Assembly: GCA_934695325.1 (NCBI GenBank)
Contig: CAKUVD010000001.1
Coordinates: 248,001-312,000 of the forward strand
Direction of reading: 5' to 3'
Length of the DNA stretch: 64,000 nucleotides
Origin: an uncultured Bacteroidales bacterium
GTDB taxonomy: Bacteria; Bacteroidota; Bacteroidia; Bacteroidales; UBA932
Of this stretch, positions 1 through 64,000 are shown in pieces (the first letter of the stretch is position 1; each line of letters opens with the position of its first letter). The position numbers were made by a program, and so were the translations under genes. Below the pieces are notes generated by a model. It saw only the letters and a program-made list of their open reading frames with translations. It did not search any database and was not told the origin of the DNA.

Positions 1-1683
1 TTATTTACGGAACATACATTCATCCAGGCCATCCTGGTGCTCTCGCTTATATGTGCAGTCGGACTGCTGTGCAACCAGATTAAGTTCAAGGGCGTGACGC
101 TCGGCGTGACATTCGTGTTCTTCGCCGGCATCGTGGCAGGGCATCTCGGCCTCAACATTGACCCGCAGATGCTCGCTCTGGCACAGAACTTCGGCCTCAT
201 ACTTTTCGTGTACGCTCTCGGTTTGCAGGTGGGGCCGAGTTTCTTCCCGTCATTGAAAAAAGGAGGCATCAGGCTCAACCTGCTGGCGTTTGCGGTTCTG
301 TTGATAGGAACGGCTATGTCCATCGCCTTCACCTGGGCAATGGGGCTCTCTCTTCCAGTGTCCATAGGTCTCCTCACCGGAGCGGCCACGAACACGCCTA
401 TGCTCGGAGCGGCACAGCAGGCATTGCTCCAGCTTCATCCGGAAGCCACGACCGTCTCCAACGAGATGGCTATGGCCTGTGCAGTAGGATATCCCTTCGG
501 CGTGATCGGTGTGATTATCTGCGTGATCATACTGAAGGCCATCTTTCAGAAAGACAGCGGCAGGAAAAAAGACAGCCACGACAACCAGACATATATTACT
601 GAGTTCAGGATAAGCAATCCGGCGATCTGCGGCAAGACGATACGGGACATTATGAAAGATGTCTCCATCAGGCTCGTGGTATCACGCGTCTGGAAGTTCA
701 ACGGGAAGGAGAACGAGGAGACGGGAAAACAGGGAATGGTCATAATTCCTAACGGCGACACTGTTCTGGAGAATGGGGAGCACGTGCTGGTGCTTTCCAA
801 AGAATGGGAGGTGGGCGCTGCGGAGAAACTCTTCGGAGAGACAGTGAAGAAGGACTGGAACAAGAAGGACATCGACTGGAACCATATCGACGGAACGCTC
901 GTATCCAGGCATATCTTCGTGACCAAGCCTAACGTGAACGGTGCCAAACTGGGTGACCTGCATCTGCGCAATGTCTACGGGATAAACATAACCAGGGTGA
1001 ACAGAGCCGGAATAGACATCTTGCCGTCAAGCAACCTGAGGCTCCAGATCGGTGACAAGCTGACCATAGTCGGACAGGAAAAGGCCATAAGCAATGTCGC
1101 TGAGGTTCTCGGCAATCAGGAGAAGGAGCTCAGGAACCCTAATCTGTTCTCCATTTTCTTCGGCCTCATACTCGGGCTTGTCGTCGGGAGCATTCCGTTT
1201 GCGATCCCGGGGATGAGTATGCCTATCAAGCTCGGCATCGCCGGCGGACCTATAATCGTCGGAATCCTGATGGGGGCATTCGGGCCGCGTCTGCATTTTA
1301 CGACATACACGACGCACAGCGCCAACTTGATGCTAAGGCAGCTTGGGCTCACTGTCTATCTGGCCGGGCTGGGGCTCAGTGCGGGGCCTGGATTTTTCGA
1401 GACTGTCTTCCGTCCGGAGGGTCTCCTTTGGATAGCGGCGAGCCTGATTCTGACTATCGTTCCTGTCCTCCTGACAGGATATGTGGCGTCAAGGTTCTGC
1501 CGAACGTCTTACGCATCAAATGTGGGTATGCTGTGCGGGGCGATGGCGAATCCTATCGCACTCAACTATGCACTCAGCACCGTGGATGACGATGAGCCTT
1601 CCGTGGCTTACGCTACGGTCTACCCTGTCGAGATGTTCCTGAGGGTCATCTCGGCGCAGATGATAATTCTGCTTATGTGTTAA
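1..1683 (+). CDS. YidE/YbjL (AspT)-family putative transporter, 5' end cut by window
   Basis: The reading frame is open to base 1, so the gene starts upstream; the first in-window start-like codon (GTG at 37) lies inside the first membrane helix and is not the real start. The visible protein is about 560 residues. It has two blocks of hydrophobic helices (roughly residues 1-180 and 380-560 of the visible part) flanking a soluble middle with two RCK_C/TrkA-C-like modules, for example around GDKLTIVGQEKAI. This duplicated layout is that of the AspT/YidE/YbjL family of inner-membrane antiporter-like proteins. AspT exchanges aspartate for alanine, but for most homologues, including Bacteroidetes ones, the substrate is unknown. 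It converges on the agmatine genes. Family call is firm, substrate unknown. Confidence 0.85.
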   Translation, partial: LFTEHTFIQAILVLSLICAVGLLCNQIKFKGVTLGVTFVFFAGIVAGHLGLNIDPQMLALAQNFGLILFVYALGLQVGPSFFPSLKKGGIRLNLLAFAVLLIGTAMSIAFTWAMGLSLPVSIGLLTGAATNTPMLGAAQQALLQLHPEATTVSNEMAMACAVGYPFGVIGVIICVIILKAIFQKDSGRKKDSHDNQTYITEFRISNPAICGKTIRDIMKDVSIRLVVSRVWKFNGKENEETGKQGMVIIPNGDTVLENGEHVLVLSKEWEVGAAEKLFGETVKKDWNKKDIDWNHIDGTLVSRHIFVTKPNVNGAKLGDLHLRNVYGINITRVNRAGIDILPSSNLRLQIGDKLTIVGQEKAISNVAEVLGNQEKELRNPNLFSIFFGLILGLVVGSIPFAIPGMSMPIKLGIAGGPIIVGILMGAFGPRLHFTTYTTHSANLMLRQLGLTVYLAGLGLSAGPGFFETVFRPEGLLWIAASLILTIVPVLLTGYVASRFCRTSYASNVGMLCGAMANPIALNYALSTVDDDEPSVAYATVYPVEMFLRVISAQMIILLMC

Positions 1684-1702
1684 GCGTAGGCTTCGCTGTT
1701 CT

Positions 1703-1728
1703 CCGGGCGGCGTCTGATGACGCCCGGG
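1703..1728. terminator. Hairpin between convergent transporter and aguB
   Basis: GC-rich inverted repeat (GGCGTC at 1709-1714, loop TGAT, GACGCC at 1719-1724, with CCGG flanks) in the 61-base gap between two convergent genes. No clear U-run follows on either strand, so it may be a weak bidirectional terminator. Confidence 0.35.
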
Positions 1729-1744
1729 GCTGGCCTGCGCCTGA

Positions 1745-2632
1745 TCACTTCCCGAAGCGTTTCAGGATCGGATCATAGGCGTCGATACGGCGGTCGCGGA
1801 GGAACGGCCAGCCCCTACGCACATACTCGGTGCGATCGAGGTCGATGGAGACTACTTTGTTCTCTTCGTGATCGGTATCGAACTGGGCAAGGATTTCACC
1901 CTGCGGCCCTGTGGCGAAAGAATAGCCCCAGAAATCAAGTCCTATCGTGTTGCCGGACGGGTCATCCTCGTGCCCCACACGGTTCACCGTGATCACAGGC
2001 AGGCCGTTGGCCACTGCGTGTCCCCTCTGCACCAGCTGCCAAGCCTGACGCTGCATAGCCTGCTCCTCCTTGTCATCAGTCCCCACGCCTCCGATGGCCG
2101 TAGGATAGATGAGCAAGTCCGCACCGTTCAGCGCCATCAGACGAGCCGCCTCAGGATACCACTGATCCCAGCATACCAGGACGCCAAGATCCCCGACAGA
2201 CGTATGGACAGGCCTGAATCCGAGATCCCCTGGCGTGAAATAGAATTTCTCGTAAAAGCAAGGGTCATCAGGAATGTGCATTTTCCTATACTTTCCGGCT
2301 ATGGTACCGTCCTTCTCCATCACTACGGCAGTATTATGATAGATGCCCGGAGCACGCTTCTCGAAAAGTGACAGCACCAGGACAATGCCGAGCTCTCTGG
2401 CCAATGCCCCGAAACGTTCCGTGGAAGGTCCCGGTATCGGCTCAGCAAGGTCACAGAGCGCCGCTTCCTCCGTCTGGCAAAAATAGACACTGTTATGAAG
2501 TTCCTGAAGGACTACGAGCTCTGCCCCTTTGGAAGCGCAATCCCTGATATTTGATTCAAGTTTGGCGATATTGGCGGCGATGTCTCTTCCGCAAGACTGC
2601 TGCACCATCCCGACTTTAAGTATTCTTGACAT
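1745..2632 (-). CDS. aguB: N-carbamoylputrescine amidase
   Basis: A 295-residue nitrilase-superfamily (C-N hydrolase) protein that hydrolyses N-carbamoylputrescine to putrescine, CO2 and ammonia in the cytoplasm. The Glu-Lys-Cys triad is visible: Glu in VVLQELHNS (about residue 44), Lys in GKYRKMHIPDD (about 118) and Cys in VLVCWDQWYPEAARL (about 155). The CWDQWYPE motif is characteristic of the plant/bacterial AguB group. Length is normal for the family. It follows aguA on the same strand after 100 bp, so the pair converts agmatine to putrescine. No separate promoter was found in the gap, and co-transcription from the promoter upstream of aguA is likely. Confidence 0.95.
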   Translation of the reverse strand: MSRILKVGMVQQSCGRDIAANIAKLESNIRDCASKGAELVVLQELHNSVYFCQTEEAALCDLAEPIPGPSTERFGALARELGIVLVLSLFEKRAPGIYHNTAVVMEKDGTIAGKYRKMHIPDDPCFYEKFYFTPGDLGFRPVHTSVGDLGVLVCWDQWYPEAARLMALNGADLLIYPTAIGGVGTDDKEEQAMQRQAWQLVQRGHAVANGLPVITVNRVGHEDDPSGNTIGLDFWGYSFATGPQGEILAQFDTDHEENKVVSIDLDRTEYVRRGWPFLRDRRIDAYDPILKRFGK

Positions 2633-2732
2633 ATTCTGTTTATTTAAGTAACCTCAAAAGATTTTTGAATTCCGTTCACCCACCCCTAGGCGAGTTTTCT
2701 AAGAAACAGCAGACACTGAGAGTCCTGAAAGA

Positions 2733-3776
2733 CTACTCGGGGAGCCAGCCGTCCGGGAACTGCATCGTGACGCAATGCAGGCCTCCGTGCCCGGAAAGAA
2801 GCGGCCTGCAGTCTATCACCTTCACCTTCCTGCCCGGGAACACCGCCTGAAGTCTCTCCCTGGCGATGTCATCCTTTGGGGAGGCGCATCCAGGTACAAG
2901 CACGGCATCATTGATTATCAAGAAATTGGCATAAGACCCAGGCAGACGGTAGCCGTCAAGGTACAAGGCATCCGGAAGAGGCAGAGGAACGAGCCTGTAA
3001 GGCTTCCCTTCCGCAGTCCTGAACGCTTTCAGTTCGTCCTCCATTGCCTTCAGGCGGTCATAGTTCTCATCGGACTCGTCCGTGCATTGGGTATATGCTA
3101 TCGTATCCGCGGAACAGAACCTTGCGAGTATGTCCACGTGGCTGTCAGTGTCGTCACCGACGATTCCACCATTTTCGAGCCAAAATACACGCTTCAGCCC
3201 GAACGCCTGCTTCAGTTCGCCCTCGATCTCCTCCTGAGTCAGATATTCGTTCCTGTTCAATGAACACAGACACTCTTTAGTCGTAAGGAGAGTACCACAT
3301 CCGTCAGTATCAATGCTGCCGCCTTCCAGGACATACGGGCGCATATCCACGCAGGCCACGTCCTCGCTGAACATATTGGCGAAAAAGGCAGTCTTCGTGA
3401 TCTGATTGTCTTTGTCAGACGCAAATTTCAGGCCCCATCCGTTAAATACGAAATCATACAGATATTTCTCCCCATCGTCACCATAGACCGAAATCCCGCC
3501 GTGGTCACGCGCCCAAGTGTCATTGACAGGACATTCACAGAAACGAATCTTGTCAATGTCCAGCGCAAGTCCCTGCGCGGCTGCCGACTCGGAAAGTCGC
3601 CTGGCGGCACCCTCTATCGAAGAGGTGACTATCATAAGCGACTCGCTTTCAAGTATGGCAGACGCGATCCTGGCATAGCAGTCCTGTACCTTGTCCAGTT
3701 CATACCACGGAGTGGTCTCGTCCGGCCACGTCAGCTGAACACCGCTCTGGTGCTCCCATTCTGCTGGTAATCTCAT
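2733..3776 (-). CDS. aguA: Agmatine deiminase
   Basis: A 347-residue peptidyl-arginine-deiminase-like protein (PF04371) that converts agmatine to N-carbamoylputrescine and ammonia. Diagnostic segments are the start MRLPAEWEHQSGVQLTWP, the Asp/His-bearing NDTWARDHGGISV (about residue 90), HVDILARF (about 220) and the C-terminal GHGGLHCVTMQFP, whose Cys is the expected nucleophile. The gene is first in a two-gene unit with aguB. A near-ideal Bacteroidetes promoter lies 27-57 bases upstream. In gut Bacteroidales this route is a main source of putrescine made from arginine-derived agmatine. Confidence 0.95.
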   Translation of the reverse strand: MRLPAEWEHQSGVQLTWPDETTPWYELDKVQDCYARIASAILESESLMIVTSSIEGAARRLSESAAAQGLALDIDKIRFCECPVNDTWARDHGGISVYGDDGEKYLYDFVFNGWGLKFASDKDNQITKTAFFANMFSEDVACVDMRPYVLEGGSIDTDGCGTLLTTKECLCSLNRNEYLTQEEIEGELKQAFGLKRVFWLENGGIVGDDTDSHVDILARFCSADTIAYTQCTDESDENYDRLKAMEDELKAFRTAEGKPYRLVPLPLPDALYLDGYRLPGSYANFLIINDAVLVPGCASPKDDIARERLQAVFPGRKVKVIDCRPLLSGHGGLHCVTMQFPDGWLPE

Positions 3777-3802
3777 AAGTTCAATTCAATATAAAAGCCG
3801 AC

Positions 3803-3833
3803 AAATTTAGAATCTGTTTCCTTAAAAACAAAC
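3803..3833 (-). promoter_or_regulatory. Promoter of aguA-aguB
   Basis: On the minus strand, TTTG (3833-3830) is followed after exactly 19 bases by TAAATTTG (3810-3803). This matches the Bacteroidetes consensus (-33 TTTG, -7 TAnnTTTG) and sits just upstream of the aguA start. Confidence 0.75.
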
Positions 3834-3843
3834 ACCCGCGGCA

Positions 3844-4881
3844 TCAAAATACCGTATTCTTGCAGAGCAGTGCAGCTTCCGCATCAGGAAGACATCCCAT
3901 CTTGTAAAACGGCACCTCCATAGCCACGGCGGACGCCAGCGGGACGACATAGTCCATCTTGGATTTTTCCCATCGCACGGCCGATATGGAGCCGCTGAAC
4001 GCAGCATACGCATTCAGTCCGGACACGACTGAGATTTCATTCCTGTCCGCCTGCGACAGCCTAACGACAGCCTTGACAGGCATTCTCACATTCCTATAGC
4101 ACGGAGTCTTTCCGCTCCACGGCGTTCCATAGACAAAGAACCTCCCGTTCTCAAGACGAATGACAGGGTTGTCATCATTGACAATCTCCGTCCCCGGGAC
4201 ATTTTCCAGCCACAGTCTGCTGTGCGTGCTCTTTCCGGTTCCGCTCGCCCCGAGGAACAGCACGGCCCGCCCATCAAGTCCTATGACAGAGGAATGCAGC
4301 AGGAGCGCACCGTGAGATGCGGCATTGTACGAATATAGAATCCTGAGCGCGACAGAGAGATAGAACACGGCAGCGTAAGGGCCGCATTTCTCGGAAGGAC
4401 AGAATTCGGCACTGCAGGCGTCAGCGGGCAGATACATCTCAGCAATGACATCACCGCCGTCATTCTTGAAGACGAAAAGAGTGTCCTCCCCTTTCCGATA
4501 TATATAATAAAAAGGAGTGGCCTCCTCGACGCTCATTATAAGTTCATTATCCGCCCGGTGCCATTCACGTCCTTTTCCAGGAGCCAGGACTGTCATACAG
4601 AAAGCCGGATTCTCCGCATCCGGAATACGGAACGGCTCATATTGAGACAGATCCAGAGTATGCCGCGTAAAATCAGCAGGAAGGTCTTTCCTGTCCCGGA
4701 CAAATGTTCTCGCAGGCATATCATCGCCGGCCCGGACAGGTGACACGTCAGCCACGCCGCCGCGTGCCGCATTTGCGATACGTTCAAGCACAGGCGCGGC
4801 ATAGTCCATACTCTTCCACGGGGCCTCGAGCCTTATCCCGAAAGCGATGCCTCCGACATCATACCATCCGACTTCGCTCAT
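3844..4881 (-). CDS. HprK-related kinase / PEPCK-like P-loop protein
   Basis: A 345-residue cytoplasmic protein whose C-terminal half carries an HPr-kinase/PEP-carboxykinase-type fold. Visible motifs are the Walker A GASGTGKSTHSRLW, a downstream NDDNPVIR segment resembling the acidic HprK motif, and GTPWSGKTP. The N-terminal ~180 residues are not recognised. I place the start at the ATG at 4881, which overlaps the stop of the preceding PqqD-like gene as ATGA; an upstream in-frame start would add only 11 residues inside that gene. HprK-related kinases that sit beside PqqD-like proteins occur in peptide-modification systems; in paeninodin-type lasso peptide clusters such a kinase phosphorylates the precursor peptide. 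A similar role here is inference. It is clearly not a genuine HPr kinase of a PTS. Confidence 0.75.
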   Translation of the reverse strand: MSEVGWYDVGGIAFGIRLEAPWKSMDYAAPVLERIANAARGGVADVSPVRAGDDMPARTFVRDRKDLPADFTRHTLDLSQYEPFRIPDAENPAFCMTVLAPGKGREWHRADNELIMSVEEATPFYYIYRKGEDTLFVFKNDGGDVIAEMYLPADACSAEFCPSEKCGPYAAVFYLSVALRILYSYNAASHGALLLHSSVIGLDGRAVLFLGASGTGKSTHSRLWLENVPGTEIVNDDNPVIRLENGRFFVYGTPWSGKTPCYRNVRMPVKAVVRLSQADRNEISVVSGLNAYAAFSGSISAVRWEKSKMDYVVPLASAVAMEVPFYKMGCLPDAEAALLCKNTVF

Positions 4882-5144
4882 TCCGCTATGCCGTTGGCCA
4901 TAAGGCTGTCGCAAAGTGCCGAAGAATCTCTCAGCGCCACCGCCTCATCTATCCCATAATGCTCCACAAGCAGCGCAGCGAGGCTTTCCGCTGTGAAGTC
5001 AGCGTTACCGACCTTTTCCAGCAGGAATGCCGCAGAATCATTGAGCCTCACTATCTTGGTGAGATTCACATTCCCTGCGCCCTCTCCCGAGAAAACCTTC
5101 TCGCCGCAGATCTCGCGGATCACAAAGCCATCCTTTATCTTCAT
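4878..5144 (-). CDS. PqqD-like peptide-recognition protein
   Basis: A small (88 aa) PqqD-family protein (PF05402), an all-winged-helix fold that binds leader peptides of ribosomally made, modified peptides. It shows the typical pattern: an N-terminal beta part with IVRLNDSAAFLLE, then helices with LAALLVEHYGIDEAVALRDSSALCDSLMANGI. The start chosen is ATG 5144 (MKIKDGF); a GTG at 5150 is the alternative. It is translationally coupled (ATGA) to the HprK-related kinase and divergent from the signal-peptidase-like gene. A PqqD protein alone has no catalytic role, so it should present a substrate peptide to the kinase or another partner; no precursor gene was found nearby. Confidence 0.8.
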   Translation of the reverse strand: MKIKDGFVIREICGEKVFSGEGAGNVNLTKIVRLNDSAAFLLEKVGNADFTAESLAALLVEHYGIDEAVALRDSSALCDSLMANGIAE

Positions 5145-5171
5145 TGTCACAGAATCTATTGGTTATCCGGG

Positions 5172-5179
5172 CAAAGGTA
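5172..5179 (-). promoter_or_regulatory. -7 box for PqqD/kinase operon
   Basis: TACCTTTG on the minus strand fits TAnnTTTG and lies 28 bases upstream of the PqqD-like start. No clear TTTG -33 box is seen; the upstream region is T-rich. Confidence 0.5.
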
Positions 5180-5192
5180 GCGAGTTTTTATG

Positions 5193-5200
5193 TATTTTTG
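5193..5200 (+). promoter_or_regulatory. -7 box for signal-peptidase-like gene
   Basis: TATTTTTG fits TAnnTTTG and lies 14 bases before the ATG at 5215. It is back to back with the divergent PqqD promoter in the 70-base intergenic space, which suggests shared control. Confidence 0.4.
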
Positions 5201-5214
5201 TAAAAAATTTGTCT

Positions 5215-5709
5215 ATGCACAGCGGCAACAGCGATGAAAATATGATTGTCGATAACGGCCAGTTCTTTTCGCAAGTCACCAGACTGCTGAAATCAGGACA
5301 TACTGTGACCATACCCGTCAAAGGATGCAGTATGCTTCCTTTCATCCGCGGAGACAGGGACGCCGTAGTGCTGGAAGGAATCGAAAGCGGCACTCCGGAA
5401 GGCAGGAAGAGAATCGAGGCCAAAGTCGGCGACATTGTCCTTTTTTTCTGCGACGGACGTCACATAATGCACAGAATCATCGCGACAGACGGAAACCGTC
5501 TCCGTATTCAGGGCGACGGCATCACAGTGGGAGAGGAGCATTGCCTGCGGAATGATGTCTGCGGAAAGGTCGTGACCATATTGAGGAGAAAGTCAATGCG
5601 GATAGATCCGTACTCCCCTAGGATGATGAGACGTCTCGCCGTATGGAATGCCCTCAAGCCAGTCAGACGCTATCTGCTCGCCATAATAAGGAGGCTGCCT
5701 ATATCATAA
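5215..5709 (+). CDS. S24/S26 signal-peptidase-like protein (Ser/His type)
   Basis: A 164-residue protein with the LexA/signal-peptidase fold signatures: KGCSMLPFIRGDRDAVV with Ser39 as probable nucleophile, VGDIVLF (box C-like), HIMHRIIATDG with His86, and the C-terminal ITVGEEHCLRNDVCGKV block. The HRI motif in place of a Lys-bearing one resembles SipW/archaeal/ER-type signal peptidases, which use Ser-His. No N-terminal membrane helix is obvious. ATG 5215 is preceded by a promoter-like box; ATG 5242 is an alternative start. It lies divergent from the PqqD/kinase pair and its 3' end overlaps the ABC gene by 6 bases on opposite strands. It may cleave a leader from the cassette's unknown peptide (inference). 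Confidence 0.7.
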   Translation: MHSGNSDENMIVDNGQFFSQVTRLLKSGHTVTIPVKGCSMLPFIRGDRDAVVLEGIESGTPEGRKRIEAKVGDIVLFFCDGRHIMHRIIATDGNRLRIQGDGITVGEEHCLRNDVCGKVVTILRRKSMRIDPYSPRMMRRLAVWNALKPVRRYLLAIIRRLPIS

Positions 5710-7317
5710 TCTCAGCACAGCATCACAATAGCGCTCCACAGCATCCCTGTGCGTTATAAATATCATTGTCTTGCCCTGACTTGCCGCAGTGAGATTACGC
5801 AGCATACGCACTTCCGTTTCAGGGTCAAGTGACGAACTGAGTTCATCCAGGAGCATTATGCTGCCCGGACGGAGCAATCCCCTCGCTATGGCTATTCTCT
5901 GCGCCTGACCCTCGCTCAGCCCAGCGCCAAGTTCTCCGCACCTCGTGTCCAGACCGTCAGGCAGATCGCGGACGAATTCAGCGGCCGCAATATCCAGGAC
6001 TTCCCACATCCTCTTCTCGTCCGCATCCCGGTCGCCCATAAGGAGATTGTCCCTTATCGTTCCGCTGAACAATGTATTTCCTTGAGGCACATAGATGATG
6101 TTCGCTCGTGTAGAGGGGGACGCTTCCACGCTGGAACTGCCTGAATACAGTTCCACGGAACCGCTGTCAGGCCGGAGCAGCGAGAGAACCAGGCGTATCA
6201 TCGTAGTCTTCCCCACGCCCGTATGTCCGACTACCGCAGTCCTGGCGCCCGGCTTGAAATCATAGCTGAAGTGGCTGAATACAGGACTGTCCGATCCAGG
6301 ATATGTGAAGGACAAGTCCACGATCCGTATTCCGACCGGTGAAGGAAGCATTGACGAGCCCGTCTCCTCCATCTCGACATTCTCCAGGTCCATCAGCCGG
6401 TCTATCGACGCCGCGGCATAGACGAATCCGGACATCTGCCTTGCCAATGTCATTGACGGCCCCTGGATCTGACCGACCAGCTGGAGGAAAGCGGTGAGCA
6501 TACCGAAAGTCATCGCCCCGTCGGCGATTCCGGTGACGCCCCAGAGCAATGCCACTGAATAGCCGGCCCCGAATGCCACGCTTATGGAAGAGCGGGAAAA
6601 GACATTGAACCCTGTACGTTCCCTCACACGCACATACTCATTGTCCTGAAGTCTCTGCAGCCGTGTCTCCATTTCGCCCTCCAGTTCCATCGACTGGATG
6701 ACCGTCCTATGCTGGACCGACTCCTGGATACGGCTCTGGACCAAGCCCTCGGCCTCTCGAATGTGCCTCGTCAGTTTCCGCATACGCCTGAAGAACAACT
6801 TACTGAACAGCGCGAAAAGCGGAGTCATTAGAAGCAGGGCCACAGCGAGCCTCCAATCCATCGTGCACAGGAACGTGAACGCCGCCACTAATTGCACAGA
6901 CGTGGAGACCGCCGACGGAATATCCTGACAGACAGTCCCGGCGACCGTGTCAATGTCTGAGAAGAGCCTGTTCACGGCATCGCCGCTGTGCATTCTCTCA
7001 ATGCCTTGCCACTTTGCCCGCAGAAGCCTTCTGTATAGGTTCTGTCTGAAGATGAAAGCCATCTTATATCGGGAATTGTTTTCGACCGACGTGCGTACAG
7101 CATTGACAGCCACCCGCAATAGCATCGCGGCTACCAGCACGCAGCCGTATCTGGCGACAGACCCTTCGCAGGTACCTGTGGCGATGTCCACGAGCCTTTT
7201 GCTTACCCAGATGAACCACAGATTCAAGCCAATGCTGATACAGCAGAGGAAGATGTTCACGGTGACAGCGATGCGAGACTCACCCGACCTGTCCCAAAGC
7301 CATTTTATATATTTCAT
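5704..7317 (-). CDS. ABC exporter, fused permease and ATPase
   Basis: A 537-residue half-transporter of the MsbA/peptide-exporter type: an N-terminal membrane domain of about six helices (residues ~15-300) followed by a nucleotide-binding domain. The ATPase motifs are intact: Walker A GHTGVGKTTM, signature LSEGQAQRIAIARG (LSEGQ in place of LSGGQ), Walker B IMLLDELSSSLD and the H-loop FITHRD. There is no N-terminal C39 peptidase domain, so any leader removal would need a separate protease such as the adjacent S26-like protein. Its context with PqqD-like and HprK-like genes suggests export of a modified peptide; lipid or drug export cannot be excluded. Confidence 0.85.
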   Translation of the reverse strand: MKYIKWLWDRSGESRIAVTVNIFLCCISIGLNLWFIWVSKRLVDIATGTCEGSVARYGCVLVAAMLLRVAVNAVRTSVENNSRYKMAFIFRQNLYRRLLRAKWQGIERMHSGDAVNRLFSDIDTVAGTVCQDIPSAVSTSVQLVAAFTFLCTMDWRLAVALLLMTPLFALFSKLFFRRMRKLTRHIREAEGLVQSRIQESVQHRTVIQSMELEGEMETRLQRLQDNEYVRVRERTGFNVFSRSSISVAFGAGYSVALLWGVTGIADGAMTFGMLTAFLQLVGQIQGPSMTLARQMSGFVYAAASIDRLMDLENVEMEETGSSMLPSPVGIRIVDLSFTYPGSDSPVFSHFSYDFKPGARTAVVGHTGVGKTTMIRLVLSLLRPDSGSVELYSGSSSVEASPSTRANIIYVPQGNTLFSGTIRDNLLMGDRDADEKRMWEVLDIAAAEFVRDLPDGLDTRCGELGAGLSEGQAQRIAIARGLLRPGSIMLLDELSSSLDPETEVRMLRNLTAASQGKTMIFITHRDAVERYCDAVLRL

Positions 7318-7343
7318 CGCAGATGTTTCAGATTTCCATTCCG

Positions 7344-7351
7344 CAAAGTTA
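7344..7351 (-). promoter_or_regulatory. -7 box for the ABC exporter gene
   Basis: TAACTTTG on the minus strand matches TAnnTTTG, 27 bases upstream of the ABC start and adjacent to the tandem palindromic repeats. No clear -33 box. Confidence 0.5.
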
Positions 7352-7376
7352 GTCAGAAATGTCTTGTAAGGGCGAC

Positions 7377-7482
7377 TTAATGCGAAAAAAGCATTAACTT
7401 TAACAGATTAATGCGAAAAAAGCATTAACTTTAACAGATTAATGCGAAAAAAGCATTAACTTTAACAGATTAATGCGAAAAA
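7377..7482. repeat. Three tandem 31-bp palindrome-bearing repeats plus a partial copy
   Basis: Identical 31-bp units occupy 7377-7407, 7408-7438 and 7439-7469, and the first 13 bases of a fourth unit are at 7470-7482. Each unit holds the inverted repeat TTAATGC - GAAAAAA - GCATTAA (7-bp arms, 7-base spacer), then CTTTAACAGA. Each full unit also contains TAACTTTA, one base off the TAnnTTTG -7 consensus. The array fills the space between the divergent ABC exporter and the secreted-protein gene. Possible roles are a multi-copy operator, stacked promoters or slippage-prone expression control. There are no unique spacers, so it is not CRISPR. Confidence 0.9.
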
Positions 7483-7495
7483 CAAACGAAAAAAG

Positions 7496-8542
7496 ATGAA
7501 CATCTTCAGAACCGCTTTCGCCACATTGGCATTGGCACTTACAGGCATCGGAGCGCAGGCGCAGCTCCGCGACTCCACGGTAAGCATCGTCGCATACTGG
7601 ACTCCAGGCGACCAGTATTCATACCGATGCAAGACAGACAAATACAAGGTCGGCCCCGATGGAGACACGACATATACGAGCCGACAGAGCGAAGTCCGCA
7701 CGATAGAGGTGCTCTCGCAGACGAAAGATTCATATACGCTGAAGATTTCATACTCTGACTTCTGGAGCAGCGACCCGACCGAGACTGAAATGATACAGGC
7801 GATACATAGACAGTGTGGCCCGATGAATGTACTGCTCCGGACATCCGAGATGGGATCTCCGGAGGAAATAGTAAATCTCGAGGAACTGGTAAGGTACAAT
7901 GAGGCCGGACTGAAGCCTATGATGGAGATAATGAAGAAGAGCACTGATTTGAAAGGGGCTCTGATGAAGAGGACGATGAAATTACTGAAAGACAGATACT
8001 GCAACCCTGAGATCACGCTGTCTACCGTCAATGATGACCTGGGCAAATTCTTCTTCGCCCACGGAATCCAGCTTGACACTGCGGAGACCTACACCTTCGA
8101 GGACAAGTGCGCCCCCCTGATGGCCGGACAGGACTCGCTGAACGCAATGACGACGCTCTGGGTGGATGCGGCTATGACGGATGAATACAGCGCAGTGATC
8201 CGGACATTCACCGAGATTCCGTCCGAGGAGCTGAAAGACTTTGTCACGTCTGTCGCCTCGACATTCGCAGGCGCCGCCGCCAAGGTCAGCGGGAACAAGG
8301 TCAATGCCCTCAGAGACAGTCTTTCAACGGCTCTGAAGCCGATAAATATGACGTGCGAGCAGTACACCACAGAGGAAATCCATCTGGACAGCGGATGGCC
8401 TCTCAATTATTATTACGACAAGATCGTAACGGTAATCGTCCCTGGAGAGGACGGAGAGGAAGACAAGACCTCGCAGAACTGCGAATCCAGAAGCATCGAG
8501 ATAATCCTCTCGGATCCAACAGACGACCAGACTGGAGCATAG
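7496..8542 (+). CDS. Secreted protein of unknown function
   Basis: A 348-residue protein with a clear Sec signal peptide (MNIFRTAFATLALALTGIGAQA) and no lipobox, so probably periplasmic or released. I do not recognise a family. The mature part is acidic with mixed alpha/beta character, an internal helix-rich stretch (about residues 120-165) and an acidic C-terminus. Cys residues are few. The N-terminal motif YWTPGDQYSYRCKTDKYKVGPDGDTTY resembles beta-rich Bacteroidetes exported proteins. The ATG at 7496 directly follows the tandem palindromic repeats and is the only sensible start. Orientation opposite to the ABC exporter and the shared repeat region hint at co-regulation with the PqqD/kinase/exporter cassette. 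Confidence 0.7.
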   Translation: MNIFRTAFATLALALTGIGAQAQLRDSTVSIVAYWTPGDQYSYRCKTDKYKVGPDGDTTYTSRQSEVRTIEVLSQTKDSYTLKISYSDFWSSDPTETEMIQAIHRQCGPMNVLLRTSEMGSPEEIVNLEELVRYNEAGLKPMMEIMKKSTDLKGALMKRTMKLLKDRYCNPEITLSTVNDDLGKFFFAHGIQLDTAETYTFEDKCAPLMAGQDSLNAMTTLWVDAAMTDEYSAVIRTFTEIPSEELKDFVTSVASTFAGAAAKVSGNKVNALRDSLSTALKPINMTCEQYTTEEIHLDSGWPLNYYYDKIVTVIVPGEDGEEDKTSQNCESRSIEIILSDPTDDQTGA

Positions 8543-8596
8543 CACTCTCGACAGAGGCGCAGACGCAGTCTACAGCAGAGCATCTTTCACTGCACT

Positions 8597-10060
8597 TCAG
8601 AACTCCGACGGAGTGACTCCGAACATCTCCTTGAAGCACTTCGTGAAATAGCCCGGAGTGGAGAAGCCCACAGAGTAGGCGACCTCACTGACAGTATAGC
8701 CACCTCGCTTGAGCATAGCCGCAGCCTTGCGCAGACGGAACGTACGCATAAGATCCGTTGGCGCAATTCCATACATATCGTGAATCTTGCGGTACAGATG
8801 CACCCTTGACATTCCGAGGGCCTCGCTCATAGACTCCACAGTGAAGTCAGACTTGTCATAAGAATGTTCCATTATGTCGAACAGCCTGTCCTTGAACAGA
8901 TCGTCGGCACACGGCTTCGTAAACTGCTCAAGTTTCTGGTTCACAAGCACCTCCAACTCCGCATTGCGCTTCCTTATCCTGGAATTGGCTACAAAAGCAA
9001 GCGTCGCCACGACCAGCAAGACCAGCACAAAAAAAATCATCAGTATCAAGACATTCCTGGCCGAGCGGTAACCGGTGTCAAGCGCATCTAGTTCCTTTTT
9101 CTGGGCATTGATACGGTTCTGATAGTCAAGCATCTGATCCGACTGAGCCTTTATCGTCTCGGCATTCGTTGAATCCACGATAAAAGAGCGTAGGATATAG
9201 TTCCGTTCAACAGGCTTGCCGCCCAGAATCTTCATAGCAGTCTCTGTCACGAACTCTCCGCCAGGAGGATAGAGGAACGAGGCATCGAGGCGCCCGTCAA
9301 TCACTGCATCCACGCCCACGATTGCATCCACCCCGATGAAACGGATTCTTCGCGCATCAGCAAGACTTCGCTCGCTGATTCCCTCGTAAGCAGCAAGCGC
9401 CATATCATCATTATGTGCAAAGACTAGGTCAATGCTGGAGTAATCCTGGATATCCCTGACCTTGGACTTAGTAGCCGCCGATAGCCAATCACCCCAAATG
9501 CTGCGCACACGATAATCGCCATTCACGACATCCATAAACCCTTTGTGCCGTTCCTGTGCCGGAGACGAGCCGCGTAGCCCCTGAATCTCGAGGACTGAAC
9601 TTCCCGGAGGAAAATGCGAACGGATATAGTTTCCGACACTGCGACCGATAGAATAATTGTCCGCCCCGATATAGGCCGTATATTCATCCGACAGAATCTT
9701 CCTGTCCCAGATTATCGTCGGGATTCCGCTTCTGTAAGCCTCGACAGCTATTGGGGTTATCGGTTCCGATTCATTCGGAGAGATGATCAGCAGATCGACC
9801 TTCTGCTCCATAAGTTCACGTATCTGGCGTATCTGAGTCTCAGTATCGTTGTGAGCCTCCCGGATCAACAGCGTAAGATTCGGATACTTGGAGACTTCAG
9901 ACTCCATCTGTATCATCATAATCTGACGCCACCTGTCATCAGCGGACTGTGAAAAACCTATGGTATACCTAGAAACGGCATCAGTGCGCTCCGCACAGAA
10001 AGCGGAACACACTGAGACCATAATGAAAAATATCGCCGAAAATATTCTACTTGACTTCAT
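8597..10060 (-). CDS. Membrane-spanning regulator: periplasmic sugar-binding domain fused to AraC HTH
   Basis: A 487-residue protein with signal peptide (to about residue 23), a type I periplasmic-binding domain (about 30-305; TIGFSQSADDRWRQ, DLLIISPNESEPITPIA, IPTIIWDRKI, YIGADNYSIGR), one transmembrane helix (about 335-360, LILMIFFVLVLLVVATLAF), and a C-terminal AraC/XylS HTH domain (about 385-487, ending FGVTPSEF). The sensor resembles that of the Bacteroides fructan hybrid system BT1754, which binds fructose. Unlike hybrid two-component systems it has no histidine kinase or receiver, so it would signal through the membrane directly, ToxR-style. It overlaps the preceding lipoprotein gene by 14 bases and ends the sugar operon it presumably controls. 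Confidence 0.85.
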   Translation of the reverse strand: MKSSRIFSAIFFIMVSVCSAFCAERTDAVSRYTIGFSQSADDRWRQIMMIQMESEVSKYPNLTLLIREAHNDTETQIRQIRELMEQKVDLLIISPNESEPITPIAVEAYRSGIPTIIWDRKILSDEYTAYIGADNYSIGRSVGNYIRSHFPPGSSVLEIQGLRGSSPAQERHKGFMDVVNGDYRVRSIWGDWLSAATKSKVRDIQDYSSIDLVFAHNDDMALAAYEGISERSLADARRIRFIGVDAIVGVDAVIDGRLDASFLYPPGGEFVTETAMKILGGKPVERNYILRSFIVDSTNAETIKAQSDQMLDYQNRINAQKKELDALDTGYRSARNVLILMIFFVLVLLVVATLAFVANSRIRKRNAELEVLVNQKLEQFTKPCADDLFKDRLFDIMEHSYDKSDFTVESMSEALGMSRVHLYRKIHDMYGIAPTDLMRTFRLRKAAAMLKRGGYTVSEVAYSVGFSTPGYFTKCFKEMFGVTPSEF

Positions 10061-11498
10061 TTGCTATGAACGTGACAGCATTATTGCCGACTGATACGAT
10101 GGACGGCGAAGAGTACGATGACGTCCCGTCAAGAAGGAGGACTTTCTCACCTGACCACTCTCCTTCCGGCAGACCGGCATCCCTGTAAACAAGCCCTCCA
10201 GTAGTGCTTGAACGATAGATTGCCATATATGTATAGCGTGAAGCGTTATATACGACGCTCATATCATCCACTGGCCCATAGAATATCGGCGCCGCGGCTT
10301 CCTCGTCACCTTTCACCCACTCTGCACCGTCCCAGTACTCGTACTCGGAATATGAAGTCACATTTCCGGAAGCGACTCTGGCCACGTATGCCATAGCGTT
10401 GCGGTCTCCTGCCGCAGAACCGAACATATAGACATAGTTTCCATTTAGCATATATGAAGCCCTCACGAAATTGCCGTCAGCTTTCCACTGGGCGTCGGCC
10501 TTGCTCCAGTTCTGACCGTCAGCAGACACCGCCAGGCCGGCCTCGGATGCAGTCCAGTCAGACTCCTCATCTACAGCTGCCACCGGTTTGTAGTAACGCA
10601 ACGCCTTGACACCGCCTGCAGAGACTCCTGATGTCGGTACGCAACCCTCGGCGAATATCGGCCCAGTGACTACTGTGACGAATTTCAGGCCGTCGGAGGC
10701 AGCACCCTTCGTATGTGCATATACACCGGATACCTTCTTTCCGTCAGCAGTCTCAGCATCTGAAAGCACAGCGGACACAGTGCCGTCAGCCTCATTCCAA
10801 GCCACGATCTTGCCGAACGACTTGAGTTCCGTGAAAGAAGCGTTTGTTGCAGTCGTAGAGACGGTGCGCACATTCTCAGGAACGAATGTGTCATTGTTGG
10901 ACCCGGTCGGAACGACTTTTACGTCATCAAGTTCGAGCCAGAGATTGTCCCAGCACCAGCCTCCGAAGAAAGCGTCGGCCTTGGTGTCATCGACATTGTC
11001 CAGAGTATAGCTGTAATCTTTCCACTCGGATCCTATTCCCTCCTGGTTCAGGTTCACGTCGTGTCCGGCAGTTCCACGGAAGCCCATATAGCAGTTAAGG
11101 CCGTCCCAGGCGCCGCGGTAGCTCAGGGTCAGAGTATAAGATGTATTTTTCTTCAGGCAGACGCTCTGCACTGCGACATCCCTCCAGTCGTGGGTGTTGC
11201 AGTCAGCGTGAAGTGTCCTCGAGCCTGTCAGCGAAGTCTCGGCCTCGCCGACCCATTCAGGAAGATACCACAGAGACTTCGACTTCCAGTTCTCGTCGCC
11301 GGAAAAGCGTTCAAAGCCACCATCGGTGAGCATATTGAAGCCGTCCTTGTCAATGGCGATGTCAGCCTTGACGAGATTCACGGAAAGTTGTGTCGGGTTA
11401 GGATTTTCCTTTTCAGAAGAGCCGCCGTTGTCCTTTGAGCAGGCGACGAGTGACAATGCAGCAAAAGCCGCGATAATAGAATTGTAATTTTTCATCAT
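10047..11498 (-). CDS. Surface glycan-binding lipoprotein: CBM-like domain plus degenerate DUF4185 domain
   Basis: About 483 residues. The lipoprotein signal (MMKNYNSIIAAFAALSLVAC) fixes the start at 11498 or 11495; a longer upstream start would run into the previous gene. Residues ~45-195 form a beta-sandwich carbohydrate-binding-like region (LTDGGFERFSG to ELDDVKVVP). Residues ~200-483 align with the DUF4185 protein encoded just upstream: DGNFVRASYMLNGNYVYMFG versus TGNFVQVAFLKQDGMLYMFG, and VYRDAGLPEGEWSGEKV versus VYRDASSPEGEWSEEKI. The paralogue's STDYG and FGDNF segments, conserved in DUF4185, are replaced here by SFG and LSDAE, so one acidic residue appears lost. I read it as a SusE/SusF-position binding protein derived from an enzyme. 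Confidence 0.7.
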   Translation of the reverse strand: MMKNYNSIIAAFAALSLVACSKDNGGSSEKENPNPTQLSVNLVKADIAIDKDGFNMLTDGGFERFSGDENWKSKSLWYLPEWVGEAETSLTGSRTLHADCNTHDWRDVAVQSVCLKKNTSYTLTLSYRGAWDGLNCYMGFRGTAGHDVNLNQEGIGSEWKDYSYTLDNVDDTKADAFFGGWCWDNLWLELDDVKVVPTGSNNDTFVPENVRTVSTTATNASFTELKSFGKIVAWNEADGTVSAVLSDAETADGKKVSGVYAHTKGAASDGLKFVTVVTGPIFAEGCVPTSGVSAGGVKALRYYKPVAAVDEESDWTASEAGLAVSADGQNWSKADAQWKADGNFVRASYMLNGNYVYMFGSAAGDRNAMAYVARVASGNVTSYSEYEYWDGAEWVKGDEEAAAPIFYGPVDDMSVVYNASRYTYMAIYRSSTTGGLVYRDAGLPEGEWSGEKVLLLDGTSSYSSPSIVSVGNNAVTFIANEVK

Positions 11499-11526
11499 CA
11501 CTGTTTTTATGTGGATTAGTTGATAA

Positions 11527-13140
11527 TTATTTCTTTGGCGCAAGACTTATGTCATCTACCGTGACAGAAAGCCCCTCAGCGCCCCAGGTTCCGAAAAACA
11601 CGTCAAGAGAGGAACAGTCCCCGGAATTAAACTCAACGGAAATCTTCTCCCATTCATCGGATTTCAGCTGAGGATTCGCATCGAAAATGCGTCCGTCCGG
11701 GAGGCGCACACCGAGATATGAGAGAGAACTGCCGGAGACGGAGGACTTAGCCCACCCGCACACTACATAATCAGTATTCTTATGGACATTTATGGTCTGT
11801 ACGCAGGCATCCTTCCAGGCTCCGCTTTCATTGTTGAGCAGCCTGCAGGCAATCTTCCCACTATGTGCATCCCTTGTGGAAGTCGAGTTCTCGATGTTCT
11901 TCCACAACGTCCTGTATGCTATAGGTTTGTTTGGGTCATTCTCGAAACCGCCTTCCCATACCATATTGAATCCGCCTTCCAGTTCACGTAATTTAGCGTG
12001 CCACAGATGTATATGCCAAGTGTCATAGCCTTTTCCAGAAGGCGTCACGCTCGACACCACATACCACAGGTCACGCCCGTTGCAGAACCACGGATGGATA
12101 TACGGCCCATAGCCATCCTCTGCGATGATCTTCTCTTCAGACCATTCCCCTTCCGGAGACGATGCGTCACGATATACAAGCTTTCGCTGATTCACGGAAA
12201 GATACATCATTATATATCTCTTATAATAAGTATTGTACTGTACAGTCATCTCTGAGACAGTTCCGTTAGCGACAGGTACGGCCTCTGACTCGGATGCCGC
12301 CCAAGAGCCTCCGTCCCAATACTTCCACGACGACTTGTCCAGGATGCTGTCGAAAGTTGTCCGTGCCAGATATACGCTTCCTTTTCTGCCGGCCCTCGTC
12401 CCGAACATATACAACATACCATCCTGTTTCAAGAATGCGACCTGGACGAAATTACCAGTGCCGTCCCATTTCACTCCGGAGCGAGTCCACGTCTTGCCAT
12501 AATCATCCGTATAGACTATCTCGCTGTAATTCGCCGTCCAGACATCATTGCCGTCCACAGCCCATCTGTTCACGCTCATATAGCTGACATACTGACGGTT
12601 GCCGCTTCCGTGCGGTATGGATGTGCCTGCCGTCGGAATACAGGTTGTCTCGTGCTCGGCATCATCGGGATATTGCCCCGTCTTTGCACGCGATACGACA
12701 AACTCCATCCTGCTTCCGTCCTGCGCACGCAGCATATCATCATAATAGAGCCCGTCTGAGAGGTCTCGGTCAGTAGAGAATGCTATCGCATTTGACTTCC
12801 AGTCTCCATTGCGGTCGTTGAAATTGTCCCCGAACATACACCAGAGCTGCCCGTTTCCGGCATCCCACATATTGCCGTAGTCTGTCGAAGCCATATTGAA
12901 CCGCTTCAGCGTGGCATTCGGGTTCGGAAGGTTCTCTCCAGATGGAGTGTTTCCGATGACCCGGGCCACACACTCGGCATTTACTGCCTCAAGTGAAGCC
13001 ACTGTCTCGCCTCCCTCTTTTTCAGGGAATTCACCTTCCCCGGAAGGCGGCGTCACGACCGGAAGCTCAGATCTCGTGCAAGAGAATGAAAAGATAGCAG
13101 CCAGCGCAGTTGCGGCAATACAATATAATCTCAGTTTCAT
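11527..13140 (-). CDS. DUF4185 (GH183-type) lipoprotein with C-terminal CBM-like domain
   Basis: 537 residues; lipoprotein signal MKLRLYCIAATALAAIFSFSC. The DUF4185 beta-propeller (about 50-395) shows the family hallmarks STDYGNMWD and WCMFGDNFNDRNG with two Asp 18 residues apart, then YSEIVYTDDYGKTW, and MFGTRAGRKGSVYLAR. Residues ~400-537 are a beta-sandwich CBM-like region (MVWEGGFENDPN to SVTVDDISLAPKK). DUF4185 members were recently shown to include endo-D-arabinanases, family GH183. It sits directly after SusD, the usual place for a surface endo-enzyme or glycan-binding lipoprotein. With GH172 encoded upstream it suggests attack on an arabinan- or fructofuranan-like polymer; activity is inferred. 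Confidence 0.75.
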   Translation of the reverse strand: MKLRLYCIAATALAAIFSFSCTRSELPVVTPPSGEGEFPEKEGGETVASLEAVNAECVARVIGNTPSGENLPNPNATLKRFNMASTDYGNMWDAGNGQLWCMFGDNFNDRNGDWKSNAIAFSTDRDLSDGLYYDDMLRAQDGSRMEFVVSRAKTGQYPDDAEHETTCIPTAGTSIPHGSGNRQYVSYMSVNRWAVDGNDVWTANYSEIVYTDDYGKTWTRSGVKWDGTGNFVQVAFLKQDGMLYMFGTRAGRKGSVYLARTTFDSILDKSSWKYWDGGSWAASESEAVPVANGTVSEMTVQYNTYYKRYIMMYLSVNQRKLVYRDASSPEGEWSEEKIIAEDGYGPYIHPWFCNGRDLWYVVSSVTPSGKGYDTWHIHLWHAKLRELEGGFNMVWEGGFENDPNKPIAYRTLWKNIENSTSTRDAHSGKIACRLLNNESGAWKDACVQTINVHKNTDYVVCGWAKSSVSGSSLSYLGVRLPDGRIFDANPQLKSDEWEKISVEFNSGDCSSLDVFFGTWGAEGLSVTVDDISLAPKK

Positions 13141-13151
13141 ACTCTTACGGA

Positions 13152-14756
13152 TTACATAGGGTAGCCATCATTCTGTCCGAGCTTCGGATTTGAGAGCCTT
13201 TCGACCTCAGGAATCGGGAAGAGCTCGAGATGATTGTCGTTTTTCGGGGTGTGGCCCCACCAAGTGCCAGTGGTATAGAGGCCGAAACGTATCAGTTGCT
13301 CACGACGCATTCCTTCCCCCGTGAACTCGCGTCCAAGTTCGTTCAGGAACTCACCATACTTCACCTCGACGCCGTCCACTTTCACAGTAGCCTTCAGCTG
13401 CTCCGCAGTAAGACAGCGCTTTTCCTCCGGGAGAGACTGGTCAAACGAGCGCTTTCTGACCTCATTGACAATGTCAGCCGCATCGGCGGCGTCGCCGTTC
13501 CGGAGCAAGCATTCCGCCTTCATCATCATTGTCTCTCCGAGTCTGTAGACTACCCAGTCCTGGTCGGTCTCCCATTTCTGTCCTATCTTGATCTCGTATT
13601 TCCCGTACCTGTAGCCGTCGAACTCATTGGCTGCCGTAGGACTGGCGATATAGTTTATATGGTTGTACGGTATTCCGTTGAGATACAGAGGCTCTTTGGT
13701 CACATAGTCATATTGCTGCCCCATAAGGTAGGAATCCTTATAGCGCCTGTCCGTCCAGGAGATACAGTTATGTGTGACAGGGTCTTCATCTGCGTCGAAA
13801 GTGTCAGCTACGTACGACGGATTGGCTCTGAGGCCGTTGTAGCCGGCGGAAGCGGCATTATATACAGGCTTTCCTGCCCAGTGCATTGTCTTGGCATAGA
13901 TAAAATGCAGAATCGGGGTTTTCGTAGTCTCGTCGTACGGAATCGCAAAGATGATCTCCGGAGAATTCTCGTTATCAAGACTGAATATGTGCGAGAACGT
14001 TCCGTCCAGCGAATATCTGCCGGAGCCAAGAATCTCATCGCAGAGGATTATCGTGCTGTCACGTTTGGCTGCGTATTCTGGGCCAAGCCAGGATTCTGCA
14101 TTGAGATAGACTCTCGCAAGCATCTGCTTCGCCGCCCATTTGTTGAAACGGCTGTATGTCTTTTCCTCCGTGAGCTTGTCCATATTGTCGCGAATTTCTC
14201 TGACGACGAAATCATATACCTCCTTTCTCGTCTTGCTCTCCGGCATATAGCCCTTAGGAACATCGTAAGTCGTCTCTATCGGGACATTTCCGTAAAGGGA
14301 GAGAAGATGGTAATAGTAGTGCGCCCTGGCCACCTTGATCTCCGCAACAGTCGCTTCGTCAAGCTTTACGCCGGCCTCGTCCAGTTGGTAAAGCACACGG
14401 TTGCAGCAGGATGAGATGCCGTACCACAGGTGATTCCATACATTGCTGAAATGAGGGTCGTTCACGAGCCACTCGTGTTTGTTGAGCCTCTGCCAGATAC
14501 CGTTGTCGTTCCATCCTCCGTCAGTGTTTATCGGAACCACCCACGCATCCGTGCCCAACTCATATAGATCCAGAACGCTGCGGTCTTCGTTGAACCAGCG
14601 CATCTGTCCATAGACAGGCGCAAGCATATAGCCGGAGTTCTCGTCGGCGTTCTGCATCAACTGATCCATCGTGATGCTGCTATAGACCACGGGGTCAAGA
14701 TTCGTGCAGGCAATGCAGCACAGGGCTGCAGCAAAAGATATGACTGTCCTTTTCAT
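13152..14756 (-). CDS. SusD/RagB-family surface glycan-binding lipoprotein
   Basis: 534 residues with lipoprotein signal (MKRTVISFAAALCCIAC). The SusD-like alpha-helical TPR scaffold is visible in the N-terminal half (HYYYHLLSLYGNVPIETTYDVP, NKWAAKQMLARVYLNAE) and the conserved C-terminal RagB/SusD block carries RREQLIRFGLYTTG and LFPIPEVERLSNPKLGQNDGYP. SusD lids the paired SusC channel and captures oligosaccharide at the cell surface. It begins 5 bases after the SusC stop, as is usual. The locus content suggests a furanoside oligomer as ligand. Confidence 0.95.
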   Translation of the reverse strand: MKRTVISFAAALCCIACTNLDPVVYSSITMDQLMQNADENSGYMLAPVYGQMRWFNEDRSVLDLYELGTDAWVVPINTDGGWNDNGIWQRLNKHEWLVNDPHFSNVWNHLWYGISSCCNRVLYQLDEAGVKLDEATVAEIKVARAHYYYHLLSLYGNVPIETTYDVPKGYMPESKTRKEVYDFVVREIRDNMDKLTEEKTYSRFNKWAAKQMLARVYLNAESWLGPEYAAKRDSTIILCDEILGSGRYSLDGTFSHIFSLDNENSPEIIFAIPYDETTKTPILHFIYAKTMHWAGKPVYNAASAGYNGLRANPSYVADTFDADEDPVTHNCISWTDRRYKDSYLMGQQYDYVTKEPLYLNGIPYNHINYIASPTAANEFDGYRYGKYEIKIGQKWETDQDWVVYRLGETMMMKAECLLRNGDAADAADIVNEVRKRSFDQSLPEEKRCLTAEQLKATVKVDGVEVKYGEFLNELGREFTGEGMRREQLIRFGLYTTGTWWGHTPKNDNHLELFPIPEVERLSNPKLGQNDGYPM

Positions 14757-14761
14757 TTTCC

Positions 14762-17665
14762 TCAGAATTTAAGATTAAGACCGAATGTGAATGAACGCAG
14801 TGTCGGGTATTTCTCGTATGAATCCACGCCTGGAGTAAGTCCTGTGATCGGGACAGCCTCCGGGTCTAGCCCGCTGTACTTTGTCATCGTAAAGAGGTTC
14901 TGTCCGGCGAAATATACTCTTACGCTGTTTATGTAGCGAACTTTCGGGAATGTGAACGTATGGCCAAGAGTGACATTATCAACTTTCATATAATTTCCGT
15001 TCTCTATATAACGGTCGCAATAAGTCGAAGGAGCATAGTTGTACCAGTCACCGACTTTCTTGAAAGCCGACTTAGGGACATTCACTGAAGAGAGCCAAGC
15101 AAGTGTCTCATACTTCATTCTGTACTGGTTCAGAATCTGGTACAGGAACGCTCCGTGCATTGACACAGTAAAATCAAGGCCCTTCCATCGGAGAGTGGTG
15201 CTGACAGCTGCGAACATCTTAGGCATTCCGTTTCCGAGCACTGTCTTCTGATCTTCTCCGGCAGTGGAGTTCTCGGCGCCCTTTATCCTCCAAGCCGTTC
15301 CGTTGTTCTTGAGTCCTACAGTCTCCCAGCCGTAGAAGTTGCCTATCGACCAGCCTTCCTCGAGACGGTGAGAATATGTCTGGACGTGATCAAGCCATCC
15401 GAGGTTCAGATATTCAAGAGTATAGACATCGTTGGAGAGCCTCTCAAGCTTGTTCTTGTTGTAGGAGACGTTTCCTCCGATTGTCCAAGTGAAATTCTTT
15501 TTCTGGAGCAGCACTCCGTTGAGAGAGAGTTCCACGCCCTTGTTGCTGATGGCACCGACATTGGCAAGCATAGAACTTGCGATATTAGGTGGCATCGGGA
15601 CGGTATATGTGTAGAGCAGATCCTTAGTGTAGCGGTAATATCCGTCAATGGAGCCCGAGAGGCGGCCGCCGAGGAACGAGAAATCCAGGCCCACATTGGT
15701 CTCGTGCTTCTCCTCCCACTTCAAGTCGTCGTTAGGATTGTTTGCAGGGATAATGCCGCTGACCCACTTGCCGTCCACGTAAGACATATATGAGTTATTG
15801 AAATCATACAGAGCAATATACTGGTACGGAGCGGACGGCTCGGTACCGGTTACACCATAGCCCGCACGGAGTTTCAGTTCGTCAATCCATCTGACAGACT
15901 TCATCCACTCTTCGTTCTTGATACGCCAACCGGCGCTCACTGACGGGAACCATCCCCAGCGGTTGTTTTTTCCGAACTTGTCACTGCCCTCATAACGTGC
16001 GCTGACCATCAGAAGGTAACGTTCCGCATAATTGTAGTTCACACGGCCATAGAATCCTATCAGCTTACGTTCAGTCTTCTGGCTGTAAAGGCTTGACAGG
16101 CCGTTTCTGGTCGATTCGGCAGAGCCGATGTTCCAGGCCCCGAATCCGTCCACCGGGAAATCGAAGGCATACATCTTCCAGTTCTGCCAGACGTATCTGT
16201 TCCAGCTGTAGCCGAGAGTCGTGGAAATAGAATGGCTGCCGAAAGACTTGGACCAGTCGGCCTGAAGTTCGAGAGTCCTGTCGTCCCCGTGCCCACCGGA
16301 AAGGGTTGCGCTTCCGTTCTCGCTTCCCATCACTGCATTGTACGCCTTATGAGTCGATATCCACTCGTATTCGTTGTAGTCGTTCTGATATGCCCCTGTG
16401 GCGCTCAACTTGAGATCCCGGACCGGTTCCACGACAATCTTCGCACTGAGTGCCAACTGATTGTACTTGTTCACGCCTTTATACTCGTTGAGCAGTTCCA
16501 CAGGATTGGCCCCGTTGCTATTCTCATAATAAGAGCCGTCCTCATTATATATAGGAGTCGTCGGATTTCTGAGCACTGCCGTGGAGTAGAGTTCGTCAGC
16601 AGCATTGCCTCGCCTTGCAGCACGGTCATTGACATTGAAAATGAGTTTCAGACGGTCGTCGAACATCGAGTGGTTGATCGAGACTTTTGCCGCAAGAGAT
16701 TTCTGGAACGAGGTCTTGTAAAGCCCCTGACGGTCGTCATAGGTGAGCGATGCCACATATCCGGTTCTGCCGGTACCTCCTCGCGCCGACACATAATGGC
16801 TGTGGCTGAACGGCACTCGCGTGATTTCCTTGACCCAGTCGGTCGAGCTGCCATAATCGTTGATCGCCGAGAACTCCGACCGTTCCTTGAGCGTGCGGAG
16901 TTCATCAGCCGTATAGCAGCCGTCGTCGCGAATCCGCTGATCCACTTTCACCCTGGCATCATATTCAAGAGTCATCGCACCCTCCTTCGGGCGACGTGTC
17001 GTTATAAGTATGACACCATTAGTGCCCCTGGTTCCGTAAATCGCAGCGGCGGAACCGTCCTTGAGCACATCAATGCTCTCGATATCCTCAGGTGCAATGG
17101 AATTGAGAGAACCGCCGACAATGCCGTCAATCACTATGAGAGGTGATGATGAAGCAGCAAGCGTAGAGATGCCTCGGAGCTGTACGCTCACGTCTCCGGC
17201 AGGATCCCCGCTCGTATTGGAGATTCCCAGTCCGGCCACCTTGCCCTGAAGCAGCTGCATCGGAGAACTGACGCCTCCCTGGACGAAGTCTTCTGACTTC
17301 ACGCGAGTGACAGATGATGTGATTTCCTCACGCTTGACCGTGCCGTAACCGATGACGACAAGTTCGTCCATCAGCATAGCGTCCGGTTCAAGAATAACAT
17401 TCATCTCAGTTCCGCTGACTTTTTGCGTCAATGTCTTGAAACCCATAAATGAATACGAAAGAGTCGAGCCTACCTCGGACGTTATCTCATATTTTCCGTC
17501 CACGTCTGTATTCACCCCGGTCTTTGAGGCATTGTCCACGACATACGCTCCTGCGACAGGAGTTCCAGTATTATCGACGACTGTCCCTCGGACAGTGGTT
17601 TTCTGCGCAAAAGCCGTTATGCAGGCCAGCAGCAGGTATATGATTATTGACAGTATCTTTTTCAT
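14762..17665 (-). CDS. SusC/RagA-family TonB-dependent outer-membrane transporter
   Basis: 967 residues. Signal peptide MKKILSIIIYLLLACITAFA, then a carboxypeptidase-regulatory-like beta-sandwich (VRGTVVDNTGTPVAGAYVV), the SusC hallmark DELVVIGYGTVKREEITSSV, a plug domain (LIVIDGIVG, DVLKDGSAAAIYGTRGTNGVILITT) and a beta-barrel ending in aromatic FGLNLKF. It imports oligosaccharides delivered by SusD, powered by TonB. Its start is 102 bases downstream of the GH172 stop and no -7 box was found there, so transcription may continue from the MFS gene. There is no STN signalling domain, which fits regulation by the sugar-binding AraC protein and not by an ECF sigma/anti-sigma pair. Confidence 0.97.
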   Translation of the reverse strand: MKKILSIIIYLLLACITAFAQKTTVRGTVVDNTGTPVAGAYVVDNASKTGVNTDVDGKYEITSEVGSTLSYSFMGFKTLTQKVSGTEMNVILEPDAMLMDELVVIGYGTVKREEITSSVTRVKSEDFVQGGVSSPMQLLQGKVAGLGISNTSGDPAGDVSVQLRGISTLAASSSPLIVIDGIVGGSLNSIAPEDIESIDVLKDGSAAAIYGTRGTNGVILITTRRPKEGAMTLEYDARVKVDQRIRDDGCYTADELRTLKERSEFSAINDYGSSTDWVKEITRVPFSHSHYVSARGGTGRTGYVASLTYDDRQGLYKTSFQKSLAAKVSINHSMFDDRLKLIFNVNDRAARRGNAADELYSTAVLRNPTTPIYNEDGSYYENSNGANPVELLNEYKGVNKYNQLALSAKIVVEPVRDLKLSATGAYQNDYNEYEWISTHKAYNAVMGSENGSATLSGGHGDDRTLELQADWSKSFGSHSISTTLGYSWNRYVWQNWKMYAFDFPVDGFGAWNIGSAESTRNGLSSLYSQKTERKLIGFYGRVNYNYAERYLLMVSARYEGSDKFGKNNRWGWFPSVSAGWRIKNEEWMKSVRWIDELKLRAGYGVTGTEPSAPYQYIALYDFNNSYMSYVDGKWVSGIIPANNPNDDLKWEEKHETNVGLDFSFLGGRLSGSIDGYYRYTKDLLYTYTVPMPPNIASSMLANVGAISNKGVELSLNGVLLQKKNFTWTIGGNVSYNKNKLERLSNDVYTLEYLNLGWLDHVQTYSHRLEEGWSIGNFYGWETVGLKNNGTAWRIKGAENSTAGEDQKTVLGNGMPKMFAAVSTTLRWKGLDFTVSMHGAFLYQILNQYRMKYETLAWLSSVNVPKSAFKKVGDWYNYAPSTYCDRYIENGNYMKVDNVTLGHTFTFPKVRYINSVRVYFAGQNLFTMTKYSGLDPEAVPITGLTPGVDSYEKYPTLRSFTFGLNLKF

Positions 17666-17767
17666 TGTTCTATATTTATCAACATTGTTTCCGGCGTCTA
17701 CGTATCACAGCACTCCCTTCAGGAATGACAAGCCTTTCACGCCAGGCCTCAGGTTCATACCCAATAT

Positions 17768-19330
17768 TCATCTGGCGTCAGCTACAGTGTCCGTATCTCC
17801 GTACCAGAATGAAACAGTATGATAATCGACTGTCCCCGGATTCCAGCTGAGCATCTCTATGTCATAGCGGAAACGCCTGGCGAACGGAATGACGTCGAGA
17901 TTACGAGTACGTAGGTAAGCATTGTAGCCGTGCGATGAAAGTTCGTCAGCGCGCGGAGCGCCGCCATAAGGTGTCAAGAATGGAACCACCGGAGCCCACG
18001 AGCAGTTATAATAGTCCTCCGTGCCAGTTCCAAAATGAGACGGGAAACTGTCATCGTCAATCCAGATTTTCTCGTCGCCTTCCCCATACCAGTCAATGCA
18101 GTGATTGTAGAGGCTGAGCAGGTCACCGCAATACACGCCACGGCCATTTATAGTAGTAAAGTTCCAGTCCAGATTGTCATTGGAGTCATATTGGTTGCTT
18201 TCAGGAATGCCATCCTCATAGTGTCCGCTGCAGTGAAAATACATAGAGTTCCTCGTCCAGTCGTAGTTTCCCGGCGTCACGTACATATCGACAGAGACCG
18301 TGTCCTCTCCTTCATTAGTGATAAAAATCTCACCGCCTTCACGATACGGCATCACCCAGCGGCAGGCCGCCTTTCCCTGATGATTGGCAAGCCACCATCC
18401 ATCGACATCCGGAGCGCCGAAGCCGGCCCCGAAGAACTCCGACAGGACAGCGTCAATGCACTTGGCACCGTCAAAGGAGCCATTTACACGTAGGCTTTCC
18501 ATAGCCCGACTATAGCCGGCACTACCGGACACTTCCACATTTATTCCACGGATTGCGGCAGGACCTTCAGGTAGTTTCAGTTCAAGACGCCCTCCGGGAG
18601 CAAGTTCGCCGGACGCTGTGAGACGGTCACCCGCCGCATCTGCAGGATGGAGCAGGAGGTCGCTCACCTCACGCATTTTCGGCAGCAGCCTCTCAGCCTC
18701 CGCCTGTGTATATGTACGGACTTTCGTCCCCGGCTCATACGCCCTCCAGTTTATGTGAAAATATCGCGGACTGTCAGCATCCGGCGTCTCCTCCTCGAAA
18801 GTGACACGGCATCCTTTCGCGAACGGTATAGGAAGAAAGAAGGTATTTCCTCCGACCCCGTCAATGCTCTCTTCGTAATGAGTGTGCGTAAGTGACAATG
18901 CTTCCGGCACGTCAAGCGGGAAACGCTTCATATCATATGCTGGAACCGTTATCCCAGGTTCATCCTCGCCATCGAAATAAAAACGCATCGTGCCCCTCTT
19001 GCCTTTAGTAGTCATCCATATACGGTCTATGGCTCCAGGGCCGTTCCATTCCATCATAACTTTCTCAATGCGTCCAGCTATGGTGTCGAGACGCTCGTAT
19101 CCTGTCCAATCACGGTTAGCGAACCAGCCTGAGGAATCTGGAGAGACAGAGCGACGGTCATAACTGCTCGCCTGTCTCTGCGACCAGAAATGCTCGGGAA
19201 AATATGTCACGGCGTCTCGGGAGACCATCTCGTCAAGAAGAGTCTCCATCGTGACTTCAGCAGAGCCGGAGCAGGATGCCGACCCGACAGCGGCAATCAG
19301 GACAGCCGCATATCCAAAGATTCTTTTCAT
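17768..19330 (-). CDS. DUF2961 / GH172 family glycoside hydrolase (lipoprotein)
   Basis: 520 residues; lipoprotein signal MKRIFGYAAVLIAAVGSASC. DUF2961 features are MMEWNGPGAIDRIWMTT, LRFYFDGE-like MRFYFDGEDEPGI, FFLPIPFAKGCRVTFEE and the hallmark DDDSFPSHFGTGTEDYYN. GH172 includes alpha-D-fructofuranosidase/difructose dianhydride I enzyme from Bifidobacterium and exo-alpha-D-arabinofuranosidases from D-arabinan degraders. The Glu of YGEGDE and the Glu of GTGTED are 21 residues apart, the same spacing as the two catalytic glutamates I recall for the characterised enzyme (270 and 291). It lies 9 bases after the fructokinase gene. It probably releases the monosaccharide from non-reducing ends in the periplasm or at the surface. 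Confidence 0.85.
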   Translation of the reverse strand: MKRIFGYAAVLIAAVGSASCSGSAEVTMETLLDEMVSRDAVTYFPEHFWSQRQASSYDRRSVSPDSSGWFANRDWTGYERLDTIAGRIEKVMMEWNGPGAIDRIWMTTKGKRGTMRFYFDGEDEPGITVPAYDMKRFPLDVPEALSLTHTHYEESIDGVGGNTFFLPIPFAKGCRVTFEEETPDADSPRYFHINWRAYEPGTKVRTYTQAEAERLLPKMREVSDLLLHPADAAGDRLTASGELAPGGRLELKLPEGPAAIRGINVEVSGSAGYSRAMESLRVNGSFDGAKCIDAVLSEFFGAGFGAPDVDGWWLANHQGKAACRWVMPYREGGEIFITNEGEDTVSVDMYVTPGNYDWTRNSMYFHCSGHYEDGIPESNQYDSNDNLDWNFTTINGRGVYCGDLLSLYNHCIDWYGEGDEKIWIDDDSFPSHFGTGTEDYYNCSWAPVVPFLTPYGGAPRADELSSHGYNAYLRTRNLDVIPFARRFRYDIEMLSWNPGTVDYHTVSFWYGDTDTVADAR

Positions 19331-19339
19331 ATCTAGTGT

Positions 19340-20212
19340 CTATTTATTATATGGTTGCCTTTTATGCCAGGCTCCGGACTTCGTACATACGTATGCGGCC
19401 GTATCGACAGCCTCCCTATGCGCCTGCCGTATGTCCAGACCACGAAGAAGTCCCGAAATCAGGGTCCCAGTAAACGAGTCACCGGCGCCGATTGCATCTT
19501 CCACAGCAACCTTCGGCGTCGGTATCTCAGAAACCTTGCCCTCCGGCGTGTATATCGAGCTATAATGCTCCCCTGCGGTAAGCACAAGCATACGAAGGCC
19601 ATAATCCGATATGAATCTCGCAGCGATGTCGTCCTCGCCCATACCCGAAAATCCGAAGAGCTCTTTAAGGAGAGACATCTCGTCATTATTAATCTTGAAT
19701 ACGTTAGCCATACAGAGAGACTCTTCGATCAGTTCTTTCGACCAGAATTTCTGACGCAGGTTAATGTCATATACCTTCCAAGCGGATTCCGGAGCGGCTT
19801 CGAGAAGAGCCTTGGTCGTAGCACGTGATACAGGGCAGCGCTGGGCAAGAGTACCGAACGTGATGGCGGAAGCCGCCGACGCTTTCTTCTTCAGCTCATC
19901 AGTGAGAGGAATGTGATCCCACGCGACGTTCTCACGGATATGAAAGTCCGGCTGCCCGTCATTCAGCAGCACATCAACGGTTCCCGTAGGCCAGTCCACT
20001 TCGGCGACAAGAAGCCGTATGCCGTTTTCACGGGCCGCGGCAAGCAGTTCTCGTCCGAGTTCATCCTTGCCTACAGCACTTACGGCCCAGCCTTCCACAT
20101 CATCACAGGATGCGTGGTAAGCGAAGTTCACTGGGGCGCCTCCGGCCCGCTTTCCAGTCGGAGTGACATCCCAGAGGAACTCCCCGACACCTATTACTGT
20201 CTTTTTTTCCAT
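19340..20212 (-). CDS. PfkB-family sugar kinase, probably fructokinase
   Basis: About 290 residues starting MEKKTVIGVGEFLWD at ATG 20212; an in-frame start at 20242 would overlap the MFS gene and adds only a low-complexity leader. PfkB signatures are GGAPVNFAYHASC (sugar-binding), DINLRQKFW, LVLTAGEHYSSI and the C-terminal DAIGAGDSFTGTLISGLLRG with the catalytic Asp of GAGDSF. The sequence closely follows the Bacteroides ScrK-like fructokinases that accompany fructan loci (GEALWDVLPEGKKIGGAPANFAYH-like start). It should phosphorylate the imported ketose, giving fructose-6-phosphate if the substrate is fructose. Position between porter and hydrolase supports direct metabolic coupling. Confidence 0.88.
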   Translation of the reverse strand: MEKKTVIGVGEFLWDVTPTGKRAGGAPVNFAYHASCDDVEGWAVSAVGKDELGRELLAAARENGIRLLVAEVDWPTGTVDVLLNDGQPDFHIRENVAWDHIPLTDELKKKASAASAITFGTLAQRCPVSRATTKALLEAAPESAWKVYDINLRQKFWSKELIEESLCMANVFKINNDEMSLLKELFGFSGMGEDDIAARFISDYGLRMLVLTAGEHYSSIYTPEGKVSEIPTPKVAVEDAIGAGDSFTGTLISGLLRGLDIRQAHREAVDTAAYVCTKSGAWHKRQPYNK

Positions 20213-20225
20213 ATCATTCAATGTT

Positions 20226-21467
20226 TTAGAGTTCAAGTTCACGCTCTATGTCCTCAAGTTTCTTGCCCTTTGTCTCAGGGATGAAGAAATGTATGAACAA
20301 TCCAGCCAGGAGGCAAAAGACTGCAAAGATCCCGAACGTCACGTTCACTCCGAGCGTGCTCTCCATCCACGGATAGAACTGAACGACAATGAATGCGCAA
20401 ACCCAGCTGATTCCCGTCGAAAGCGCCATCGCAGTTCCTCTTATATGTGAAGGGTACATTTCGGACGTGACGACGAACATAAGCGGCGAGAGGGACAGTG
20501 CGAAAAATGCGATATATGCAAGAATCGCAACGAGAATCCCGACATTGCTAGGATTGTCAATGGAGAATGAGTATGTGAGGTAACCAAGCGAGACGACAAG
20601 ACCTGCACAACCGCTTACCAGCAGGGTTTTGCGGCCGAACTTGTCACACAGCCAGAGGGCTATGACAGTGAAAAGCAGATTGGCGGATCCTACGAACACA
20701 GTCTGGAGCATAGGGTCGCTGCCTGCGATGCCGACCTTCCCGAGTATTCCCGGGGCATAATTGATGACCACATTTATACCTGTAATCTGCTGAAAGAACG
20801 CCAACATACATCCGAGAAAGACCACTTTGGCCATCTTTCCCTTGAAAAGTTCCGAGAGACTCGCTCCTGCCTGACGTGTCTGATTTCTATGGGCGAGCCA
20901 GAGCGGACTCTCGGGAAGAATGAACAGAAAGATGATGTCGATGAGAGCGAATGTGAGAGGAAAACCGAGCATATAGTGCCAGTTTCCGTCAATATCGGCC
21001 AAAAAATAGTTGGCGACATATGCGGCAAGTATTCCGATCACCACGAAGAGCTGATAGAGAGATACGAGCGTGCCGCGCATCTTCTCCGGGGAGATTTCCG
21101 TTATATATGTAGGAATGACCGCAGAAAGCACCCCTACACCTAACCCTCCTATGAAGCGGAAAGCGACAAGAGCGATGGCCCCGTGCGAAAGCAATGAACA
21201 TCCGGCCGCTGAGACTGCAAGCAGTATGGCGGATATCGTCATCAGGGGACGACGCCCGAATCGGTCGCTAAACCGTCCGCCAGTCAGAGCACCGACAAGA
21301 CACCCGACCATAAGGGCGCTCGCCACAAGTCCCTTCGCAAGCGAGGACAATGCAAATTCTTTTTCAATGATGTCAATTGCCCCGGACATTCCGCCGAGGT
21401 TGAGCCCAACAACAAGAGCTCCGAATGCAGCCAAAAAGGCGTAAAGGATAACTTCAGATTTTTTCAT
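20226..21467 (-). CDS. MFS sugar porter
   Basis: 413 residues, twelve predicted membrane helices, sugar-porter family. Signature motifs are GGRFSDRFGRRPLM between helices 2 and 3, PESPLWLAHRNQ after helix 6, QQITGINVVINYAP in helix 7, DKFGRKTLL and the terminal PETKGKKLEDIE. It should carry a monosaccharide into the cytoplasm by proton symport, feeding the kinase encoded 13 bases downstream. Bacteroides fructan loci use a comparable fructose importer next to their fructokinase. It is the first gene of the minus-strand sugar operon and has a repeat-bearing upstream region. Confidence 0.92.
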   Translation of the reverse strand: MKKSEVILYAFLAAFGALVVGLNLGGMSGAIDIIEKEFALSSLAKGLVASALMVGCLVGALTGGRFSDRFGRRPLMTISAILLAVSAAGCSLLSHGAIALVAFRFIGGLGVGVLSAVIPTYITEISPEKMRGTLVSLYQLFVVIGILAAYVANYFLADIDGNWHYMLGFPLTFALIDIIFLFILPESPLWLAHRNQTRQAGASLSELFKGKMAKVVFLGCMLAFFQQITGINVVINYAPGILGKVGIAGSDPMLQTVFVGSANLLFTVIALWLCDKFGRKTLLVSGCAGLVVSLGYLTYSFSIDNPSNVGILVAILAYIAFFALSLSPLMFVVTSEMYPSHIRGTAMALSTGISWVCAFIVVQFYPWMESTLGVNVTFGIFAVFCLLAGLFIHFFIPETKGKKLEDIERELEL

Positions 21468-21534
21468 TGCCTATCAGTTTAGTGCAAAAGCTCTGCAAAT
21501 ATCCGAAGACGCCGTTAATAGCCATTCCACCCAC

Positions 21535-21561
21535 GTTACAAAATATGCAACAAATGTTACA
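21535..21561. promoter_or_regulatory. GTTACA direct repeat 21 bp apart upstream of the sugar operon
   Basis: GTTACA occurs at 21535-21540 and again at 21556-21561, two helical turns apart and 68-94 bases before the MFS start. AraC-family proteins commonly bind direct repeats at about this spacing, so this is a candidate operator for the locus regulator. A relaxed -7-like box (GATATTTG, 21503-21496, minus) lies between it and the gene. Confidence 0.4.
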
Positions 21562-21651
21562 TCTACGCCTCTCAAACCGCACAGACGCCAGCCTGTGAAA
21601 GAATCGCCCTATTGACGTAGCGACGGCAGACTCAAGTCTGTATGGCGTGCA

Positions 21652-21727
21652 TCACTACACTTCAGAACTCCGATGGAGTGACTCCGAACATCTCCTTGAA
21701 GCACTACTTAAAATAGCCCGGAGTGGA
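21652..21727 (-). pseudogene. Remnant of an AraC-type regulator 3' end (copy of 8587-8662)
   Basis: These 76 bases match 8587-8662, the last codons and stop of the sugar-locus regulator, in the same orientation with five mismatches (about 93 percent). Read on the minus strand it gives STPGYF, K, a premature stop, then CFKEMFGVTPSEF and the original stop. The rest of the gene is absent. Weaker similarity seems to continue ~25 bases past the stop in both copies (a GCAGAC...GTCT region). The remnant lies beyond the promoter end of the locus, so the locus is flanked by imperfect direct repeats. Confidence 0.85.
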
Positions 21728-21742
21728 TAAAGAACGGATGAT

Positions 21743-21774
21743 ATTGATACAAACCGCAAGAATTATTATCTTTG
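21743..21774 (+). promoter_or_regulatory. Promoter of the Rel/SpoT gene
   Basis: TATCTTTG at 21767-21774 matches TAnnTTTG, with ATTG (3 of 4 to TTTG) 20 bases upstream at 21743-21746. It overlaps a possible TTG start at 21772, which argues for the ATG at 21793 as the true start and a very short leader. Confidence 0.55.
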
Positions 21775-21792
21775 GGTGAGGAGATTGAAAAA

Positions 21793-23970
21793 ATGGAAAC
21801 GACTGCAACAAAAAGAGCTCTCATAGACGAGAAATTCCCTCACTACGACGAGGGCGGAAAGGCACTTGTGCTAAAGGCCTGCGAAATAGCCACAGAAGCA
21901 TTGAAAGCTGACTTCAGGGACAACGGACATCCGTTCGTGGAACATCCGATGAACGTGGCTCTCATCGTCTCTGACGAAATAGGGCTTCCGGCGGAATGTG
22001 CCGCTGCAGTGTTCCTGCACGAGGCTCAGCGTAAGCATCCCGATTACGACATAAAGTCAGCCGGTTTTCCGGCCGAAGTATACAAGATGGTGGACGGTCT
22101 GGACAAGATAGCCACGATCAAGCCAAAGGACACTCGCCTGGAAGCTGAGAACTACAAGAAGCTTATCGTCCAGTATTCCACGGACCCGCGTGTCACAGTG
22201 CTCAAGATAGCGGACAGGCTGGAAGTGATGAGGAACCTGGAAATGTTCCCGAAGCTCTCCAGGGAGAGGAAGATCCTGGAGACGCTTATGCTGTACATAC
22301 CGCTGGCGCACCAGCTCGGTCTCTATAACATAAAAAGCGAACTCGAGGACATCTATTTCAAATTCGCCGACCCGGCCGAATACAGGCTCATCACGAACAA
22401 TCTGAAAGCCACAGAGAAAGACAGGATAAAACTGACAGAGGAATTCGTGCGGCCGCTCGCAAAGAAACTTTCTGACGCAGGCATTAAGTATAAGCTGAAA
22501 ATCAGGACGAAGACAGCATATTCGATATACAAGAAGATGCAGAAGCAGAAAGTGCCGTTCGAGGGAGTGTTCGACGTCTTCGCCATCCGTTTCATCATAG
22601 ACTGCGACACGGACCACAAGACAGAACAGGATCTCTGTTGGAAAGTCTACTCCTACGTGACCGAAGAATACGAGCCTGACACTCACAGGCTGAGGGACTG
22701 GCTGTCGAACCCTAAGCCGAACGGCTACGAATCGCTGCACATCACCGTCAAGAATAAGGACAACTCATACATTGAGGTACAGATCCGCACCAAGCGAATG
22801 GATGACATCGCCGAAAACGGACACGCCGCGCACTGGTCTTACAAGGGCATAAAGCACGAGGAGACTATGGACAAGTGGCTTACATCCGTCAGGTACAATC
22901 TGGAGCATCCTCAGACCACCGCTCCGGAAGACCTGCCTCAGCCGCCGTCCAAAGAGATTTTCGTGTTTACTCCGTCAGGCGAGCTCCGAATTCTCCCAGC
23001 AGGCTCGTCAATGCTGGACTTCGCATTCAACATCCACTCGAACCTCGGACTGAAGTGCATCGGAGGGAAAGTCAATGGCAAGGCAGTATCGATAAAAGAG
23101 AAACTGAAGACTGGAGATGTCGTGGAAATTATGAGCGGCAAGAACCAGAAGCCGTCACCGGACTGGGTGAATTTCGTGGTTTCCACCAAAGCGAAGAACA
23201 AGATCCGCCAGGCGTTGAGTGAGGCAGAATACAAGATCGCAGCAGAAGGGAAGGAACTGCTGACCAGAAGGCTGAAGAACTGGAAACTGGAGTTTCCTGA
23301 CGACAGGATGGCAGAGTTTATGAAGAAGCAGAAATTCCCTACCGTAAACGCTTTCTTCGCGGCCATCGGCAACGGGTCGCTTGACATAGACCAGATAAAG
23401 ACATACATACTTGAGCACGACGCCCTGGAAGCCAAAGCGATAGAGGCGGCCAAAGCCGCCGACCTTGCCGCAGCTGAGGCTTCACGCGAACGCTGGGTGA
23501 ACGGAAAGTCTTCTGATGACATCCTGGTGCTCAATGCGAAAGACCTCAAGGGGCTTGACTACAAGATGTCCAAATGCTGCAACCCTGTGTTCGGTGACGA
23601 CGTCTTTGGCTTCGTGACCAGGACTGACGGCATCAAGATCCACAGGATGTCCTGCCCGAACGCATCCAGGCTGATCAGCAACTACCCTTACAGAATCCAG
23701 AAAGTCCGCTGGGCAGACACTCCGGCAAGCGGCACCTTCCAGGCATCCCTGAGAGTCATCACCGCAATCGAGCCGTTCATAATCAACCAGATTATGGACA
23801 TCGTGAACACATTCCGGGCGTCAATGAGGCAGTTCAATGTAAATGAGAACCAGAGAAACGGGACTTATGACATCACGATGAAGCTGTCTGTGCCGTCAAA
23901 TATGGAGCTGGACAAGGTGACATCCCAGATAAAGACACTGAAAAATGTCGTAAAGGTCGTGAGACAATAA
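21793..23970 (+). CDS. RelA/SpoT homologue, (p)ppGpp synthetase with degenerate hydrolase site
   Basis: 725 residues in full Rel architecture: HD hydrolase region (~35-170), synthetase (~230-345; RTKTAYSIYKKMQKQ, FDVFAIRFII, KPNGYESLHITV, YIEVQIRT), TGS (EIFVFTPSGELRILPAG, ~385-445), zinc-finger-like region (MSKCCNPVFGDDVFGFVTR) and C-terminal ACT domain. The start is set at ATG 21793 because the upstream TTG overlaps the promoter and GAGGAG precedes the ATG. In the hydrolase region the first His (VEHPMNVA) and a later Asp (IADRLEVMR) remain, but the family motif HDxxED reads HEAQRK, replacing the metal Asp and the Glu-Asp pair. It is therefore probably a RelA-like synthetase with weak or no hydrolysis. 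Confidence 0.93.
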   Translation: METTATKRALIDEKFPHYDEGGKALVLKACEIATEALKADFRDNGHPFVEHPMNVALIVSDEIGLPAECAAAVFLHEAQRKHPDYDIKSAGFPAEVYKMVDGLDKIATIKPKDTRLEAENYKKLIVQYSTDPRVTVLKIADRLEVMRNLEMFPKLSRERKILETLMLYIPLAHQLGLYNIKSELEDIYFKFADPAEYRLITNNLKATEKDRIKLTEEFVRPLAKKLSDAGIKYKLKIRTKTAYSIYKKMQKQKVPFEGVFDVFAIRFIIDCDTDHKTEQDLCWKVYSYVTEEYEPDTHRLRDWLSNPKPNGYESLHITVKNKDNSYIEVQIRTKRMDDIAENGHAAHWSYKGIKHEETMDKWLTSVRYNLEHPQTTAPEDLPQPPSKEIFVFTPSGELRILPAGSSMLDFAFNIHSNLGLKCIGGKVNGKAVSIKEKLKTGDVVEIMSGKNQKPSPDWVNFVVSTKAKNKIRQALSEAEYKIAAEGKELLTRRLKNWKLEFPDDRMAEFMKKQKFPTVNAFFAAIGNGSLDIDQIKTYILEHDALEAKAIEAAKAADLAAAEASRERWVNGKSSDDILVLNAKDLKGLDYKMSKCCNPVFGDDVFGFVTRTDGIKIHRMSCPNASRLISNYPYRIQKVRWADTPASGTFQASLRVITAIEPFIINQIMDIVNTFRASMRQFNVNENQRNGTYDITMKLSVPSNMELDKVTSQIKTLKNVVKVVRQ

Positions 23971-23991
23971 CACCAGCAGAGGACTGATTAA

Positions 23992-24192
23992 TCAATCATC
24001 CTCATCCCCTCCGAAAAGCGCAGATATAATATATAGAATAAACATCCTACCTATCCAGGTAGGTTCTTTTCGGTATGCTTCGGTAAAAGCACGCAACAAC
24101 GGCCTGCCAATCAGCCACCACACACCGACAATCAGAATAAGCATCAGCAACATTGACCATCCGGAACCGGATGTCTGTACCTGGGCAATCAT
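23992..24192 (-). CDS. Small membrane protein, unknown function
   Basis: 66 residues: a short polar N-terminus, a strong membrane helix (SMLLMLILIVGVWWLIGRPLL), a basic loop with EAYRKEPTWIG, a second hydrophobic stretch (MFILYIISALFG) and an acidic tail GGDEDD. The composition is typical of genuine small Bacteroidetes membrane proteins, but no family is recognised and no strong ribosome-binding site is seen. It converges on the rel gene with a 21-base gap. Confidence 0.5.
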   Translation of the reverse strand: MIAQVQTSGSGWSMLLMLILIVGVWWLIGRPLLRAFTEAYRKEPTWIGRMFILYIISALFGGDEDD

Positions 24193-24377
24193 ATTGTTAC
24201 AAGTTTAAGAAGTAATTATCAATTTGTCAATATTCCGTCTTGTCTATGTAAACAAAGCCTTTATTTATCAGCTCTGAAAATGTCTGTATTCCTATCGGGA
24301 ACAACCGTCTTTTCTCCATACCCACACCGTTTTAGCATTTCAACTTGCTAATATAATAATTTTTCCAAAACCGCGGC

Positions 24378-24417
24378 AAAAAAAACACCCCGACGGGTAC
24401 AGTGCCCTTCGGGGTGT
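24378..24417 (-). terminator. Rho-independent terminator of htpG
   Basis: On the minus strand, a perfect 9-bp stem (ACACCCCGA / TCGGGGTGT, 24417-24409 with 24393-24385) is followed by eight U residues (24385-24378). It lies 25 bases past the htpG stop. Confidence 0.9.
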
Positions 24418-24441
24418 TCAACCAATAATACCGCTATCGTT

Positions 24442-26490
24442 TTATTTCAGGTAGGCATCGCTGACGACCTTCTGACTGCGAGCGATGAAGTCGCTCAATG
24501 CCTTGCCTTTCAACAGGCCGTTCGCAAGAAGAGCCAGATCCGTAATCTGCTGAAGCACTTCGTTCTTGGAAGCGAACTCCTCGATATCCGCCTTGTGAGC
24601 GGTATGAGCGGCCTCCTTGGCCTCGCGTGCAGCTGCCTTGGCATCTTCTGCGGCCTTCTTCTGCTCCTCTGTGGCGTCCTTGGCCTCACCTGCCTTCACA
24701 ATCTCCGGATCGGCGTCAACCACAGCCTCCAGAGGCTTGACCTCAGCCTTCTCCGCCTTCAGAATCTTGGCGATCACCGGATTCTCTGCATTGACAGTGA
24801 TATTATAGGATACCGGCATATTTCCATAGAAGTTCAAGCCGCCGCCCATTGCGCTCATCTCGCGGTAACGGCGCATAAACTCATTCTGGGTTATAAGAAT
24901 AGGCTCGCCTGTCTTGCCGAGATTATCGGCAGACACATAGTACTCGTAATCCTTAGGAAGAACAGCCTTGAACAAGTCTGATATATCGTTCTTCTCATCC
25001 TCGGAGAACTCCGGCCTCGTCCTTTCCTCCTTAGGGATGAGATTGTCGATGGCATCTGAGTCCACGCGGCAGAACCTGCAGTCTTTCAGTTTCTGCTCCA
25101 GAAGATTCACGAAGTGCGAATCCAGTTCGCAGTCCATAAGCAGGACGTCATAGCCCTTGTTCTTGGCACCCTCGATGAACGAATACTGGGCCTCGACATC
25201 TGTGGCATACAGATAGACGACCTTCTTGTCCTTGTCTGTCTGCTCTGCCTCGATGGCCTTGCGGTACTCGTCGAAACTGAAGTACTTGCCGTCCGTGTTC
25301 TTGAGAAGAGCGAAATTCATAGCCCTTTCGCAGAACTTCTCATCTGACAGCATACCATACTCGATGAAGAGCTTGAGATTATCCCATTTCTCTTCCAATG
25401 ACTTGCGGTCATTGTTGAATATCTCCTCCAGCCTGTCTGCTACCTTCTTGGTGATATAGCCTGAAATTTTCTTTACATTTGAATCACTCTGCAGATAACT
25501 TCTTGAGACATTCAGAGGAATGTCCGGAGAGTCTATCACACCGTGAAGCAACGTAAGGAAGTCCGGGACGATATTGTCCACGTGGTCGGTCACGAACATC
25601 TGGTTGCAATAAAGCTGAATCTTGTTCTTCTCGATAGCCATCCTTTCCTTTATCTTAGGGAAGTAGAGAATACCTGTCAGATGGAACGGGTAGTCCACAT
25701 TCAGATGGATATAGAACAGAGGATCCTCATACGTAGGATACAGAGACTTATAAAAGCTCATATAGTCCTCTTCCTTCAGTTCTGACGGCTTGCGTGTCCA
25801 CAGAGGCTCCACAGTGTTTATAACCTTATCCTTGTCCGTGTCTACATTTTTACCGTCTTTCCACTCCTGCTCCTTGCCGAACACGACAGGGAACGGCATA
25901 AACTTGCAGTATTTGTTCAGAAGCTGCTCTATCTTGCCCTTGGAGGCATACTCTGAAGAATCATCGTCGAGATACAACGTGATGACAGTTCCCCTGTCAT
26001 CCTTCTCGCACTCCTTCATCTCATATTCAGGACTGCCGTCACAAGACCACATCACAGGCTTTGCACCGTCTTTCCAGGACAGTGACTCGATGGTCACTTT
26101 CTTCGATACCATAAATGCTGAATAGAATCCAAGTCCGAAGTGGCCAATGATATTGCCTATCTGATCCTTATATTTTTCCAGGAACTCACCTGCCGAGGAG
26201 AATGCTATCTGGTTAATGTATTTGTCGATCTCCTCCTCGGTCATACCGATACCACGGTCAATGATCCTGAGCACCTTCTTGTCCTCGTCCAGCTCGACTT
26301 TCACGAACAGGTCGCCGAGCACGCCCTTGAAGTCACCTGAAGACGCAAGCGCCTTCATTTTCTCTGTCGCATCGACTGCATTGGCCACGAGCTCCCTAAG
26401 GAAAATCTCGTGATCCGAATACAAGAACTGCTTGATCACCGGGAAGATGTTTTCCGTAGTGACACCGATTTTACCTTTCATCTCTGCCAT
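24442..26490 (-). CDS. htpG: Molecular chaperone HtpG (Hsp90)
   Basis: 682 residues. N-terminal GHKL ATPase domain with FLRELVANAVDATEK, DRGIGMTEEEID, and GHFGLGFYSAFMV; then the middle domain (YFPKIKERMAIEKNKIQLYCNQMFV, SPDIPLNVSRSYLQSD) and the C-terminal dimerisation domain (QITDLALLANGLLKGKALSDFI). It is an ATP-dependent cytosolic chaperone. Between the middle and dimerisation parts (about residues 580-640) lies a charged Ala/Glu/Lys-rich stretch (EEQKKAAEDAKAAAREAKEA) not present in E. coli HtpG, which accounts for the greater length. A strong terminator follows. No TAnnTTTG box was found upstream. Confidence 0.98.
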   Translation of the reverse strand: MAEMKGKIGVTTENIFPVIKQFLYSDHEIFLRELVANAVDATEKMKALASSGDFKGVLGDLFVKVELDEDKKVLRIIDRGIGMTEEEIDKYINQIAFSSAGEFLEKYKDQIGNIIGHFGLGFYSAFMVSKKVTIESLSWKDGAKPVMWSCDGSPEYEMKECEKDDRGTVITLYLDDDSSEYASKGKIEQLLNKYCKFMPFPVVFGKEQEWKDGKNVDTDKDKVINTVEPLWTRKPSELKEEDYMSFYKSLYPTYEDPLFYIHLNVDYPFHLTGILYFPKIKERMAIEKNKIQLYCNQMFVTDHVDNIVPDFLTLLHGVIDSPDIPLNVSRSYLQSDSNVKKISGYITKKVADRLEEIFNNDRKSLEEKWDNLKLFIEYGMLSDEKFCERAMNFALLKNTDGKYFSFDEYRKAIEAEQTDKDKKVVYLYATDVEAQYSFIEGAKNKGYDVLLMDCELDSHFVNLLEQKLKDCRFCRVDSDAIDNLIPKEERTRPEFSEDEKNDISDLFKAVLPKDYEYYVSADNLGKTGEPILITQNEFMRRYREMSAMGGGLNFYGNMPVSYNITVNAENPVIAKILKAEKAEVKPLEAVVDADPEIVKAGEAKDATEEQKKAAEDAKAAAREAKEAAHTAHKADIEEFASKNEVLQQITDLALLANGLLKGKALSDFIARSQKVVSDAYLK

Positions 26491-26626
26491 AATATTTCTG
26501 TTTTTGTTTCTTTACTATAACATTTCGCTTATGATGGATTTCCACGCAAAGCATTGCTGAATTCAGAAAAAGGACAGCGACAAGAACTGTCTTCAAAACT
26601 TCAGAATGACAATGCCGGAAAAGCAC

Positions 26627-26656
26627 AAAAAAGCCGCCCGGAAAAACCGGACGGCT
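26627..26656 (-). terminator. Rho-independent terminator of the duplicated exported-protein operon
   Basis: On the minus strand, AGCCGTCCGG - TTTTT - CCGGGCGGCT forms a 10-bp stem with one U:G wobble, followed by six U residues (26632-26627). It lies about 50 bases past the stop of the 26708-27457 gene. Confidence 0.85.
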
Positions 26657-26707
26657 CAATCAAGTCAAATAACGTTCCAATCTGAGGGCTTATGACAATT
26701 TGTCAGT

Positions 26708-27457
26708 TCAATCGTAATCGTAGTCAGAAGGCGTATCCACGACTCCCAAGGCATATACATATCGAAAACCATCAATACGTCTACTGTCCTTGAAGAAAGT
26801 GACATCCATCGGCCCGGACAATGTAATCCTCACTCCGGTACGGTATGATATGCCGTATGACACGTTTTCACGTACCCACCCGGATGTAATCGGCCCGGCG
26901 GAACTGAACTCCATAGAATAAGGTGATTCCTCAGTCTTCTTTCCGGAGAATTCGACCTTCCAAGTATTATACAATTCTCCGTCTTCCCACGTGTAATCAC
27001 AATCCTCAGGCAGTTGCGGCCTTTCCTCAACAGGCGAAGCCTCAAGAGATATTTCATACAGGCTTTCTCCTCGGCTCCCGACCTCACCGGAAAATCCAAC
27101 TTCCCATCTCTCGGGGTCTTCCGAAAGATGGCGGACATCGCACCTGTTCACAGTCCATACCGTATCTGTCTCAGTAGCCACACAATGAATAGGGCCATAG
27201 TCCCTGTCTCCGATATTTATGACATAATCCCCCGTCCTGAACGGCCCGCTGACAGTGCCATACAGATACTTGACCATATCAAGGGACCTTACCGCACGCA
27301 TCACGCAACGGTTCTTCACTTCCTGTGCATATATCGCATCCTCCTCACCCTTCTTTATATGATGATCCCAATCTTCACAATAGAATGCCATAAGAGGGAG
27401 CACTACAATCACCGAAAGAAGGCTCCCATATTTTCTGATGTTACGCATAATGTTCAT
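26708..27457 (-). CDS. Exported/lipoprotein-like protein, second copy of duplicated unit
   Basis: 249 residues, not a known family. The hydrophobic N-terminus (SLLSVIVVLPLMAFYC) could be a lipoprotein signal, although Tyr before Cys and Ala at -3 are poor for a lipobox. The mature part is beta-rich (DYVINIGDRDYGPIHCVATETDTVWTV and later strands). It is paralogous to the protein at 28083-28802: both share an N-terminal VMRxxxxxLDxxxYxY-like helix, then a TDTVWT/KDTVWTYD strand and a later block describing beta-strands with an MEFSSAG/LEFNSGS motif. It is last in a four-gene minus-strand operon, 4 bases after the barrel-like gene. Confidence 0.65.
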   Translation of the reverse strand: MNIMRNIRKYGSLLSVIVVLPLMAFYCEDWDHHIKKGEEDAIYAQEVKNRCVMRAVRSLDMVKYLYGTVSGPFRTGDYVINIGDRDYGPIHCVATETDTVWTVNRCDVRHLSEDPERWEVGFSGEVGSRGESLYEISLEASPVEERPQLPEDCDYTWEDGELYNTWKVEFSGKKTEESPYSMEFSSAGPITSGWVRENVSYGISYRTGVRITLSGPMDVTFFKDSRRIDGFRYVYALGVVDTPSDYDYD

Positions 27458-27461
27458 TCTG

Positions 27462-28079
27462 TCAAAATCTTATACCTGCGCCGAACGACACTCCGTTCAG
27501 CATTGTCCCGAACGTGAGCTCAGCCTTGCCGTAAATCTTGGAGCCGAGCGTATATGTGAACGGATACACCTGGAGCTCGGGATATACCGTATGACGGAAA
27601 CCCCAGTGAAATCCCACGCCCGCGCTTATGGCGGAGGACATCGTGGAAAGCCTTGTCCTGAAATATCGGAACCGTACCTCCGGCATCACATAAATCACAT
27701 CACCGTGTCTTTTTCCGAGAGGCTCAGCCGCAAGTCCTCTGTACGCATCCGCCCTGAAATGTGCATACGACACCTCTCCTCCCAATACAAGCCACTCATA
27801 CAGCTTGGTCTCAGCCCTGAATGTGTATGTCCCGGAATTCTCCACATAATGTTCCATACTGTCCTCAAACCTGGCCTCGACGGATGGATACCTGCCGTCA
27901 TACAGATGCTTATAATCAAGGTAGCCGCTATGGAACCTCCTCCCGGTGGCACTGCTGAATCCTGGTGATACTGACACGCTCATATCCACCTTATACGGAC
28001 GCATCGGACGGAAGGCATAGGCACTGTCCCCCAACGACATAAATAGCACAAGCGCCGCTGTAATAATTATTTTCTTCAT
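27462..28079 (-). CDS. Outer-membrane beta-barrel-like protein, second copy
   Basis: 205 residues with signal peptide MKKIIITAALVLFMSLGDSAYA. The rest consists of alternating amphipathic strands and ends in FGAGIRF, a terminal Phe typical of outer-membrane barrels inserted by BAM. It aligns along its length with the 28816-29451 protein: YKVDMSVSVSPG versus YRFDLSVSAAAG, YVMPEVRFRYFRTRLSTMSS versus YLMPQVRYYWYATRMTSMST, and YGKAELTFGTMLNGVSFGAG versus YGKGEVSLGSMLLGVSFGIG. Probably an 8-stranded barrel of unknown role. Separated by 3-4 bases from both neighbours in the operon. Confidence 0.7.
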   Translation of the reverse strand: MKKIIITAALVLFMSLGDSAYAFRPMRPYKVDMSVSVSPGFSSATGRRFHSGYLDYKHLYDGRYPSVEARFEDSMEHYVENSGTYTFRAETKLYEWLVLGGEVSYAHFRADAYRGLAAEPLGKRHGDVIYVMPEVRFRYFRTRLSTMSSAISAGVGFHWGFRHTVYPELQVYPFTYTLGSKIYGKAELTFGTMLNGVSFGAGIRF

Positions 28080-28082
28080 AAG

Positions 28083-28802
28083 CTAAAAAGATTTCGTATA
28101 TGATATCACTCCAGATATGTATTCCGCCTTCAGCCAATCCTTTTCCTTGCCGTTCTCCATAAAGGACAGATTCAATGTCCCCGTCGCGACCATAGTCGCG
28201 CTGTAATAGCTTTCGGGATTATTCCATCTTATCTTCATTGACCCGGAATTGAATTCAAGGAAATAGTCAGAGTCCTCATTGCGGACACCTGAGAACGATA
28301 TTTCGGATTCGTGCCTTACAGCCGTCGCTTTTCCGCACGCCACATTGCGCACCTCCATAACGGAGTCGAACCAGCATCTGTCCAGTTCATTTCCGGCAGG
28401 AGGGTTCTCTTTCAGACTCACCGACCACTCCACACCGGCCGAAGGCCATCTCTTCACGGCATACGAAACACCGTCATAAGTCCATACAGTGTCCTTCTCT
28501 GCCGAGACTCCGCAAGTCACAGTACCGACACGATACCCGGACCTGTCCGTAAGCAAGTACGCTCCTTCGTACACAGGAAGCCCGGCCGTCGAAAGCGTGT
28601 CATATATGTTTATGATATAATCCAGGACTTCAAGAGGTTCCGACACGCAGCGCCTCATAACATTGTCCGGATACAGAATATATTCGCTGCCCCTGATGTC
28701 ATAAAAATCGTGGTAATAGTCATCATCTCTGAGCACGATACAGGAAGACAATGCTGATGTCATTGCAGCCACCACGGCTGCTGCATAAAGAATTCGTTTC
28801 AT
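28083..28802 (-). CDS. Lipoprotein, first copy of duplicated unit
   Basis: 239 residues from ATG 28802, chosen because MKRILYAAAVVAAMTSALSSC is a clean lipoprotein signal with an LSSC lipobox; a longer frame to 28985 adds a non-signal leader that overlaps the upstream gene. The mature region is beta-rich with KDTVWTYDGVSYAVKRWPS and FLEFNSGSMKIRWNNPESYY. It is a paralogue of the 26708-27457 protein and pairs with the barrel-like gene 13 bases upstream. Function unknown; a lipoprotein partner of the barrel is a reasonable inference. Confidence 0.7.
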   Translation of the reverse strand: MKRILYAAAVVAAMTSALSSCIVLRDDDYYHDFYDIRGSEYILYPDNVMRRCVSEPLEVLDYIINIYDTLSTAGLPVYEGAYLLTDRSGYRVGTVTCGVSAEKDTVWTYDGVSYAVKRWPSAGVEWSVSLKENPPAGNELDRCWFDSVMEVRNVACGKATAVRHESEISFSGVRNEDSDYFLEFNSGSMKIRWNNPESYYSATMVATGTLNLSFMENGKEKDWLKAEYISGVISYTKSF

Positions 28803-28815
28803 AGCACTCTGACCT

Positions 28816-29451
28816 TTAGAATCTGTAACCGATGCCGAAACTGACCCCGAGCAACATAGAGCCGAGCGACACCTCTCCTTTTCCATACAGCTTTCTTCCG
28901 AATGTGAAGGAAAGCGGATATATCTGCCACTCCGGACGGACCACTTTCTCAAAGCCGCTGTATATGCCGACTCCCAAAGCGGCACCAGTGGACATCGATG
29001 TCATCCTCGTCGCATACCAGTAATATCTCACCTGAGGCATAAGATAGAACATCATCCCTTGCTTACGGCCCGTCCTGTCGCGCTGAAGACCGTGATAAGT
29101 ATCGGCCTTCAGTGTCGCGAACGCCACGTCTCCTCCATAAGCCAGATGTTTCAGCGGCCTCACCTCAAGCCTCGCGGAATAAAGTCCCGAGAATCTGAAA
29201 TTGTCAATGTAATCCGCATACATCTGCTCCACAGTAGGCTCGTTGCCGACACAGAAGACATTGCCGTATGTCTTATATCCGGCTGAAAGATGATCCGTGG
29301 CGAACTCAGGGTTTCCCGCCGCCGCTGACACCGAGAGGTCGAAGCGATACTTGCCTTGAGGATTAAAGGCACTGGCGTCTTGGAACCCGAAAAAAAAGAC
29401 AGCCACCGCAATGGCGGCAGCTGACAAAAGGTTCTTCGTCTTTCCGCACAT
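28816..29451 (-). CDS. Outer-membrane beta-barrel-like protein, first copy
   Basis: About 211 residues from ATG 29451 (MCGKTKNLLSAAAIAVAVFFFGFQ..., signal peptide ending near DASA); an in-frame ATG at 29505 would put 18 residues before the signal and is less likely. The remainder is amphipathic strands ending in FGIGYRF, typical of outer-membrane barrels. It is a paralogue of the 27462-28079 protein and first of the four-gene unit. The gap to the upstream acyl-CoA ligase is 106 bases, with no clear -7 box, so read-through from the ligase is possible. Confidence 0.7.
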   Translation of the reverse strand: MCGKTKNLLSAAAIAVAVFFFGFQDASAFNPQGKYRFDLSVSAAAGNPEFATDHLSAGYKTYGNVFCVGNEPTVEQMYADYIDNFRFSGLYSARLEVRPLKHLAYGGDVAFATLKADTYHGLQRDRTGRKQGMMFYLMPQVRYYWYATRMTSMSTGAALGVGIYSGFEKVVRPEWQIYPLSFTFGRKLYGKGEVSLGSMLLGVSFGIGYRF

Positions 29452-29557
29452 AATATCATTGGTTAAACTCAGAAGCTGTCTAAATTCATCGAATGAATCA
29501 AACATCTTCTCGATATCAAGATGCGAGGAATGGCTGATATGTTGCTTCCGACAAGGA

Positions 29558-31201
29558 CTATTTGTACAGAAACCTCTTGATACTCATCTTAGGAGTCTTC
29601 TCAAACGGCTTGTCCACGACTTCGACTTTCTGCAGCTTGCTGTATGAAGGCAACGAACGGTTAGCATTGACCTTTATATTCTCAGGGATGTCGGAGACAG
29701 CCTCCGCGTCGAGACCCGCCTTCCTTATGGCATCCTGGTCGAGATATACGAGAGCGACCAGTTTCGTGGCGCGGTCCACGACTACTGATTCCACGACATA
29801 GTCCTGATTATTCACAACGGCCTCGACTTCCTCAGGATAGATGTTCTGCCCGTTCGCACTGAGGATCATACTCTTGCTGCGTCCCTTGATGAAGATGTTC
29901 CCGGCTGCATCGATGATGCCGAGGTCGCCTGTCTTGAGGAATCCGTCCTCCGTGAAAGCCGCGGCCGTGGCATCCGGGTTCTTATAATAGCCCAGGCAGA
30001 CATTGGCGCCTTTCGCCTGAATCTCGCCCACCAGATGCTGCGGGTCTTCAGAGTCGATGCGAACCACGGCGCAGTCCACCGAGCGGCCGCAGGAGCCAGG
30101 CACATAAGTGTTCCACGAGGCATAGGCAAGGAGGGGCGCAGCCTCCGTCATCCCATAGCCGACGGTATACGGCAGGCCGAGTCTCTTGAACCACTTCTCC
30201 ACTTCAGGGTTGAGAGGAGCCCCACCCATTATTATCATCTGCAGATTTCCTCCGAGCGCGCTCAGGAGTCTTTCCCTGATTTTCTTGAAGATCAATGTAT
30301 TTATGCCTGGGAGCCTTGTCAGGACTTTCATCACAGGCTTCTCCAGGACTGGCTTTATGGCGCTCTTGAACACCTTCTCCATAACAAGAGGCACAGTGAT
30401 GAGAAGATATGGCTTCACGTCGTGCATCGCGGAAAGCAGAAGCGACGGCGACGGAGTCTTGCCGAGGAATGTGATGCTGGTGCCGTTACAGAGCGGATAC
30501 AGGAACTCATACACGAGACCGTACATATGGGCCATAGGCAGCATTGACACCATCCTGAACTCATCCGACGACGGTATGTAGCGCTGGCCGAAATCCACAG
30601 TAGCGCTTATGGCGCGGTACGTCAGCATCACTCCTTTCGGAGCGCTCGTCGTACCTGACGTATAATTGATTATGTCAAGGTCGTCCAAGTTGTCAGTATT
30701 ATAGTGGACATTCTCGCCGGTAAAGCCCATCGGGTATCTGGCCGAGAACAGTTCAGGAACAGAAGCGAAGGCATCGCTTACTGATTCATCGGCGGCATAT
30801 AGGAGAGTGAAGTCATTCACGCTCACCACAGCCTTCAGGCGCGGCATCGTCTGTATGTCCAGCTTAGCCCAGATGTCATTGTCCGTGAACAGCATAAGGC
30901 TTTCTGAATGGTCCACCAGGTGATCGACGCTCTCCGGAGTGAAATCCGACAATATCGGGACCACGACTGTCTCGTAAGTATTCACCGCAAGGAAGGACAA
31001 TGCCATTCTGGCGGTATTCTTGGCGCATATCGCTATCCTGTCGCCTTTCACAAGCCCGCAGGCTTCGAAGAAGATGTGGAATCGTTCCATCTGTGTGGCC
31101 ATCTGCCCATAGGTGAACGTCTCGCCGCGATAGTTGCATACGGCAGGCTTGTCCCAATACCGACACACGGCATTCTGAAGTCTCGCGAAATAATGTTCCA
31201 T
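29558..31201 (-). CDS. AMP-dependent acyl-CoA synthetase (long-chain fatty acid-CoA ligase type)
   Basis: 547-residue ANL-superfamily enzyme that adenylates a carboxylic acid and transfers it to CoA. Visible motifs are the P-loop-like YTSGTTSAPKGVML (about residue 180), GYGMTEAAPLL (about 325), the hinge region TGDLGIIDAAGNIFIKGRSKSMI (about 420) and the C-terminal Lys of LPSYSKLQKVEVVDKPFEKTPKMSIKRF. Overall it resembles FadD-like ligases of Bacteroidetes annotated for long-chain fatty acids, but the acyl substrate cannot be read from sequence. It is divergent from a HAD phosphatase gene. Confidence 0.88.
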   Translation of the reverse strand: MEHYFARLQNAVCRYWDKPAVCNYRGETFTYGQMATQMERFHIFFEACGLVKGDRIAICAKNTARMALSFLAVNTYETVVVPILSDFTPESVDHLVDHSESLMLFTDNDIWAKLDIQTMPRLKAVVSVNDFTLLYAADESVSDAFASVPELFSARYPMGFTGENVHYNTDNLDDLDIINYTSGTTSAPKGVMLTYRAISATVDFGQRYIPSSDEFRMVSMLPMAHMYGLVYEFLYPLCNGTSITFLGKTPSPSLLLSAMHDVKPYLLITVPLVMEKVFKSAIKPVLEKPVMKVLTRLPGINTLIFKKIRERLLSALGGNLQMIIMGGAPLNPEVEKWFKRLGLPYTVGYGMTEAAPLLAYASWNTYVPGSCGRSVDCAVVRIDSEDPQHLVGEIQAKGANVCLGYYKNPDATAAAFTEDGFLKTGDLGIIDAAGNIFIKGRSKSMILSANGQNIYPEEVEAVVNNQDYVVESVVVDRATKLVALVYLDQDAIRKAGLDAEAVSDIPENIKVNANRSLPSYSKLQKVEVVDKPFEKTPKMSIKRFLYK

Positions 31202-31221
31202 AGTTATCTTTTTACTTTACA

Positions 31222-31254
31222 CAAATTTAATAACTTTTCGCTATATTAGCCAAA
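31222..31254 (-). promoter_or_regulatory. Promoter of the acyl-CoA ligase
   Basis: Minus-strand TTTG (31254-31251) and TAAATTTG (31229-31222) separated by 21 bases, slightly longer than the usual 19-20. The -7 box ends 21 bases before the ATG. Confidence 0.55.
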
Positions 31255-31277
31255 AATCAGACAGTCATCGAATCATT

Positions 31278-32105
31278 ATGAGCAAAAGACCTATTGTCGC
31301 CATCATCTATGACTTTGACGGGACGCTTTCTCCCGGCAATATGCAGGAATTCGGGTTCATCCAGGCCGTAGGGAAGACCCCGGAAGAATTCTGGACAATC
31401 AGCAACGAGATCGCCGCGGGGCAGGACGCAAGCAACATCCTGGCATATATGAAACTTATGTTCGACGAAGCCAGAAGCAAGGGAATACGGCTCAAGCGCA
31501 GCGAGTTCAGGAAATTCGGAAAGGACATCAAGCTGTTTGACGGGCTGGACACCTGGTTCGACCTGGTGAACGAATACGGCAAGTCACAAGGGGTCAAGGT
31601 GGAGCACTACATAAACTCTTCCGGGCTGAAGGAAATCATAGAAGGCTGCCCTATCGCAAGGCAGTTCAAGCACATATTCGCCAGCGCCTATCTCTATGAC
31701 TCCAAAGGAGAGGCGGAATGGCCGGCCATCGCAGTGGACTACACAGCCAAGACACAGTTCCTGTTCAAGATAAACAAAGGCATATTCGACGCCCGCGACA
31801 CCAACCAGGTCAATGAGAGCATAGCCGAGGACAAGAAGCGTGTGCCGTTCACGCAGATGATATATGTGGGCGACGGGGAGACAGACATACCGTGTATGAA
31901 GATAGTCAGTATGTTCGGAGGGCACTCCATCGCAGTGTACAATTCAGAGAACTCCCAGCAGAAGGCGCAGGCGGAGAAACTTCTCAGGCAGGGACGCGTC
32001 AATTTCATCACTCCGGCGAACTACAGCCACTACAGCCGCACGTTCAAGGTCGTGTGCAGCATCATTGACAAGATCAAGGCGGACTATGTCCTGAAGAAAC
32101 TGTAG
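31278..32105 (+). CDS. HAD-superfamily hydrolase (phosphoserine-phosphatase-like)
   Basis: 275 residues. HAD motif I is YDFDGTLSPG (residues 11-20) with the nucleophile Asp and acid/base Asp; a cap region follows (about 25-125); motif II is around YINSSGLKE (Ser), motif III Lys is near AKTQFLFKINKG, and motif IV is YVGDGETDIPCM (about 198). All catalytic positions appear present, so it is probably an active cytosolic phosphatase; the substrate is unknown. Divergent from the acyl-CoA ligase across a 76-base shared promoter region, with a TAACTTTT box at 31231-31238 as a weak plus-strand candidate. Confidence 0.85.
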   Translation: MSKRPIVAIIYDFDGTLSPGNMQEFGFIQAVGKTPEEFWTISNEIAAGQDASNILAYMKLMFDEARSKGIRLKRSEFRKFGKDIKLFDGLDTWFDLVNEYGKSQGVKVEHYINSSGLKEIIEGCPIARQFKHIFASAYLYDSKGEAEWPAIAVDYTAKTQFLFKINKGIFDARDTNQVNESIAEDKKRVPFTQMIYVGDGETDIPCMKIVSMFGGHSIAVYNSENSQQKAQAEKLLRQGRVNFITPANYSHYSRTFKVVCSIIDKIKADYVLKKL

Positions 32106-32198
32106 AGGCTTCAGGGTACGTCCCGGCATATCGTTCTTTCTATTCCGGCGTGCAATATTATGACGAAATCAGCATTTATCATTCGGAAACAAGAAAAA

Positions 32199-32903
32199 AT
32201 GAACGATATGAAAAACAACAGATTGCTCGCCGCAGTAGCCTTGGCGGTTTCTACGGCATCATTATTCTCCTGTATGAAGGACGACGGAATCTCATACAGC
32301 GATGTCATCCCCAACGCCGTAGTCACGGTAAAGCCTGACGGGGACAAGTTCTTCCTGCAGTTGGACGACAGCACAGTAATCTATCCGTCCAATATGGAGA
32401 AGTCACCCTTCGGGGACAAGGAAGTCCGCGCATTCCTCAACTACCGCATAGAAAATGAAGTCAAGGGAGAGCAGACAGGATACATAAACTGGCTGAGGGC
32501 GCTGCTCACAAAGCAGACCGTCGAGAGCAAGGGCACCGACTCCGATATTGAAAATTACGGGAACGACCCTGTAGATCTGGTCAATGCCTTCCCTACCGTA
32601 TGCGAGGACGGATACCTGACGCTCCGGTTCAGGACAGTCTGGGGCAGGTTCGGATCCATACAGCACGAAGTGAACCTGATAACAGGGGTGGATCCTGAAG
32701 ATCCATACCTCGTAGAGTTCAGGCATAACGCTCACGGTGACCTGAACGAGGTGGTCTCAGACGCATACGTCGCTTTCAGGCTGGACAAGCTTCCTGACAC
32801 GAAAGGAGAGACGGTCAAGCTAAAGGTTCGCTACCGGACGCCTTCAGGAGACGCCAAGACTGTAAGTTTCGATTACAAGACTCGTCCTGGAGACGAGAAA
32901 TAG
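32199..32903 (+). CDS. NigD-like lipoprotein
   Basis: About 234 residues. Lipoprotein signal (MKNNRLLAAVALAVSTASLFSC) begins at 32208; I keep ATG 32199 (MNDMKNNR), and 32208 is nearly as likely. The protein has the NigD layout: an N-terminal OB-like domain (VVTVKPDGDKFFLQLDDSTVIYP, VRAFLNYRIENEVKGEQ) and a beta-sandwich C-terminal domain (YLTLRFRTVWG, HEVNLITG, AYVAFRLDKLP). NigD was named from a Prevotella bacteriocin cluster, but the family is widespread in Bacteroidales and its function is unknown. It directly precedes an ECF sigma gene by 31 bases and may be in its regulon. Confidence 0.75.
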   Translation: MNDMKNNRLLAAVALAVSTASLFSCMKDDGISYSDVIPNAVVTVKPDGDKFFLQLDDSTVIYPSNMEKSPFGDKEVRAFLNYRIENEVKGEQTGYINWLRALLTKQTVESKGTDSDIENYGNDPVDLVNAFPTVCEDGYLTLRFRTVWGRFGSIQHEVNLITGVDPEDPYLVEFRHNAHGDLNEVVSDAYVAFRLDKLPDTKGETVKLKVRYRTPSGDAKTVSFDYKTRPGDEK

Positions 32904-32934
32904 AAGTGGCAGAAGAATTGCAGCGGAAGCATTG

Positions 32935-33504
32935 ATGAAACTGTTTTCTGGCACATACGATGACAAGACTATCATTGATGGTATCCGGAAAGGTGACCGC
33001 ACAGCAATAAAAAAGCTGTACGACACTTGGTCCGGATATCTTCTTGCATTGTGTACCAGATACATTCCCGACGCCGGTGATGCCGAGGACATACTGCAGG
33101 ACAGTTTTCTGAAGATCATATCGTCTTTCGGAAGCTACACGTGGAAAGGAGAAGGCTCGCTGAAGGCGTGGATGAGCAGGATAACCGTCAATGAGGCTCT
33201 GCAATATCTCAGACGGAAGAAGCACTGCCGTTTCCTGGAATATCATGACAACCTGCCTGACATTCCTGACGAGGAGGAGCCGGATATCAGCCCTGTCCCG
33301 CAGTCCGTCATACAGAGAATGATACAGGAACTGTCGGATGGATACAGGACGATATTCAACCTCGTGGTTTTCGAGGGGAAGTCACATAAGGAAATCGCCG
33401 GAATGCTGGGCATATCTGAAAGCACTTCAGCATCACAGTTCCACAGGGCGAGGAAAATTCTGGCAAAAAAGATATCAGATTATAATAAAAGCAAAGAAGG
33501 ATGA
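32935..33504 (+). CDS. ECF-type RNA polymerase sigma factor
   Basis: About 189 residues. Region 2 is visible in AIKKLYDTWSGYLLALCTRY and DAGDAEDILQDSFLKIISSFGSY; an acidic linker (DIPDEEEPDISPVPQ) joins region 4, where YRTIFNLVVFEGKSHKEIAGMLGISESTSASQFHRARK is the helix-turn-helix (given in part as MLGISESTSASQFHRARK). Start set at ATG 32935; the preceding TTG adds one residue. The stop overlaps the next gene as ATGA, indicating translational coupling with its likely anti-sigma partner. No STN/SusC gene is adjacent, so the signal is probably envelope stress and not a glycan. Confidence 0.92.
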   Translation: MKLFSGTYDDKTIIDGIRKGDRTAIKKLYDTWSGYLLALCTRYIPDAGDAEDILQDSFLKIISSFGSYTWKGEGSLKAWMSRITVNEALQYLRRKKHCRFLEYHDNLPDIPDEEEPDISPVPQSVIQRMIQELSDGYRTIFNLVVFEGKSHKEIAGMLGISESTSASQFHRARKILAKKISDYNKSKEG

Positions 33505-34757
33505 AGCAGGATTGGACAGATAAGCTGAAAGACAAGATGGACGGATATGTCGAATCTCCATCCGGAAGGGTCTGGGACGGGATCTGTTCCAGGCTGTCCA
33601 CCGACGGAAGGGCACGTGTCATTCCACCGTGGCTATGGAAAGGCGCAGCCGCAGCTGTGATGGCCGGGATTTTCCTGGTCTTCAAGTTCAATGGAGACGA
33701 CCCTGTTCACAAGACAGCATCCATCTCCAGTCCGGCAGGACAGGCAGAGGTGCAGAGAATCCATATGACGGAGGAACGGGAGACCGGCATTGACACAAGA
33801 TTCGGAGAATCAGTTCCATCCACGGAAGTCCCTCGCCACATAATTCCTTGCGAAGTCACTCTCGCCGCACAGGAGAGCATTGACACGACCGTGGAGGATG
33901 ATCCGACGGAGCATCAGGAAGGACAGACTGTCATAAAGAGCAAGGCCGCCAGGAAGAAATCCGAAGACAATGGCAGCGATGGCGATGAGGCCAAGGCTTG
34001 GGCGGAATTCCTGGCGAATGAAGACAACGGCAGGCACAGGAGACCAGGAGAATTCAGCGCCGGCATATCCGCGAACGGCTCAGGAAGCGGACATTATTCC
34101 GAAAGCAGGCAGATGAGCGGCATCTTGGGTGCGAACCCTCTCGAATCCGGTCTGGCAAGTGCTGACTGGGCGGACAAAGATTTCAAGGGGATAGATAATT
34201 TCATTGTCTATAACAGGCCCGAGACCGAGACAAGGTACTATCACAAGATGCCGGTACGGATCAGCGCCACCGCAAGATATGAGTTCTCCGGCATATTCGG
34301 CATCGAGAGCGGCATATCCTGGTCTGTCTTGTCATCTGAGCTGAAGACCGGAGACGAAAACGCTGGCGGCTGGACTCGAGGAGAGCAGACACTGCACTAT
34401 ATAGGCGTTCCTCTGAACCTGTCTATGAAGCTCTTTGAATCCAGGTTCTTCACGGCGTATGTAATCGCAGGAGGAATGATGGAAGCACCTGTCCGAGGCT
34501 CGCTGAAGACAGATGAATATGCCGATGGAAGATTCATCGGCACTACAGATTCATCATTACGTCCAAAGGAATTGCAATGGTCTGTCAATGCGGCCGCCGG
34601 TGCCCAGCTCAACATCCTTCCTGAATTAGGCCTCTTCATCGAGCCAGGCGTGAGCCACCGTTTCCGCAATGGGACCAAGATTCGCTCGGCATATACGGAC
34701 AGGCCGACAGATTTCGCACTCGGTTTCGGCCTGAGATATTCGTTCAGCAAGCGATAA
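33501..34757 (+). CDS. Anti-sigma-like membrane protein with C-terminal outer-membrane-barrel-like domain
   Basis: 418 residues. N-terminal ~45 residues are cytoplasmic and charged (KQDWTDKLKDKMDGY), followed by one membrane helix (about 46-62, LWKGAAAAVMAGIFLVF), a long hydrophilic linker (about 65-225) and a C-terminal region (about 235-418) of amphipathic strands with ISATARYEFSGIFGIESGIS, FIEPGVSHRF and the ending FGLRYSFSKR, like porin-type barrels in Bacteroidetes. Its gene is coupled (ATGA) to the ECF sigma gene, so the N-terminus is probably the anti-sigma part. A single chain linking inner membrane to an outer-membrane fold would span the envelope; this is inference. Confidence 0.7.
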   Translation: MKQDWTDKLKDKMDGYVESPSGRVWDGICSRLSTDGRARVIPPWLWKGAAAAVMAGIFLVFKFNGDDPVHKTASISSPAGQAEVQRIHMTEERETGIDTRFGESVPSTEVPRHIIPCEVTLAAQESIDTTVEDDPTEHQEGQTVIKSKAARKKSEDNGSDGDEAKAWAEFLANEDNGRHRRPGEFSAGISANGSGSGHYSESRQMSGILGANPLESGLASADWADKDFKGIDNFIVYNRPETETRYYHKMPVRISATARYEFSGIFGIESGISWSVLSSELKTGDENAGGWTRGEQTLHYIGVPLNLSMKLFESRFFTAYVIAGGMMEAPVRGSLKTDEYADGRFIGTTDSSLRPKELQWSVNAAAGAQLNILPELGLFIEPGVSHRFRNGTKIRSAYTDRPTDFALGFGLRYSFSKR

Positions 34758-34789
34758 TGTACAAGTCCGTCTGTCGAAAAGCGACAATG

Positions 34790-35812
34790 TTACTGCCTCT
34801 TCTTCACGACCTGTCCGTCGGCGTCACGATACCGTATTACGCCCCTCCCCGAGACAGTCGGCGCAGTGTTTCCGCAGTCAAGATCTTCAGCATCTATCTC
34901 GCCGGAGCCTGACACGCTGTACTCAGCTTTCACGGCTCTTCCATCCAGAGAGACAGAACCGCTCCCGGAGACAGTGACATTGACCTCGCTCGACACCATA
35001 TTGTCGAGTTCGGCATTTCCTCGTCCGGAGACATCCACATTGAGGTTCTCCACATTGACCTGCTCCATTTCCGATTCGCTGCTTCCTGTCATCGTAAGGC
35101 AGATACGGCCTGCTGTGACATAATCAGAAGACAACGATGCCGAGCCAGAGCAGTCGACATCCAATGATGATGCCCACATTTTCCCGAAATCGACATCAGA
35201 CCTCCCGGCGATCACGATTTCAGAGTTCCCGGCAATTCTTACGGAACCGAACTTCACTGAAGACTCTCCATTGCACTCCACTGACAATGCAGATGACTCC
35301 ACATTTCCCAAGTCGAGATCCGCTCTGCCGTTCACGACTATCGACAGAGGTCTGCCGGCCAAATCCAGGTTCTTGCACACAAAACCTCCCACATTCTCCA
35401 CACGTATGCTGTCAATAGACGGCGTGTGCACAGTGACCTTTACATTCGCATTGCCCTTCTCATCATTATGGATATTATGGAAACTGAAATCACATCCTAC
35501 CGTAAGTGAGCCGTCCTCGCTTGTGATGCTCACAAATGGGATGATATTGTCACATCCATAGACAGAGACATACGTACAGGTATCCTGTATGAGTTCCATA
35601 TCGGAATAGCCCGGGGACACGACCAGACTGGTGAACGGCGCCACCACAGTGTCTTTGGACACATATACCCCACTGCCTATCAATGTCCGCCCACTGTATT
35701 CCGAGACTTTCTTCAGTATTCTTTTCTTGTCAAGTCTGATGGCGCAGGACGCCGTCAGAGCCACTGCGGCCGACAAAGCGACCAAAATCCTCATATATTT
35801 CATTCCTTTCAT
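34790..35812 (-). CDS. GIN-domain (DUF2807) lipoprotein
   Basis: 340 residues; lipoprotein signal with Cys in AAVALTASCAIRL. Three ATGs (35812, 35803, 35794) are possible; AGGA lies just ahead of the last one. The mature protein is a repetitive right-handed beta-helix/adhesin-head fold (PF10988) with recurring SxxxVxGxGxxxLxx-like rungs, for example VSGRGNAELDNM, VSGSGSVSLDGR and VSGSGEIDAEDL. Such proteins are abundant in Bacteroidetes and often sit with envelope regulators; the role is unknown. It is the last gene of the operon, 17 bases after the GntR regulator. Confidence 0.85.
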   Translation of the reverse strand: MKGMKYMRILVALSAAVALTASCAIRLDKKRILKKVSEYSGRTLIGSGVYVSKDTVVAPFTSLVVSPGYSDMELIQDTCTYVSVYGCDNIIPFVSITSEDGSLTVGCDFSFHNIHNDEKGNANVKVTVHTPSIDSIRVENVGGFVCKNLDLAGRPLSIVVNGRADLDLGNVESSALSVECNGESSVKFGSVRIAGNSEIVIAGRSDVDFGKMWASSLDVDCSGSASLSSDYVTAGRICLTMTGSSESEMEQVNVENLNVDVSGRGNAELDNMVSSEVNVTVSGSGSVSLDGRAVKAEYSVSGSGEIDAEDLDCGNTAPTVSGRGVIRYRDADGQVVKKRQ

Positions 35813-35829
35813 TTTTATCTGATTGACTT

Positions 35830-36192
35830 CTATTCAATGTTTCCAGGTTCATCATCCGCGACGAATATCTCCGGCCCGATTCCGAGCAGCCTCATCTGAC
35901 GCCGAATCTTAGGAAAGGTATCTTCCATAAACTCTCTGCGCTTCATTTCCAGGACTTTCGCCCTCGCATCCGGAGAGATGAAATACCCGAGTCCGCGCCT
36001 GTTGAAGATTATTCCGTCGTTCGTAAGTCTCTCATACGAACGCATTATGGTATTAGGATTGACCCCTATCTGCGCGCCGAACTCACGGACTGACAATATC
36101 CTCCCCTCAGGTTTCAAAGTCCCGTCCAGGATCTGGTCGCAGATGTTGTCCAGAATCTGCAGATAAATCGGCCTGTTGCTGTCAAATTCCAT
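35830..36192 (-). CDS. GntR-family regulator, YtrA type
   Basis: 120 residues: a winged helix-turn-helix (MEFDSNRPIYLQILDNICDQ, SVREFGAQIGVNPNTIMRSY, GLGYFIS) followed by only ~45 residues, matching the short YtrA subfamily that lacks a ligand-binding domain. YtrA regulators usually repress the ABC transporter genes they travel with, often induced by cell-wall antibiotics. Here it follows the permease by 4 bases and precedes the DUF2807 gene, so it probably autoregulates this operon. Confidence 0.9.
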   Translation of the reverse strand: MEFDSNRPIYLQILDNICDQILDGTLKPEGRILSVREFGAQIGVNPNTIMRSYERLTNDGIIFNRRGLGYFISPDARAKVLEMKRREFMEDTFPKIRRQMRLLGIGPEIFVADDEPGNIE

Positions 36193-36196
36193 AATG

Positions 36197-37030
36197 TCAA
36201 TGTTTAATAGTTTTCAGTCTGAAGAACACAGCCGAGCAGAACGCGGCAAAGACTATGAAGTCCACGACAGTCGCAATGATGTTGAATGCAGGTATGGCCC
36301 AGTTCAGGAAATCAGGATTCATCAAGTATTCACCAGCCACTCTCTGAGTCCACAGCGACAGGCCATCCAAAGCGCCTATAGACACGATCACTCCGAAAAA
36401 CAGGCTGAGCACCATCTGCAGTCCAACGACGATGAGAATCGGATACAGAATCTTATGCTTCTTGAAAATAAGTGCGCCAAGCAGGAAGAAAAGTATGGAG
36501 CTTGCCGCATTCAGATAAAGAGACAGAATACTGACTCGTATCGGGGCGTCACTTGCGAAAGCGAAGGTCACCAGTGACCTGATGCCGTCCACCACAGTCG
36601 AGAACAATGTGCCGCCACACGTGCCGTCAATCAGACAGATGACGCCGTCAAGCGACAGATAGATGAGAGAAAAAGCCAGAGGCACCACTACTATAGTGTT
36701 TATGAGCATTGACAGGAACTTCTCGAACACCGACGCCGGAAGCAAGATGAAAGCCGAGCCGGCACGCTTTTCGGTGACATAGCCGTAAACGCTTGCGGGA
36801 TATGTAATCTGCAGCACCGTCGCGACAATGCAGCCGACGATTATTCTAGTAGTCTCGCCCGGAGTGCTCCACTCCTGGCTGAACAGAAGCGAATAGACTA
36901 CCGTCAATGTGTAAAGTATCACAGGAACGGCGGACATCAGCAGCAATGTCGGGCCGTAAGTCGCGACCCAGCGCCTGAAATCATACCGGAAATATCTGCC
37001 GAACCGGCTCAATGAAAATGTATTGTCCAT
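36197..37030 (-). CDS. ABC transporter permease
   Basis: 277 residues with six predicted membrane helices, such as VPVILYTLTVVYSLLF, GCIVATVLQITYPASVYGYV, TIVVVPLAFSLIYLSL, ASSILFFLLGALIF, GLQMVLSLFFGVIVSIGAL and VVDFIVFAAFCSAVFF. It lacks an extracellular substrate domain. It follows its ATPase gene by 13 bases, and together they form a YtrB/C-like or ABC-2-type exporter of unknown substrate, probably acting in envelope maintenance. Confidence 0.85.
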   Translation of the reverse strand: MDNTFSLSRFGRYFRYDFRRWVATYGPTLLLMSAVPVILYTLTVVYSLLFSQEWSTPGETTRIIVGCIVATVLQITYPASVYGYVTEKRAGSAFILLPASVFEKFLSMLINTIVVVPLAFSLIYLSLDGVICLIDGTCGGTLFSTVVDGIRSLVTFAFASDAPIRVSILSLYLNAASSILFFLLGALIFKKHKILYPILIVVGLQMVLSLFFGVIVSIGALDGLSLWTQRVAGEYLMNPDFLNWAIPAFNIIATVVDFIVFAAFCSAVFFRLKTIKH

Positions 37031-37043
37031 AGTTTATGTCATT

Positions 37044-37883
37044 TTATCTGGAAACGACTTCCGAGAAAAGCCCCTTCATTAATTCCTTGTTCTTGTGCAC
37101 AGCGTTGAACAGAGCCTCGATGTTCACCTTGCTTTCCAGCCCCTCCGCATTAGGATATACCTGGATGAATCCTCCCGGCAGCTGCTCGCTGTAGAGAGAT
37201 TCTGGATGCACCTGAGAGCCATAGTCGAAATACAGCTTCCTGGAGATGGTCTCCACGCTGGCATTCATCAGGACATCCTGTCTGTCAAGTATTATGATAG
37301 GGTCGATTATGTTCTCCAGGTCACGGACCTGATGCGTGGATATGATGATGGTGCTGTCATCAGAAGTATATTTCATCAATGCGCTCCTGAACTGTGCCTT
37401 CGACGGTATATCCAGTCCGTTGGTCGGCTCATCCAGATACAGATAAGCACACCCGAGCGACAGCGCTATAGATATATATGTCTTCTTCAGCTGGCCTGTG
37501 GACATAGCGCTGAGCTTCTTCTGAGGGTCATTCTCGAACAAGTTCATTATCTCCAGAAAGCGGTCGTGACTGTATCCAGGCCAGAATTCACCTGTCATAC
37601 GGGCATATTCCGCAGCCTTGACCGGCAGAGCCGGCATATCGTCCGCCAGATAGAACTGGCGTGCCAATAGTTCAGGCTCACGCTTGTAAGGATCAATGCC
37701 GTCCACAGATATTTTTCCTGCGGACACTTTCTTCAGGCCGCAGAGCAATGTAAGGAGCGTGGTCTTCCCCACCCCGTTCTCGCCGAGAAGTCCATATATC
37801 CTCCCCGGCTCCAGATTCATCGTTATGTTCTTCAGCACACGCGATTTCCCGTAACTGAATCCAAGATTCTCAATTTGAATCAT
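37044..37883 (-). CDS. ABC transporter ATP-binding protein
   Basis: 279 residues from ATG 37883 (MIQIENLGFSYGKSRVL); a frame-open ATG at 37919 overlaps the promoter and is rejected. Motifs: Walker A GENGVGKTTL, signature MSTGQLKKTYIS (MSTGQ), Walker B YLYLDEPTNGLD and H-loop ISTHQVRDL. A C-terminal ~80-residue extension follows the NBD. It is first in the operon ATPase-permease-GntR-DUF2807. Confidence 0.92.
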   Translation of the reverse strand: MIQIENLGFSYGKSRVLKNITMNLEPGRIYGLLGENGVGKTTLLTLLCGLKKVSAGKISVDGIDPYKREPELLARQFYLADDMPALPVKAAEYARMTGEFWPGYSHDRFLEIMNLFENDPQKKLSAMSTGQLKKTYISIALSLGCAYLYLDEPTNGLDIPSKAQFRSALMKYTSDDSTIIISTHQVRDLENIIDPIIILDRQDVLMNASVETISRKLYFDYGSQVHPESLYSEQLPGGFIQVYPNAEGLESKVNIEALFNAVHKNKELMKGLFSEVVSR

Positions 37884-37908
37884 AGTGTATGAGTTTATTA
37901 ATACACTG

Positions 37909-37939
37909 CAAAGATACAACAGTTTTTTAATTCTGCAAC
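37909..37939 (-). promoter_or_regulatory. Promoter of the ABC/GntR/DUF2807 operon
   Basis: Minus-strand TATCTTTG (37916-37909) with GTTG (3 of 4 to TTTG; 37939-37936) 19 bases upstream. The box ends 26 bases before the ATG at 37883. Confidence 0.6.
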
Positions 37940-38002
37940 AGGTGGCAACGAATTTTTTCGTATCTTCACATAAAGAAAGAATACGTCACCATAACCGGGA
38001 CT

Positions 38003-39157
38003 ATGGAAAGGAATTTTAAAATCGTAATAGCGACAGACTCATTCAAGGGGTCTCTGTCTTCTTATGACGCCGGGCGAGCCATTGCGGACGGCCTGAGAAA
38101 AGCATTGAAAAACCCTCTCATAAAGATAGTCCCAGTAGCGGACGGAGGAGAAGGAACCACGGAGGCGCTGTGCAGCGCACTCTCCGGAAAGATGACGCAC
38201 GTCAATGTCAGCGACCCGCTCGGAAGACCGGTAAATGCCGCATACTGCATCGCAGGAGACTCGGCGATAATGGAGATGTCACAGGCAGACGGTCTTCCGC
38301 TGCTGCCTCCTGATGAGCGAGATCCGCTGCTGGCAAGCTCATTCGGGACAGGAGAGATGATTCTGGATGCGCTCAGGAAAGGTTGCAGGAAGTTTCTCAT
38401 AGGCATAGGCGGCAGTGCCACGAACGACGGAGGGACAGGAATGCTGGAAGCGCTGGGATATAGATTCATTGACAAGGACGGAAACATTCTGAGAGGGTGT
38501 GGCGCCTCTCTCGAGAGTATTTCGCGCATAGACGGATCCGGAGCAGTCCCAGAACTAAGCCAATGCCATTTCCTTATCGCCTGCGATGTGGATACTCCAT
38601 TCTGCGGTCCGGAAGGTGCGACGACTGTATTTGCGCCACAAAAAGGTGCGGACGCTATGACAGTCACACGCCTGGAGCTAGGGATGAAGACCTTTGCAGA
38701 AACAGTCAGGAAGCATTTCGGAATACGGCTCGACGACATTCCGGGAAGCGGAGCCGCAGGAGGGCTTGGCGGAGCGTTCCGTGCATTCCTTGGAGCAGAA
38801 TTGAAGCACGGAGCCGATATGGTTCTGGAGACGCTGAAATTCAGTGACATCATAAAAGGATGCGACCTGGTGATAACGGGAGAGGGCAAAATGGACAGCC
38901 AGACATTGCGCGGTAAGACTCCGGCCGGAGTCCTCAGATTCGCATCCAGCCAGGGCATACCTGTGATAGCCTTCTGCGGAAGACTTGAAGACAAGAAGGC
39001 GCTTGCCGACGCCGGCTTCGCGGGATGCTACGAAACGGATGCGCACGGATTACCTCTGCATGAGGCGATGCGTCCCGACATCGCGGCAAGAAATCTCACG
39101 GAAACAGTCTTCCGTGTAGCGCAAACGGACAGATTTTTCAATATATTTGCAAAATGA
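38003..39157 (+). CDS. Glycerate kinase
   Basis: 384 residues of the GlxK/GarK family (PF02595), which phosphorylates D-glycerate, giving 2-phosphoglycerate in the GarK/GlxK class. The N-terminus KIVIATDSFKGSLSSYDAGRAIADG, the GGEGTTEAL motif, IGIGGSATNDGGTGMLEALG (about residue 133) and DLVITGEGKMDSQTLRGKTP (about 295) are all typical. Its stop overlaps the start of the hybrid sensor gene as ATGA, so the two are translated together. This ties glycerate metabolism to the polysaccharide locus that follows. Confidence 0.93.
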   Translation: MERNFKIVIATDSFKGSLSSYDAGRAIADGLRKALKNPLIKIVPVADGGEGTTEALCSALSGKMTHVNVSDPLGRPVNAAYCIAGDSAIMEMSQADGLPLLPPDERDPLLASSFGTGEMILDALRKGCRKFLIGIGGSATNDGGTGMLEALGYRFIDKDGNILRGCGASLESISRIDGSGAVPELSQCHFLIACDVDTPFCGPEGATTVFAPQKGADAMTVTRLELGMKTFAETVRKHFGIRLDDIPGSGAAGGLGGAFRAFLGAELKHGADMVLETLKFSDIIKGCDLVITGEGKMDSQTLRGKTPAGVLRFASSQGIPVIAFCGRLEDKKALADAGFAGCYETDAHGLPLHEAMRPDIAARNLTETVFRVAQTDRFFNIFAK

Positions 39158-42100
39158 AACCACATTTCCTGTACATTCTTGCAATTATTACATCCTTACT
39201 CCTGATCCAGGGGAACGACATATCTGCGACTGACGGAGGATACAAGTTCACAAGCATATCTTCTCAGGACGGACTGTCTTACAATGCCGTGAAATGTATG
39301 ATACAGGACAGCCGCGGCTATATCTGGGCAGGCACATACAAAGGACTGAACCGGTACGACGGAACAAGAGTCAAGAACTACAACAGGAAAGACCTAGGAG
39401 TCGCCTCAGACTATATAAGTGCATTGTCTGAGGATGCAGCCGGGAACATTCTGGTCGGCACGGACAACGGAATTGTAATATACGACTATGAGGCGGACGC
39501 TTTTCGCAGGCCCGGAGGAGCCGGGATACTGGATGACAGGGTATATGACATCCGCAGGGACTCCAAAGGAATATCCTGGATAGGGGCAAGGGCGCAGGGG
39601 CTGTTCCGCTATGACCCGCAGACTGATGCCATGAGCAGGGCTGACATAAGGAACGGGAACGGCGAGGCAGTCAGCGACATCTATAGGATCGTAATCGACA
39701 GGAATGACCGGATGTATGCCGCCGTATATTGTGATGACCTATATATAATAAGAGACAGCACTTCACTCAAGAGGATGGAGATCCCGGGAATGGCAGGGTA
39801 TTTCGGCAAGGATGACATCGAAGGAATCGCACTGAGCCCTAAGTCGAATAATCTGCTTTACGTGGCCAGTAAGAGGCACGGACTCTGCGAGCTGAACATC
39901 AGGACCGGCAAAGTATCAGTCCTGCTCACATTGCCGGCCGATTCCAGGCCTGTCGGCCTTTCCGTATGCGGAAACACTCTGTGGATGCCGACCACCTCAG
40001 GGCTTGTGAAGTACCAGACCGATGAACACTGCGGCATCACCTTGAAGCACGACAGCTCCGACAGGCTTTCTCTTCCAGAGGACTACGCCACGGCGGCCCT
40101 TCAGACATCTGACGGCAGCCTGTTCGTCGGCACAGTATCCAGAGGTGTGGCATATCATCATCCAGTCCAGGACCTCTTCCGGAAATTCTACAGGACAGAT
40201 GACGGAGTGTCCCTGGAAAGCGGCACGGTATGCAGCTTCGCACAAGGGAATGACGGCACGGTATGGGTGGCGACGAAGACCGCAGGACTGCTGAGATTTG
40301 ACCCGGTGACAGGGGCGCTCAGGACCTGCCGAAGCATACAGGGACTTCCCGAAAGGATAAACGCCCTGTGTATGGACGGTGAGCAATTGTGGATAGGATA
40401 CCACAAGGGCCTGTGCAGGTATGACACACGCACAGGAATCGTGAAGTCATACAGGCATTTCCTGGTATCCGATATGGATATCGACAACCGCGTGCTTTAC
40501 ATATTCCGGGCAACGGACGGGGACATTTTCCTCTGCACCTCAGTCGGTGTGATGGCATACGACCGCAAGAACGACAAGTTCGACAAGGTCAGATGCCTGG
40601 GAGACAGGGCCATCGAGTATATGGCGGAAGACGGGGACGGAACCATCTGGATCGCTTCATACAACCAGGGGGTATATGCCTATGACAAATTCAGCGGCAA
40701 GGTCACAGGACACTGGTGCGACGGCGAAGTCTCCGAGATGATATCTTCGATGTGTCTGGATCACGACGGGCGCATATGGGCCATCGGATTCAGTTCCGGG
40801 TTTTTCCGCTATGATCCACCTAGGTTCCTGCCGTACAACAAGGAGAACATACCGGCATTGCCCACAGAGATCTTCTTTTCAGCGCTGCCCGACGACTACG
40901 GAAACCTCTGGCTCGGTTCAGACAAGGGGCTGATAAGGTTCAATGCCGATAACGGCTCGCTCAAGGTATTCAACAGCACGTCCGGGCTTATAGACGATTT
41001 CCTCAACAAGTCAAGCATCGTACTCGGAAACGGAGACTTTCTGTTCGGATCCACGGACGGATTCATAATGTTCAACCCCTCGGACTTCCAGGCCAAAGGC
41101 GGCAATTCAGATGTCGCCATAACCGACCTGGTCGTAGGAGACGGCGTCATAGTACCGTCATCAAGTGCCGCGATAAGCGAGAACATTGACGTCACAGGCA
41201 CAGTGCGGCTGAAGCCGGGGGACAATTCCTTCGGGTTCAATCTTGCCGTCCCGTCATCGGATTTTCCTGTCGGGGACAGGATACTATGTAGGCTTGTCGG
41301 ATATGACAAGGACTGGAGGGATGTCTCCGCCGATATGGACGTGTTCTATTATAATGTCCCGGCAGGAAAGTATGTATTCCGGATTGCAGCGTCAGATGCC
41401 TCCGGGGAACAGACTACAGCGCACAAGGACATTGTCATAGAACTGCTTCCTCCTTTCTGGCAGTCTCCCGCAGGATTGGCCATAATCGTACTCTCTATAC
41501 TTCTAGTCACGGCCTCTGTCATCGTGGTAATCATCAAAAGGCAAGAATTCAGGAACAGGAAAATGCGTGAGGAGACGGAGAAGCAGAGGGAAAAGGATAT
41601 GCTCAATGAAAAGATGGCTTTCTTCTCAAATGTGATCCACGAGATCAAGACGCCGCTGACGCTCATACGGACCCCGCTGCAGAACATAATATCCGAAGAA
41701 AAGTCCGCTGCCGTATTGGATGACCTGAAGATAATACGCAACAGCACGGACTATATGGACAGGCTGGTGAAGGAGCTGCTTGACTTCGTGAGAGTGGAGC
41801 AGCACGGATATGTGCTGGATCGCAAGAACATCGACATCGTAGACCGCATCAGCTATGTATGCTATAATTTCTCGGAGACAGCGAAGGACAGGAATCTGAG
41901 GCTGAAGTTCACGCACGAAGCCGACCACATCATTCTGGCAGCAGACGAAAAGGCCTTGATGAAGATACTGAACAATCTAATTCACAACGCCATAAAATAT
42001 GCGGAATCCTACATTGACATAAATGCAGGAATCGACGGATCCAATGTGGTGGTCTCATTCAGGAATGACGGCCCGCAGATTCCCAAGTCCCGGCGGGAGG

Positions 42101-43107
42101 AGATTTTCAAGCCGTTCGTCCAGTTCAGCAATGACAGGGCCGGATATTCCCAGAGTTTCGGCATCGGGCTCCCACTTGCCAAGACCCTCGCAGAACTTCA
42201 CGGAGGTTCGCTTACGCTTTCTGACAGTGACGAGACAGGATTCATACTAAGGCTTCCTGTCAAGACAATTGCAGAAAGCGAGCCGACTCCTGCAGAAGAG
42301 GTCGGAGACACATACCGAAGCCTGCCGCTGATTCTGCTGGTAGAGGACAATGCAGAACTTCAGGCATATCTGAAAAGAAAGTTAAGACAGGAATACAGGA
42401 TTGTCTCCGCCTCATCGGCGGAGACTGCCTTGGAACTGCTCAAGACAAACAAGGCGGACCTCATACTGACAGACATCGCACTGCAGGGAATGAGCGGAGT
42501 GGAACTCTGCGGCAAGATAACATCCTCTCCGAAAACGGCGCACATACCGGTAATCATACTGTCAGCGATATCGTCAGAGGAAACCAAGATTAAATGTATG
42601 GAATGTGGTGCGGCGCTCTACATCGAAAAACCTTTCACGCTTGACTACCTCCAGGCCTGCATAACGAGCGTGCTGGAGAAGAAAAGGATGCTTAACGGAG
42701 TCCGGACGGAATCGGAAGCGCAGCCTGATCTCAGGCCGACGAACCTTGTGGAAAGGGATGCGGATTTCCTGAAAAAACTGGACAATGAAATCACGGAACG
42801 GATGAGCGACCCGTCCTTCACTGTTCTGAACCTGGAGGAGGCTCTTTGTATGAGCAGAAGTTCTCTCACCAGAAAGATCCGCGGTATCCTGGGCACCAGC
42901 CCTGTCGAATATCTACGTTCAAGAAGGCTGGCGGCAGCGGCCGAAATGCTGGCAAGCGGAAAGTACCGGGTCAATGAAGTATGCTACTCCATAGGCTTCC
43001 GCTCCCCTTCATATTTCTCAAAGTGCTTCAAGGACGCATACGGATGCCTGCCGGCCGAATATGCAACAAGAAATGCCACAGACTCGCCAAAAAATGAAAT
43101 AAACTAA
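39154..43107 (+). CDS. Hybrid two-component system sensor/regulator (HTCS)
   Basis: 1317 residues. Signal-like N-terminus (to about 25), two seven-bladed Reg_prop propellers (~30-640, repeated DSRGYIWAGTYKGLNRYD-like blades), a Y_Y_Y domain (~690-765), a transmembrane helix (~775-797), HisKA with FFSNVIHEIKTPLTLIR, HATPase (NNLIHNAIKYAES, FGIGLPLAKTLAELHGG), a receiver (LILLVEDN, phospho-acceptor Asp in ILTDIALQG) and a C-terminal AraC HTH (VNEVCYSIGFRSPSYFSKCF). It senses a periplasmic oligosaccharide and activates the adjacent SusC/SusD locus. All catalytic residues look intact. Confidence 0.97.
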   Translation: MKPHFLYILAIITSLLLIQGNDISATDGGYKFTSISSQDGLSYNAVKCMIQDSRGYIWAGTYKGLNRYDGTRVKNYNRKDLGVASDYISALSEDAAGNILVGTDNGIVIYDYEADAFRRPGGAGILDDRVYDIRRDSKGISWIGARAQGLFRYDPQTDAMSRADIRNGNGEAVSDIYRIVIDRNDRMYAAVYCDDLYIIRDSTSLKRMEIPGMAGYFGKDDIEGIALSPKSNNLLYVASKRHGLCELNIRTGKVSVLLTLPADSRPVGLSVCGNTLWMPTTSGLVKYQTDEHCGITLKHDSSDRLSLPEDYATAALQTSDGSLFVGTVSRGVAYHHPVQDLFRKFYRTDDGVSLESGTVCSFAQGNDGTVWVATKTAGLLRFDPVTGALRTCRSIQGLPERINALCMDGEQLWIGYHKGLCRYDTRTGIVKSYRHFLVSDMDIDNRVLYIFRATDGDIFLCTSVGVMAYDRKNDKFDKVRCLGDRAIEYMAEDGDGTIWIASYNQGVYAYDKFSGKVTGHWCDGEVSEMISSMCLDHDGRIWAIGFSSGFFRYDPPRFLPYNKENIPALPTEIFFSALPDDYGNLWLGSDKGLIRFNADNGSLKVFNSTSGLIDDFLNKSSIVLGNGDFLFGSTDGFIMFNPSDFQAKGGNSDVAITDLVVGDGVIVPSSSAAISENIDVTGTVRLKPGDNSFGFNLAVPSSDFPVGDRILCRLVGYDKDWRDVSADMDVFYYNVPAGKYVFRIAASDASGEQTTAHKDIVIELLPPFWQSPAGLAIIVLSILLVTASVIVVIIKRQEFRNRKMREETEKQREKDMLNEKMAFFSNVIHEIKTPLTLIRTPLQNIISEEKSAAVLDDLKIIRNSTDYMDRLVKELLDFVRVEQHGYVLDRKNIDIVDRISYVCYNFSETAKDRNLRLKFTHEADHIILAADEKALMKILNNLIHNAIKYAESYIDINAGIDGSNVVVSFRNDGPQIPKSRREEIFKPFVQFSNDRAGYSQSFGIGLPLAKTLAELHGGSLTLSDSDETGFILRLPVKTIAESEPTPAEEVGDTYRSLPLILLVEDNAELQAYLKRKLRQEYRIVSASSAETALELLKTNKADLILTDIALQGMSGVELCGKITSSPKTAHIPVIILSAISSEETKIKCMECGAALYIEKPFTLDYLQACITSVLEKKRMLNGVRTESEAQPDLRPTNLVERDADFLKKLDNEITERMSDPSFTVLNLEEALCMSRSSLTRKIRGILGTSPVEYLRSRRLAAAAEMLASGKYRVNEVCYSIGFRSPSYFSKCFKDAYGCLPAEYATRNATDSPKNEIN

Positions 43108-43149
43108 CCATAGAGTAATACGTTTTTACATATCCGATTGATAATAGCC

Positions 43150-43157
43150 TACATTTG
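43150..43157 (+). promoter_or_regulatory. -7 box upstream of the second SusC gene
   Basis: TACATTTG fits TAnnTTTG, 60 bases before the SusC ATG; the -33 region is only T-rich (TTTTTA at 43123-43128). A 6-bp inverted repeat (GAAGCT/AGCTTC, 43168-43187) lies in the leader. Weak -33 plus distance suit activator (HTCS)-dependent control. Confidence 0.5.
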
Positions 43158-43216
43158 AAGTACCCGAGAAGCTCGCCAATCAGCTTCACGAATTAGTACA
43201 CTAAAAAAATCGGACT

Positions 43217-46198
43217 ATGTTAAAATTCTTCGGAAAATTCAGGCGGTCGCTTGGCATAAGCGCCATTCTGCTCGGCCTGTTTTCATTTCAGCTCCACGCC
43301 CAGGGACAAGGCAATGGAACCTGCCGTGTGAAAGTCGTGGACGATCAGGGACCTCTCCCAGGAGCGGCCGTAGTGGTAAAAGGGACATCCAACGGACAGG
43401 CTGTAGACAACAAAGGAGTCTGCACTATGACATCTCTGCCTGACAAGGCTACACTTGTCGTATCCTGTCTCGGCTATGATGACACGGAAGTCGTATGGAA
43501 CGGCAGGCAGGATATGACCGTCAGGATGAAAAGTTCCAGCCAAATGCTGGACGAGACCGTGGTCGTCGGCTACGGAACCCAGCGGAAGAAAGATCTCTCC
43601 GGGGCCATAACTCAGGTCAAGGGAGATGTCCTGAATGAGTATTCCACATTGTCAGTAGCCAACGCTCTTCAGGGAAGAGTCGCCGGAGTGGAGATTTCCC
43701 AGCTGAACGGACAGCCGGGAGCCGGGATGCAGGTGCGTATCCGCGGAGCCAACTCGATCAAAGGAAGCAATGACCCTCTCTGGATCATCGACGGCTTCCC
43801 TGGCGACATCAATATGATCAACACCTCCGACATCGAATCACTGGAAATCCTGAAGGATGCCTCCGCTACGGCCATCTACGGTTCCAGAGGAGCCAACGGT
43901 GTCGTAATCGTGACCACGAAACGCGCCAAGAAAGGAGATCTCCGCGTGGACTACAACGGAAGCGCAGGAGTCCAGATACTGACTAAGAAACTGGAGATGC
44001 TCAGCGGCGACGAATATATGCACTACCTTAACGACAAGGCAAGCATCCAGGACAATCCTGCCGTATTCACTCCTGAGCAGATAGCCGCCAACCAATGGAA
44101 CACGAACTGGCAGAATGAAGTCTTCCGCCCGGCTCTCATAACGGACCATTCGGTCAGCGTGTCAGGAGGAAACGACAAGGTGCAGTCGATTGTGGGCGCT
44201 TCACTTTTCAAACAGGACGGAATCGTCAAGGAAAGCGGATACCAGAGAGCCTCGATCAATGCGAAGGTGAACTACAACATATCCAGATATGTGACAGCCA
44301 ATGCCAACGTCATATATAGCTATACTGTCCACGACAGGATGAACTCCCAGGGCGGAGGCCGCGGAGAATCAGTGATAGGAAGCGCCCTCGAGACCTCGCC
44401 TCTCGCCACGCCACATTATGATGACGGCACCTGGAACGACCTCGTGACGCAGCCTGCGGGCGGAATGAACCCGGTAGCATATCTCTATGAAGTCTCAGAC
44501 AAATGGCGTTCAAGCAGAATCGTGGCAAACGCAGGACTCACAGTACGACCTGTATCGGGGCTGTCAGTCCAGGTGACAGGAAATGTCAGGAGCGGAAACA
44601 GCAGAAGCGACTACTTCAAGACCAAGAAATATCCGAACTCTGTAGGAGAGGCCTCCATTTCCTTCGGAGAGACGATGAACCTTTCCGGGAACGGCATCGT
44701 CAATTACGAGAAATCATTCGGGAAGCACAACATCAACATTATGGGTGGTGTCACCTACGAGCAGAGCATCACCAAAAGCACCTCCACAGGCACGGCCAGA
44801 GGTTTCCTCAGCGATGTCACAGAGACATACGACATAAACGCGGCTGACACCAAAGGCCTCCCTACGTCAAGTTACTCAGACTGGAAGCTTCTCTCGTTCC
44901 TCGGCAGGGCCAACTACAATTATGACAACCGCTATCTCCTTACGGTGAACTTCCGCGCAGACGGCTCGTCACGCTACAGCAAAGGTAACAAATGGGGATA
45001 TTTCCCGTCAGCCGCATTCGCCTGGAGAGCATCCCAGGAAGATTTCCTCAGGGACGCCGGCTGGCTGTCAGAGCTCAAGTTCAGAGTCGGATACGGTGTC
45101 ACCGGAAGCACTGCCATATCACCGTACTCCACCCAGAACACGCTGGAAAGCGTAAACGTGGTATTCGACAAGCAGACCACAGTGGGATATGCCCCTAAGA
45201 ACACATACCTCGGAGACCTCCGATGGGAGACCACGGCACAGCTGAACACCGGATTTGACCTTTCTGTATTCAATGACAGACTACGAATCACTGCCGACTA
45301 CTATTATAAAAAGACTTACGACCTCCTCAACGACGTGGAGATGCCACGCTCCAGCGGATACACCACAGCTTTGAGGAACATCGGTTCCATACGAAATTCC
45401 GGCTTCGAGGTACAGCTCGACACAAGGCTGATCGACAGCGCCGTAAAATGGGACCTTGGCGTCAATTTCTCCCTCAACAGAAGCAAGATCCTGAAGCTCG
45501 CAGACGGGAACGACATCTTCGGCAGCAAAATTTCCAACACTCTCATAAGCGACCAGCTGAACATAATGAGGGAAGGCGAGCAGATGTATCTGTTCTACGG
45601 TTACGTGGAAGACGGATATGACGACAAGGGACAGCTGAAGTACAAGGATTTCGACGAAGACGGCAAGATAAGCGTGAGCGACAAGAGGGTGATAGGAAAC
45701 CCTAACCCGGACTTCTTGCTGAACTTCAATACTTCAATAAGTTGGAAAGGCCTCACTCTCAGCGCATTCTTCCAAGGTTCCTTCGGCGGGGACATATATT
45801 CATTGACAATGGCCTCCATAGCATACGGCTATTCCGGAAACGGCAATGTCCTGACGGATGTCTATTACAACTACTGGACCCCTGACAGGACTGACGCCAA
45901 GTATCCTAACCTGCTGTCAAACCTGAACCTCAAGCTTTCAGACAGATTCGTATATGACGCCACCTACCTCAGGCTCAAGAACCTTGAACTCTGCTACGCC
46001 ATACCTTGCAAAGGCAAGTTCCTGAAAAAGGCGAAGGTCTATGTCAGCGGACAGAACCTGGTGACATTCACGTCATATCCGCTCTGGAACCCTGACGTGA
46101 ACGCGAAGGGAGGCGGCTCGTCTCTCACCCAGGGCGTGGATGCATCCTGCTACCCAATCGCCAGGACATACACATTCGGATGCAGGCTGACATTCTGA
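43217..46198 (+). CDS. SusC/RagA-family TonB-dependent transporter (second locus)
   Basis: 993 residues. Signal region (MLKFFGKFRRSLGISAILLGLFSFQLHA), carboxypeptidase-like beta-sandwich (CRVKVVDDQGPLPGAAVVV), SusC box DETVVVGYGTQRKKDLSGAI, plug (LWIIDGFPGDI, EILKDASATAIYGSRGANGVVIVTT) and a barrel ending in FGCRLTF. Imports the oligosaccharide handled by the second locus. First structural gene after the HTCS, followed by SusD after 21 bases. Confidence 0.97.
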   Translation: MLKFFGKFRRSLGISAILLGLFSFQLHAQGQGNGTCRVKVVDDQGPLPGAAVVVKGTSNGQAVDNKGVCTMTSLPDKATLVVSCLGYDDTEVVWNGRQDMTVRMKSSSQMLDETVVVGYGTQRKKDLSGAITQVKGDVLNEYSTLSVANALQGRVAGVEISQLNGQPGAGMQVRIRGANSIKGSNDPLWIIDGFPGDINMINTSDIESLEILKDASATAIYGSRGANGVVIVTTKRAKKGDLRVDYNGSAGVQILTKKLEMLSGDEYMHYLNDKASIQDNPAVFTPEQIAANQWNTNWQNEVFRPALITDHSVSVSGGNDKVQSIVGASLFKQDGIVKESGYQRASINAKVNYNISRYVTANANVIYSYTVHDRMNSQGGGRGESVIGSALETSPLATPHYDDGTWNDLVTQPAGGMNPVAYLYEVSDKWRSSRIVANAGLTVRPVSGLSVQVTGNVRSGNSRSDYFKTKKYPNSVGEASISFGETMNLSGNGIVNYEKSFGKHNINIMGGVTYEQSITKSTSTGTARGFLSDVTETYDINAADTKGLPTSSYSDWKLLSFLGRANYNYDNRYLLTVNFRADGSSRYSKGNKWGYFPSAAFAWRASQEDFLRDAGWLSELKFRVGYGVTGSTAISPYSTQNTLESVNVVFDKQTTVGYAPKNTYLGDLRWETTAQLNTGFDLSVFNDRLRITADYYYKKTYDLLNDVEMPRSSGYTTALRNIGSIRNSGFEVQLDTRLIDSAVKWDLGVNFSLNRSKILKLADGNDIFGSKISNTLISDQLNIMREGEQMYLFYGYVEDGYDDKGQLKYKDFDEDGKISVSDKRVIGNPNPDFLLNFNTSISWKGLTLSAFFQGSFGGDIYSLTMASIAYGYSGNGNVLTDVYYNYWTPDRTDAKYPNLLSNLNLKLSDRFVYDATYLRLKNLELCYAIPCKGKFLKKAKVYVSGQNLVTFTSYPLWNPDVNAKGGGSSLTQGVDASCYPIARTYTFGCRLTF

Positions 46199-46219
46199 TA
46201 ACACTAACTCGACATCAAG

Positions 46220-47692
46220 ATGAAAAAGAACATATTAAAGACATTGGCCATCGGGCTTGCAGTCCTTGTCTCCGTTTCCTGCGAAGACTGGAAACTCCTG
46301 GACGAGCATCCCAAGAAGATAGACGCCACCACCTTTATGAGCAATGCAGATGAGGTCCAGAGCGTCATAAACTCAGTCTATTCCCAGCTGAACAGGGACG
46401 CAGGCTTCGGAAGGTATCTCAGTGTGCTTCCTGAGGCACTCTCAGACTACGCTTACGGAAGAGGAAACTACAACACATCCTACGAGACAGGCCTCTCAGT
46501 CAATGGACAGACCTTCGTGAAGGACAGCTGGGCTGTGCTCTACAGAGCCATCCGCTTCTGCAATGAGATAATGTCCCAGATAGACAATGCAGACCTCACG
46601 CAGGTCGAATATAAGCACCTCACAGGTGAAGTGCGCTATCTCAGGGCTTTCGCATATTCATTTCTCGTAAGATACTGGGGAGCAGTACCTTTCTTCGACG
46701 AAAGCAATATGTCCGACTTCAACAAGCCGAGGACAGCGGCCGAGACCATCTGGCAATACGTAATAGACGAAGCCGACTATGCGGCCGGCAGTCTGCCGGA
46801 GTCCGCTTCAGCCGCCGGACATCCTTCCAGATATTCAGCATTGACACTGAAAGGAGAGGCGCTGATGTATATGCAGAAATGGGCTGAGGCGGCCGAGGCT
46901 TTCGAAGAAGTGATTTCCTCCGGAAAGTACTCCCTAGTGCAGCTTTCCACCGCTGACGATTTCTCCAAAGTATATGGCGTCGCCGCGACAGGGACTTCCG
47001 AGGAGATATTCTACATCAAGTTCAACAGGGACGTGACTGCCAAGTTCCAGTGGATGTTCCTATGCAAGCCAAATCCGGTGTATGCGACAGGCGCCGTAGG
47101 AATCTATACGGACTATGTGAACAATAAGTTCATCGCATCCTGGGACAAGAACGATTTCCGCTACCAGTGGTCGCTGTATGTACAGACCGGGAACGGGACC
47201 CTCAACTCCGTGACCAAGACAGGTATGATCTGTCTCAAGTACCGAGACTACGAGAATGCTTCTTCCTGCGCAAACGACTGGCCGGTGTACAGATATGCCG
47301 ACGTCCTGCTCTACTGTGCGGAAGCTATATGCAAAAGGGACGGCAGGCCAAGCGCAGAGGCGATGGAATACGTGAATATGGTACGCCGCCGCGCCTATGG
47401 GTTGAACCCTAAGAAGGCACAGCCGGTGGACCGCAGTCTGTCCGCATATCCTGACCAGGAGTCATTTATGGATATGCTGCTTCAGGAGAGAGGCTACGAG
47501 ACCTGCTTCGAGGCCAAGAGGTATTGCGACCTCAAGAGGTGCGGACTTCTCGCCGAATATGCCGTAAGGGCAGGCAAGGTAGGCTCTGTGTCTGAAGTCA
47601 AGGACGCCGCCCTTTGGTGGCCTATACCGACAGACGAGTTCAACTACAACACGTCAATGGATCCGACCAAGGATCAGAATCCCGGGTATTAA
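46220..47692 (+). CDS. SusD/RagB-family lipoprotein (second locus)
   Basis: 490 residues; lipoprotein signal with Cys at VLVSVSCEDW. SusD hallmarks: VQSVINSVYSQLNRDAGFGRYL, TGEVRYLRAFAYSFLVRYWGAVPFF, and the C-terminal LLQERGYETCFEAKRYCDLKRC and ALWWPIPTDEFNYNTSM, ending TKDQNPGY. It pairs with the SusC just upstream as a surface capture complex. Confidence 0.96.
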   Translation: MKKNILKTLAIGLAVLVSVSCEDWKLLDEHPKKIDATTFMSNADEVQSVINSVYSQLNRDAGFGRYLSVLPEALSDYAYGRGNYNTSYETGLSVNGQTFVKDSWAVLYRAIRFCNEIMSQIDNADLTQVEYKHLTGEVRYLRAFAYSFLVRYWGAVPFFDESNMSDFNKPRTAAETIWQYVIDEADYAAGSLPESASAAGHPSRYSALTLKGEALMYMQKWAEAAEAFEEVISSGKYSLVQLSTADDFSKVYGVAATGTSEEIFYIKFNRDVTAKFQWMFLCKPNPVYATGAVGIYTDYVNNKFIASWDKNDFRYQWSLYVQTGNGTLNSVTKTGMICLKYRDYENASSCANDWPVYRYADVLLYCAEAICKRDGRPSAEAMEYVNMVRRRAYGLNPKKAQPVDRSLSAYPDQESFMDMLLQERGYETCFEAKRYCDLKRCGLLAEYAVRAGKVGSVSEVKDAALWWPIPTDEFNYNTSMDPTKDQNPGY

Positions 47693-47718
47693 TAATCATT
47701 TTGAAGTAAAAACTGAAT

Positions 47719-49611
47719 ATGAAACAGTATAAATTTCTGCTCGCGCTGCTGTCTGCAGCAGCCGTATCCTGCTCTGTCAGCAGCGCCGATGACAATCCGA
47801 ATCCGCGTCCGGGCAAGAATCAGGAAGACGATAATCCAGTGTCGAGCGACATCACTTCCATCTATGACCTGAACCAGGACAAGGGCTACCTGAACTCTCA
47901 CGCCTCATCCTGGCAGAGCAGCGTCCTGGAGATGGACTACAGTTCCATCGTAACACTGGAGCAGCCCAAGATCACGCCTGAGTACCCGATGTACCCGAGG
48001 ATAAAAAAACTGGCAGATGGCTCGTTCATCCTCATATATCAGCAGAACCTGTCGGCCCACGATGTATATTATGCGAGGAGCAACAACCTTACATCTTGGA
48101 CAGAAGACGGCACTCAGCTGTTCGCCAAGACAGATATGAACCAGTATGAAAGCCAGGTGAAGGACAGGGTCCTGTTTTCATCGGCTGATGCCATCGTGCT
48201 CGCAAACGGCGACGTGCTTGCTTTCGCGTCTTTCCGCCTGAACAAAGGCTACAAGCTGAACAACCTGAATAATGGGATAATGATGAGAAGGTCATCTGAC
48301 AACGGAAGGACCTGGAGCGAGCCTCAGGTCATCTATCGTGGCACGACCTGGGAGCCGTCAGCACTCCAGCTCGCCAGCGGGGAGATCCACGTCTACTTCA
48401 CAAGCGCGGATCCGAACAAGGGAGACTCAGGCACCGCGCTGCTGCGGTCAAACGACAACGGAAAAACCTGGACATCAGTCGGCAAGGTGATCAGGCAGAA
48501 CGCCGGTACGGCAACCGACGGCTCCGGAGATCCTATCTTCACTGACCAGATGCCGGTAGCGATACAGCTGAACGGCAAGGACCGCATCGCAGTGGCATTG
48601 GAATCAAGGTTCGGAAGGACAGGTACCTCTGAAGACAAGTATCACCTTTCTATGGCCTACAGCAGCGACAACTGGGCTTCAGGTGCTCTTACAGGCTACG
48701 AGGAAGGCCCTGCCGACAGGAAGTCCAACATCTTCCTGAACGAGGCAGCCCCATATCTGAGACAGTTCCGCTCCGGAGAGACAATCCTCTCCTGCAATGC
48801 AAATAAAGTATTCTACATAAGAGTTGGAAATGCGCTTGCGGACAAGTTCGGAAGTCCTATGCCAAGTTTCGAGAAAGGCTGCTGGGGCTCGCTGGAAATC
48901 ATAGACGACCACACGGTCGTAGGAGTGTTCCCGACAAGCTGGTCAGAGACCGTCAATGGGCAGCAAGTGTCGAGAGCCAGGATCAACATCGCGAAGTTCG
49001 TCCTGAACCACAGGATCAACGCCGCCGCAATGACTCCTGAAGTCGACGGAAGCAGCGCTGACTGGAAAGATGCTGACGACGCCCTGTTCATCGGCAGCGC
49101 CGGCGACACCCGCACAGTCTTCAGATTCGCATACGACAATGACAACCTCTATGGTATGATAGAACGCAGAGATATGTCTCTCACCTCCCAGGACGGCTGT
49201 ACCATAATGCTTCAGAGCGGAAACGGCACAGGGACCCCTGTCAGGCTGGACTTCTCGTTCAACTCCGGCAAGGTCGTATGCTCCGACGCCAACGTAAAGG
49301 TTGCGTCCTGCATCCTCGGCACTCTGGACGAAGACAAGGAAGACGACGGCCTGACCATAGAGTTCTCCATACCGAGGTCATTCCTCAACATCGTGTCGGA
49401 CAAGCTATTGTTCAACGCTGTCGTCAAGGATGAGGCATCCGGGGATGATACATTCTTCGGTCTCACGGCCAACAATTATCAGAAATGGCTACCGATCGAG
49501 CTGAAGCCTGCCTCAGAGCCGGCGCCCGTACCTGACCCGGGACAGGGAGAGTTCGACTCCGACGGCCCTAAGTGGAGCGAGGGAGACGAGATGAATCCGT
49601 GGAATGATTAA
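47719..49611 (+). CDS. Asp-box (BNR/sialidase-fold) lipoprotein with C-terminal CBM9-like domain
   Basis: 630 residues; lipoprotein signal MKQYKFLLALLSAAAVSCSVSS. Residues ~75-415 form a six-bladed propeller with two Asp boxes (RSSDNGRTWSEP and RSNDNGKTWTSVG) and an opening YPRIKKLADGSFILIYQ resembling the sialidase FRIP region. Residues ~425-590 are a DOMON/CBM9-like beta-sandwich (PEVDGSSADWKDADDALFIG, FRFAYDNDNLYGMI). The sialidase fold is shared by several hydrolases and binding proteins; I cannot confirm the complete sialidase arginine triad, so sialidase activity is not assigned. Probably a surface glycan hydrolase or binding protein of the second locus. Confidence 0.75.
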   Translation: MKQYKFLLALLSAAAVSCSVSSADDNPNPRPGKNQEDDNPVSSDITSIYDLNQDKGYLNSHASSWQSSVLEMDYSSIVTLEQPKITPEYPMYPRIKKLADGSFILIYQQNLSAHDVYYARSNNLTSWTEDGTQLFAKTDMNQYESQVKDRVLFSSADAIVLANGDVLAFASFRLNKGYKLNNLNNGIMMRRSSDNGRTWSEPQVIYRGTTWEPSALQLASGEIHVYFTSADPNKGDSGTALLRSNDNGKTWTSVGKVIRQNAGTATDGSGDPIFTDQMPVAIQLNGKDRIAVALESRFGRTGTSEDKYHLSMAYSSDNWASGALTGYEEGPADRKSNIFLNEAAPYLRQFRSGETILSCNANKVFYIRVGNALADKFGSPMPSFEKGCWGSLEIIDDHTVVGVFPTSWSETVNGQQVSRARINIAKFVLNHRINAAAMTPEVDGSSADWKDADDALFIGSAGDTRTVFRFAYDNDNLYGMIERRDMSLTSQDGCTIMLQSGNGTGTPVRLDFSFNSGKVVCSDANVKVASCILGTLDEDKEDDGLTIEFSIPRSFLNIVSDKLLFNAVVKDEASGDDTFFGLTANNYQKWLPIELKPASEPAPVPDPGQGEFDSDGPKWSEGDEMNPWND

Positions 49612-49630
49612 CTGACTAAAAAGGACAATT

Positions 49631-51505
49631 ATGAACAACTACATTCATATTTCAACAATAGCATTGGTAGCGCTGTCGCTGGCGGCTTGCTCCAGAGAGA
49701 TGCAGGACAATGCCATAGAAGGCAAGGACAATGCCGGCACTCTCACGGCCGTCCTCCCGGCAGCCACAAGGACTGGACTGGATATGTCCGGAAATGTAGT
49801 ATGGCATTCCGGTGACGAGATATTGGTGTACAGCGCCTCTTCCCCTCTAGGCTCCAAATACGCTACGGAGTCTGACCAGGAGACATCCGGGGCGTTCAAC
49901 CCCGATGGCGAATCTGTGACAGGAGACAAATTGTATGCAGTATATCCCGCATCAGCCGCTGAGGGAGCGGTGCTGTCCGGTGAAAGCCTTGAGGTAAACT
50001 TCTCGGGACTGGCCACACAGTCATATTCCGGAGCGCTGGACGAAAGCGCCGACATAAGCGGAATCCCTATGACAGCTGTGTCTTCAGGAAAGAAGCTTAT
50101 GTTCTCCAACCTCTGCGGCGGTCTGAAATTCCGAATCGCAGACTGGCAGGATATGGGAATAATGGTCAAATCCATTGAGATAAAGGCAAATGGAGGAGAG
50201 TCTATGACCGGAAAGGCGACAGTGAATCTCGCAGACGGGACATATTCGATGAAAGACGGAGGAGACGTCGTCACCGTCAGCATTGACGGAGGCATTTCCA
50301 TCGGCACCGCAGGCCATCGTGACGAGGCTAAGGATTTCATCGCTTTCATCCCTGCCGGAAAATACACAAAGGGCTTCACCTTCACGGTCACGGACACTTA
50401 CGGGATGACCTACACCAAATCTGCGGAGCAGGAAATCACCATAGACCCGGGTGTGGTGACGCCGCTGAAATCGCTGCTCCTTACATTGTATTTCGGCAAG
50501 GCGAACTGCATCAGGACGGATTCCGCAGGTGACATCACCCTTGACATCACTCCATATTACTCACTCTCAGGTGACTTCACCTATTCAGGCACAGCCATAA
50601 CTACCGCTAATCCGGCCGTAAAGGCCAAGACAGTATGGCAGCATACGATTTCGACCGGAAGCGGCGATGTGATCGGGACTCCGACGATTTCCGGAAATGA
50701 GCTCAAGGTTCCCGTGAAAGGGACTTATGGAAATGCGCTTGTAGCCATCTGCGACTCCGAGGAAAAAATACTGTGGTCATACCATATCTGGGTGAGCGAA
50801 TCGAAGGATATTCCTTACAAAAACGACAAGGCCGGAGATTTCGTTATGATGGACAGGAACCTCGGCGCAGTATCATTGAAATTCAAAGATCAGAACAGTT
50901 ACGGATATTTCTACCAGTGGGGCAGAAAAGATCCGTTCCCGAGACCCGTTCCACTGGAGAGGCCTACATCGGCGGCAAAATATAAGAATGTAGGTGTCGA
51001 GCTGACACAGACAGCCGCCGCAAACGCAGAGACAGGCACAGTAGGATACACCATCGCGCACCCGGACACACGTCTTCTCGACGCAGCCACCTGGCATAAG
51101 GCGGGAGATATCCCTGAGGGCATCTGGGGCAATCCGACAGGCAACGCTGAAGGCGGAAAAGGCGTGAAGACCATCTATGACCCTTGCCCTGAAGGCTACC
51201 GCATTGCTGACCCGATGTGCTACAGTATGGGATGGAAAAAGGACAAGGCCTTCTGTGACGCCAACTACGGCTATGAGTTCACGACTGACGCCGGTTCGTC
51301 AAAGGCTTCATTCTACACTTCAGGCTACCTAAGCGCAAATGCGAACAGCGTAGAGTACCTCGAGTACCGCGGAGGCCTCTGGACCAACGCTCCGATCAGC
51401 GGAAAGGGACTCAGGTTCTACTATAACAATGCAGATGTAAAGAACACCGACGGTATGGCCTATACAATCGGACTTCCTGTGCGCTGTATGAAAGAGACCA
51501 AATAA
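49631..51505 (+). CDS. Fimbrillin-like/FISUMP-domain lipoprotein
   Basis: 624 residues; lipoprotein signal ending SLAACSREM. The N-terminal half (~25-290) resembles the fimbrillin family (AATRTGLDMSGNVVWHSGDEILVYS, KLYAVYPASAAEGAVL, KDFIAFIPAGKYTKGFTF). A middle beta domain follows, and the C-terminal ~220 residues carry the Fibrobacter-succinogenes major paralogous (FISUMP) domain: DFVMMDRNLGAVSLKFKDQ, YGYFYQWGRKDPFPRP, KTIYDPCPEGYRIADP and the ending LPVRCMKE. Such proteins are surface-exposed; here it is in the SusE/F-like slot after the Asp-box gene and may bind glycan. Confidence 0.8.
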   Translation: MNNYIHISTIALVALSLAACSREMQDNAIEGKDNAGTLTAVLPAATRTGLDMSGNVVWHSGDEILVYSASSPLGSKYATESDQETSGAFNPDGESVTGDKLYAVYPASAAEGAVLSGESLEVNFSGLATQSYSGALDESADISGIPMTAVSSGKKLMFSNLCGGLKFRIADWQDMGIMVKSIEIKANGGESMTGKATVNLADGTYSMKDGGDVVTVSIDGGISIGTAGHRDEAKDFIAFIPAGKYTKGFTFTVTDTYGMTYTKSAEQEITIDPGVVTPLKSLLLTLYFGKANCIRTDSAGDITLDITPYYSLSGDFTYSGTAITTANPAVKAKTVWQHTISTGSGDVIGTPTISGNELKVPVKGTYGNALVAICDSEEKILWSYHIWVSESKDIPYKNDKAGDFVMMDRNLGAVSLKFKDQNSYGYFYQWGRKDPFPRPVPLERPTSAAKYKNVGVELTQTAAANAETGTVGYTIAHPDTRLLDAATWHKAGDIPEGIWGNPTGNAEGGKGVKTIYDPCPEGYRIADPMCYSMGWKKDKAFCDANYGYEFTTDAGSSKASFYTSGYLSANANSVEYLEYRGGLWTNAPISGKGLRFYYNNADVKNTDGMAYTIGLPVRCMKETK

Positions 51506-51518
51506 GAACAACATTGAT

Positions 51519-54500
51519 ATGATAAGAAAAAGCATTTTCGCACTTTTGCTAGGAATAATGTCATCGGCCGCAGTATATGCGCAGAACGGGCCGGTAAAGA
51601 TGTGGGAGGGCACGATTGACCTTCCTACATACAGGGTGGACGCCCCGGAGAGGGCACCTCTGTTTGAGAGGGATTTCGCCTATCAGAGGGCCAAGCGCGG
51701 CGTCTATCCGTATGCGATGAATGACAATCCTACCCATATAAAAGTGGATTCCACCCATAAGGCTCTGTATCTGGAGAATGACTATCTGAAGATATGTGTG
51801 CTTCCCGACATCGGAGGCCGTCTGTTCTATGCCACTGACAAGACTGACGGATATGAGATTTTCTATCGCCAGAGCGTCATCAAGCCTGCCAATGTAGGTA
51901 TGCTCGGAGCCTGGATAAGCGGAGGCGTGGAATGGAACGTATTCCATCATCACCGCGCCACGAGCCAATATCCGGTGGACTATAAGCTGGTGGACAATGG
52001 CAACGGCTCCAAGACCATCTGGGTCGGCGAAGTCGAGAACCGCCACAGGATGAGCTGGGCGATCGGTCTGACTCTGTATCCGGACAAATCCTATATCGAG
52101 GTGACCGGACGCTTCTTCAACAATGCGCAGGATCGCAACTCGATGCTTCATTGGAACAATGTAGCCACTCACGTAAACGAGAACTATCAGATAATCTTCC
52201 CGGAGAACACCGATTTCGGAACATACCATCACAAGAACAGCTTCCTTCGCTGGCCTGTCGCTGACGCGGAATACTGTGGCAATCCGGATTATGCAGGGAA
52301 GGACATCAGCTGGTGGAAGAATCTACCGGCTCTGACAGGCGGCTCCGTGTTCGTCTATGACCTTCAGGATGACTTCATCGGAGGATACGACCACGGCAAG
52401 GATGCCGGGACAATGCTTGCGGCAGACCATAACATCAACAAAGGCGGCAAGTTCTGGGCATGGGGGCCTATGAACTACGGCCACGAATGGGACTGCAAGA
52501 CGCTCACCGACTCAGACGGGGCCTATGTGGAACTTATGACAGGAGCCTACTCGGACAACCAGCCGGACTACTGCTGGATAAACCCGCACGAGACCAAGGA
52601 GTTCACCGCCTACTGGTACGGAATCCGGAACCTCAGGCACGTGAACAGGGGCAATGCCCTGGCCACTGTGAATATGGACATCGACCCGTCTGGAGACGTA
52701 CACATCGCAGCCAACGTGACGCAGATCAGGCCTGCCGCCAAGATTACCGTGACAGGCGTGAACGGCAAGGTGCTGTACGAGAACACCGCCTACATCTCTC
52801 CTGACAAACCTTTCGCAGATGATTTCAAAGTGTCTCCGGATGATGTCAAGGAACCGTCTGAAGTGACATTGACACTTTCCTCACGGGAAAACGAGGAACT
52901 GATTTCCTACCATCCGTACAAACTTGACAGGACCAAGCCTCTGCCGGAGCCTGTCAGGCCGCTTGATCCCGACCCGAAGAGCATTGACAATGTCGAGGAA
53001 CTCTACTATATAGGTATGCGCAACCTCCAGTTCCATCAGGCTCACGTAGATCCGAACATCTACTTCGAGGAAGCGCTGAGAAGGGATCCTTACGACGTGA
53101 GGTGCAACACCCAGCTTGGAATTTTCTACAGGATGAACGGAGATTATGACAAAGCCAAGTATTATCTCCGCCGCTCGCTGAAGCGCCAGACTTCCAGCTA
53201 CACCCGTCCTGCCGACGGCGAGTCTATGTACAATCTCGGACTCATCCTCAAGGCGGAGGGCAATTACGACGCTGCCACCGATACTCTCTATAGGGCCGTA
53301 TGGGACTATGAGTACGCTTCAGCCGCATATTTCCAGTTGGCACAGATTTCCAGCATCCGTAGAAATTCAGAGAAAGCCGCCGAGGAAGCCGGGATGGCTG
53401 TGGCGTACAACGGGATGAACATTGATGCCAAGAATCTCCTCACGACATTGCTCAGATATTCGGGAAAGACCGCCGAGGCCAAGAAGACTGCAGCGGAAGT
53501 AGTGGCCCTGGATCCTCTGAACTATTACGCCACACGTGAGCTGGCAATGCTCGGCGCAAAGTCCGAAGAAGAGGCTGCGAAGCTGCTGAGGGGCGTGAGT
53601 GAATCCTACATTGAACTTGCATTGTACTATCTGAACAATGGTTTCGACACGGATGCCGAGGAAGTTCTCGAAAAGGCGGAGTCTCTGAAATCCTATCCTA
53701 CGGTAGAATACTATCTTGGATATCTGGCCGACAGGCGCGGAGACAGAGAAGCCGCAGGCAGATGGTTCAGGAAAGCGGAAAGCGGAAGCATCGACTACGT
53801 TTTCCCGTTCAGGCTCGAGACCATAGGGGTATTCGGAAAGGCTCTCGAATATATGCCAGAAAGTGCCAACACCTGGTACTATCTTGGCGACCTGTACTAC
53901 CAGAAGCAGCCGGACAAGGCTATGGAGGCGTGGAAGAAGGCCGTCGAGCTAAAGCCTGACTTCGCAATGGCCCTCAGGAACATCGGATGGGGATGCAGGT
54001 TCTGGAAGGACGACCTCGGCGAGGCCGTGGAATGGTACCGCAAGGCCATTGACGCAGACAACGGAAGAAATGCCCTGTTCCTCGCTGAATGTGACGAGAT
54101 TCTTGAATTGATGAACGCTTCTCTGAAAGAGAGATACGACCTGTTCCACGGAAGGGAGGCTCTGTATGAGAAACGATATGATTCCGAGACCAAGGCTATA
54201 AAGCTTCGGATTCTGAACGGCGAATATGAAGAGGTCCTCGAACCGCTCCTTACCAGATTCTACTCACGCAGGGAGCATATCGAAGATCTGCACGACATCT
54301 ATGTGGACGCCTGCCTGCTCTCCTGCCTGAAGGCCTGGAATGCGGGTGACAACGCGAAGGCTCTCAAATATGCCTTGATGATGAACGACTACCCTGAGAA
54401 CCAGGGCTACGCACATTTGGAATACTATGCCCGTGACGCTCAGGTGTACTATAACATCGGCCTGGCATACGAAAAGACCGGAGATTCAGCAAAAGCGAAG

Positions 54501-54851
54501 GAGTACTTCGAGAAGGCCGCTTCCGTGACCGTGAAGCCTGCCGACGGAATCTACAACTACGAGAAGGCTCTTGCGATGAAGAAGCTCGACCCGAAGGTCA
54601 ATGTCAGGAAGATGCTCAAGGAGACGGCTGCCTATGGCAAATCCTGCGTAACTGACTATGTGGAGAGATTCTTCGAAAGCTTTGGCTACGGAGACTATCC
54701 TGAGGATGTGAACACGAAAGCATATTATATGCAAGGTATCGCATACAAAGGCCTTGGACGCAATGCGAAGGCAAGGAAGTTCTTCCGCAAGGCTCTCGAA
54801 GAGCGCAACGGAAACGTCTGGGCAAATTACTATCTAGGCAACATCAAGTAA
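51519..54851 (+). CDS. DUF5107 domain protein with C-terminal TPR array
   Basis: 1110 residues; signal peptide MIRKSIFALLLGIMSSAAVYA. Residues ~40-390 are DUF5107, a galactose-mutarotase-like beta-sandwich (LYLENDYLKICVLPDIGGRLFYATD, GAWISGGVEWNVFHHHRA, FWAWGPMNYGHEWD). Residues ~490-1100 are tetratricopeptide repeats (e.g. CNTQLGIFYRMNGDYDKAKYYL, MYNLGLILKAEGNYDAATDTL, YNIGLAYEKTGDSAKAKEYF). The conserved His/Glu/Asp-rich GVEWNVFHHH region could be a sugar-binding or catalytic centre, but no activity can be assigned from sequence. Common in Bacteroidetes polysaccharide loci; it lies 13 bases after the FISUMP gene and 5 before the GH gene. Confidence 0.8.
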   Translation: MIRKSIFALLLGIMSSAAVYAQNGPVKMWEGTIDLPTYRVDAPERAPLFERDFAYQRAKRGVYPYAMNDNPTHIKVDSTHKALYLENDYLKICVLPDIGGRLFYATDKTDGYEIFYRQSVIKPANVGMLGAWISGGVEWNVFHHHRATSQYPVDYKLVDNGNGSKTIWVGEVENRHRMSWAIGLTLYPDKSYIEVTGRFFNNAQDRNSMLHWNNVATHVNENYQIIFPENTDFGTYHHKNSFLRWPVADAEYCGNPDYAGKDISWWKNLPALTGGSVFVYDLQDDFIGGYDHGKDAGTMLAADHNINKGGKFWAWGPMNYGHEWDCKTLTDSDGAYVELMTGAYSDNQPDYCWINPHETKEFTAYWYGIRNLRHVNRGNALATVNMDIDPSGDVHIAANVTQIRPAAKITVTGVNGKVLYENTAYISPDKPFADDFKVSPDDVKEPSEVTLTLSSRENEELISYHPYKLDRTKPLPEPVRPLDPDPKSIDNVEELYYIGMRNLQFHQAHVDPNIYFEEALRRDPYDVRCNTQLGIFYRMNGDYDKAKYYLRRSLKRQTSSYTRPADGESMYNLGLILKAEGNYDAATDTLYRAVWDYEYASAAYFQLAQISSIRRNSEKAAEEAGMAVAYNGMNIDAKNLLTTLLRYSGKTAEAKKTAAEVVALDPLNYYATRELAMLGAKSEEEAAKLLRGVSESYIELALYYLNNGFDTDAEEVLEKAESLKSYPTVEYYLGYLADRRGDREAAGRWFRKAESGSIDYVFPFRLETIGVFGKALEYMPESANTWYYLGDLYYQKQPDKAMEAWKKAVELKPDFAMALRNIGWGCRFWKDDLGEAVEWYRKAIDADNGRNALFLAECDEILELMNASLKERYDLFHGREALYEKRYDSETKAIKLRILNGEYEEVLEPLLTRFYSRREHIEDLHDIYVDACLLSCLKAWNAGDNAKALKYALMMNDYPENQGYAHLEYYARDAQVYYNIGLAYEKTGDSAKAKEYFEKAASVTVKPADGIYNYEKALAMKKLDPKVNVRKMLKETAAYGKSCVTDYVERFFESFGYGDYPEDVNTKAYYMQGIAYKGLGRNAKARKFFRKALEERNGNVWANYYLGNIK

Positions 54852-54856
54852 CTGAT

Positions 54857-55939
54857 ATGATAAAACGAATACTCACATTATTCGCCGCATCGGCGCTGGC
54901 CCTAGTCTCTATGACAGCCGGCGCCCGTGGCGGCCAGTGGTCTGTGGAGAAGGCCAACGAATGGTATGCGGCCCGGAAGTGGCCAGTGGGCTGCAACTAT
55001 GTGCCGTCATACGCCATAAACCAATATGAGTTCTGGCAGCCGGAGACTTTCAATCCGGAAATCATTGACAGCGAGCTCGCTCTGGCCGAGAGCATCGGCT
55101 TCAACTCACTTAGGATATATCTTCACGAAGGGCTGTGGTATGCTGACAAGGACGGGTTCAAGAAACGCATCGACCAGTTCCTTGACATTGCCGACAAGCA
55201 CGGAATGAAGCTCATAATAACTTTCTTCACAAACGGAGGCAATCACGACAAGGTGTTCAAGCTGGGGCCTCAGCCGGAGCCTATTCCCGGAGCCCACAAT
55301 TCCAATTGGATTCCGAGCCCTGGAAAAGCCGTCATTGACGACCCTGCGCAGTGGCCGCGCCTGAAAAAATATGTGCAGGACATCCTTCGCACATACAAGA
55401 ACGACGACAGGATTCTGTACTGGTGCCTGTGCAATGAGCCGGAGAACCTTAAAAATGGCTGCGACGTCAGCAAGTTTATGCCGGAAGTATATAAATGGGC
55501 GTGGGAGGTGCGTCCGAGCCAGCCGCTCAGTTCCCCGGTGTGGCAGCGTCCGGGAATCCACGGGACTGCAACCAAGCTGGACCTGGTGGCATACGCCTGT
55601 ATGAACTCGGACATCATCACATTCCACTGCTACTCCAAGCCAAAGGAGGTCGAGACGGACGTCCAGATGCTGAAAAGGTTCGGAAGGCCGATGATATGCC
55701 AGGAATACCTGGCAAGAAACTATGGAAACACGTTCTTCGATGTGCTTCCTATCCTGAAGGAGAACAATGTGGGTGCGATAAACTGGGGTCTGGTGAACGG
55801 CAAGTGCCACTTCCATTATCCATGGGGGCATAAGGTGGGAGACCCTGAGCCGGAGATATGGTTCCACGACATCTTCCGTCCGGACCATACTCCTTACGAC
55901 CCGGCAGAGATAACATTCATCAAGGAGATGACGAAATGA
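54857..55939 (+). CDS. GH5-like (clan A) secreted glycoside hydrolase
   Basis: 360 residues; signal peptide MIKRILTLFAASALALVSMTAGA. A (beta/alpha)8 barrel with ALAESIGFNSLRIYLHEGLWY, KLIITFFTNGG, the acid/base Glu in YWCLCNEPENL (about residue 194) and the nucleophile Glu in MICQEYLARNYG (about 281), as in clan GH-A retaining enzymes. Homologues are often annotated as cellulase-like or 1,4-beta-xylanase, but the subfamily and substrate are uncertain. No lipobox, so likely periplasmic. Its stop overlaps the start of the next gene (ATGA). Confidence 0.8.
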   Translation: MIKRILTLFAASALALVSMTAGARGGQWSVEKANEWYAARKWPVGCNYVPSYAINQYEFWQPETFNPEIIDSELALAESIGFNSLRIYLHEGLWYADKDGFKKRIDQFLDIADKHGMKLIITFFTNGGNHDKVFKLGPQPEPIPGAHNSNWIPSPGKAVIDDPAQWPRLKKYVQDILRTYKNDDRILYWCLCNEPENLKNGCDVSKFMPEVYKWAWEVRPSQPLSSPVWQRPGIHGTATKLDLVAYACMNSDIITFHCYSKPKEVETDVQMLKRFGRPMICQEYLARNYGNTFFDVLPILKENNVGAINWGLVNGKCHFHYPWGHKVGDPEPEIWFHDIFRPDHTPYDPAEITFIKEMTK

Positions 55940-57507
55940 AGATGAAAGTCTGCAAACATATTGTGACTGTCCTGGCGGCTGCGACAGCTTTATGCTGTTG
56001 CAGCTCCGGTCATAGTGCCACTCCGGATCCATGGCCGGACGAACCGGAGGAGCAGCCATATAATCCTTCGTTGAGAAAGATATCTGACGATGAGACGATG
56101 AATGTCCTGTTCATCGGAAATTCTCTGACAGCCGATGCCGTGGAGCACCTCCCGCGCATCTTCAAGAACATGGGGATACGTAATGTAAACTTATATGCGG
56201 TCTATAGAGGAGCATTCACGCTTCCTCGTTACGTGGAGGTGTTTGACGAACCTAATTCCTGCGCCCTGTTTTCCTGCGAGGCCGGGCACGATGACTGGGA
56301 TGTGTGGGATGTCAAGCAAGACGACTGCCTGAAAGACATCCTCGGATTGAGGGCCTGGGATGTGATATCCATTCAGGAGCATACCGGAGCGGAACAGGCG
56401 TGGAGCTGGACAAAGACGGAGGAGACGGCTATCAAGACGCTGATAGACAGGTTCAATGCTGCCCATCCGGACCATCACCCGACGACCGCCTACCTGATCT
56501 CGCACGTCTATGGAAACGTATTCTATAAGGATCACGTGCTCTGGGACAAGTTCGACGGCGACAACAACAAGATGTGGGAGGCCTGCATCCAAGTCATCAG
56601 CCCGCTGAAGGAGCGGATTCCGATAACGACCATCATTCCTTGCGCTACAGCCGTGCAGAACCTAAGGACATCCAAGCTGAATTGGACTCACCCTTTGGAT
56701 ATGTCACGTGACTGTGTGCACTCGGACAAGGGCATAACACGTTTCTGCGAGGCCGCCACGGTATTCCAGACGATTTTCAAGCCTTGTCTTGGAAGAGATA
56801 TCTCAGACTGCACATACACCTATGATGTCGAGAATACTGAACGCGGCAGCCTGTGCACCCCGGTGACTGCGGAAAACCGGGGCATCGCGATACAGGCGGC
56901 AGACGACGCAGTGAAGAAACCGACAGAAATCACCAGGCTTGCAGAGCCGAAGCCGGAAGAGGAGACAGTGAACTATACGCTCGCATTGTGCGGCTACCAC
57001 TCCGTTCTGACAAACGGACTGAATGCCGGAGACGGTTCAATGTCAATGCCCGCCGCAGGTACGCCTTCTGATGTCTCCTGGAGCATATCAGCGGTCAGGA
57101 ACGACACGTGGGCAAAGGATGCCGACGGTACACTTGCCGGATATGAAAAGGGAATCATCGACGGTTCAGCGAACCACAGGCTGAAGATGGGAACAGCGTC
57201 CAATACGTTGAGCAAATTCGTATTACGCACCACAAATCTTTCCGGAAAGACGATCACCAATGTTTCCGTGGGCTTGTCCACTGCATCGAAAGGAATGACG
57301 GGCAAGGTCTCGGTCAAAGTCGGAGACACAGACATTGTCTCAGGCAAGGATATAGCATTGTCCACGGCCGCAGTCAAAGATACCGGGTTCATCTACGGTG
57401 CGAACTGTGACGCCACAGGCGAAGTGGAGATCACAGTCCACGACCTGGCTGCCACTAAGACGGTATTCTATCTGTACAATGTCTCGATAACATACAAGAA
57501 CAAATAG
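55936..57507 (+). CDS. DUF4886 (SGNH-like) exported protein with C-terminal beta domain
   Basis: 523 residues from ATG 55936, chosen for the ATGA overlap with the GH gene and the signal MKMKVCKHIVTVLAAATALCCCSS, a lipoprotein-type signal. Residues ~55-300 are DUF4886, an SGNH-hydrolase-like fold: VLFIGNSLTADAVEHLPR holds the candidate nucleophile Ser, and DCVHSDKGITRFCEA (about 260) the candidate Asp/His. Residues ~345-523 are a Ser/Thr/Gly-rich beta domain (LRTTNLSGKTITNVSVGLST). It may be an esterase acting on decorations of the glycan; this is inferred from fold family. Last gene of the second locus. Confidence 0.75.
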   Translation: MKMKVCKHIVTVLAAATALCCCSSGHSATPDPWPDEPEEQPYNPSLRKISDDETMNVLFIGNSLTADAVEHLPRIFKNMGIRNVNLYAVYRGAFTLPRYVEVFDEPNSCALFSCEAGHDDWDVWDVKQDDCLKDILGLRAWDVISIQEHTGAEQAWSWTKTEETAIKTLIDRFNAAHPDHHPTTAYLISHVYGNVFYKDHVLWDKFDGDNNKMWEACIQVISPLKERIPITTIIPCATAVQNLRTSKLNWTHPLDMSRDCVHSDKGITRFCEAATVFQTIFKPCLGRDISDCTYTYDVENTERGSLCTPVTAENRGIAIQAADDAVKKPTEITRLAEPKPEEETVNYTLALCGYHSVLTNGLNAGDGSMSMPAAGTPSDVSWSISAVRNDTWAKDADGTLAGYEKGIIDGSANHRLKMGTASNTLSKFVLRTTNLSGKTITNVSVGLSTASKGMTGKVSVKVGDTDIVSGKDIALSTAAVKDTGFIYGANCDATGEVEITVHDLAATKTVFYLYNVSITYKNK

Positions 57508-57552
57508 AGTGCTGCCTCTGAAACGAATGGAGGCAAACTTCAAATATAGGCC

Positions 57553-57597
57553 AAAGCCCTTGGTAATCAATATTATGCGTTGATTATCAAGGGCTTT
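57553..57597. terminator. Long hairpin ending the second polysaccharide locus
   Basis: Arms of 18 bases (57553-57570 and 57580-57597) pair with a single G:U wobble around a 9-base loop (TATTATGCG); arms begin AAAGCCCTTG and end CAAGGGCTTT, giving short U-tracts in both directions. It separates the plus-strand locus from the convergent tRNA gene and probably terminates both. Confidence 0.8.
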
Positions 57598-57612
57598 AGA
57601 ATATCTGAGAAG

Positions 57613-57684
57613 TACTCCCATCGGGATTCGAACCCAAACCGTCAGAACCGGAATCTGAAATCCTATCCATTAGACTATGGGAGC
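57613..57684 (-). tRNA. tRNA-Arg (anticodon CCG)
   Basis: 72 nt on the minus strand. Acceptor arm GCTCCCA / TGGGAGT with discriminator A; D-arm TAGTCTAATGGATAGGA; anticodon arm TCAGA-TTCCGGT-TCTGA, loop giving CCG for CGG codons; T-arm with GGTTCGAATCC. CCA is not encoded. A -7-like box lies upstream. Confidence 0.95.
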
Positions 57685-57732
57685 ATTGCGATGCAGAGAC
57701 AGGCCACGACAGGCCAGCTGCAAAACGCATTG

Positions 57733-57740
57733 CAAATATA
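57733..57740 (-). promoter_or_regulatory. -7 box for tRNA-Arg
   Basis: TATATTTG on the minus strand fits TAnnTTTG, 48 bases upstream of the mature 5' end; no clear -33. Confidence 0.4.
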
Positions 57741-57793
57741 ATAATTCTGCGGATTATTCAGTGCATTTTTTCGCATTTCTCTAATATTTTGAT

Positions 57794-57801
57794 TAATTTT
57801 G
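57794..57801 (+). promoter_or_regulatory. -7 box for fabD
   Basis: TAATTTTG fits TAnnTTTG with a T-rich -33 region (TTTTTTC at 57766-57772). It would give a ~150-base leader before fabD, in which I see no other gene or recognisable RNA motif. Confidence 0.45.
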
Positions 57802-57956
57802 CCTGTGATAGGGAGTATTGTATCGTCACGGATACAGTATTCACGACAGCCGGACGAAATGGCGGAACATTGTTTGATTGAAACGGATGTACAGGTAGAA
57901 GACGGCGGAGTTGTCCGGCACAAAAAGAGTATTTTTAAAAACCCATATAGAAAGGT

Positions 57957-58844
57957 ATGAAGAAAGCATATGTATTTCCTGGTCAGGGAGCTCAGTTCCC
58001 GGGAATGGCCAAAGAAGTATATGAGAAGAGTCAGAAGGCCAGAGATATGTTCGAGAAGGCCAACGAAATTCTTGGATTCAGGATTACAGACATAATGTTC
58101 GAAGGAACACCGGACGCGCTGAAGGCCACCAAGGTGACCCAGCCTGCGATATTCCTTCATTCCGTCATCCTTACAGCCTGCTATGACCAATTCAGCCCTG
58201 ATATGGTCGCAGGACACTCTCTCGGAGAGTTCTCTGCGCTCGCAGCCAGCCACGCCATTGCATTTGAAGACGCATTGAGACTCGTGGCCATCAGGGCCAA
58301 GGCTATGCAGAAATGCTGCGAGCAGGTACCCGGGGCAATGGCCGCCATCATCGGTCTCAGCAACGAGCAGGTAGAGGATCTTTGCAAGGCCTGCCACGGG
58401 CTCGTGATCCCTGCGAACTATAACTGTGACGGTCAGGTAGTCATCTCCGGCGAAAAAGATTCTGTAGCGGAGGCTTGCGACAGAGCCAAGGCAGAAGGAG
58501 CCAAGAGAGCGCTGCCACTTGCGGTAAGCGGAGCATTCCACTCCCCTCTTATGGAGCCTGCGAGGGTGGAACTAGGAGAGGCCATCAAGGCTACAGAGTT
58601 CAAGGCTCCTATCTGTCCTATATATCAGAACGTGACAGCCCAGCCTACGCAGGATCCCGAGATTATAAAGAAGAACCTGCTTGCGCAGCTGACGGCCCCT
58701 GTGAAATGGACACAGTCTGTCAAGAATATGCTTGCTGACGAGGCTGACTACTTTATGGAAATAGGCCCAGGAAAAGTTCTCCAGGGACTGGTGAAGAGAA
58801 TCGCAGGCTCCATAGTGACCGTAGAAGGACTTGAGACATTGTAG
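57957..58844 (+). CDS. fabD: Malonyl-CoA:ACP transacylase
   Basis: 295 residues. Transfers malonyl from CoA to acyl carrier protein for fatty acid synthesis. Signatures: AYVFPGQGAQFPGMAKEVYE at the N-terminus, nucleophile Ser in VAGHSLGEFSALAAS (about residue 90), MAAIIGLS, and the catalytic His in VSGAFHSPLMEPA (about 199), with ENVTAQP-like YQNVTAQPT. Length is standard. It stands alone, followed by an inverted repeat and nifJ. Confidence 0.97.
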   Translation: MKKAYVFPGQGAQFPGMAKEVYEKSQKARDMFEKANEILGFRITDIMFEGTPDALKATKVTQPAIFLHSVILTACYDQFSPDMVAGHSLGEFSALAASHAIAFEDALRLVAIRAKAMQKCCEQVPGAMAAIIGLSNEQVEDLCKACHGLVIPANYNCDGQVVISGEKDSVAEACDRAKAEGAKRALPLAVSGAFHSPLMEPARVELGEAIKATEFKAPICPIYQNVTAQPTQDPEIIKKNLLAQLTAPVKWTQSVKNMLADEADYFMEIGPGKVLQGLVKRIAGSIVTVEGLETL

Positions 58845-58851
58845 ACGATAC

Positions 58852-58884
58852 GGAGACATCGCCGGCATTCCGGCTGATGTCTCC
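58852..58884 (+). terminator. Inverted repeat after fabD
   Basis: GGAGACATC (58852-58860) and GATGTCTCC (58876-58884) pair, with an inner CCGG/CCGG. No U-run follows, so it may be an attenuating or mRNA-stabilising stem instead of a true terminator. Confidence 0.4.
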
Positions 58885-58932
58885 GATGTCATATAGAAAA
58901 AGGAAAATCAATCAACATAAACATTAACGATT

Positions 58933-61900
58933 ATGGCAAAAGAAAAGAAATTCATCACCTGTGACGGTAATTTCGCTGCCTCTCAGATTGCTTACCTTTT
59001 CAGTGAGCATGCCGCGATTTACCCTATCACACCATCATCGACAATGGCAGAGAACATTGACGAGTGGGCGGCTCACGGGAAGAAGAACCTGTGGGGCGAG
59101 ACAGTGAAAGTTACCGAGATGCAGAGTGAAGGTGGTGCTGCCGGAGCTGTCCACGGATCGCTTCAGGCCGGCGCTCTTACCACCACATATACTGCATCAC
59201 AGGGGCTTCTCCTTATGATCCCTAATATGTACAAGATTGCTGGCGAAATGCTTCCGGCAGTATTCCACGTCTCTGCACGTGCGCTGGCTTCTCACGCCCT
59301 CTCCATCTTCGGTGACCACCAGGATGTGATGGCCTGCCGTCAGACAGGCTTCGCCATGCTCGCATCCGGTTCAGTGCAGGAAGCGCAGGATCTCGCGGCA
59401 GTGGCTCATCTCGCAGCCATTAAGTCCAGCATTCCGTTCCTCCACTTCTTCGATGGATTCCGTACATCACACGAAATCCAGAAGATCGAGGCGATCGACG
59501 AGGACGACCTGAGGAATATGGTCAGCACCAAGTCTCTCGAGAAGTTCAGAGCCAGAGCTCTCACCCCGGAAGCACCAGTGACAAGGGGCACAGCACAGAA
59601 CGGCGACGTATATTTCCAGGCTGTAGAGTCCAGAAATCAGTTCTATGAGGCTGTCCCTGACGTCGTTGCACGCTATATGGGCGAGCTCGGCGAGCTTACA
59701 GGACGCAACTACCGTCCGTTCGAGTACTACGGAGCACCTGACGCAGAGGAAATCATTGTCGCAATGGGCTCTGTCACAGAGACAATCAAGGAGACCATCG
59801 ATTATCTCGAGGCTCACGGAAGAAAATACGGTGTCATCACTGTACACCTCTACAGACCTTTCTCAGAGAAGTACTTCTTCAAGGTGCTGCCTAAGAGCGT
59901 GAAAAAAATCGCTGTCCTCGACAGGACGAAGGAGCCGGGATCGCTCGGAGAGCCTCTCTACCTCGACGTAAAGGCAATGTTCCAGGGCAAGGAGCAGCAG
60001 CCTGTCATCGTAGGCGGCCGCTACGGACTTTCATCCAAGGATACGACTCCTGCACAGATTGTCGCAGTATTTGACAATCTCGAGATGGCAGAGCCTAAGA
60101 ACGGCTTCACTATCGGCATTGTCGATGACGTCACATTCAAGTCGCTTCCGATCAAGAAGGAAATATCCATCGTGAAGCCAGGCACCACAGAGTGCAAGTT
60201 CTACGGCCTCGGCTCAGATGGTACAGTAGGTGCCAACAAGAACACCATCAAGATCATCGGTAACCATACGAACAAGTACTGCCAGGGATATTTCGACTAC
60301 GATTCCAAGAAATCCGGCGGATACACCTGCTCTCACCTCAGATTCGGTGATGCTCAGATCAAGGCTCCATACCTCGTGTCCACACCTGACTTCGTAGCCT
60401 GCCACGTTCCTTCATACCTCCGCAAGTATGACGTGCTCAAAGGCATCAAGGACGGCGGCACATTCCTTCTCAACAGCCTCTGGAACGCTGAGGAGACCAT
60501 CAAGAGACTCCCTGAGTTCGTGAAGGCCACACTTGCCAAGAAACACATCAAGTTCTATATCATTGACGCCACCAAGATCGCGTCTGAGATCGGACTCGGC
60601 GGAAGGACCAACACCATCCTCCAGTCAGCATTCTTCAAGATCACAGGCATCATTCCTTACGAGGACGCCGTGAAGTATATGAAGGATGCCATCGTGAAGA
60701 GCTACGGCAAGAAGGGCGAGAAAGTCGTCAATATGAACTATGCCGCAGTGGACCGCGGAGGCGAATATGAGCAGGTCAATGTCCCTGAAGAGTGGGCCAA
60801 GATCTCAGCCAAGTTCGAGAATCCTGACAAGGACCGCCTCGCACCTGAGTTCGTGAAGGAAATCGCCGATGTCGTAAACTCACAGGCAGGCGACACTCTT
60901 CCTGTAAGCACATTTATGCCTTACGCCGACGGCACGATGCCTTCAGGCACCGCAGCATACGAGAAACGTGGAGTCGCTGTATTCGTTCCTCAGTGGCAGC
61001 CTGACAACTGTATCCAGTGCAACACCTGCGCATTTGTCTGCCCTCACGCAGCAATCCGTCCGTTCCTTCTTAACGACGAAGAGGTCGCAGCCGCACCTGC
61101 AGGTCTCAAGACCGCACAGGGCAAGGCAGTTCTCAAGGACTACAAGTTCGCGCTTTCAGTATCTGTAGCGGACTGTACCGGTTGCGGAAACTGCGTAGAC
61201 GTATGTCCTGCCAAGGAGAAGGCTCTTGTTATGGTTTCAGCTCTCGACGAGCAGGCAGAGCAGGAGAACTTCGACTATCTCAATACGAAGGTCGGCTACA
61301 AGGACACTATCGTAAACAAGGCACAGAGCGTGAAAAACTCACAGTTCTCACAGCCACTGTTCGAATTCTCAGGCGCTTGCGCAGGCTGCGGCGAGACTCC
61401 ATATATCAAGAACATCACACAGCTCTTCGGCGACAGGATGATGATCGCCAACGCTACCGGATGCTCGTCGATCTACGGAGCGTCATTCCCGGCATCTCCA
61501 TACTGCACCAACGCTGAAGGACATGGTCCGGCTTGGCAGAACTCACTCTTCGAGGACAATGCAGAATTCGGTCTCGGTATGAAACTCGGTTCTGACCGCG
61601 TAAGGGAGACAATCGCAGAAATTATGACCCAGGGCCTCGAGTGCGACAAGGCGTCAGACGAGATCAAGGCTCTCTTCAAGCAGTGGCTTGAGAACAAGAA
61701 CAACCCTGCAGTGACCCGCGAGGTGACAGACAAGCTTGTTCCTCTTATGGAGGCAAGCGATTGCCCTCACTGCAAGAAGCTCGTCGAGTACAAGAAGTTT
61801 ATGCCGGCACGCAGCCAGTGGATCTTCGGTGGCGACGGCTGGGCATACGATATCGGATATGGCGGACTAGACCAGGTTCTCGCGTCAGGTGAGAATGTCA

Positions 61901-62463
61901 ATGTCCTCGTACTTGATACCGAGGTTTACTCCAACACCGGCGGACAGTCATCCAAGTCCACGCCTGCAGGCGCTATCGCCAAATTTGCGGCAAGCGGCAA
62001 GAAGATCCGCAAGAAGGATCTCGGAATGATGGCTATGAGCTATGGTTATGTATATGTGGCACAGGTCGCAATGGGCGCAAGCCCTGTTCAGTACCTGAAC
62101 GCCATCAAGGAGGCAGAGGCCTATGACGGGCCATCACTCATCATCGCTTACGCTCCTTGTATCAACCACGGTCTGAAAGCCGGTATGGGTCTCAGCCAGA
62201 AGGAGGAGAAGCTCGCTGTTGAGTGCGGCTACTGGCACCTCTACAGGTTCAACCCTGAGCTCGAAGGGACAGACAAGAATCCGTTCTCTCTCGACAGCAA
62301 GGCTGATCCTGACTGGAGCAAGTTCCAGGACTTCCTGAAGGGCGAGGTGCGTTTCGCATCCCTCTACAAACTCTTCCCTGAGAGAGCTGACGAGCTCCTC
62401 CAGAAGACTGAGGAATATGCTAAGATCCGTCTCGAGTCATACAAGAGACTTGCAGGCAAATAG
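58933..62463 (+). CDS. nifJ: Pyruvate:ferredoxin (flavodoxin) oxidoreductase
   Basis: 1176 residues, a single-chain PFOR that oxidatively decarboxylates pyruvate to acetyl-CoA with ferredoxin/flavodoxin as acceptor. N-terminal pyruvate domain (YPITPSSTMAENIDEWAA, GASQG-like TASQGLLLMIPNMYKI), transketolase-like C-domain, two [4Fe-4S] ferredoxin motifs (CIQCNTCAFVCPHAAI and CTGCGNCVDVCPAKEKAL), a proximal cluster/TPP region with CAGCGETPYI and ATGCSSIYG, and TPP binding at GDGWAYDIGYGGLDQVL plus DTEVYSNTGGQSSKSTP. All ligands look intact. The gene marks an anaerobic, fermentative metabolism. Strong terminator downstream. Confidence 0.98.
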   Translation: MAKEKKFITCDGNFAASQIAYLFSEHAAIYPITPSSTMAENIDEWAAHGKKNLWGETVKVTEMQSEGGAAGAVHGSLQAGALTTTYTASQGLLLMIPNMYKIAGEMLPAVFHVSARALASHALSIFGDHQDVMACRQTGFAMLASGSVQEAQDLAAVAHLAAIKSSIPFLHFFDGFRTSHEIQKIEAIDEDDLRNMVSTKSLEKFRARALTPEAPVTRGTAQNGDVYFQAVESRNQFYEAVPDVVARYMGELGELTGRNYRPFEYYGAPDAEEIIVAMGSVTETIKETIDYLEAHGRKYGVITVHLYRPFSEKYFFKVLPKSVKKIAVLDRTKEPGSLGEPLYLDVKAMFQGKEQQPVIVGGRYGLSSKDTTPAQIVAVFDNLEMAEPKNGFTIGIVDDVTFKSLPIKKEISIVKPGTTECKFYGLGSDGTVGANKNTIKIIGNHTNKYCQGYFDYDSKKSGGYTCSHLRFGDAQIKAPYLVSTPDFVACHVPSYLRKYDVLKGIKDGGTFLLNSLWNAEETIKRLPEFVKATLAKKHIKFYIIDATKIASEIGLGGRTNTILQSAFFKITGIIPYEDAVKYMKDAIVKSYGKKGEKVVNMNYAAVDRGGEYEQVNVPEEWAKISAKFENPDKDRLAPEFVKEIADVVNSQAGDTLPVSTFMPYADGTMPSGTAAYEKRGVAVFVPQWQPDNCIQCNTCAFVCPHAAIRPFLLNDEEVAAAPAGLKTAQGKAVLKDYKFALSVSVADCTGCGNCVDVCPAKEKALVMVSALDEQAEQENFDYLNTKVGYKDTIVNKAQSVKNSQFSQPLFEFSGACAGCGETPYIKNITQLFGDRMMIANATGCSSIYGASFPASPYCTNAEGHGPAWQNSLFEDNAEFGLGMKLGSDRVRETIAEIMTQGLECDKASDEIKALFKQWLENKNNPAVTREVTDKLVPLMEASDCPHCKKLVEYKKFMPARSQWIFGGDGWAYDIGYGGLDQVLASGENVNVLVLDTEVYSNTGGQSSKSTPAGAIAKFAASGKKIRKKDLGMMAMSYGYVYVAQVAMGASPVQYLNAIKEAEAYDGPSLIIAYAPCINHGLKAGMGLSQKEEKLAVECGYWHLYRFNPELEGTDKNPFSLDSKADPDWSKFQDFLKGEVRFASLYKLFPERADELLQKTEEYAKIRLESYKRLAGK

Positions 62464-62482
62464 CCATACTGACTGACACACG

Positions 62483-62521
62483 AAAATTCCCCGGGTTCCT
62501 ATGGGCTCCCGGGGAATTTTT
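62483..62521 (+). terminator. Rho-independent terminator of nifJ
   Basis: AAAATTCCCCGGG (62483-62495) pairs with CCCGGGGAATTTT (62508-62520), 12-base loop, ending in a U-run (62516-62521). The A-run on the other side would let it also stop the convergent esterase transcript. Confidence 0.9.
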
Positions 62522-62571
62522 CATATCTGAAGCCGGACGGCTGAATGTCGCCTGAATATCCAAAGGACAGA

Positions 62572-63591
62572 CTACATAGACTTGGCAAGGTCTTCCAGCC
62601 ACACTTTCAGAGTCTGGAAGAACACAGGACGATATGAATGTATGCGGTCCTTGCCGAATTCGTCAGTAGTGAAGCCCCAGCCGTGGCCACCGGACGGATA
62701 GACATACATCTGAGCCTCAACGCCCTTCTTCTTCAACGCCGCATAATATCTGAAGCTGTTCTCCGGAGCGACCACCTTGTCGTCAGCACTAAGAATCAGC
62801 ATTGTCGCAGGAGTCTCAGACGTCACCTGGAGATCCAGGGAATAATGCTCCATAAGACGTTCATATTCAGCCCTGTTAGCATTATATTCCTTCACTGTCA
62901 TATTCTCGTCAAGCCACTTGGACTCCTTGCCGATGAGGTTATCGTGAGTGCCCTTGTGAGTAGCGAGATCCATCGTGATGACAGGATAGAGCAGGATGGA
63001 GAAATCAGGTCTGGTGACATTGTCCACAAACAGAGTGGACGCAGATGCCGCAAGATGTCCTCCCGCGGAGAAGCCGATGATGCCTATCTGCTTCACTCCC
63101 CATTCAGGAGCCTTTGCCCGGCAATAGCGGAAAGCATTCTGCACGTCAGTAAGAGGCACTTTCCAGTGACCGTTCGGCAGACGATATTTCACCACGCACA
63201 CCGTTATGCCCTGCTTGACGAACCAATCAGCAGCATAGGCACCTTCATTGAACGATGATACGATCCAGTATCCGCCGCCGGGACATACCACTATCATCTG
63301 ACCGTTAGGTCGTTTCGGAAGATAGATATCCATCCTGGCATCATCGCTGATCATACAGATGTTCCCATTCTCAGGCATACTCTCCGGAACAATGATCCCG
63401 TTGGACTCGCCAGGGCCGAGAGTGAGGACTTTTCCATTCTCGACAATGCCCTTGTCCACATTCTGCCCCTCAGGATACAGACGGACAGTCATTGAAGGAC
63501 GAAGCTTTGTCTTAGGCTGAAACGGTTCAGCGGCATAGGCGCTGAGGGCGGCAGAAACAACAGCTGCACACATAAAAAGAATTTTTCGCAT
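62572..63591 (-). CDS. Secreted alpha/beta-hydrolase (BD-FAE/acetyl-esterase-like)
   Basis: 339 residues; signal peptide MRKILFMCAAVVSAALSAYA. Alpha/beta-hydrolase fold: oxyanion motif VVCPGGGYWIVS (about residue 100), nucleophile Ser in IGFSAGGHLAAS (about 175), Asp in ILSADDKVVAPENS (about 270) and His in YPSGGHGWGF (about 303). This set is typical of Bacteroidetes xylan/pectin acetyl- or feruloyl-esterases (BD-FAE) annotated in polysaccharide loci. Here no other carbohydrate gene is in view on its side of nifJ, so the substrate is open. It starts 4 bases after the LysR-type gene stop. Confidence 0.82.
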   Translation of the reverse strand: MRKILFMCAAVVSAALSAYAAEPFQPKTKLRPSMTVRLYPEGQNVDKGIVENGKVLTLGPGESNGIIVPESMPENGNICMISDDARMDIYLPKRPNGQMIVVCPGGGYWIVSSFNEGAYAADWFVKQGITVCVVKYRLPNGHWKVPLTDVQNAFRYCRAKAPEWGVKQIGIIGFSAGGHLAASASTLFVDNVTRPDFSILLYPVITMDLATHKGTHDNLIGKESKWLDENMTVKEYNANRAEYERLMEHYSLDLQVTSETPATMLILSADDKVVAPENSFRYYAALKKKGVEAQMYVYPSGGHGWGFTTDEFGKDRIHSYRPVFFQTLKVWLEDLAKSM

Positions 63592-63595
63592 TGGT

Positions 63596-64000
63596 TTATA
63601 TAGTTTTCAAATTATTAATTAATGTATCCTTGAGCAGACGGCAGATTTCCTTGCCCGCAAACTCCGGCAAAGGATTGAAATGCACGTCGTAAGTGAAGCC
63701 GGGGAGACGAACAGGCATCTGCAGCAGCGCTCCGCGCGCAATCTCATCCCGGACTGAGAACGCAGGGACAATGCCCACAAGTGAGACTGAGTCCACCACT
63801 ATAGATTTGACAGCCTCTACAGAATCCGACACCAGAGACGTGCGTGCCTCAAGGTCAGGCGTAAAGAAGCCGGCATACCCGCTCCACACAGCGAAACGAT
63901 TGGACACAGGCACTCCCGCTATGGTCGAAAACGGCTTCACAGTGAATTCATTGTCTTCAGACGAAACGGCCGCCGAATTGACAGAGCGGTTCGCCGGAGA
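63596..64000 (-). CDS. LysR-type regulator, C-terminal part (cut by window edge)
   Basis: The minus-strand frame is open from the right edge to a stop at 63596, giving 134 residues. The segment SVEAVKSIVVDSVSLVGIVPAFSVRDEIARGALLQMPV follows the LysR substrate-binding pattern (quoted key part: LVGIVPAFSVRDEIARG), with a typical C-terminal tail. The DNA-binding domain lies outside the window. A GTG at 63940 is not a real start because the preceding sequence is also coding-like. It may regulate the adjacent esterase gene. Confidence 0.6.
   Translation of the reverse strand, partial: SPANRSVNSAAVSSEDNEFTVKPFSTIAGVPVSNRFAVWSGYAGFFTPDLEARTSLVSDSVEAVKSIVVDSVSLVGIVPAFSVRDEIARGALLQMPVRLPGFTYDVHFNPLPEFAGKEICRLLKDTLINNLKTI

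Follow-up and report, generated by a model that had tools for sequence, protein, structure and literature searches.

A conserved polysaccharide-utilisation locus pairs GH183 and GH172 proteins with a putative fructose-type kinase and sensor

Results

Organisation of the locus

The window analysed here is a stretch of 64,000 nucleotides from a contig of an uncultured Bacteroidales bacterium. It contains a run of eight genes on the minus strand between positions 8597 and 21467, and an open reading frame check recovered all of them at the coordinates given in Table 1. In order of transcription the intergenic gaps are 13, 9, 102, 5, 11, 31 and -14 nt, and this close spacing (-14 to 102 nt between neighbours) makes it likely that the eight genes form one operon. 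A divergent RelA/SpoT gene starts at 21772. Profile searches bore out the gene list proposed in a first-pass annotation of the window (porter, PfkB kinase, DUF2961 protein, SusC, SusD, two DUF4185 proteins and a regulator), with clear matches to the DUF2961 and DUF4185 models. Adjacent SusC and SusD genes, together with glycan enzymes and a sensor-regulator, give the run the composition of a polysaccharide-utilisation locus (PUL).

Table 1. Genes of the minus-strand run, in order of transcription.
Feature	Position	Strand	Profile match
MFS porter of the sugar-porter family (Sugar_tr / TIGR00879), transcribed first in the likely operon	20226..21467	-	Pfam 1.3e-100; NCBIfam TIGR00879 2.6e-96
PfkB sugar kinase, start = ATG at 20212	19340..20212	-	Pfam PfkB 1.1e-30
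GH172 (DUF2961), probable lipoprotein of 520 aa	17768..19330	-	PF11175 3.6e-56
SusC-like TonB-dependent outer-membrane importer	14762..17665	-	Pfam TonB/SusC; NCBIfam TIGR04056 6.9e-219
SusD-like surface lipoprotein	13152..14756	-	SusD_RagB 2.5e-22
GH183a, DUF4185 enzyme predicted to be catalytically complete, C-terminal CBM-like domain	11527..13140	-	DUF4185 7.3e-80
GH183b, N-terminal CBM-like domain and degenerate GH183 propeller, lipoprotein	10047..11495	-	DUF4185 1.1e-31
One-piece sensor-regulator	8597..10060	-	Pfam Peripla_BP_4 and AraC HTH

Conservation of the gene block

Searching a collection with one genome per species with the GH172 protein gave 15 loci. In three families, GH183a was matched at E <=1e-60 in 2 of 268, 3 of 398 and 1 of 251 genomes, and all six positive genomes carry the same gene block, which makes seven loci with that of the window. 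Such recurrence in six other genomes indicates that the arrangement did not arise by chance. The MFS porter, PfkB kinase, GH172, SusC, SusD and GH183a are present in 7/7 loci, and a GH183b-type gene in six, the Mucilaginibacter limnophilus locus (L002) having two GH183a-type genes instead. A sensor of the BT1754 type (see below) was likewise found in 6/7 loci, the 11-kb contig of the seventh (L014) ending before the position of the sensor. One of the PfkB genes (L038) was read as a 191-aa piece, and its tblastn coverage is 283 residues. This PUL variant is real and conserved.

The GH172 protein

The GH172 assignment holds at the level of profile, fold and active site. A fold search with the predicted model of the protein returned GH172 structures as its seven best chains (E <=3.3e-12, the next being at 5.7e-6), with 4kq7, 8ah3, 8ic8 and 7v1v as top matches, in agreement with the double jelly-roll fold of the family. 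Both catalytic glutamates (Glu270 and Glu291 of alphaFFase1) are aligned in the window protein and invariant in all 34 rows of the alignment (E417 and E438). An apparent frameshift at the end of the gene, suggested by a leftover frame before SusC, was discarded, as nine close homologues stop at about the same place.

The residue eight positions after the nucleophile glutamate (Glu+8) is described as admitting fructose where it is Gly299, in a fructose enzyme, and as blocking it where it is Asn253, in an arabinose enzyme (PMC10509167). Cys304 of BACUNI_00161, which we take to be the Glu+8 position, is described as clashing (PMC8605356). The assayed D-arabinofuranosidases carry Asn or Cys here, with Cys in both DgGH172c and BACUNI_00161, whereas the window protein has Ala, which is not the Gly of the fructose enzyme either. 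Each of the seven window-type loci has Ala at Glu+8, as do 116 of the 117 readable sequences among the 120 closest GH172 homologues.

Members of the window GH172 clade, 45-51% identical, lie inside GH32 fructan loci of B. salyersiae, B. nordii and others, several of which also have DUF4960, MFS_1 and fructokinase genes. In a tree of 26 GH172 sequences, the window protein falls in a 24-row group (support 100/100) with all nine GH32-linked sequences, and the FucI-linked sequence of L052 stands apart. The GH183-linked label needs at least four changes on this tree, so the GH183- and GH32-linked kinds are interleaved.

Across 99 genomes, 17 contained a total of 43 GH172 sites, 13 of which were unreadable by motif in the fetched stretches; the other 30 carry at Glu+8 Ala (8), Cys (11), Asn (5), Gly (4) or Tyr (2). 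Within flanks of about 10 kb or less, GH32 occurs near five of the eight Ala sites and near none of the 22 others (Fisher p 0.0004, a value that overstates independence because several genomes are near kin), leaving three Ala sites with no GH32 in their stretch. FucI is near 0/8 Ala sites and 4/22 others (three Asn, one Cys). Two candidate GH32 genes beside Cys-type GH172s (L093 and L102) were rejected, the matches being 149 residues long and Pfam finding GH116 and no GH32; keeping both as GH32 gives 2/22 other sites and p 0.007. The four Gly sites, which bear the fructose enzyme's own residue, have neither GH32 nor FucI nearby. The idea that Glu+8 alone sorts loci by sugar was consequently too strong, and clade and residue are used together in what follows.

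The two GH183 proteins

The DUF4185/GH183 assignment also stands for GH183a, whose closest solved relative is EndoMA1 (8hhv, E 5e-61 over residues 73-534). Alongside the catalytic D33, D51 and E243, it retains equivalents of W138, R198 and Y293; D33, D51, R198, E243 and Y293 are conserved in 65/65 window-type sequences and W138 in 64. Pfam gave a CBM_4_9 match just above the cut-off, and GH183a retains none of the five ligand residues compared with the EndoMA1 CBM.

Window-type GH183a sequences form one branch (100/100) and differ from 25 comparators (EndoMA1, the L052 protein and 23 database relatives, most of them named Nocardia) at three columns. Column 52, beside the acid/base, is Asn in 65/65 window-type sequences and Thr or Ser in 25/25 comparators. 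At column 263, Arg is present in all 65 and in none of the 25, and column 316 is Trp in 64 (Tyr in one) as opposed to Tyr in every comparator. Five further GH183s from a scan of the genus Bacteroides have Thr52 and Tyr316, so the two sets do not simply divide by phylum, and none of the 30 distinct comparators shares the GH183a residue at column 52 or 316.

The first-pass annotation had taken both DUF4185 proteins for enzymes, which does not extend to GH183b. Here the positions of D33, E243 and R198 are occupied by Gly, Asp and Asp, respectively, so that equivalents of the nucleophile, Arg198 and Glu243 are missing, and an Asp is found by spacing at the place of D51. An apparent gap at D51 in 46/46 GH183b rows proved to be an alignment artefact, since fixed spacing shows the Asp in the window protein. 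By the same spacing, none of the 30 readable GH183b-type sequences, out of 48 rows in which the window protein is counted twice, has both catalytic Asp. Judging from these replacements, GH183b is probably a non-catalytic surface glycan-binding protein.

Kinase and porter

The best solved match of the window kinase is 2qhp, entered as 'Fructokinase' and presumably BT1757, at E 6.1e-79, with the next match at 7.4e-18 and a lead of 200 bits. The kinase is also 47% identical to that of the B. salyersiae fructan locus. The NCBIfam models rank differently: a KDG/KDGal kinase comes first (77 bits), 5-dehydro-2-deoxygluconokinase scores 73 bits, and the fructokinase model is only fourth (60 bits, where its cut-off is 450), all scores being far under cut-off. 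The PfkB protein of the Mucilaginibacter locus differs, with 30% identity to the window kinase and fructokinase as its best NCBIfam match (87 bits against the cut-off of 450). A kinase tree had no starred fork and was given no weight. The match to 2qhp suggests that the window kinase is of fructokinase type; the fructose-type kinase proposed at first is thus upheld by the solved structure and not by the NCBIfam ranking. The proposed likeness of the porter to those of fructan loci was not borne out, as the window porter is of TIGR00879 type and that of the B. salyersiae fructan locus belongs to MFS_1. An exception is L103, whose GH172 is of the Ala type and whose GH32 was confirmed by Pfam: its porter is 52% identical to that of the window.

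The sensor-regulator

A fructose-type sensor, as first proposed, is supported. The best solved match of the sensor domain is 2x7x (E 3.5e-63, 217 bits, followed by 1.9e-25 and 93 bits), which we take to be the sensor domain of the fructose sensor BT1754; identity is 39.9% to 2x7x versus 28.4% to the YtfQ-like binding protein 6hyh. Identity to BT1754 is 37-42% for six window-type sensors, compared with 44-60% for four fructan-locus sensors and 46% for the protein of L011. BT1754 is described in one account as the sole known hybrid sensor with this type of domain that senses a monomer, in its case fructose (PMC3878776), and another lists arabinose, its form unstated, as no inducer of the BT1754 locus (PMC3404733).

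The window protein has in common with the hybrid two-component sensor BT1754 a periplasmic Peripla_BP_4 domain and an AraC output. However, proteins of the BT1754 type carry a kinase and a receiver in between, and the window regulator (487 aa) gave no Pfam match to histidine kinase or receiver. Aligned with kin sensors of 903-921 aa, it lacks the stretch separating the membrane linker from the AraC domain; a signal peptide and a membrane helix were made out by eye. Hybrid sensors of that length are found in five kin loci, with kinase and receiver domains detected by Pfam in the four scanned (L002, L036, L037 and L038) and the fifth read by eye. L011, a Prevotella GH172/GH32 locus, encodes a 535-aa protein similar in domain make-up to the window regulator. 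From its domain content, the window regulator is a one-piece protein: a hybrid sensor without the kinase and receiver modules.

Isomerase, FGGY kinase and GH32 genes

One FucI, one FGGY and two GH32 references, drawn from L008, L010, L047 and L052, gave no tblastn match in the window, nor in any of the seven window-type locus stretches. These searches agree with the earlier remark that the locus has no GH32 and no arabinose isomerase, and by the two GH32 queries the window does not contain a fructan (GH32) locus. FucI and FGGY adjoin GH183 in three of the five other-type stretches (L052, L092 and L094), and neither was found in the fetched DNA of the remaining two (L086/L087 and L100). Outside the locus, two of the six kin genomes have GH32 and three have FucI; the three without FucI (G002, G573 and G630), which are draft assemblies, gave no match in a search for that family only.

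These data bear on the possibility that this is an ordinary locus for D-arabinan, with the isomerase and ribulokinase genes at other sites in the genome. The fucose-type isomerase in half of the six genomes would fit it, as would the missing FucI of L086/L087 and L100. Against it stand the three draft genomes in which FucI was not found, the three stretches in which FucI and FGGY do sit beside GH183, and the fructose-type kinase and sensor, which it leaves unexplained. We consider it very unlikely.

Discussion

A fructose-delivering locus

The first-pass annotation had left the substrate open between D-arabinan and a fructose polymer or oligomer. The GH172 clade, the Glu+8 residue and the absence of a FucI match favour fructose, and D-arabinan is now the less favoured of the two; as the simple reading, D-arabinan is weakened by the clade and residue splits, not removed. 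We propose, with a probability of roughly 0.55, that this SusC/SusD locus delivers fructose through endo cleavage of a fructofuranoside by GH183a and exo cleavage by GH172. The closeness of the sensor to 2x7x and of the kinase to 2qhp also counts for fructose, as do the clade residues of GH183a (Asn52, Arg263 and Trp316). Several observations count against it, namely that GH183a shares with a proven endo-D-arabinanase all of its catalytic residues and several of those in contact with the ligand, that NCBIfam ranks the kinase otherwise, that FucI occurs in three of six kin genomes, that the Glu+8 rule is imperfect and that window-type sensors are less close to BT1754 than fructan-locus sensors.

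Under this fructose proposal, GH183b and SusD would keep a furanoside glycan bound at the surface of the cell, where GH183a would cut within the chain at fructofuranosyl, perhaps alpha, linkages. SusC would import the resulting pieces, and in the periplasm GH172 would remove fructofuranosyl residues from their ends. The MFS porter would bring fructose into the cytoplasm and the PfkB kinase would convert it to fructose phosphate. Periplasmic fructose bound by the one-piece sensor would switch the operon on. We infer the product, the cell locations and the fructofuranosyl specificity of GH183a.

If fructose is the sugar harvested, a fructoside-cutting GH183 follows as a prediction. We know of no GH183 of this kind and of no natural polymer of alpha-fructofuranose. 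Among the papers listed on GH183 with GH172 or PULs, on DUF2961 with DUF4185 and on GH172 with GH32, none is on a fructose-linked GH183, and those listed on alpha-fructofuranosyl polysaccharides gave nothing clear. The active GH183 enzymes described in two papers cut D-arabinan (PMC10115798, PMC10509167). A wider version of the proposal, which we offer tentatively as possible, is that GH183s of the window clade are endo-fructofuranosidases working with a GH172 fructofuranosidase and a one-piece fructose sensor on a polymer or oligomer of alpha-linked fructose unserved by GH32, which would give a family of known endo-D-arabinanases a second activity.

D-arabinose is an analogue of fructose without the C1 hydroxymethyl group, and the isomerase KdsD of the KDO pathway links D-arabinose 5-phosphate to ribulose 5-phosphate. 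A D-arabinan locus could hence do without an isomerase of its own if its enzymes freed D-arabinose, its sensor and kinase had been retuned to this sugar from fructose, the kinase produced D-arabinose 5-phosphate and KdsD took that on to ribulose 5-phosphate. The D-arabinanase catalytic residues retained in GH183a and the locus without FucI are as such a route would have them, but the GH172 belongs to the GH32-linked clade and has Ala rather than Asn or Cys, and columns 52 and 316 of GH183a are unlike those of every comparator. On balance we hold this route to be unlikely. The same kinase and sensor could also have been recruited for a glycan of another ketofuranose or furanose (tagatose, psicose, xylulose or ribofuranose) or for another sugar served by PfkB kinases, and the two NCBIfam models ranking above fructokinase, all under cut-off, point that way. 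That the solved-structure matches single out a fructokinase and a fructose sensor, and that the GH172 clade groups with GH32, makes this decidedly improbable.

If the fructose proposal is true, a conserved GH183 clade wired to fructose-type genes widens the GH183 family and points to an overlooked fructose-containing glycan. It would also call for caution in labelling every gut GH183/GH172 locus a degrader of mycobacterial arabinan.

Relation to known loci

Bacteroides fructan loci, such as that of B. salyersiae (L008), resemble the window in their fructokinase-type PfkB, SusCD and window-clade GH172, and several (L004, L010, L046 and L049) have BT1754-type sensor domains. In contrast, they have GH32, often with DUF4960 and an MFS_1 porter, where the window gave no match to any of the three and has GH183. 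A B. uniformis FOS locus with four GH32 genes and a GH172 is already in print (PMC9905522).

The D-arabinan cluster of M. arabinogalactanolyticum, source of EndoMA1 and ExoMA1, is described as combining GH183 and GH172 as the window does, but with an ABC transporter, GH116, isomerase and kinase that set it apart (PMC10509167). D. gadei PUL42, as described, and L052, L092 and L094 share with the window SusC, GH172 and GH183, and so a pairing of endo and exo furanosidases (PMC10115798). A predicted fucose isomerase is reported as the most abundant carbohydrate enzyme of PUL42 on D-arabinan (PMC10115798); a fucose-type isomerase in PUL42, and FucI with FGGY in the other three, thus contrast with the window, where none was matched. 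The window has in turn a PfkB kinase, a porter and a fructose-type sensor, unlike loci of the PUL42 type as described. GH183 columns 52 and 316, together with the GH172 clade, are markers by which such loci may be sorted: L052, from a genome of the family Dysgonomonadaceae and encoding SusC, GH183, GH172, GH43, FucI and an FGGY kinase, has Cys in its GH172 and Thr52 in its GH183, whereas the window has Ala and Asn52.

Sensor-regulators and variation among related loci

The sensor-regulators of the window operon and of the Prevotella GH172/GH32 locus L011 both lack the histidine kinase and receiver, and retain a periplasmic domain of the type found in the hybrid two-component fructose sensor BT1754 together with the AraC domain. 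They are possibly one-component membrane transcription factors that originated from hybrid two-component systems.

In one locus with the same gene block as the window operon, L037, an additional pair of long proteins, GH183b-like (778 aa) and GH183a-like (784 aa), adjoins the core set. A Prevotella locus, L005, combines a GH97 enzyme and SusCD with a porter, a PfkB and an Ala-type GH172 of the window type; neither GH32 nor GH183 had a match within this stretch. The GH172-like proteins of L104 (8981) and L106 (8835), where Tyr stands eight residues after the nucleophile Glu and the loop differs (GTGTEDYYSFDGYFK), constitute a further GH172 type. In Bacteroides-genus genomes, GH116 proteins lie near the Cys-type GH172 genes of L093 and L102; in the actinobacterial D-arabinan cluster, GH116 provides the exo-beta-D-arabinofuranosidase, so these may be D-arabinan loci.

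Other genes of the window

An HSP90-family protein (682 aa), encoded beyond the RelA/SpoT gene, has no evident connection to the operon. Another glycan-type locus encodes a hybrid two-component regulator, a 993-aa likely SusC, SusD, and BNR-repeat, fimbrillin-like, DUF5107-TPR, cellulase-like and DUF4886 proteins.

Positions of the features discussed
Feature	Sequence	Coordinates	Strand
Sensor-regulator	window	8597-10060	
Sensor-regulator	L011	8063-9670	
Additional GH183-like pair	L037	1174-5875	
GH97/SusCD locus	L005	381-14180	
GH116 protein	L093	1-2586	
GH116 protein	L102	2279-5257	
HSP90-family protein	window	24442-26490	minus
Second glycan-type locus	window	38003-57507	plus
Hybrid two-component regulator	window	39154-43107	plus
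Putative SusC	window	43217-46198	plus
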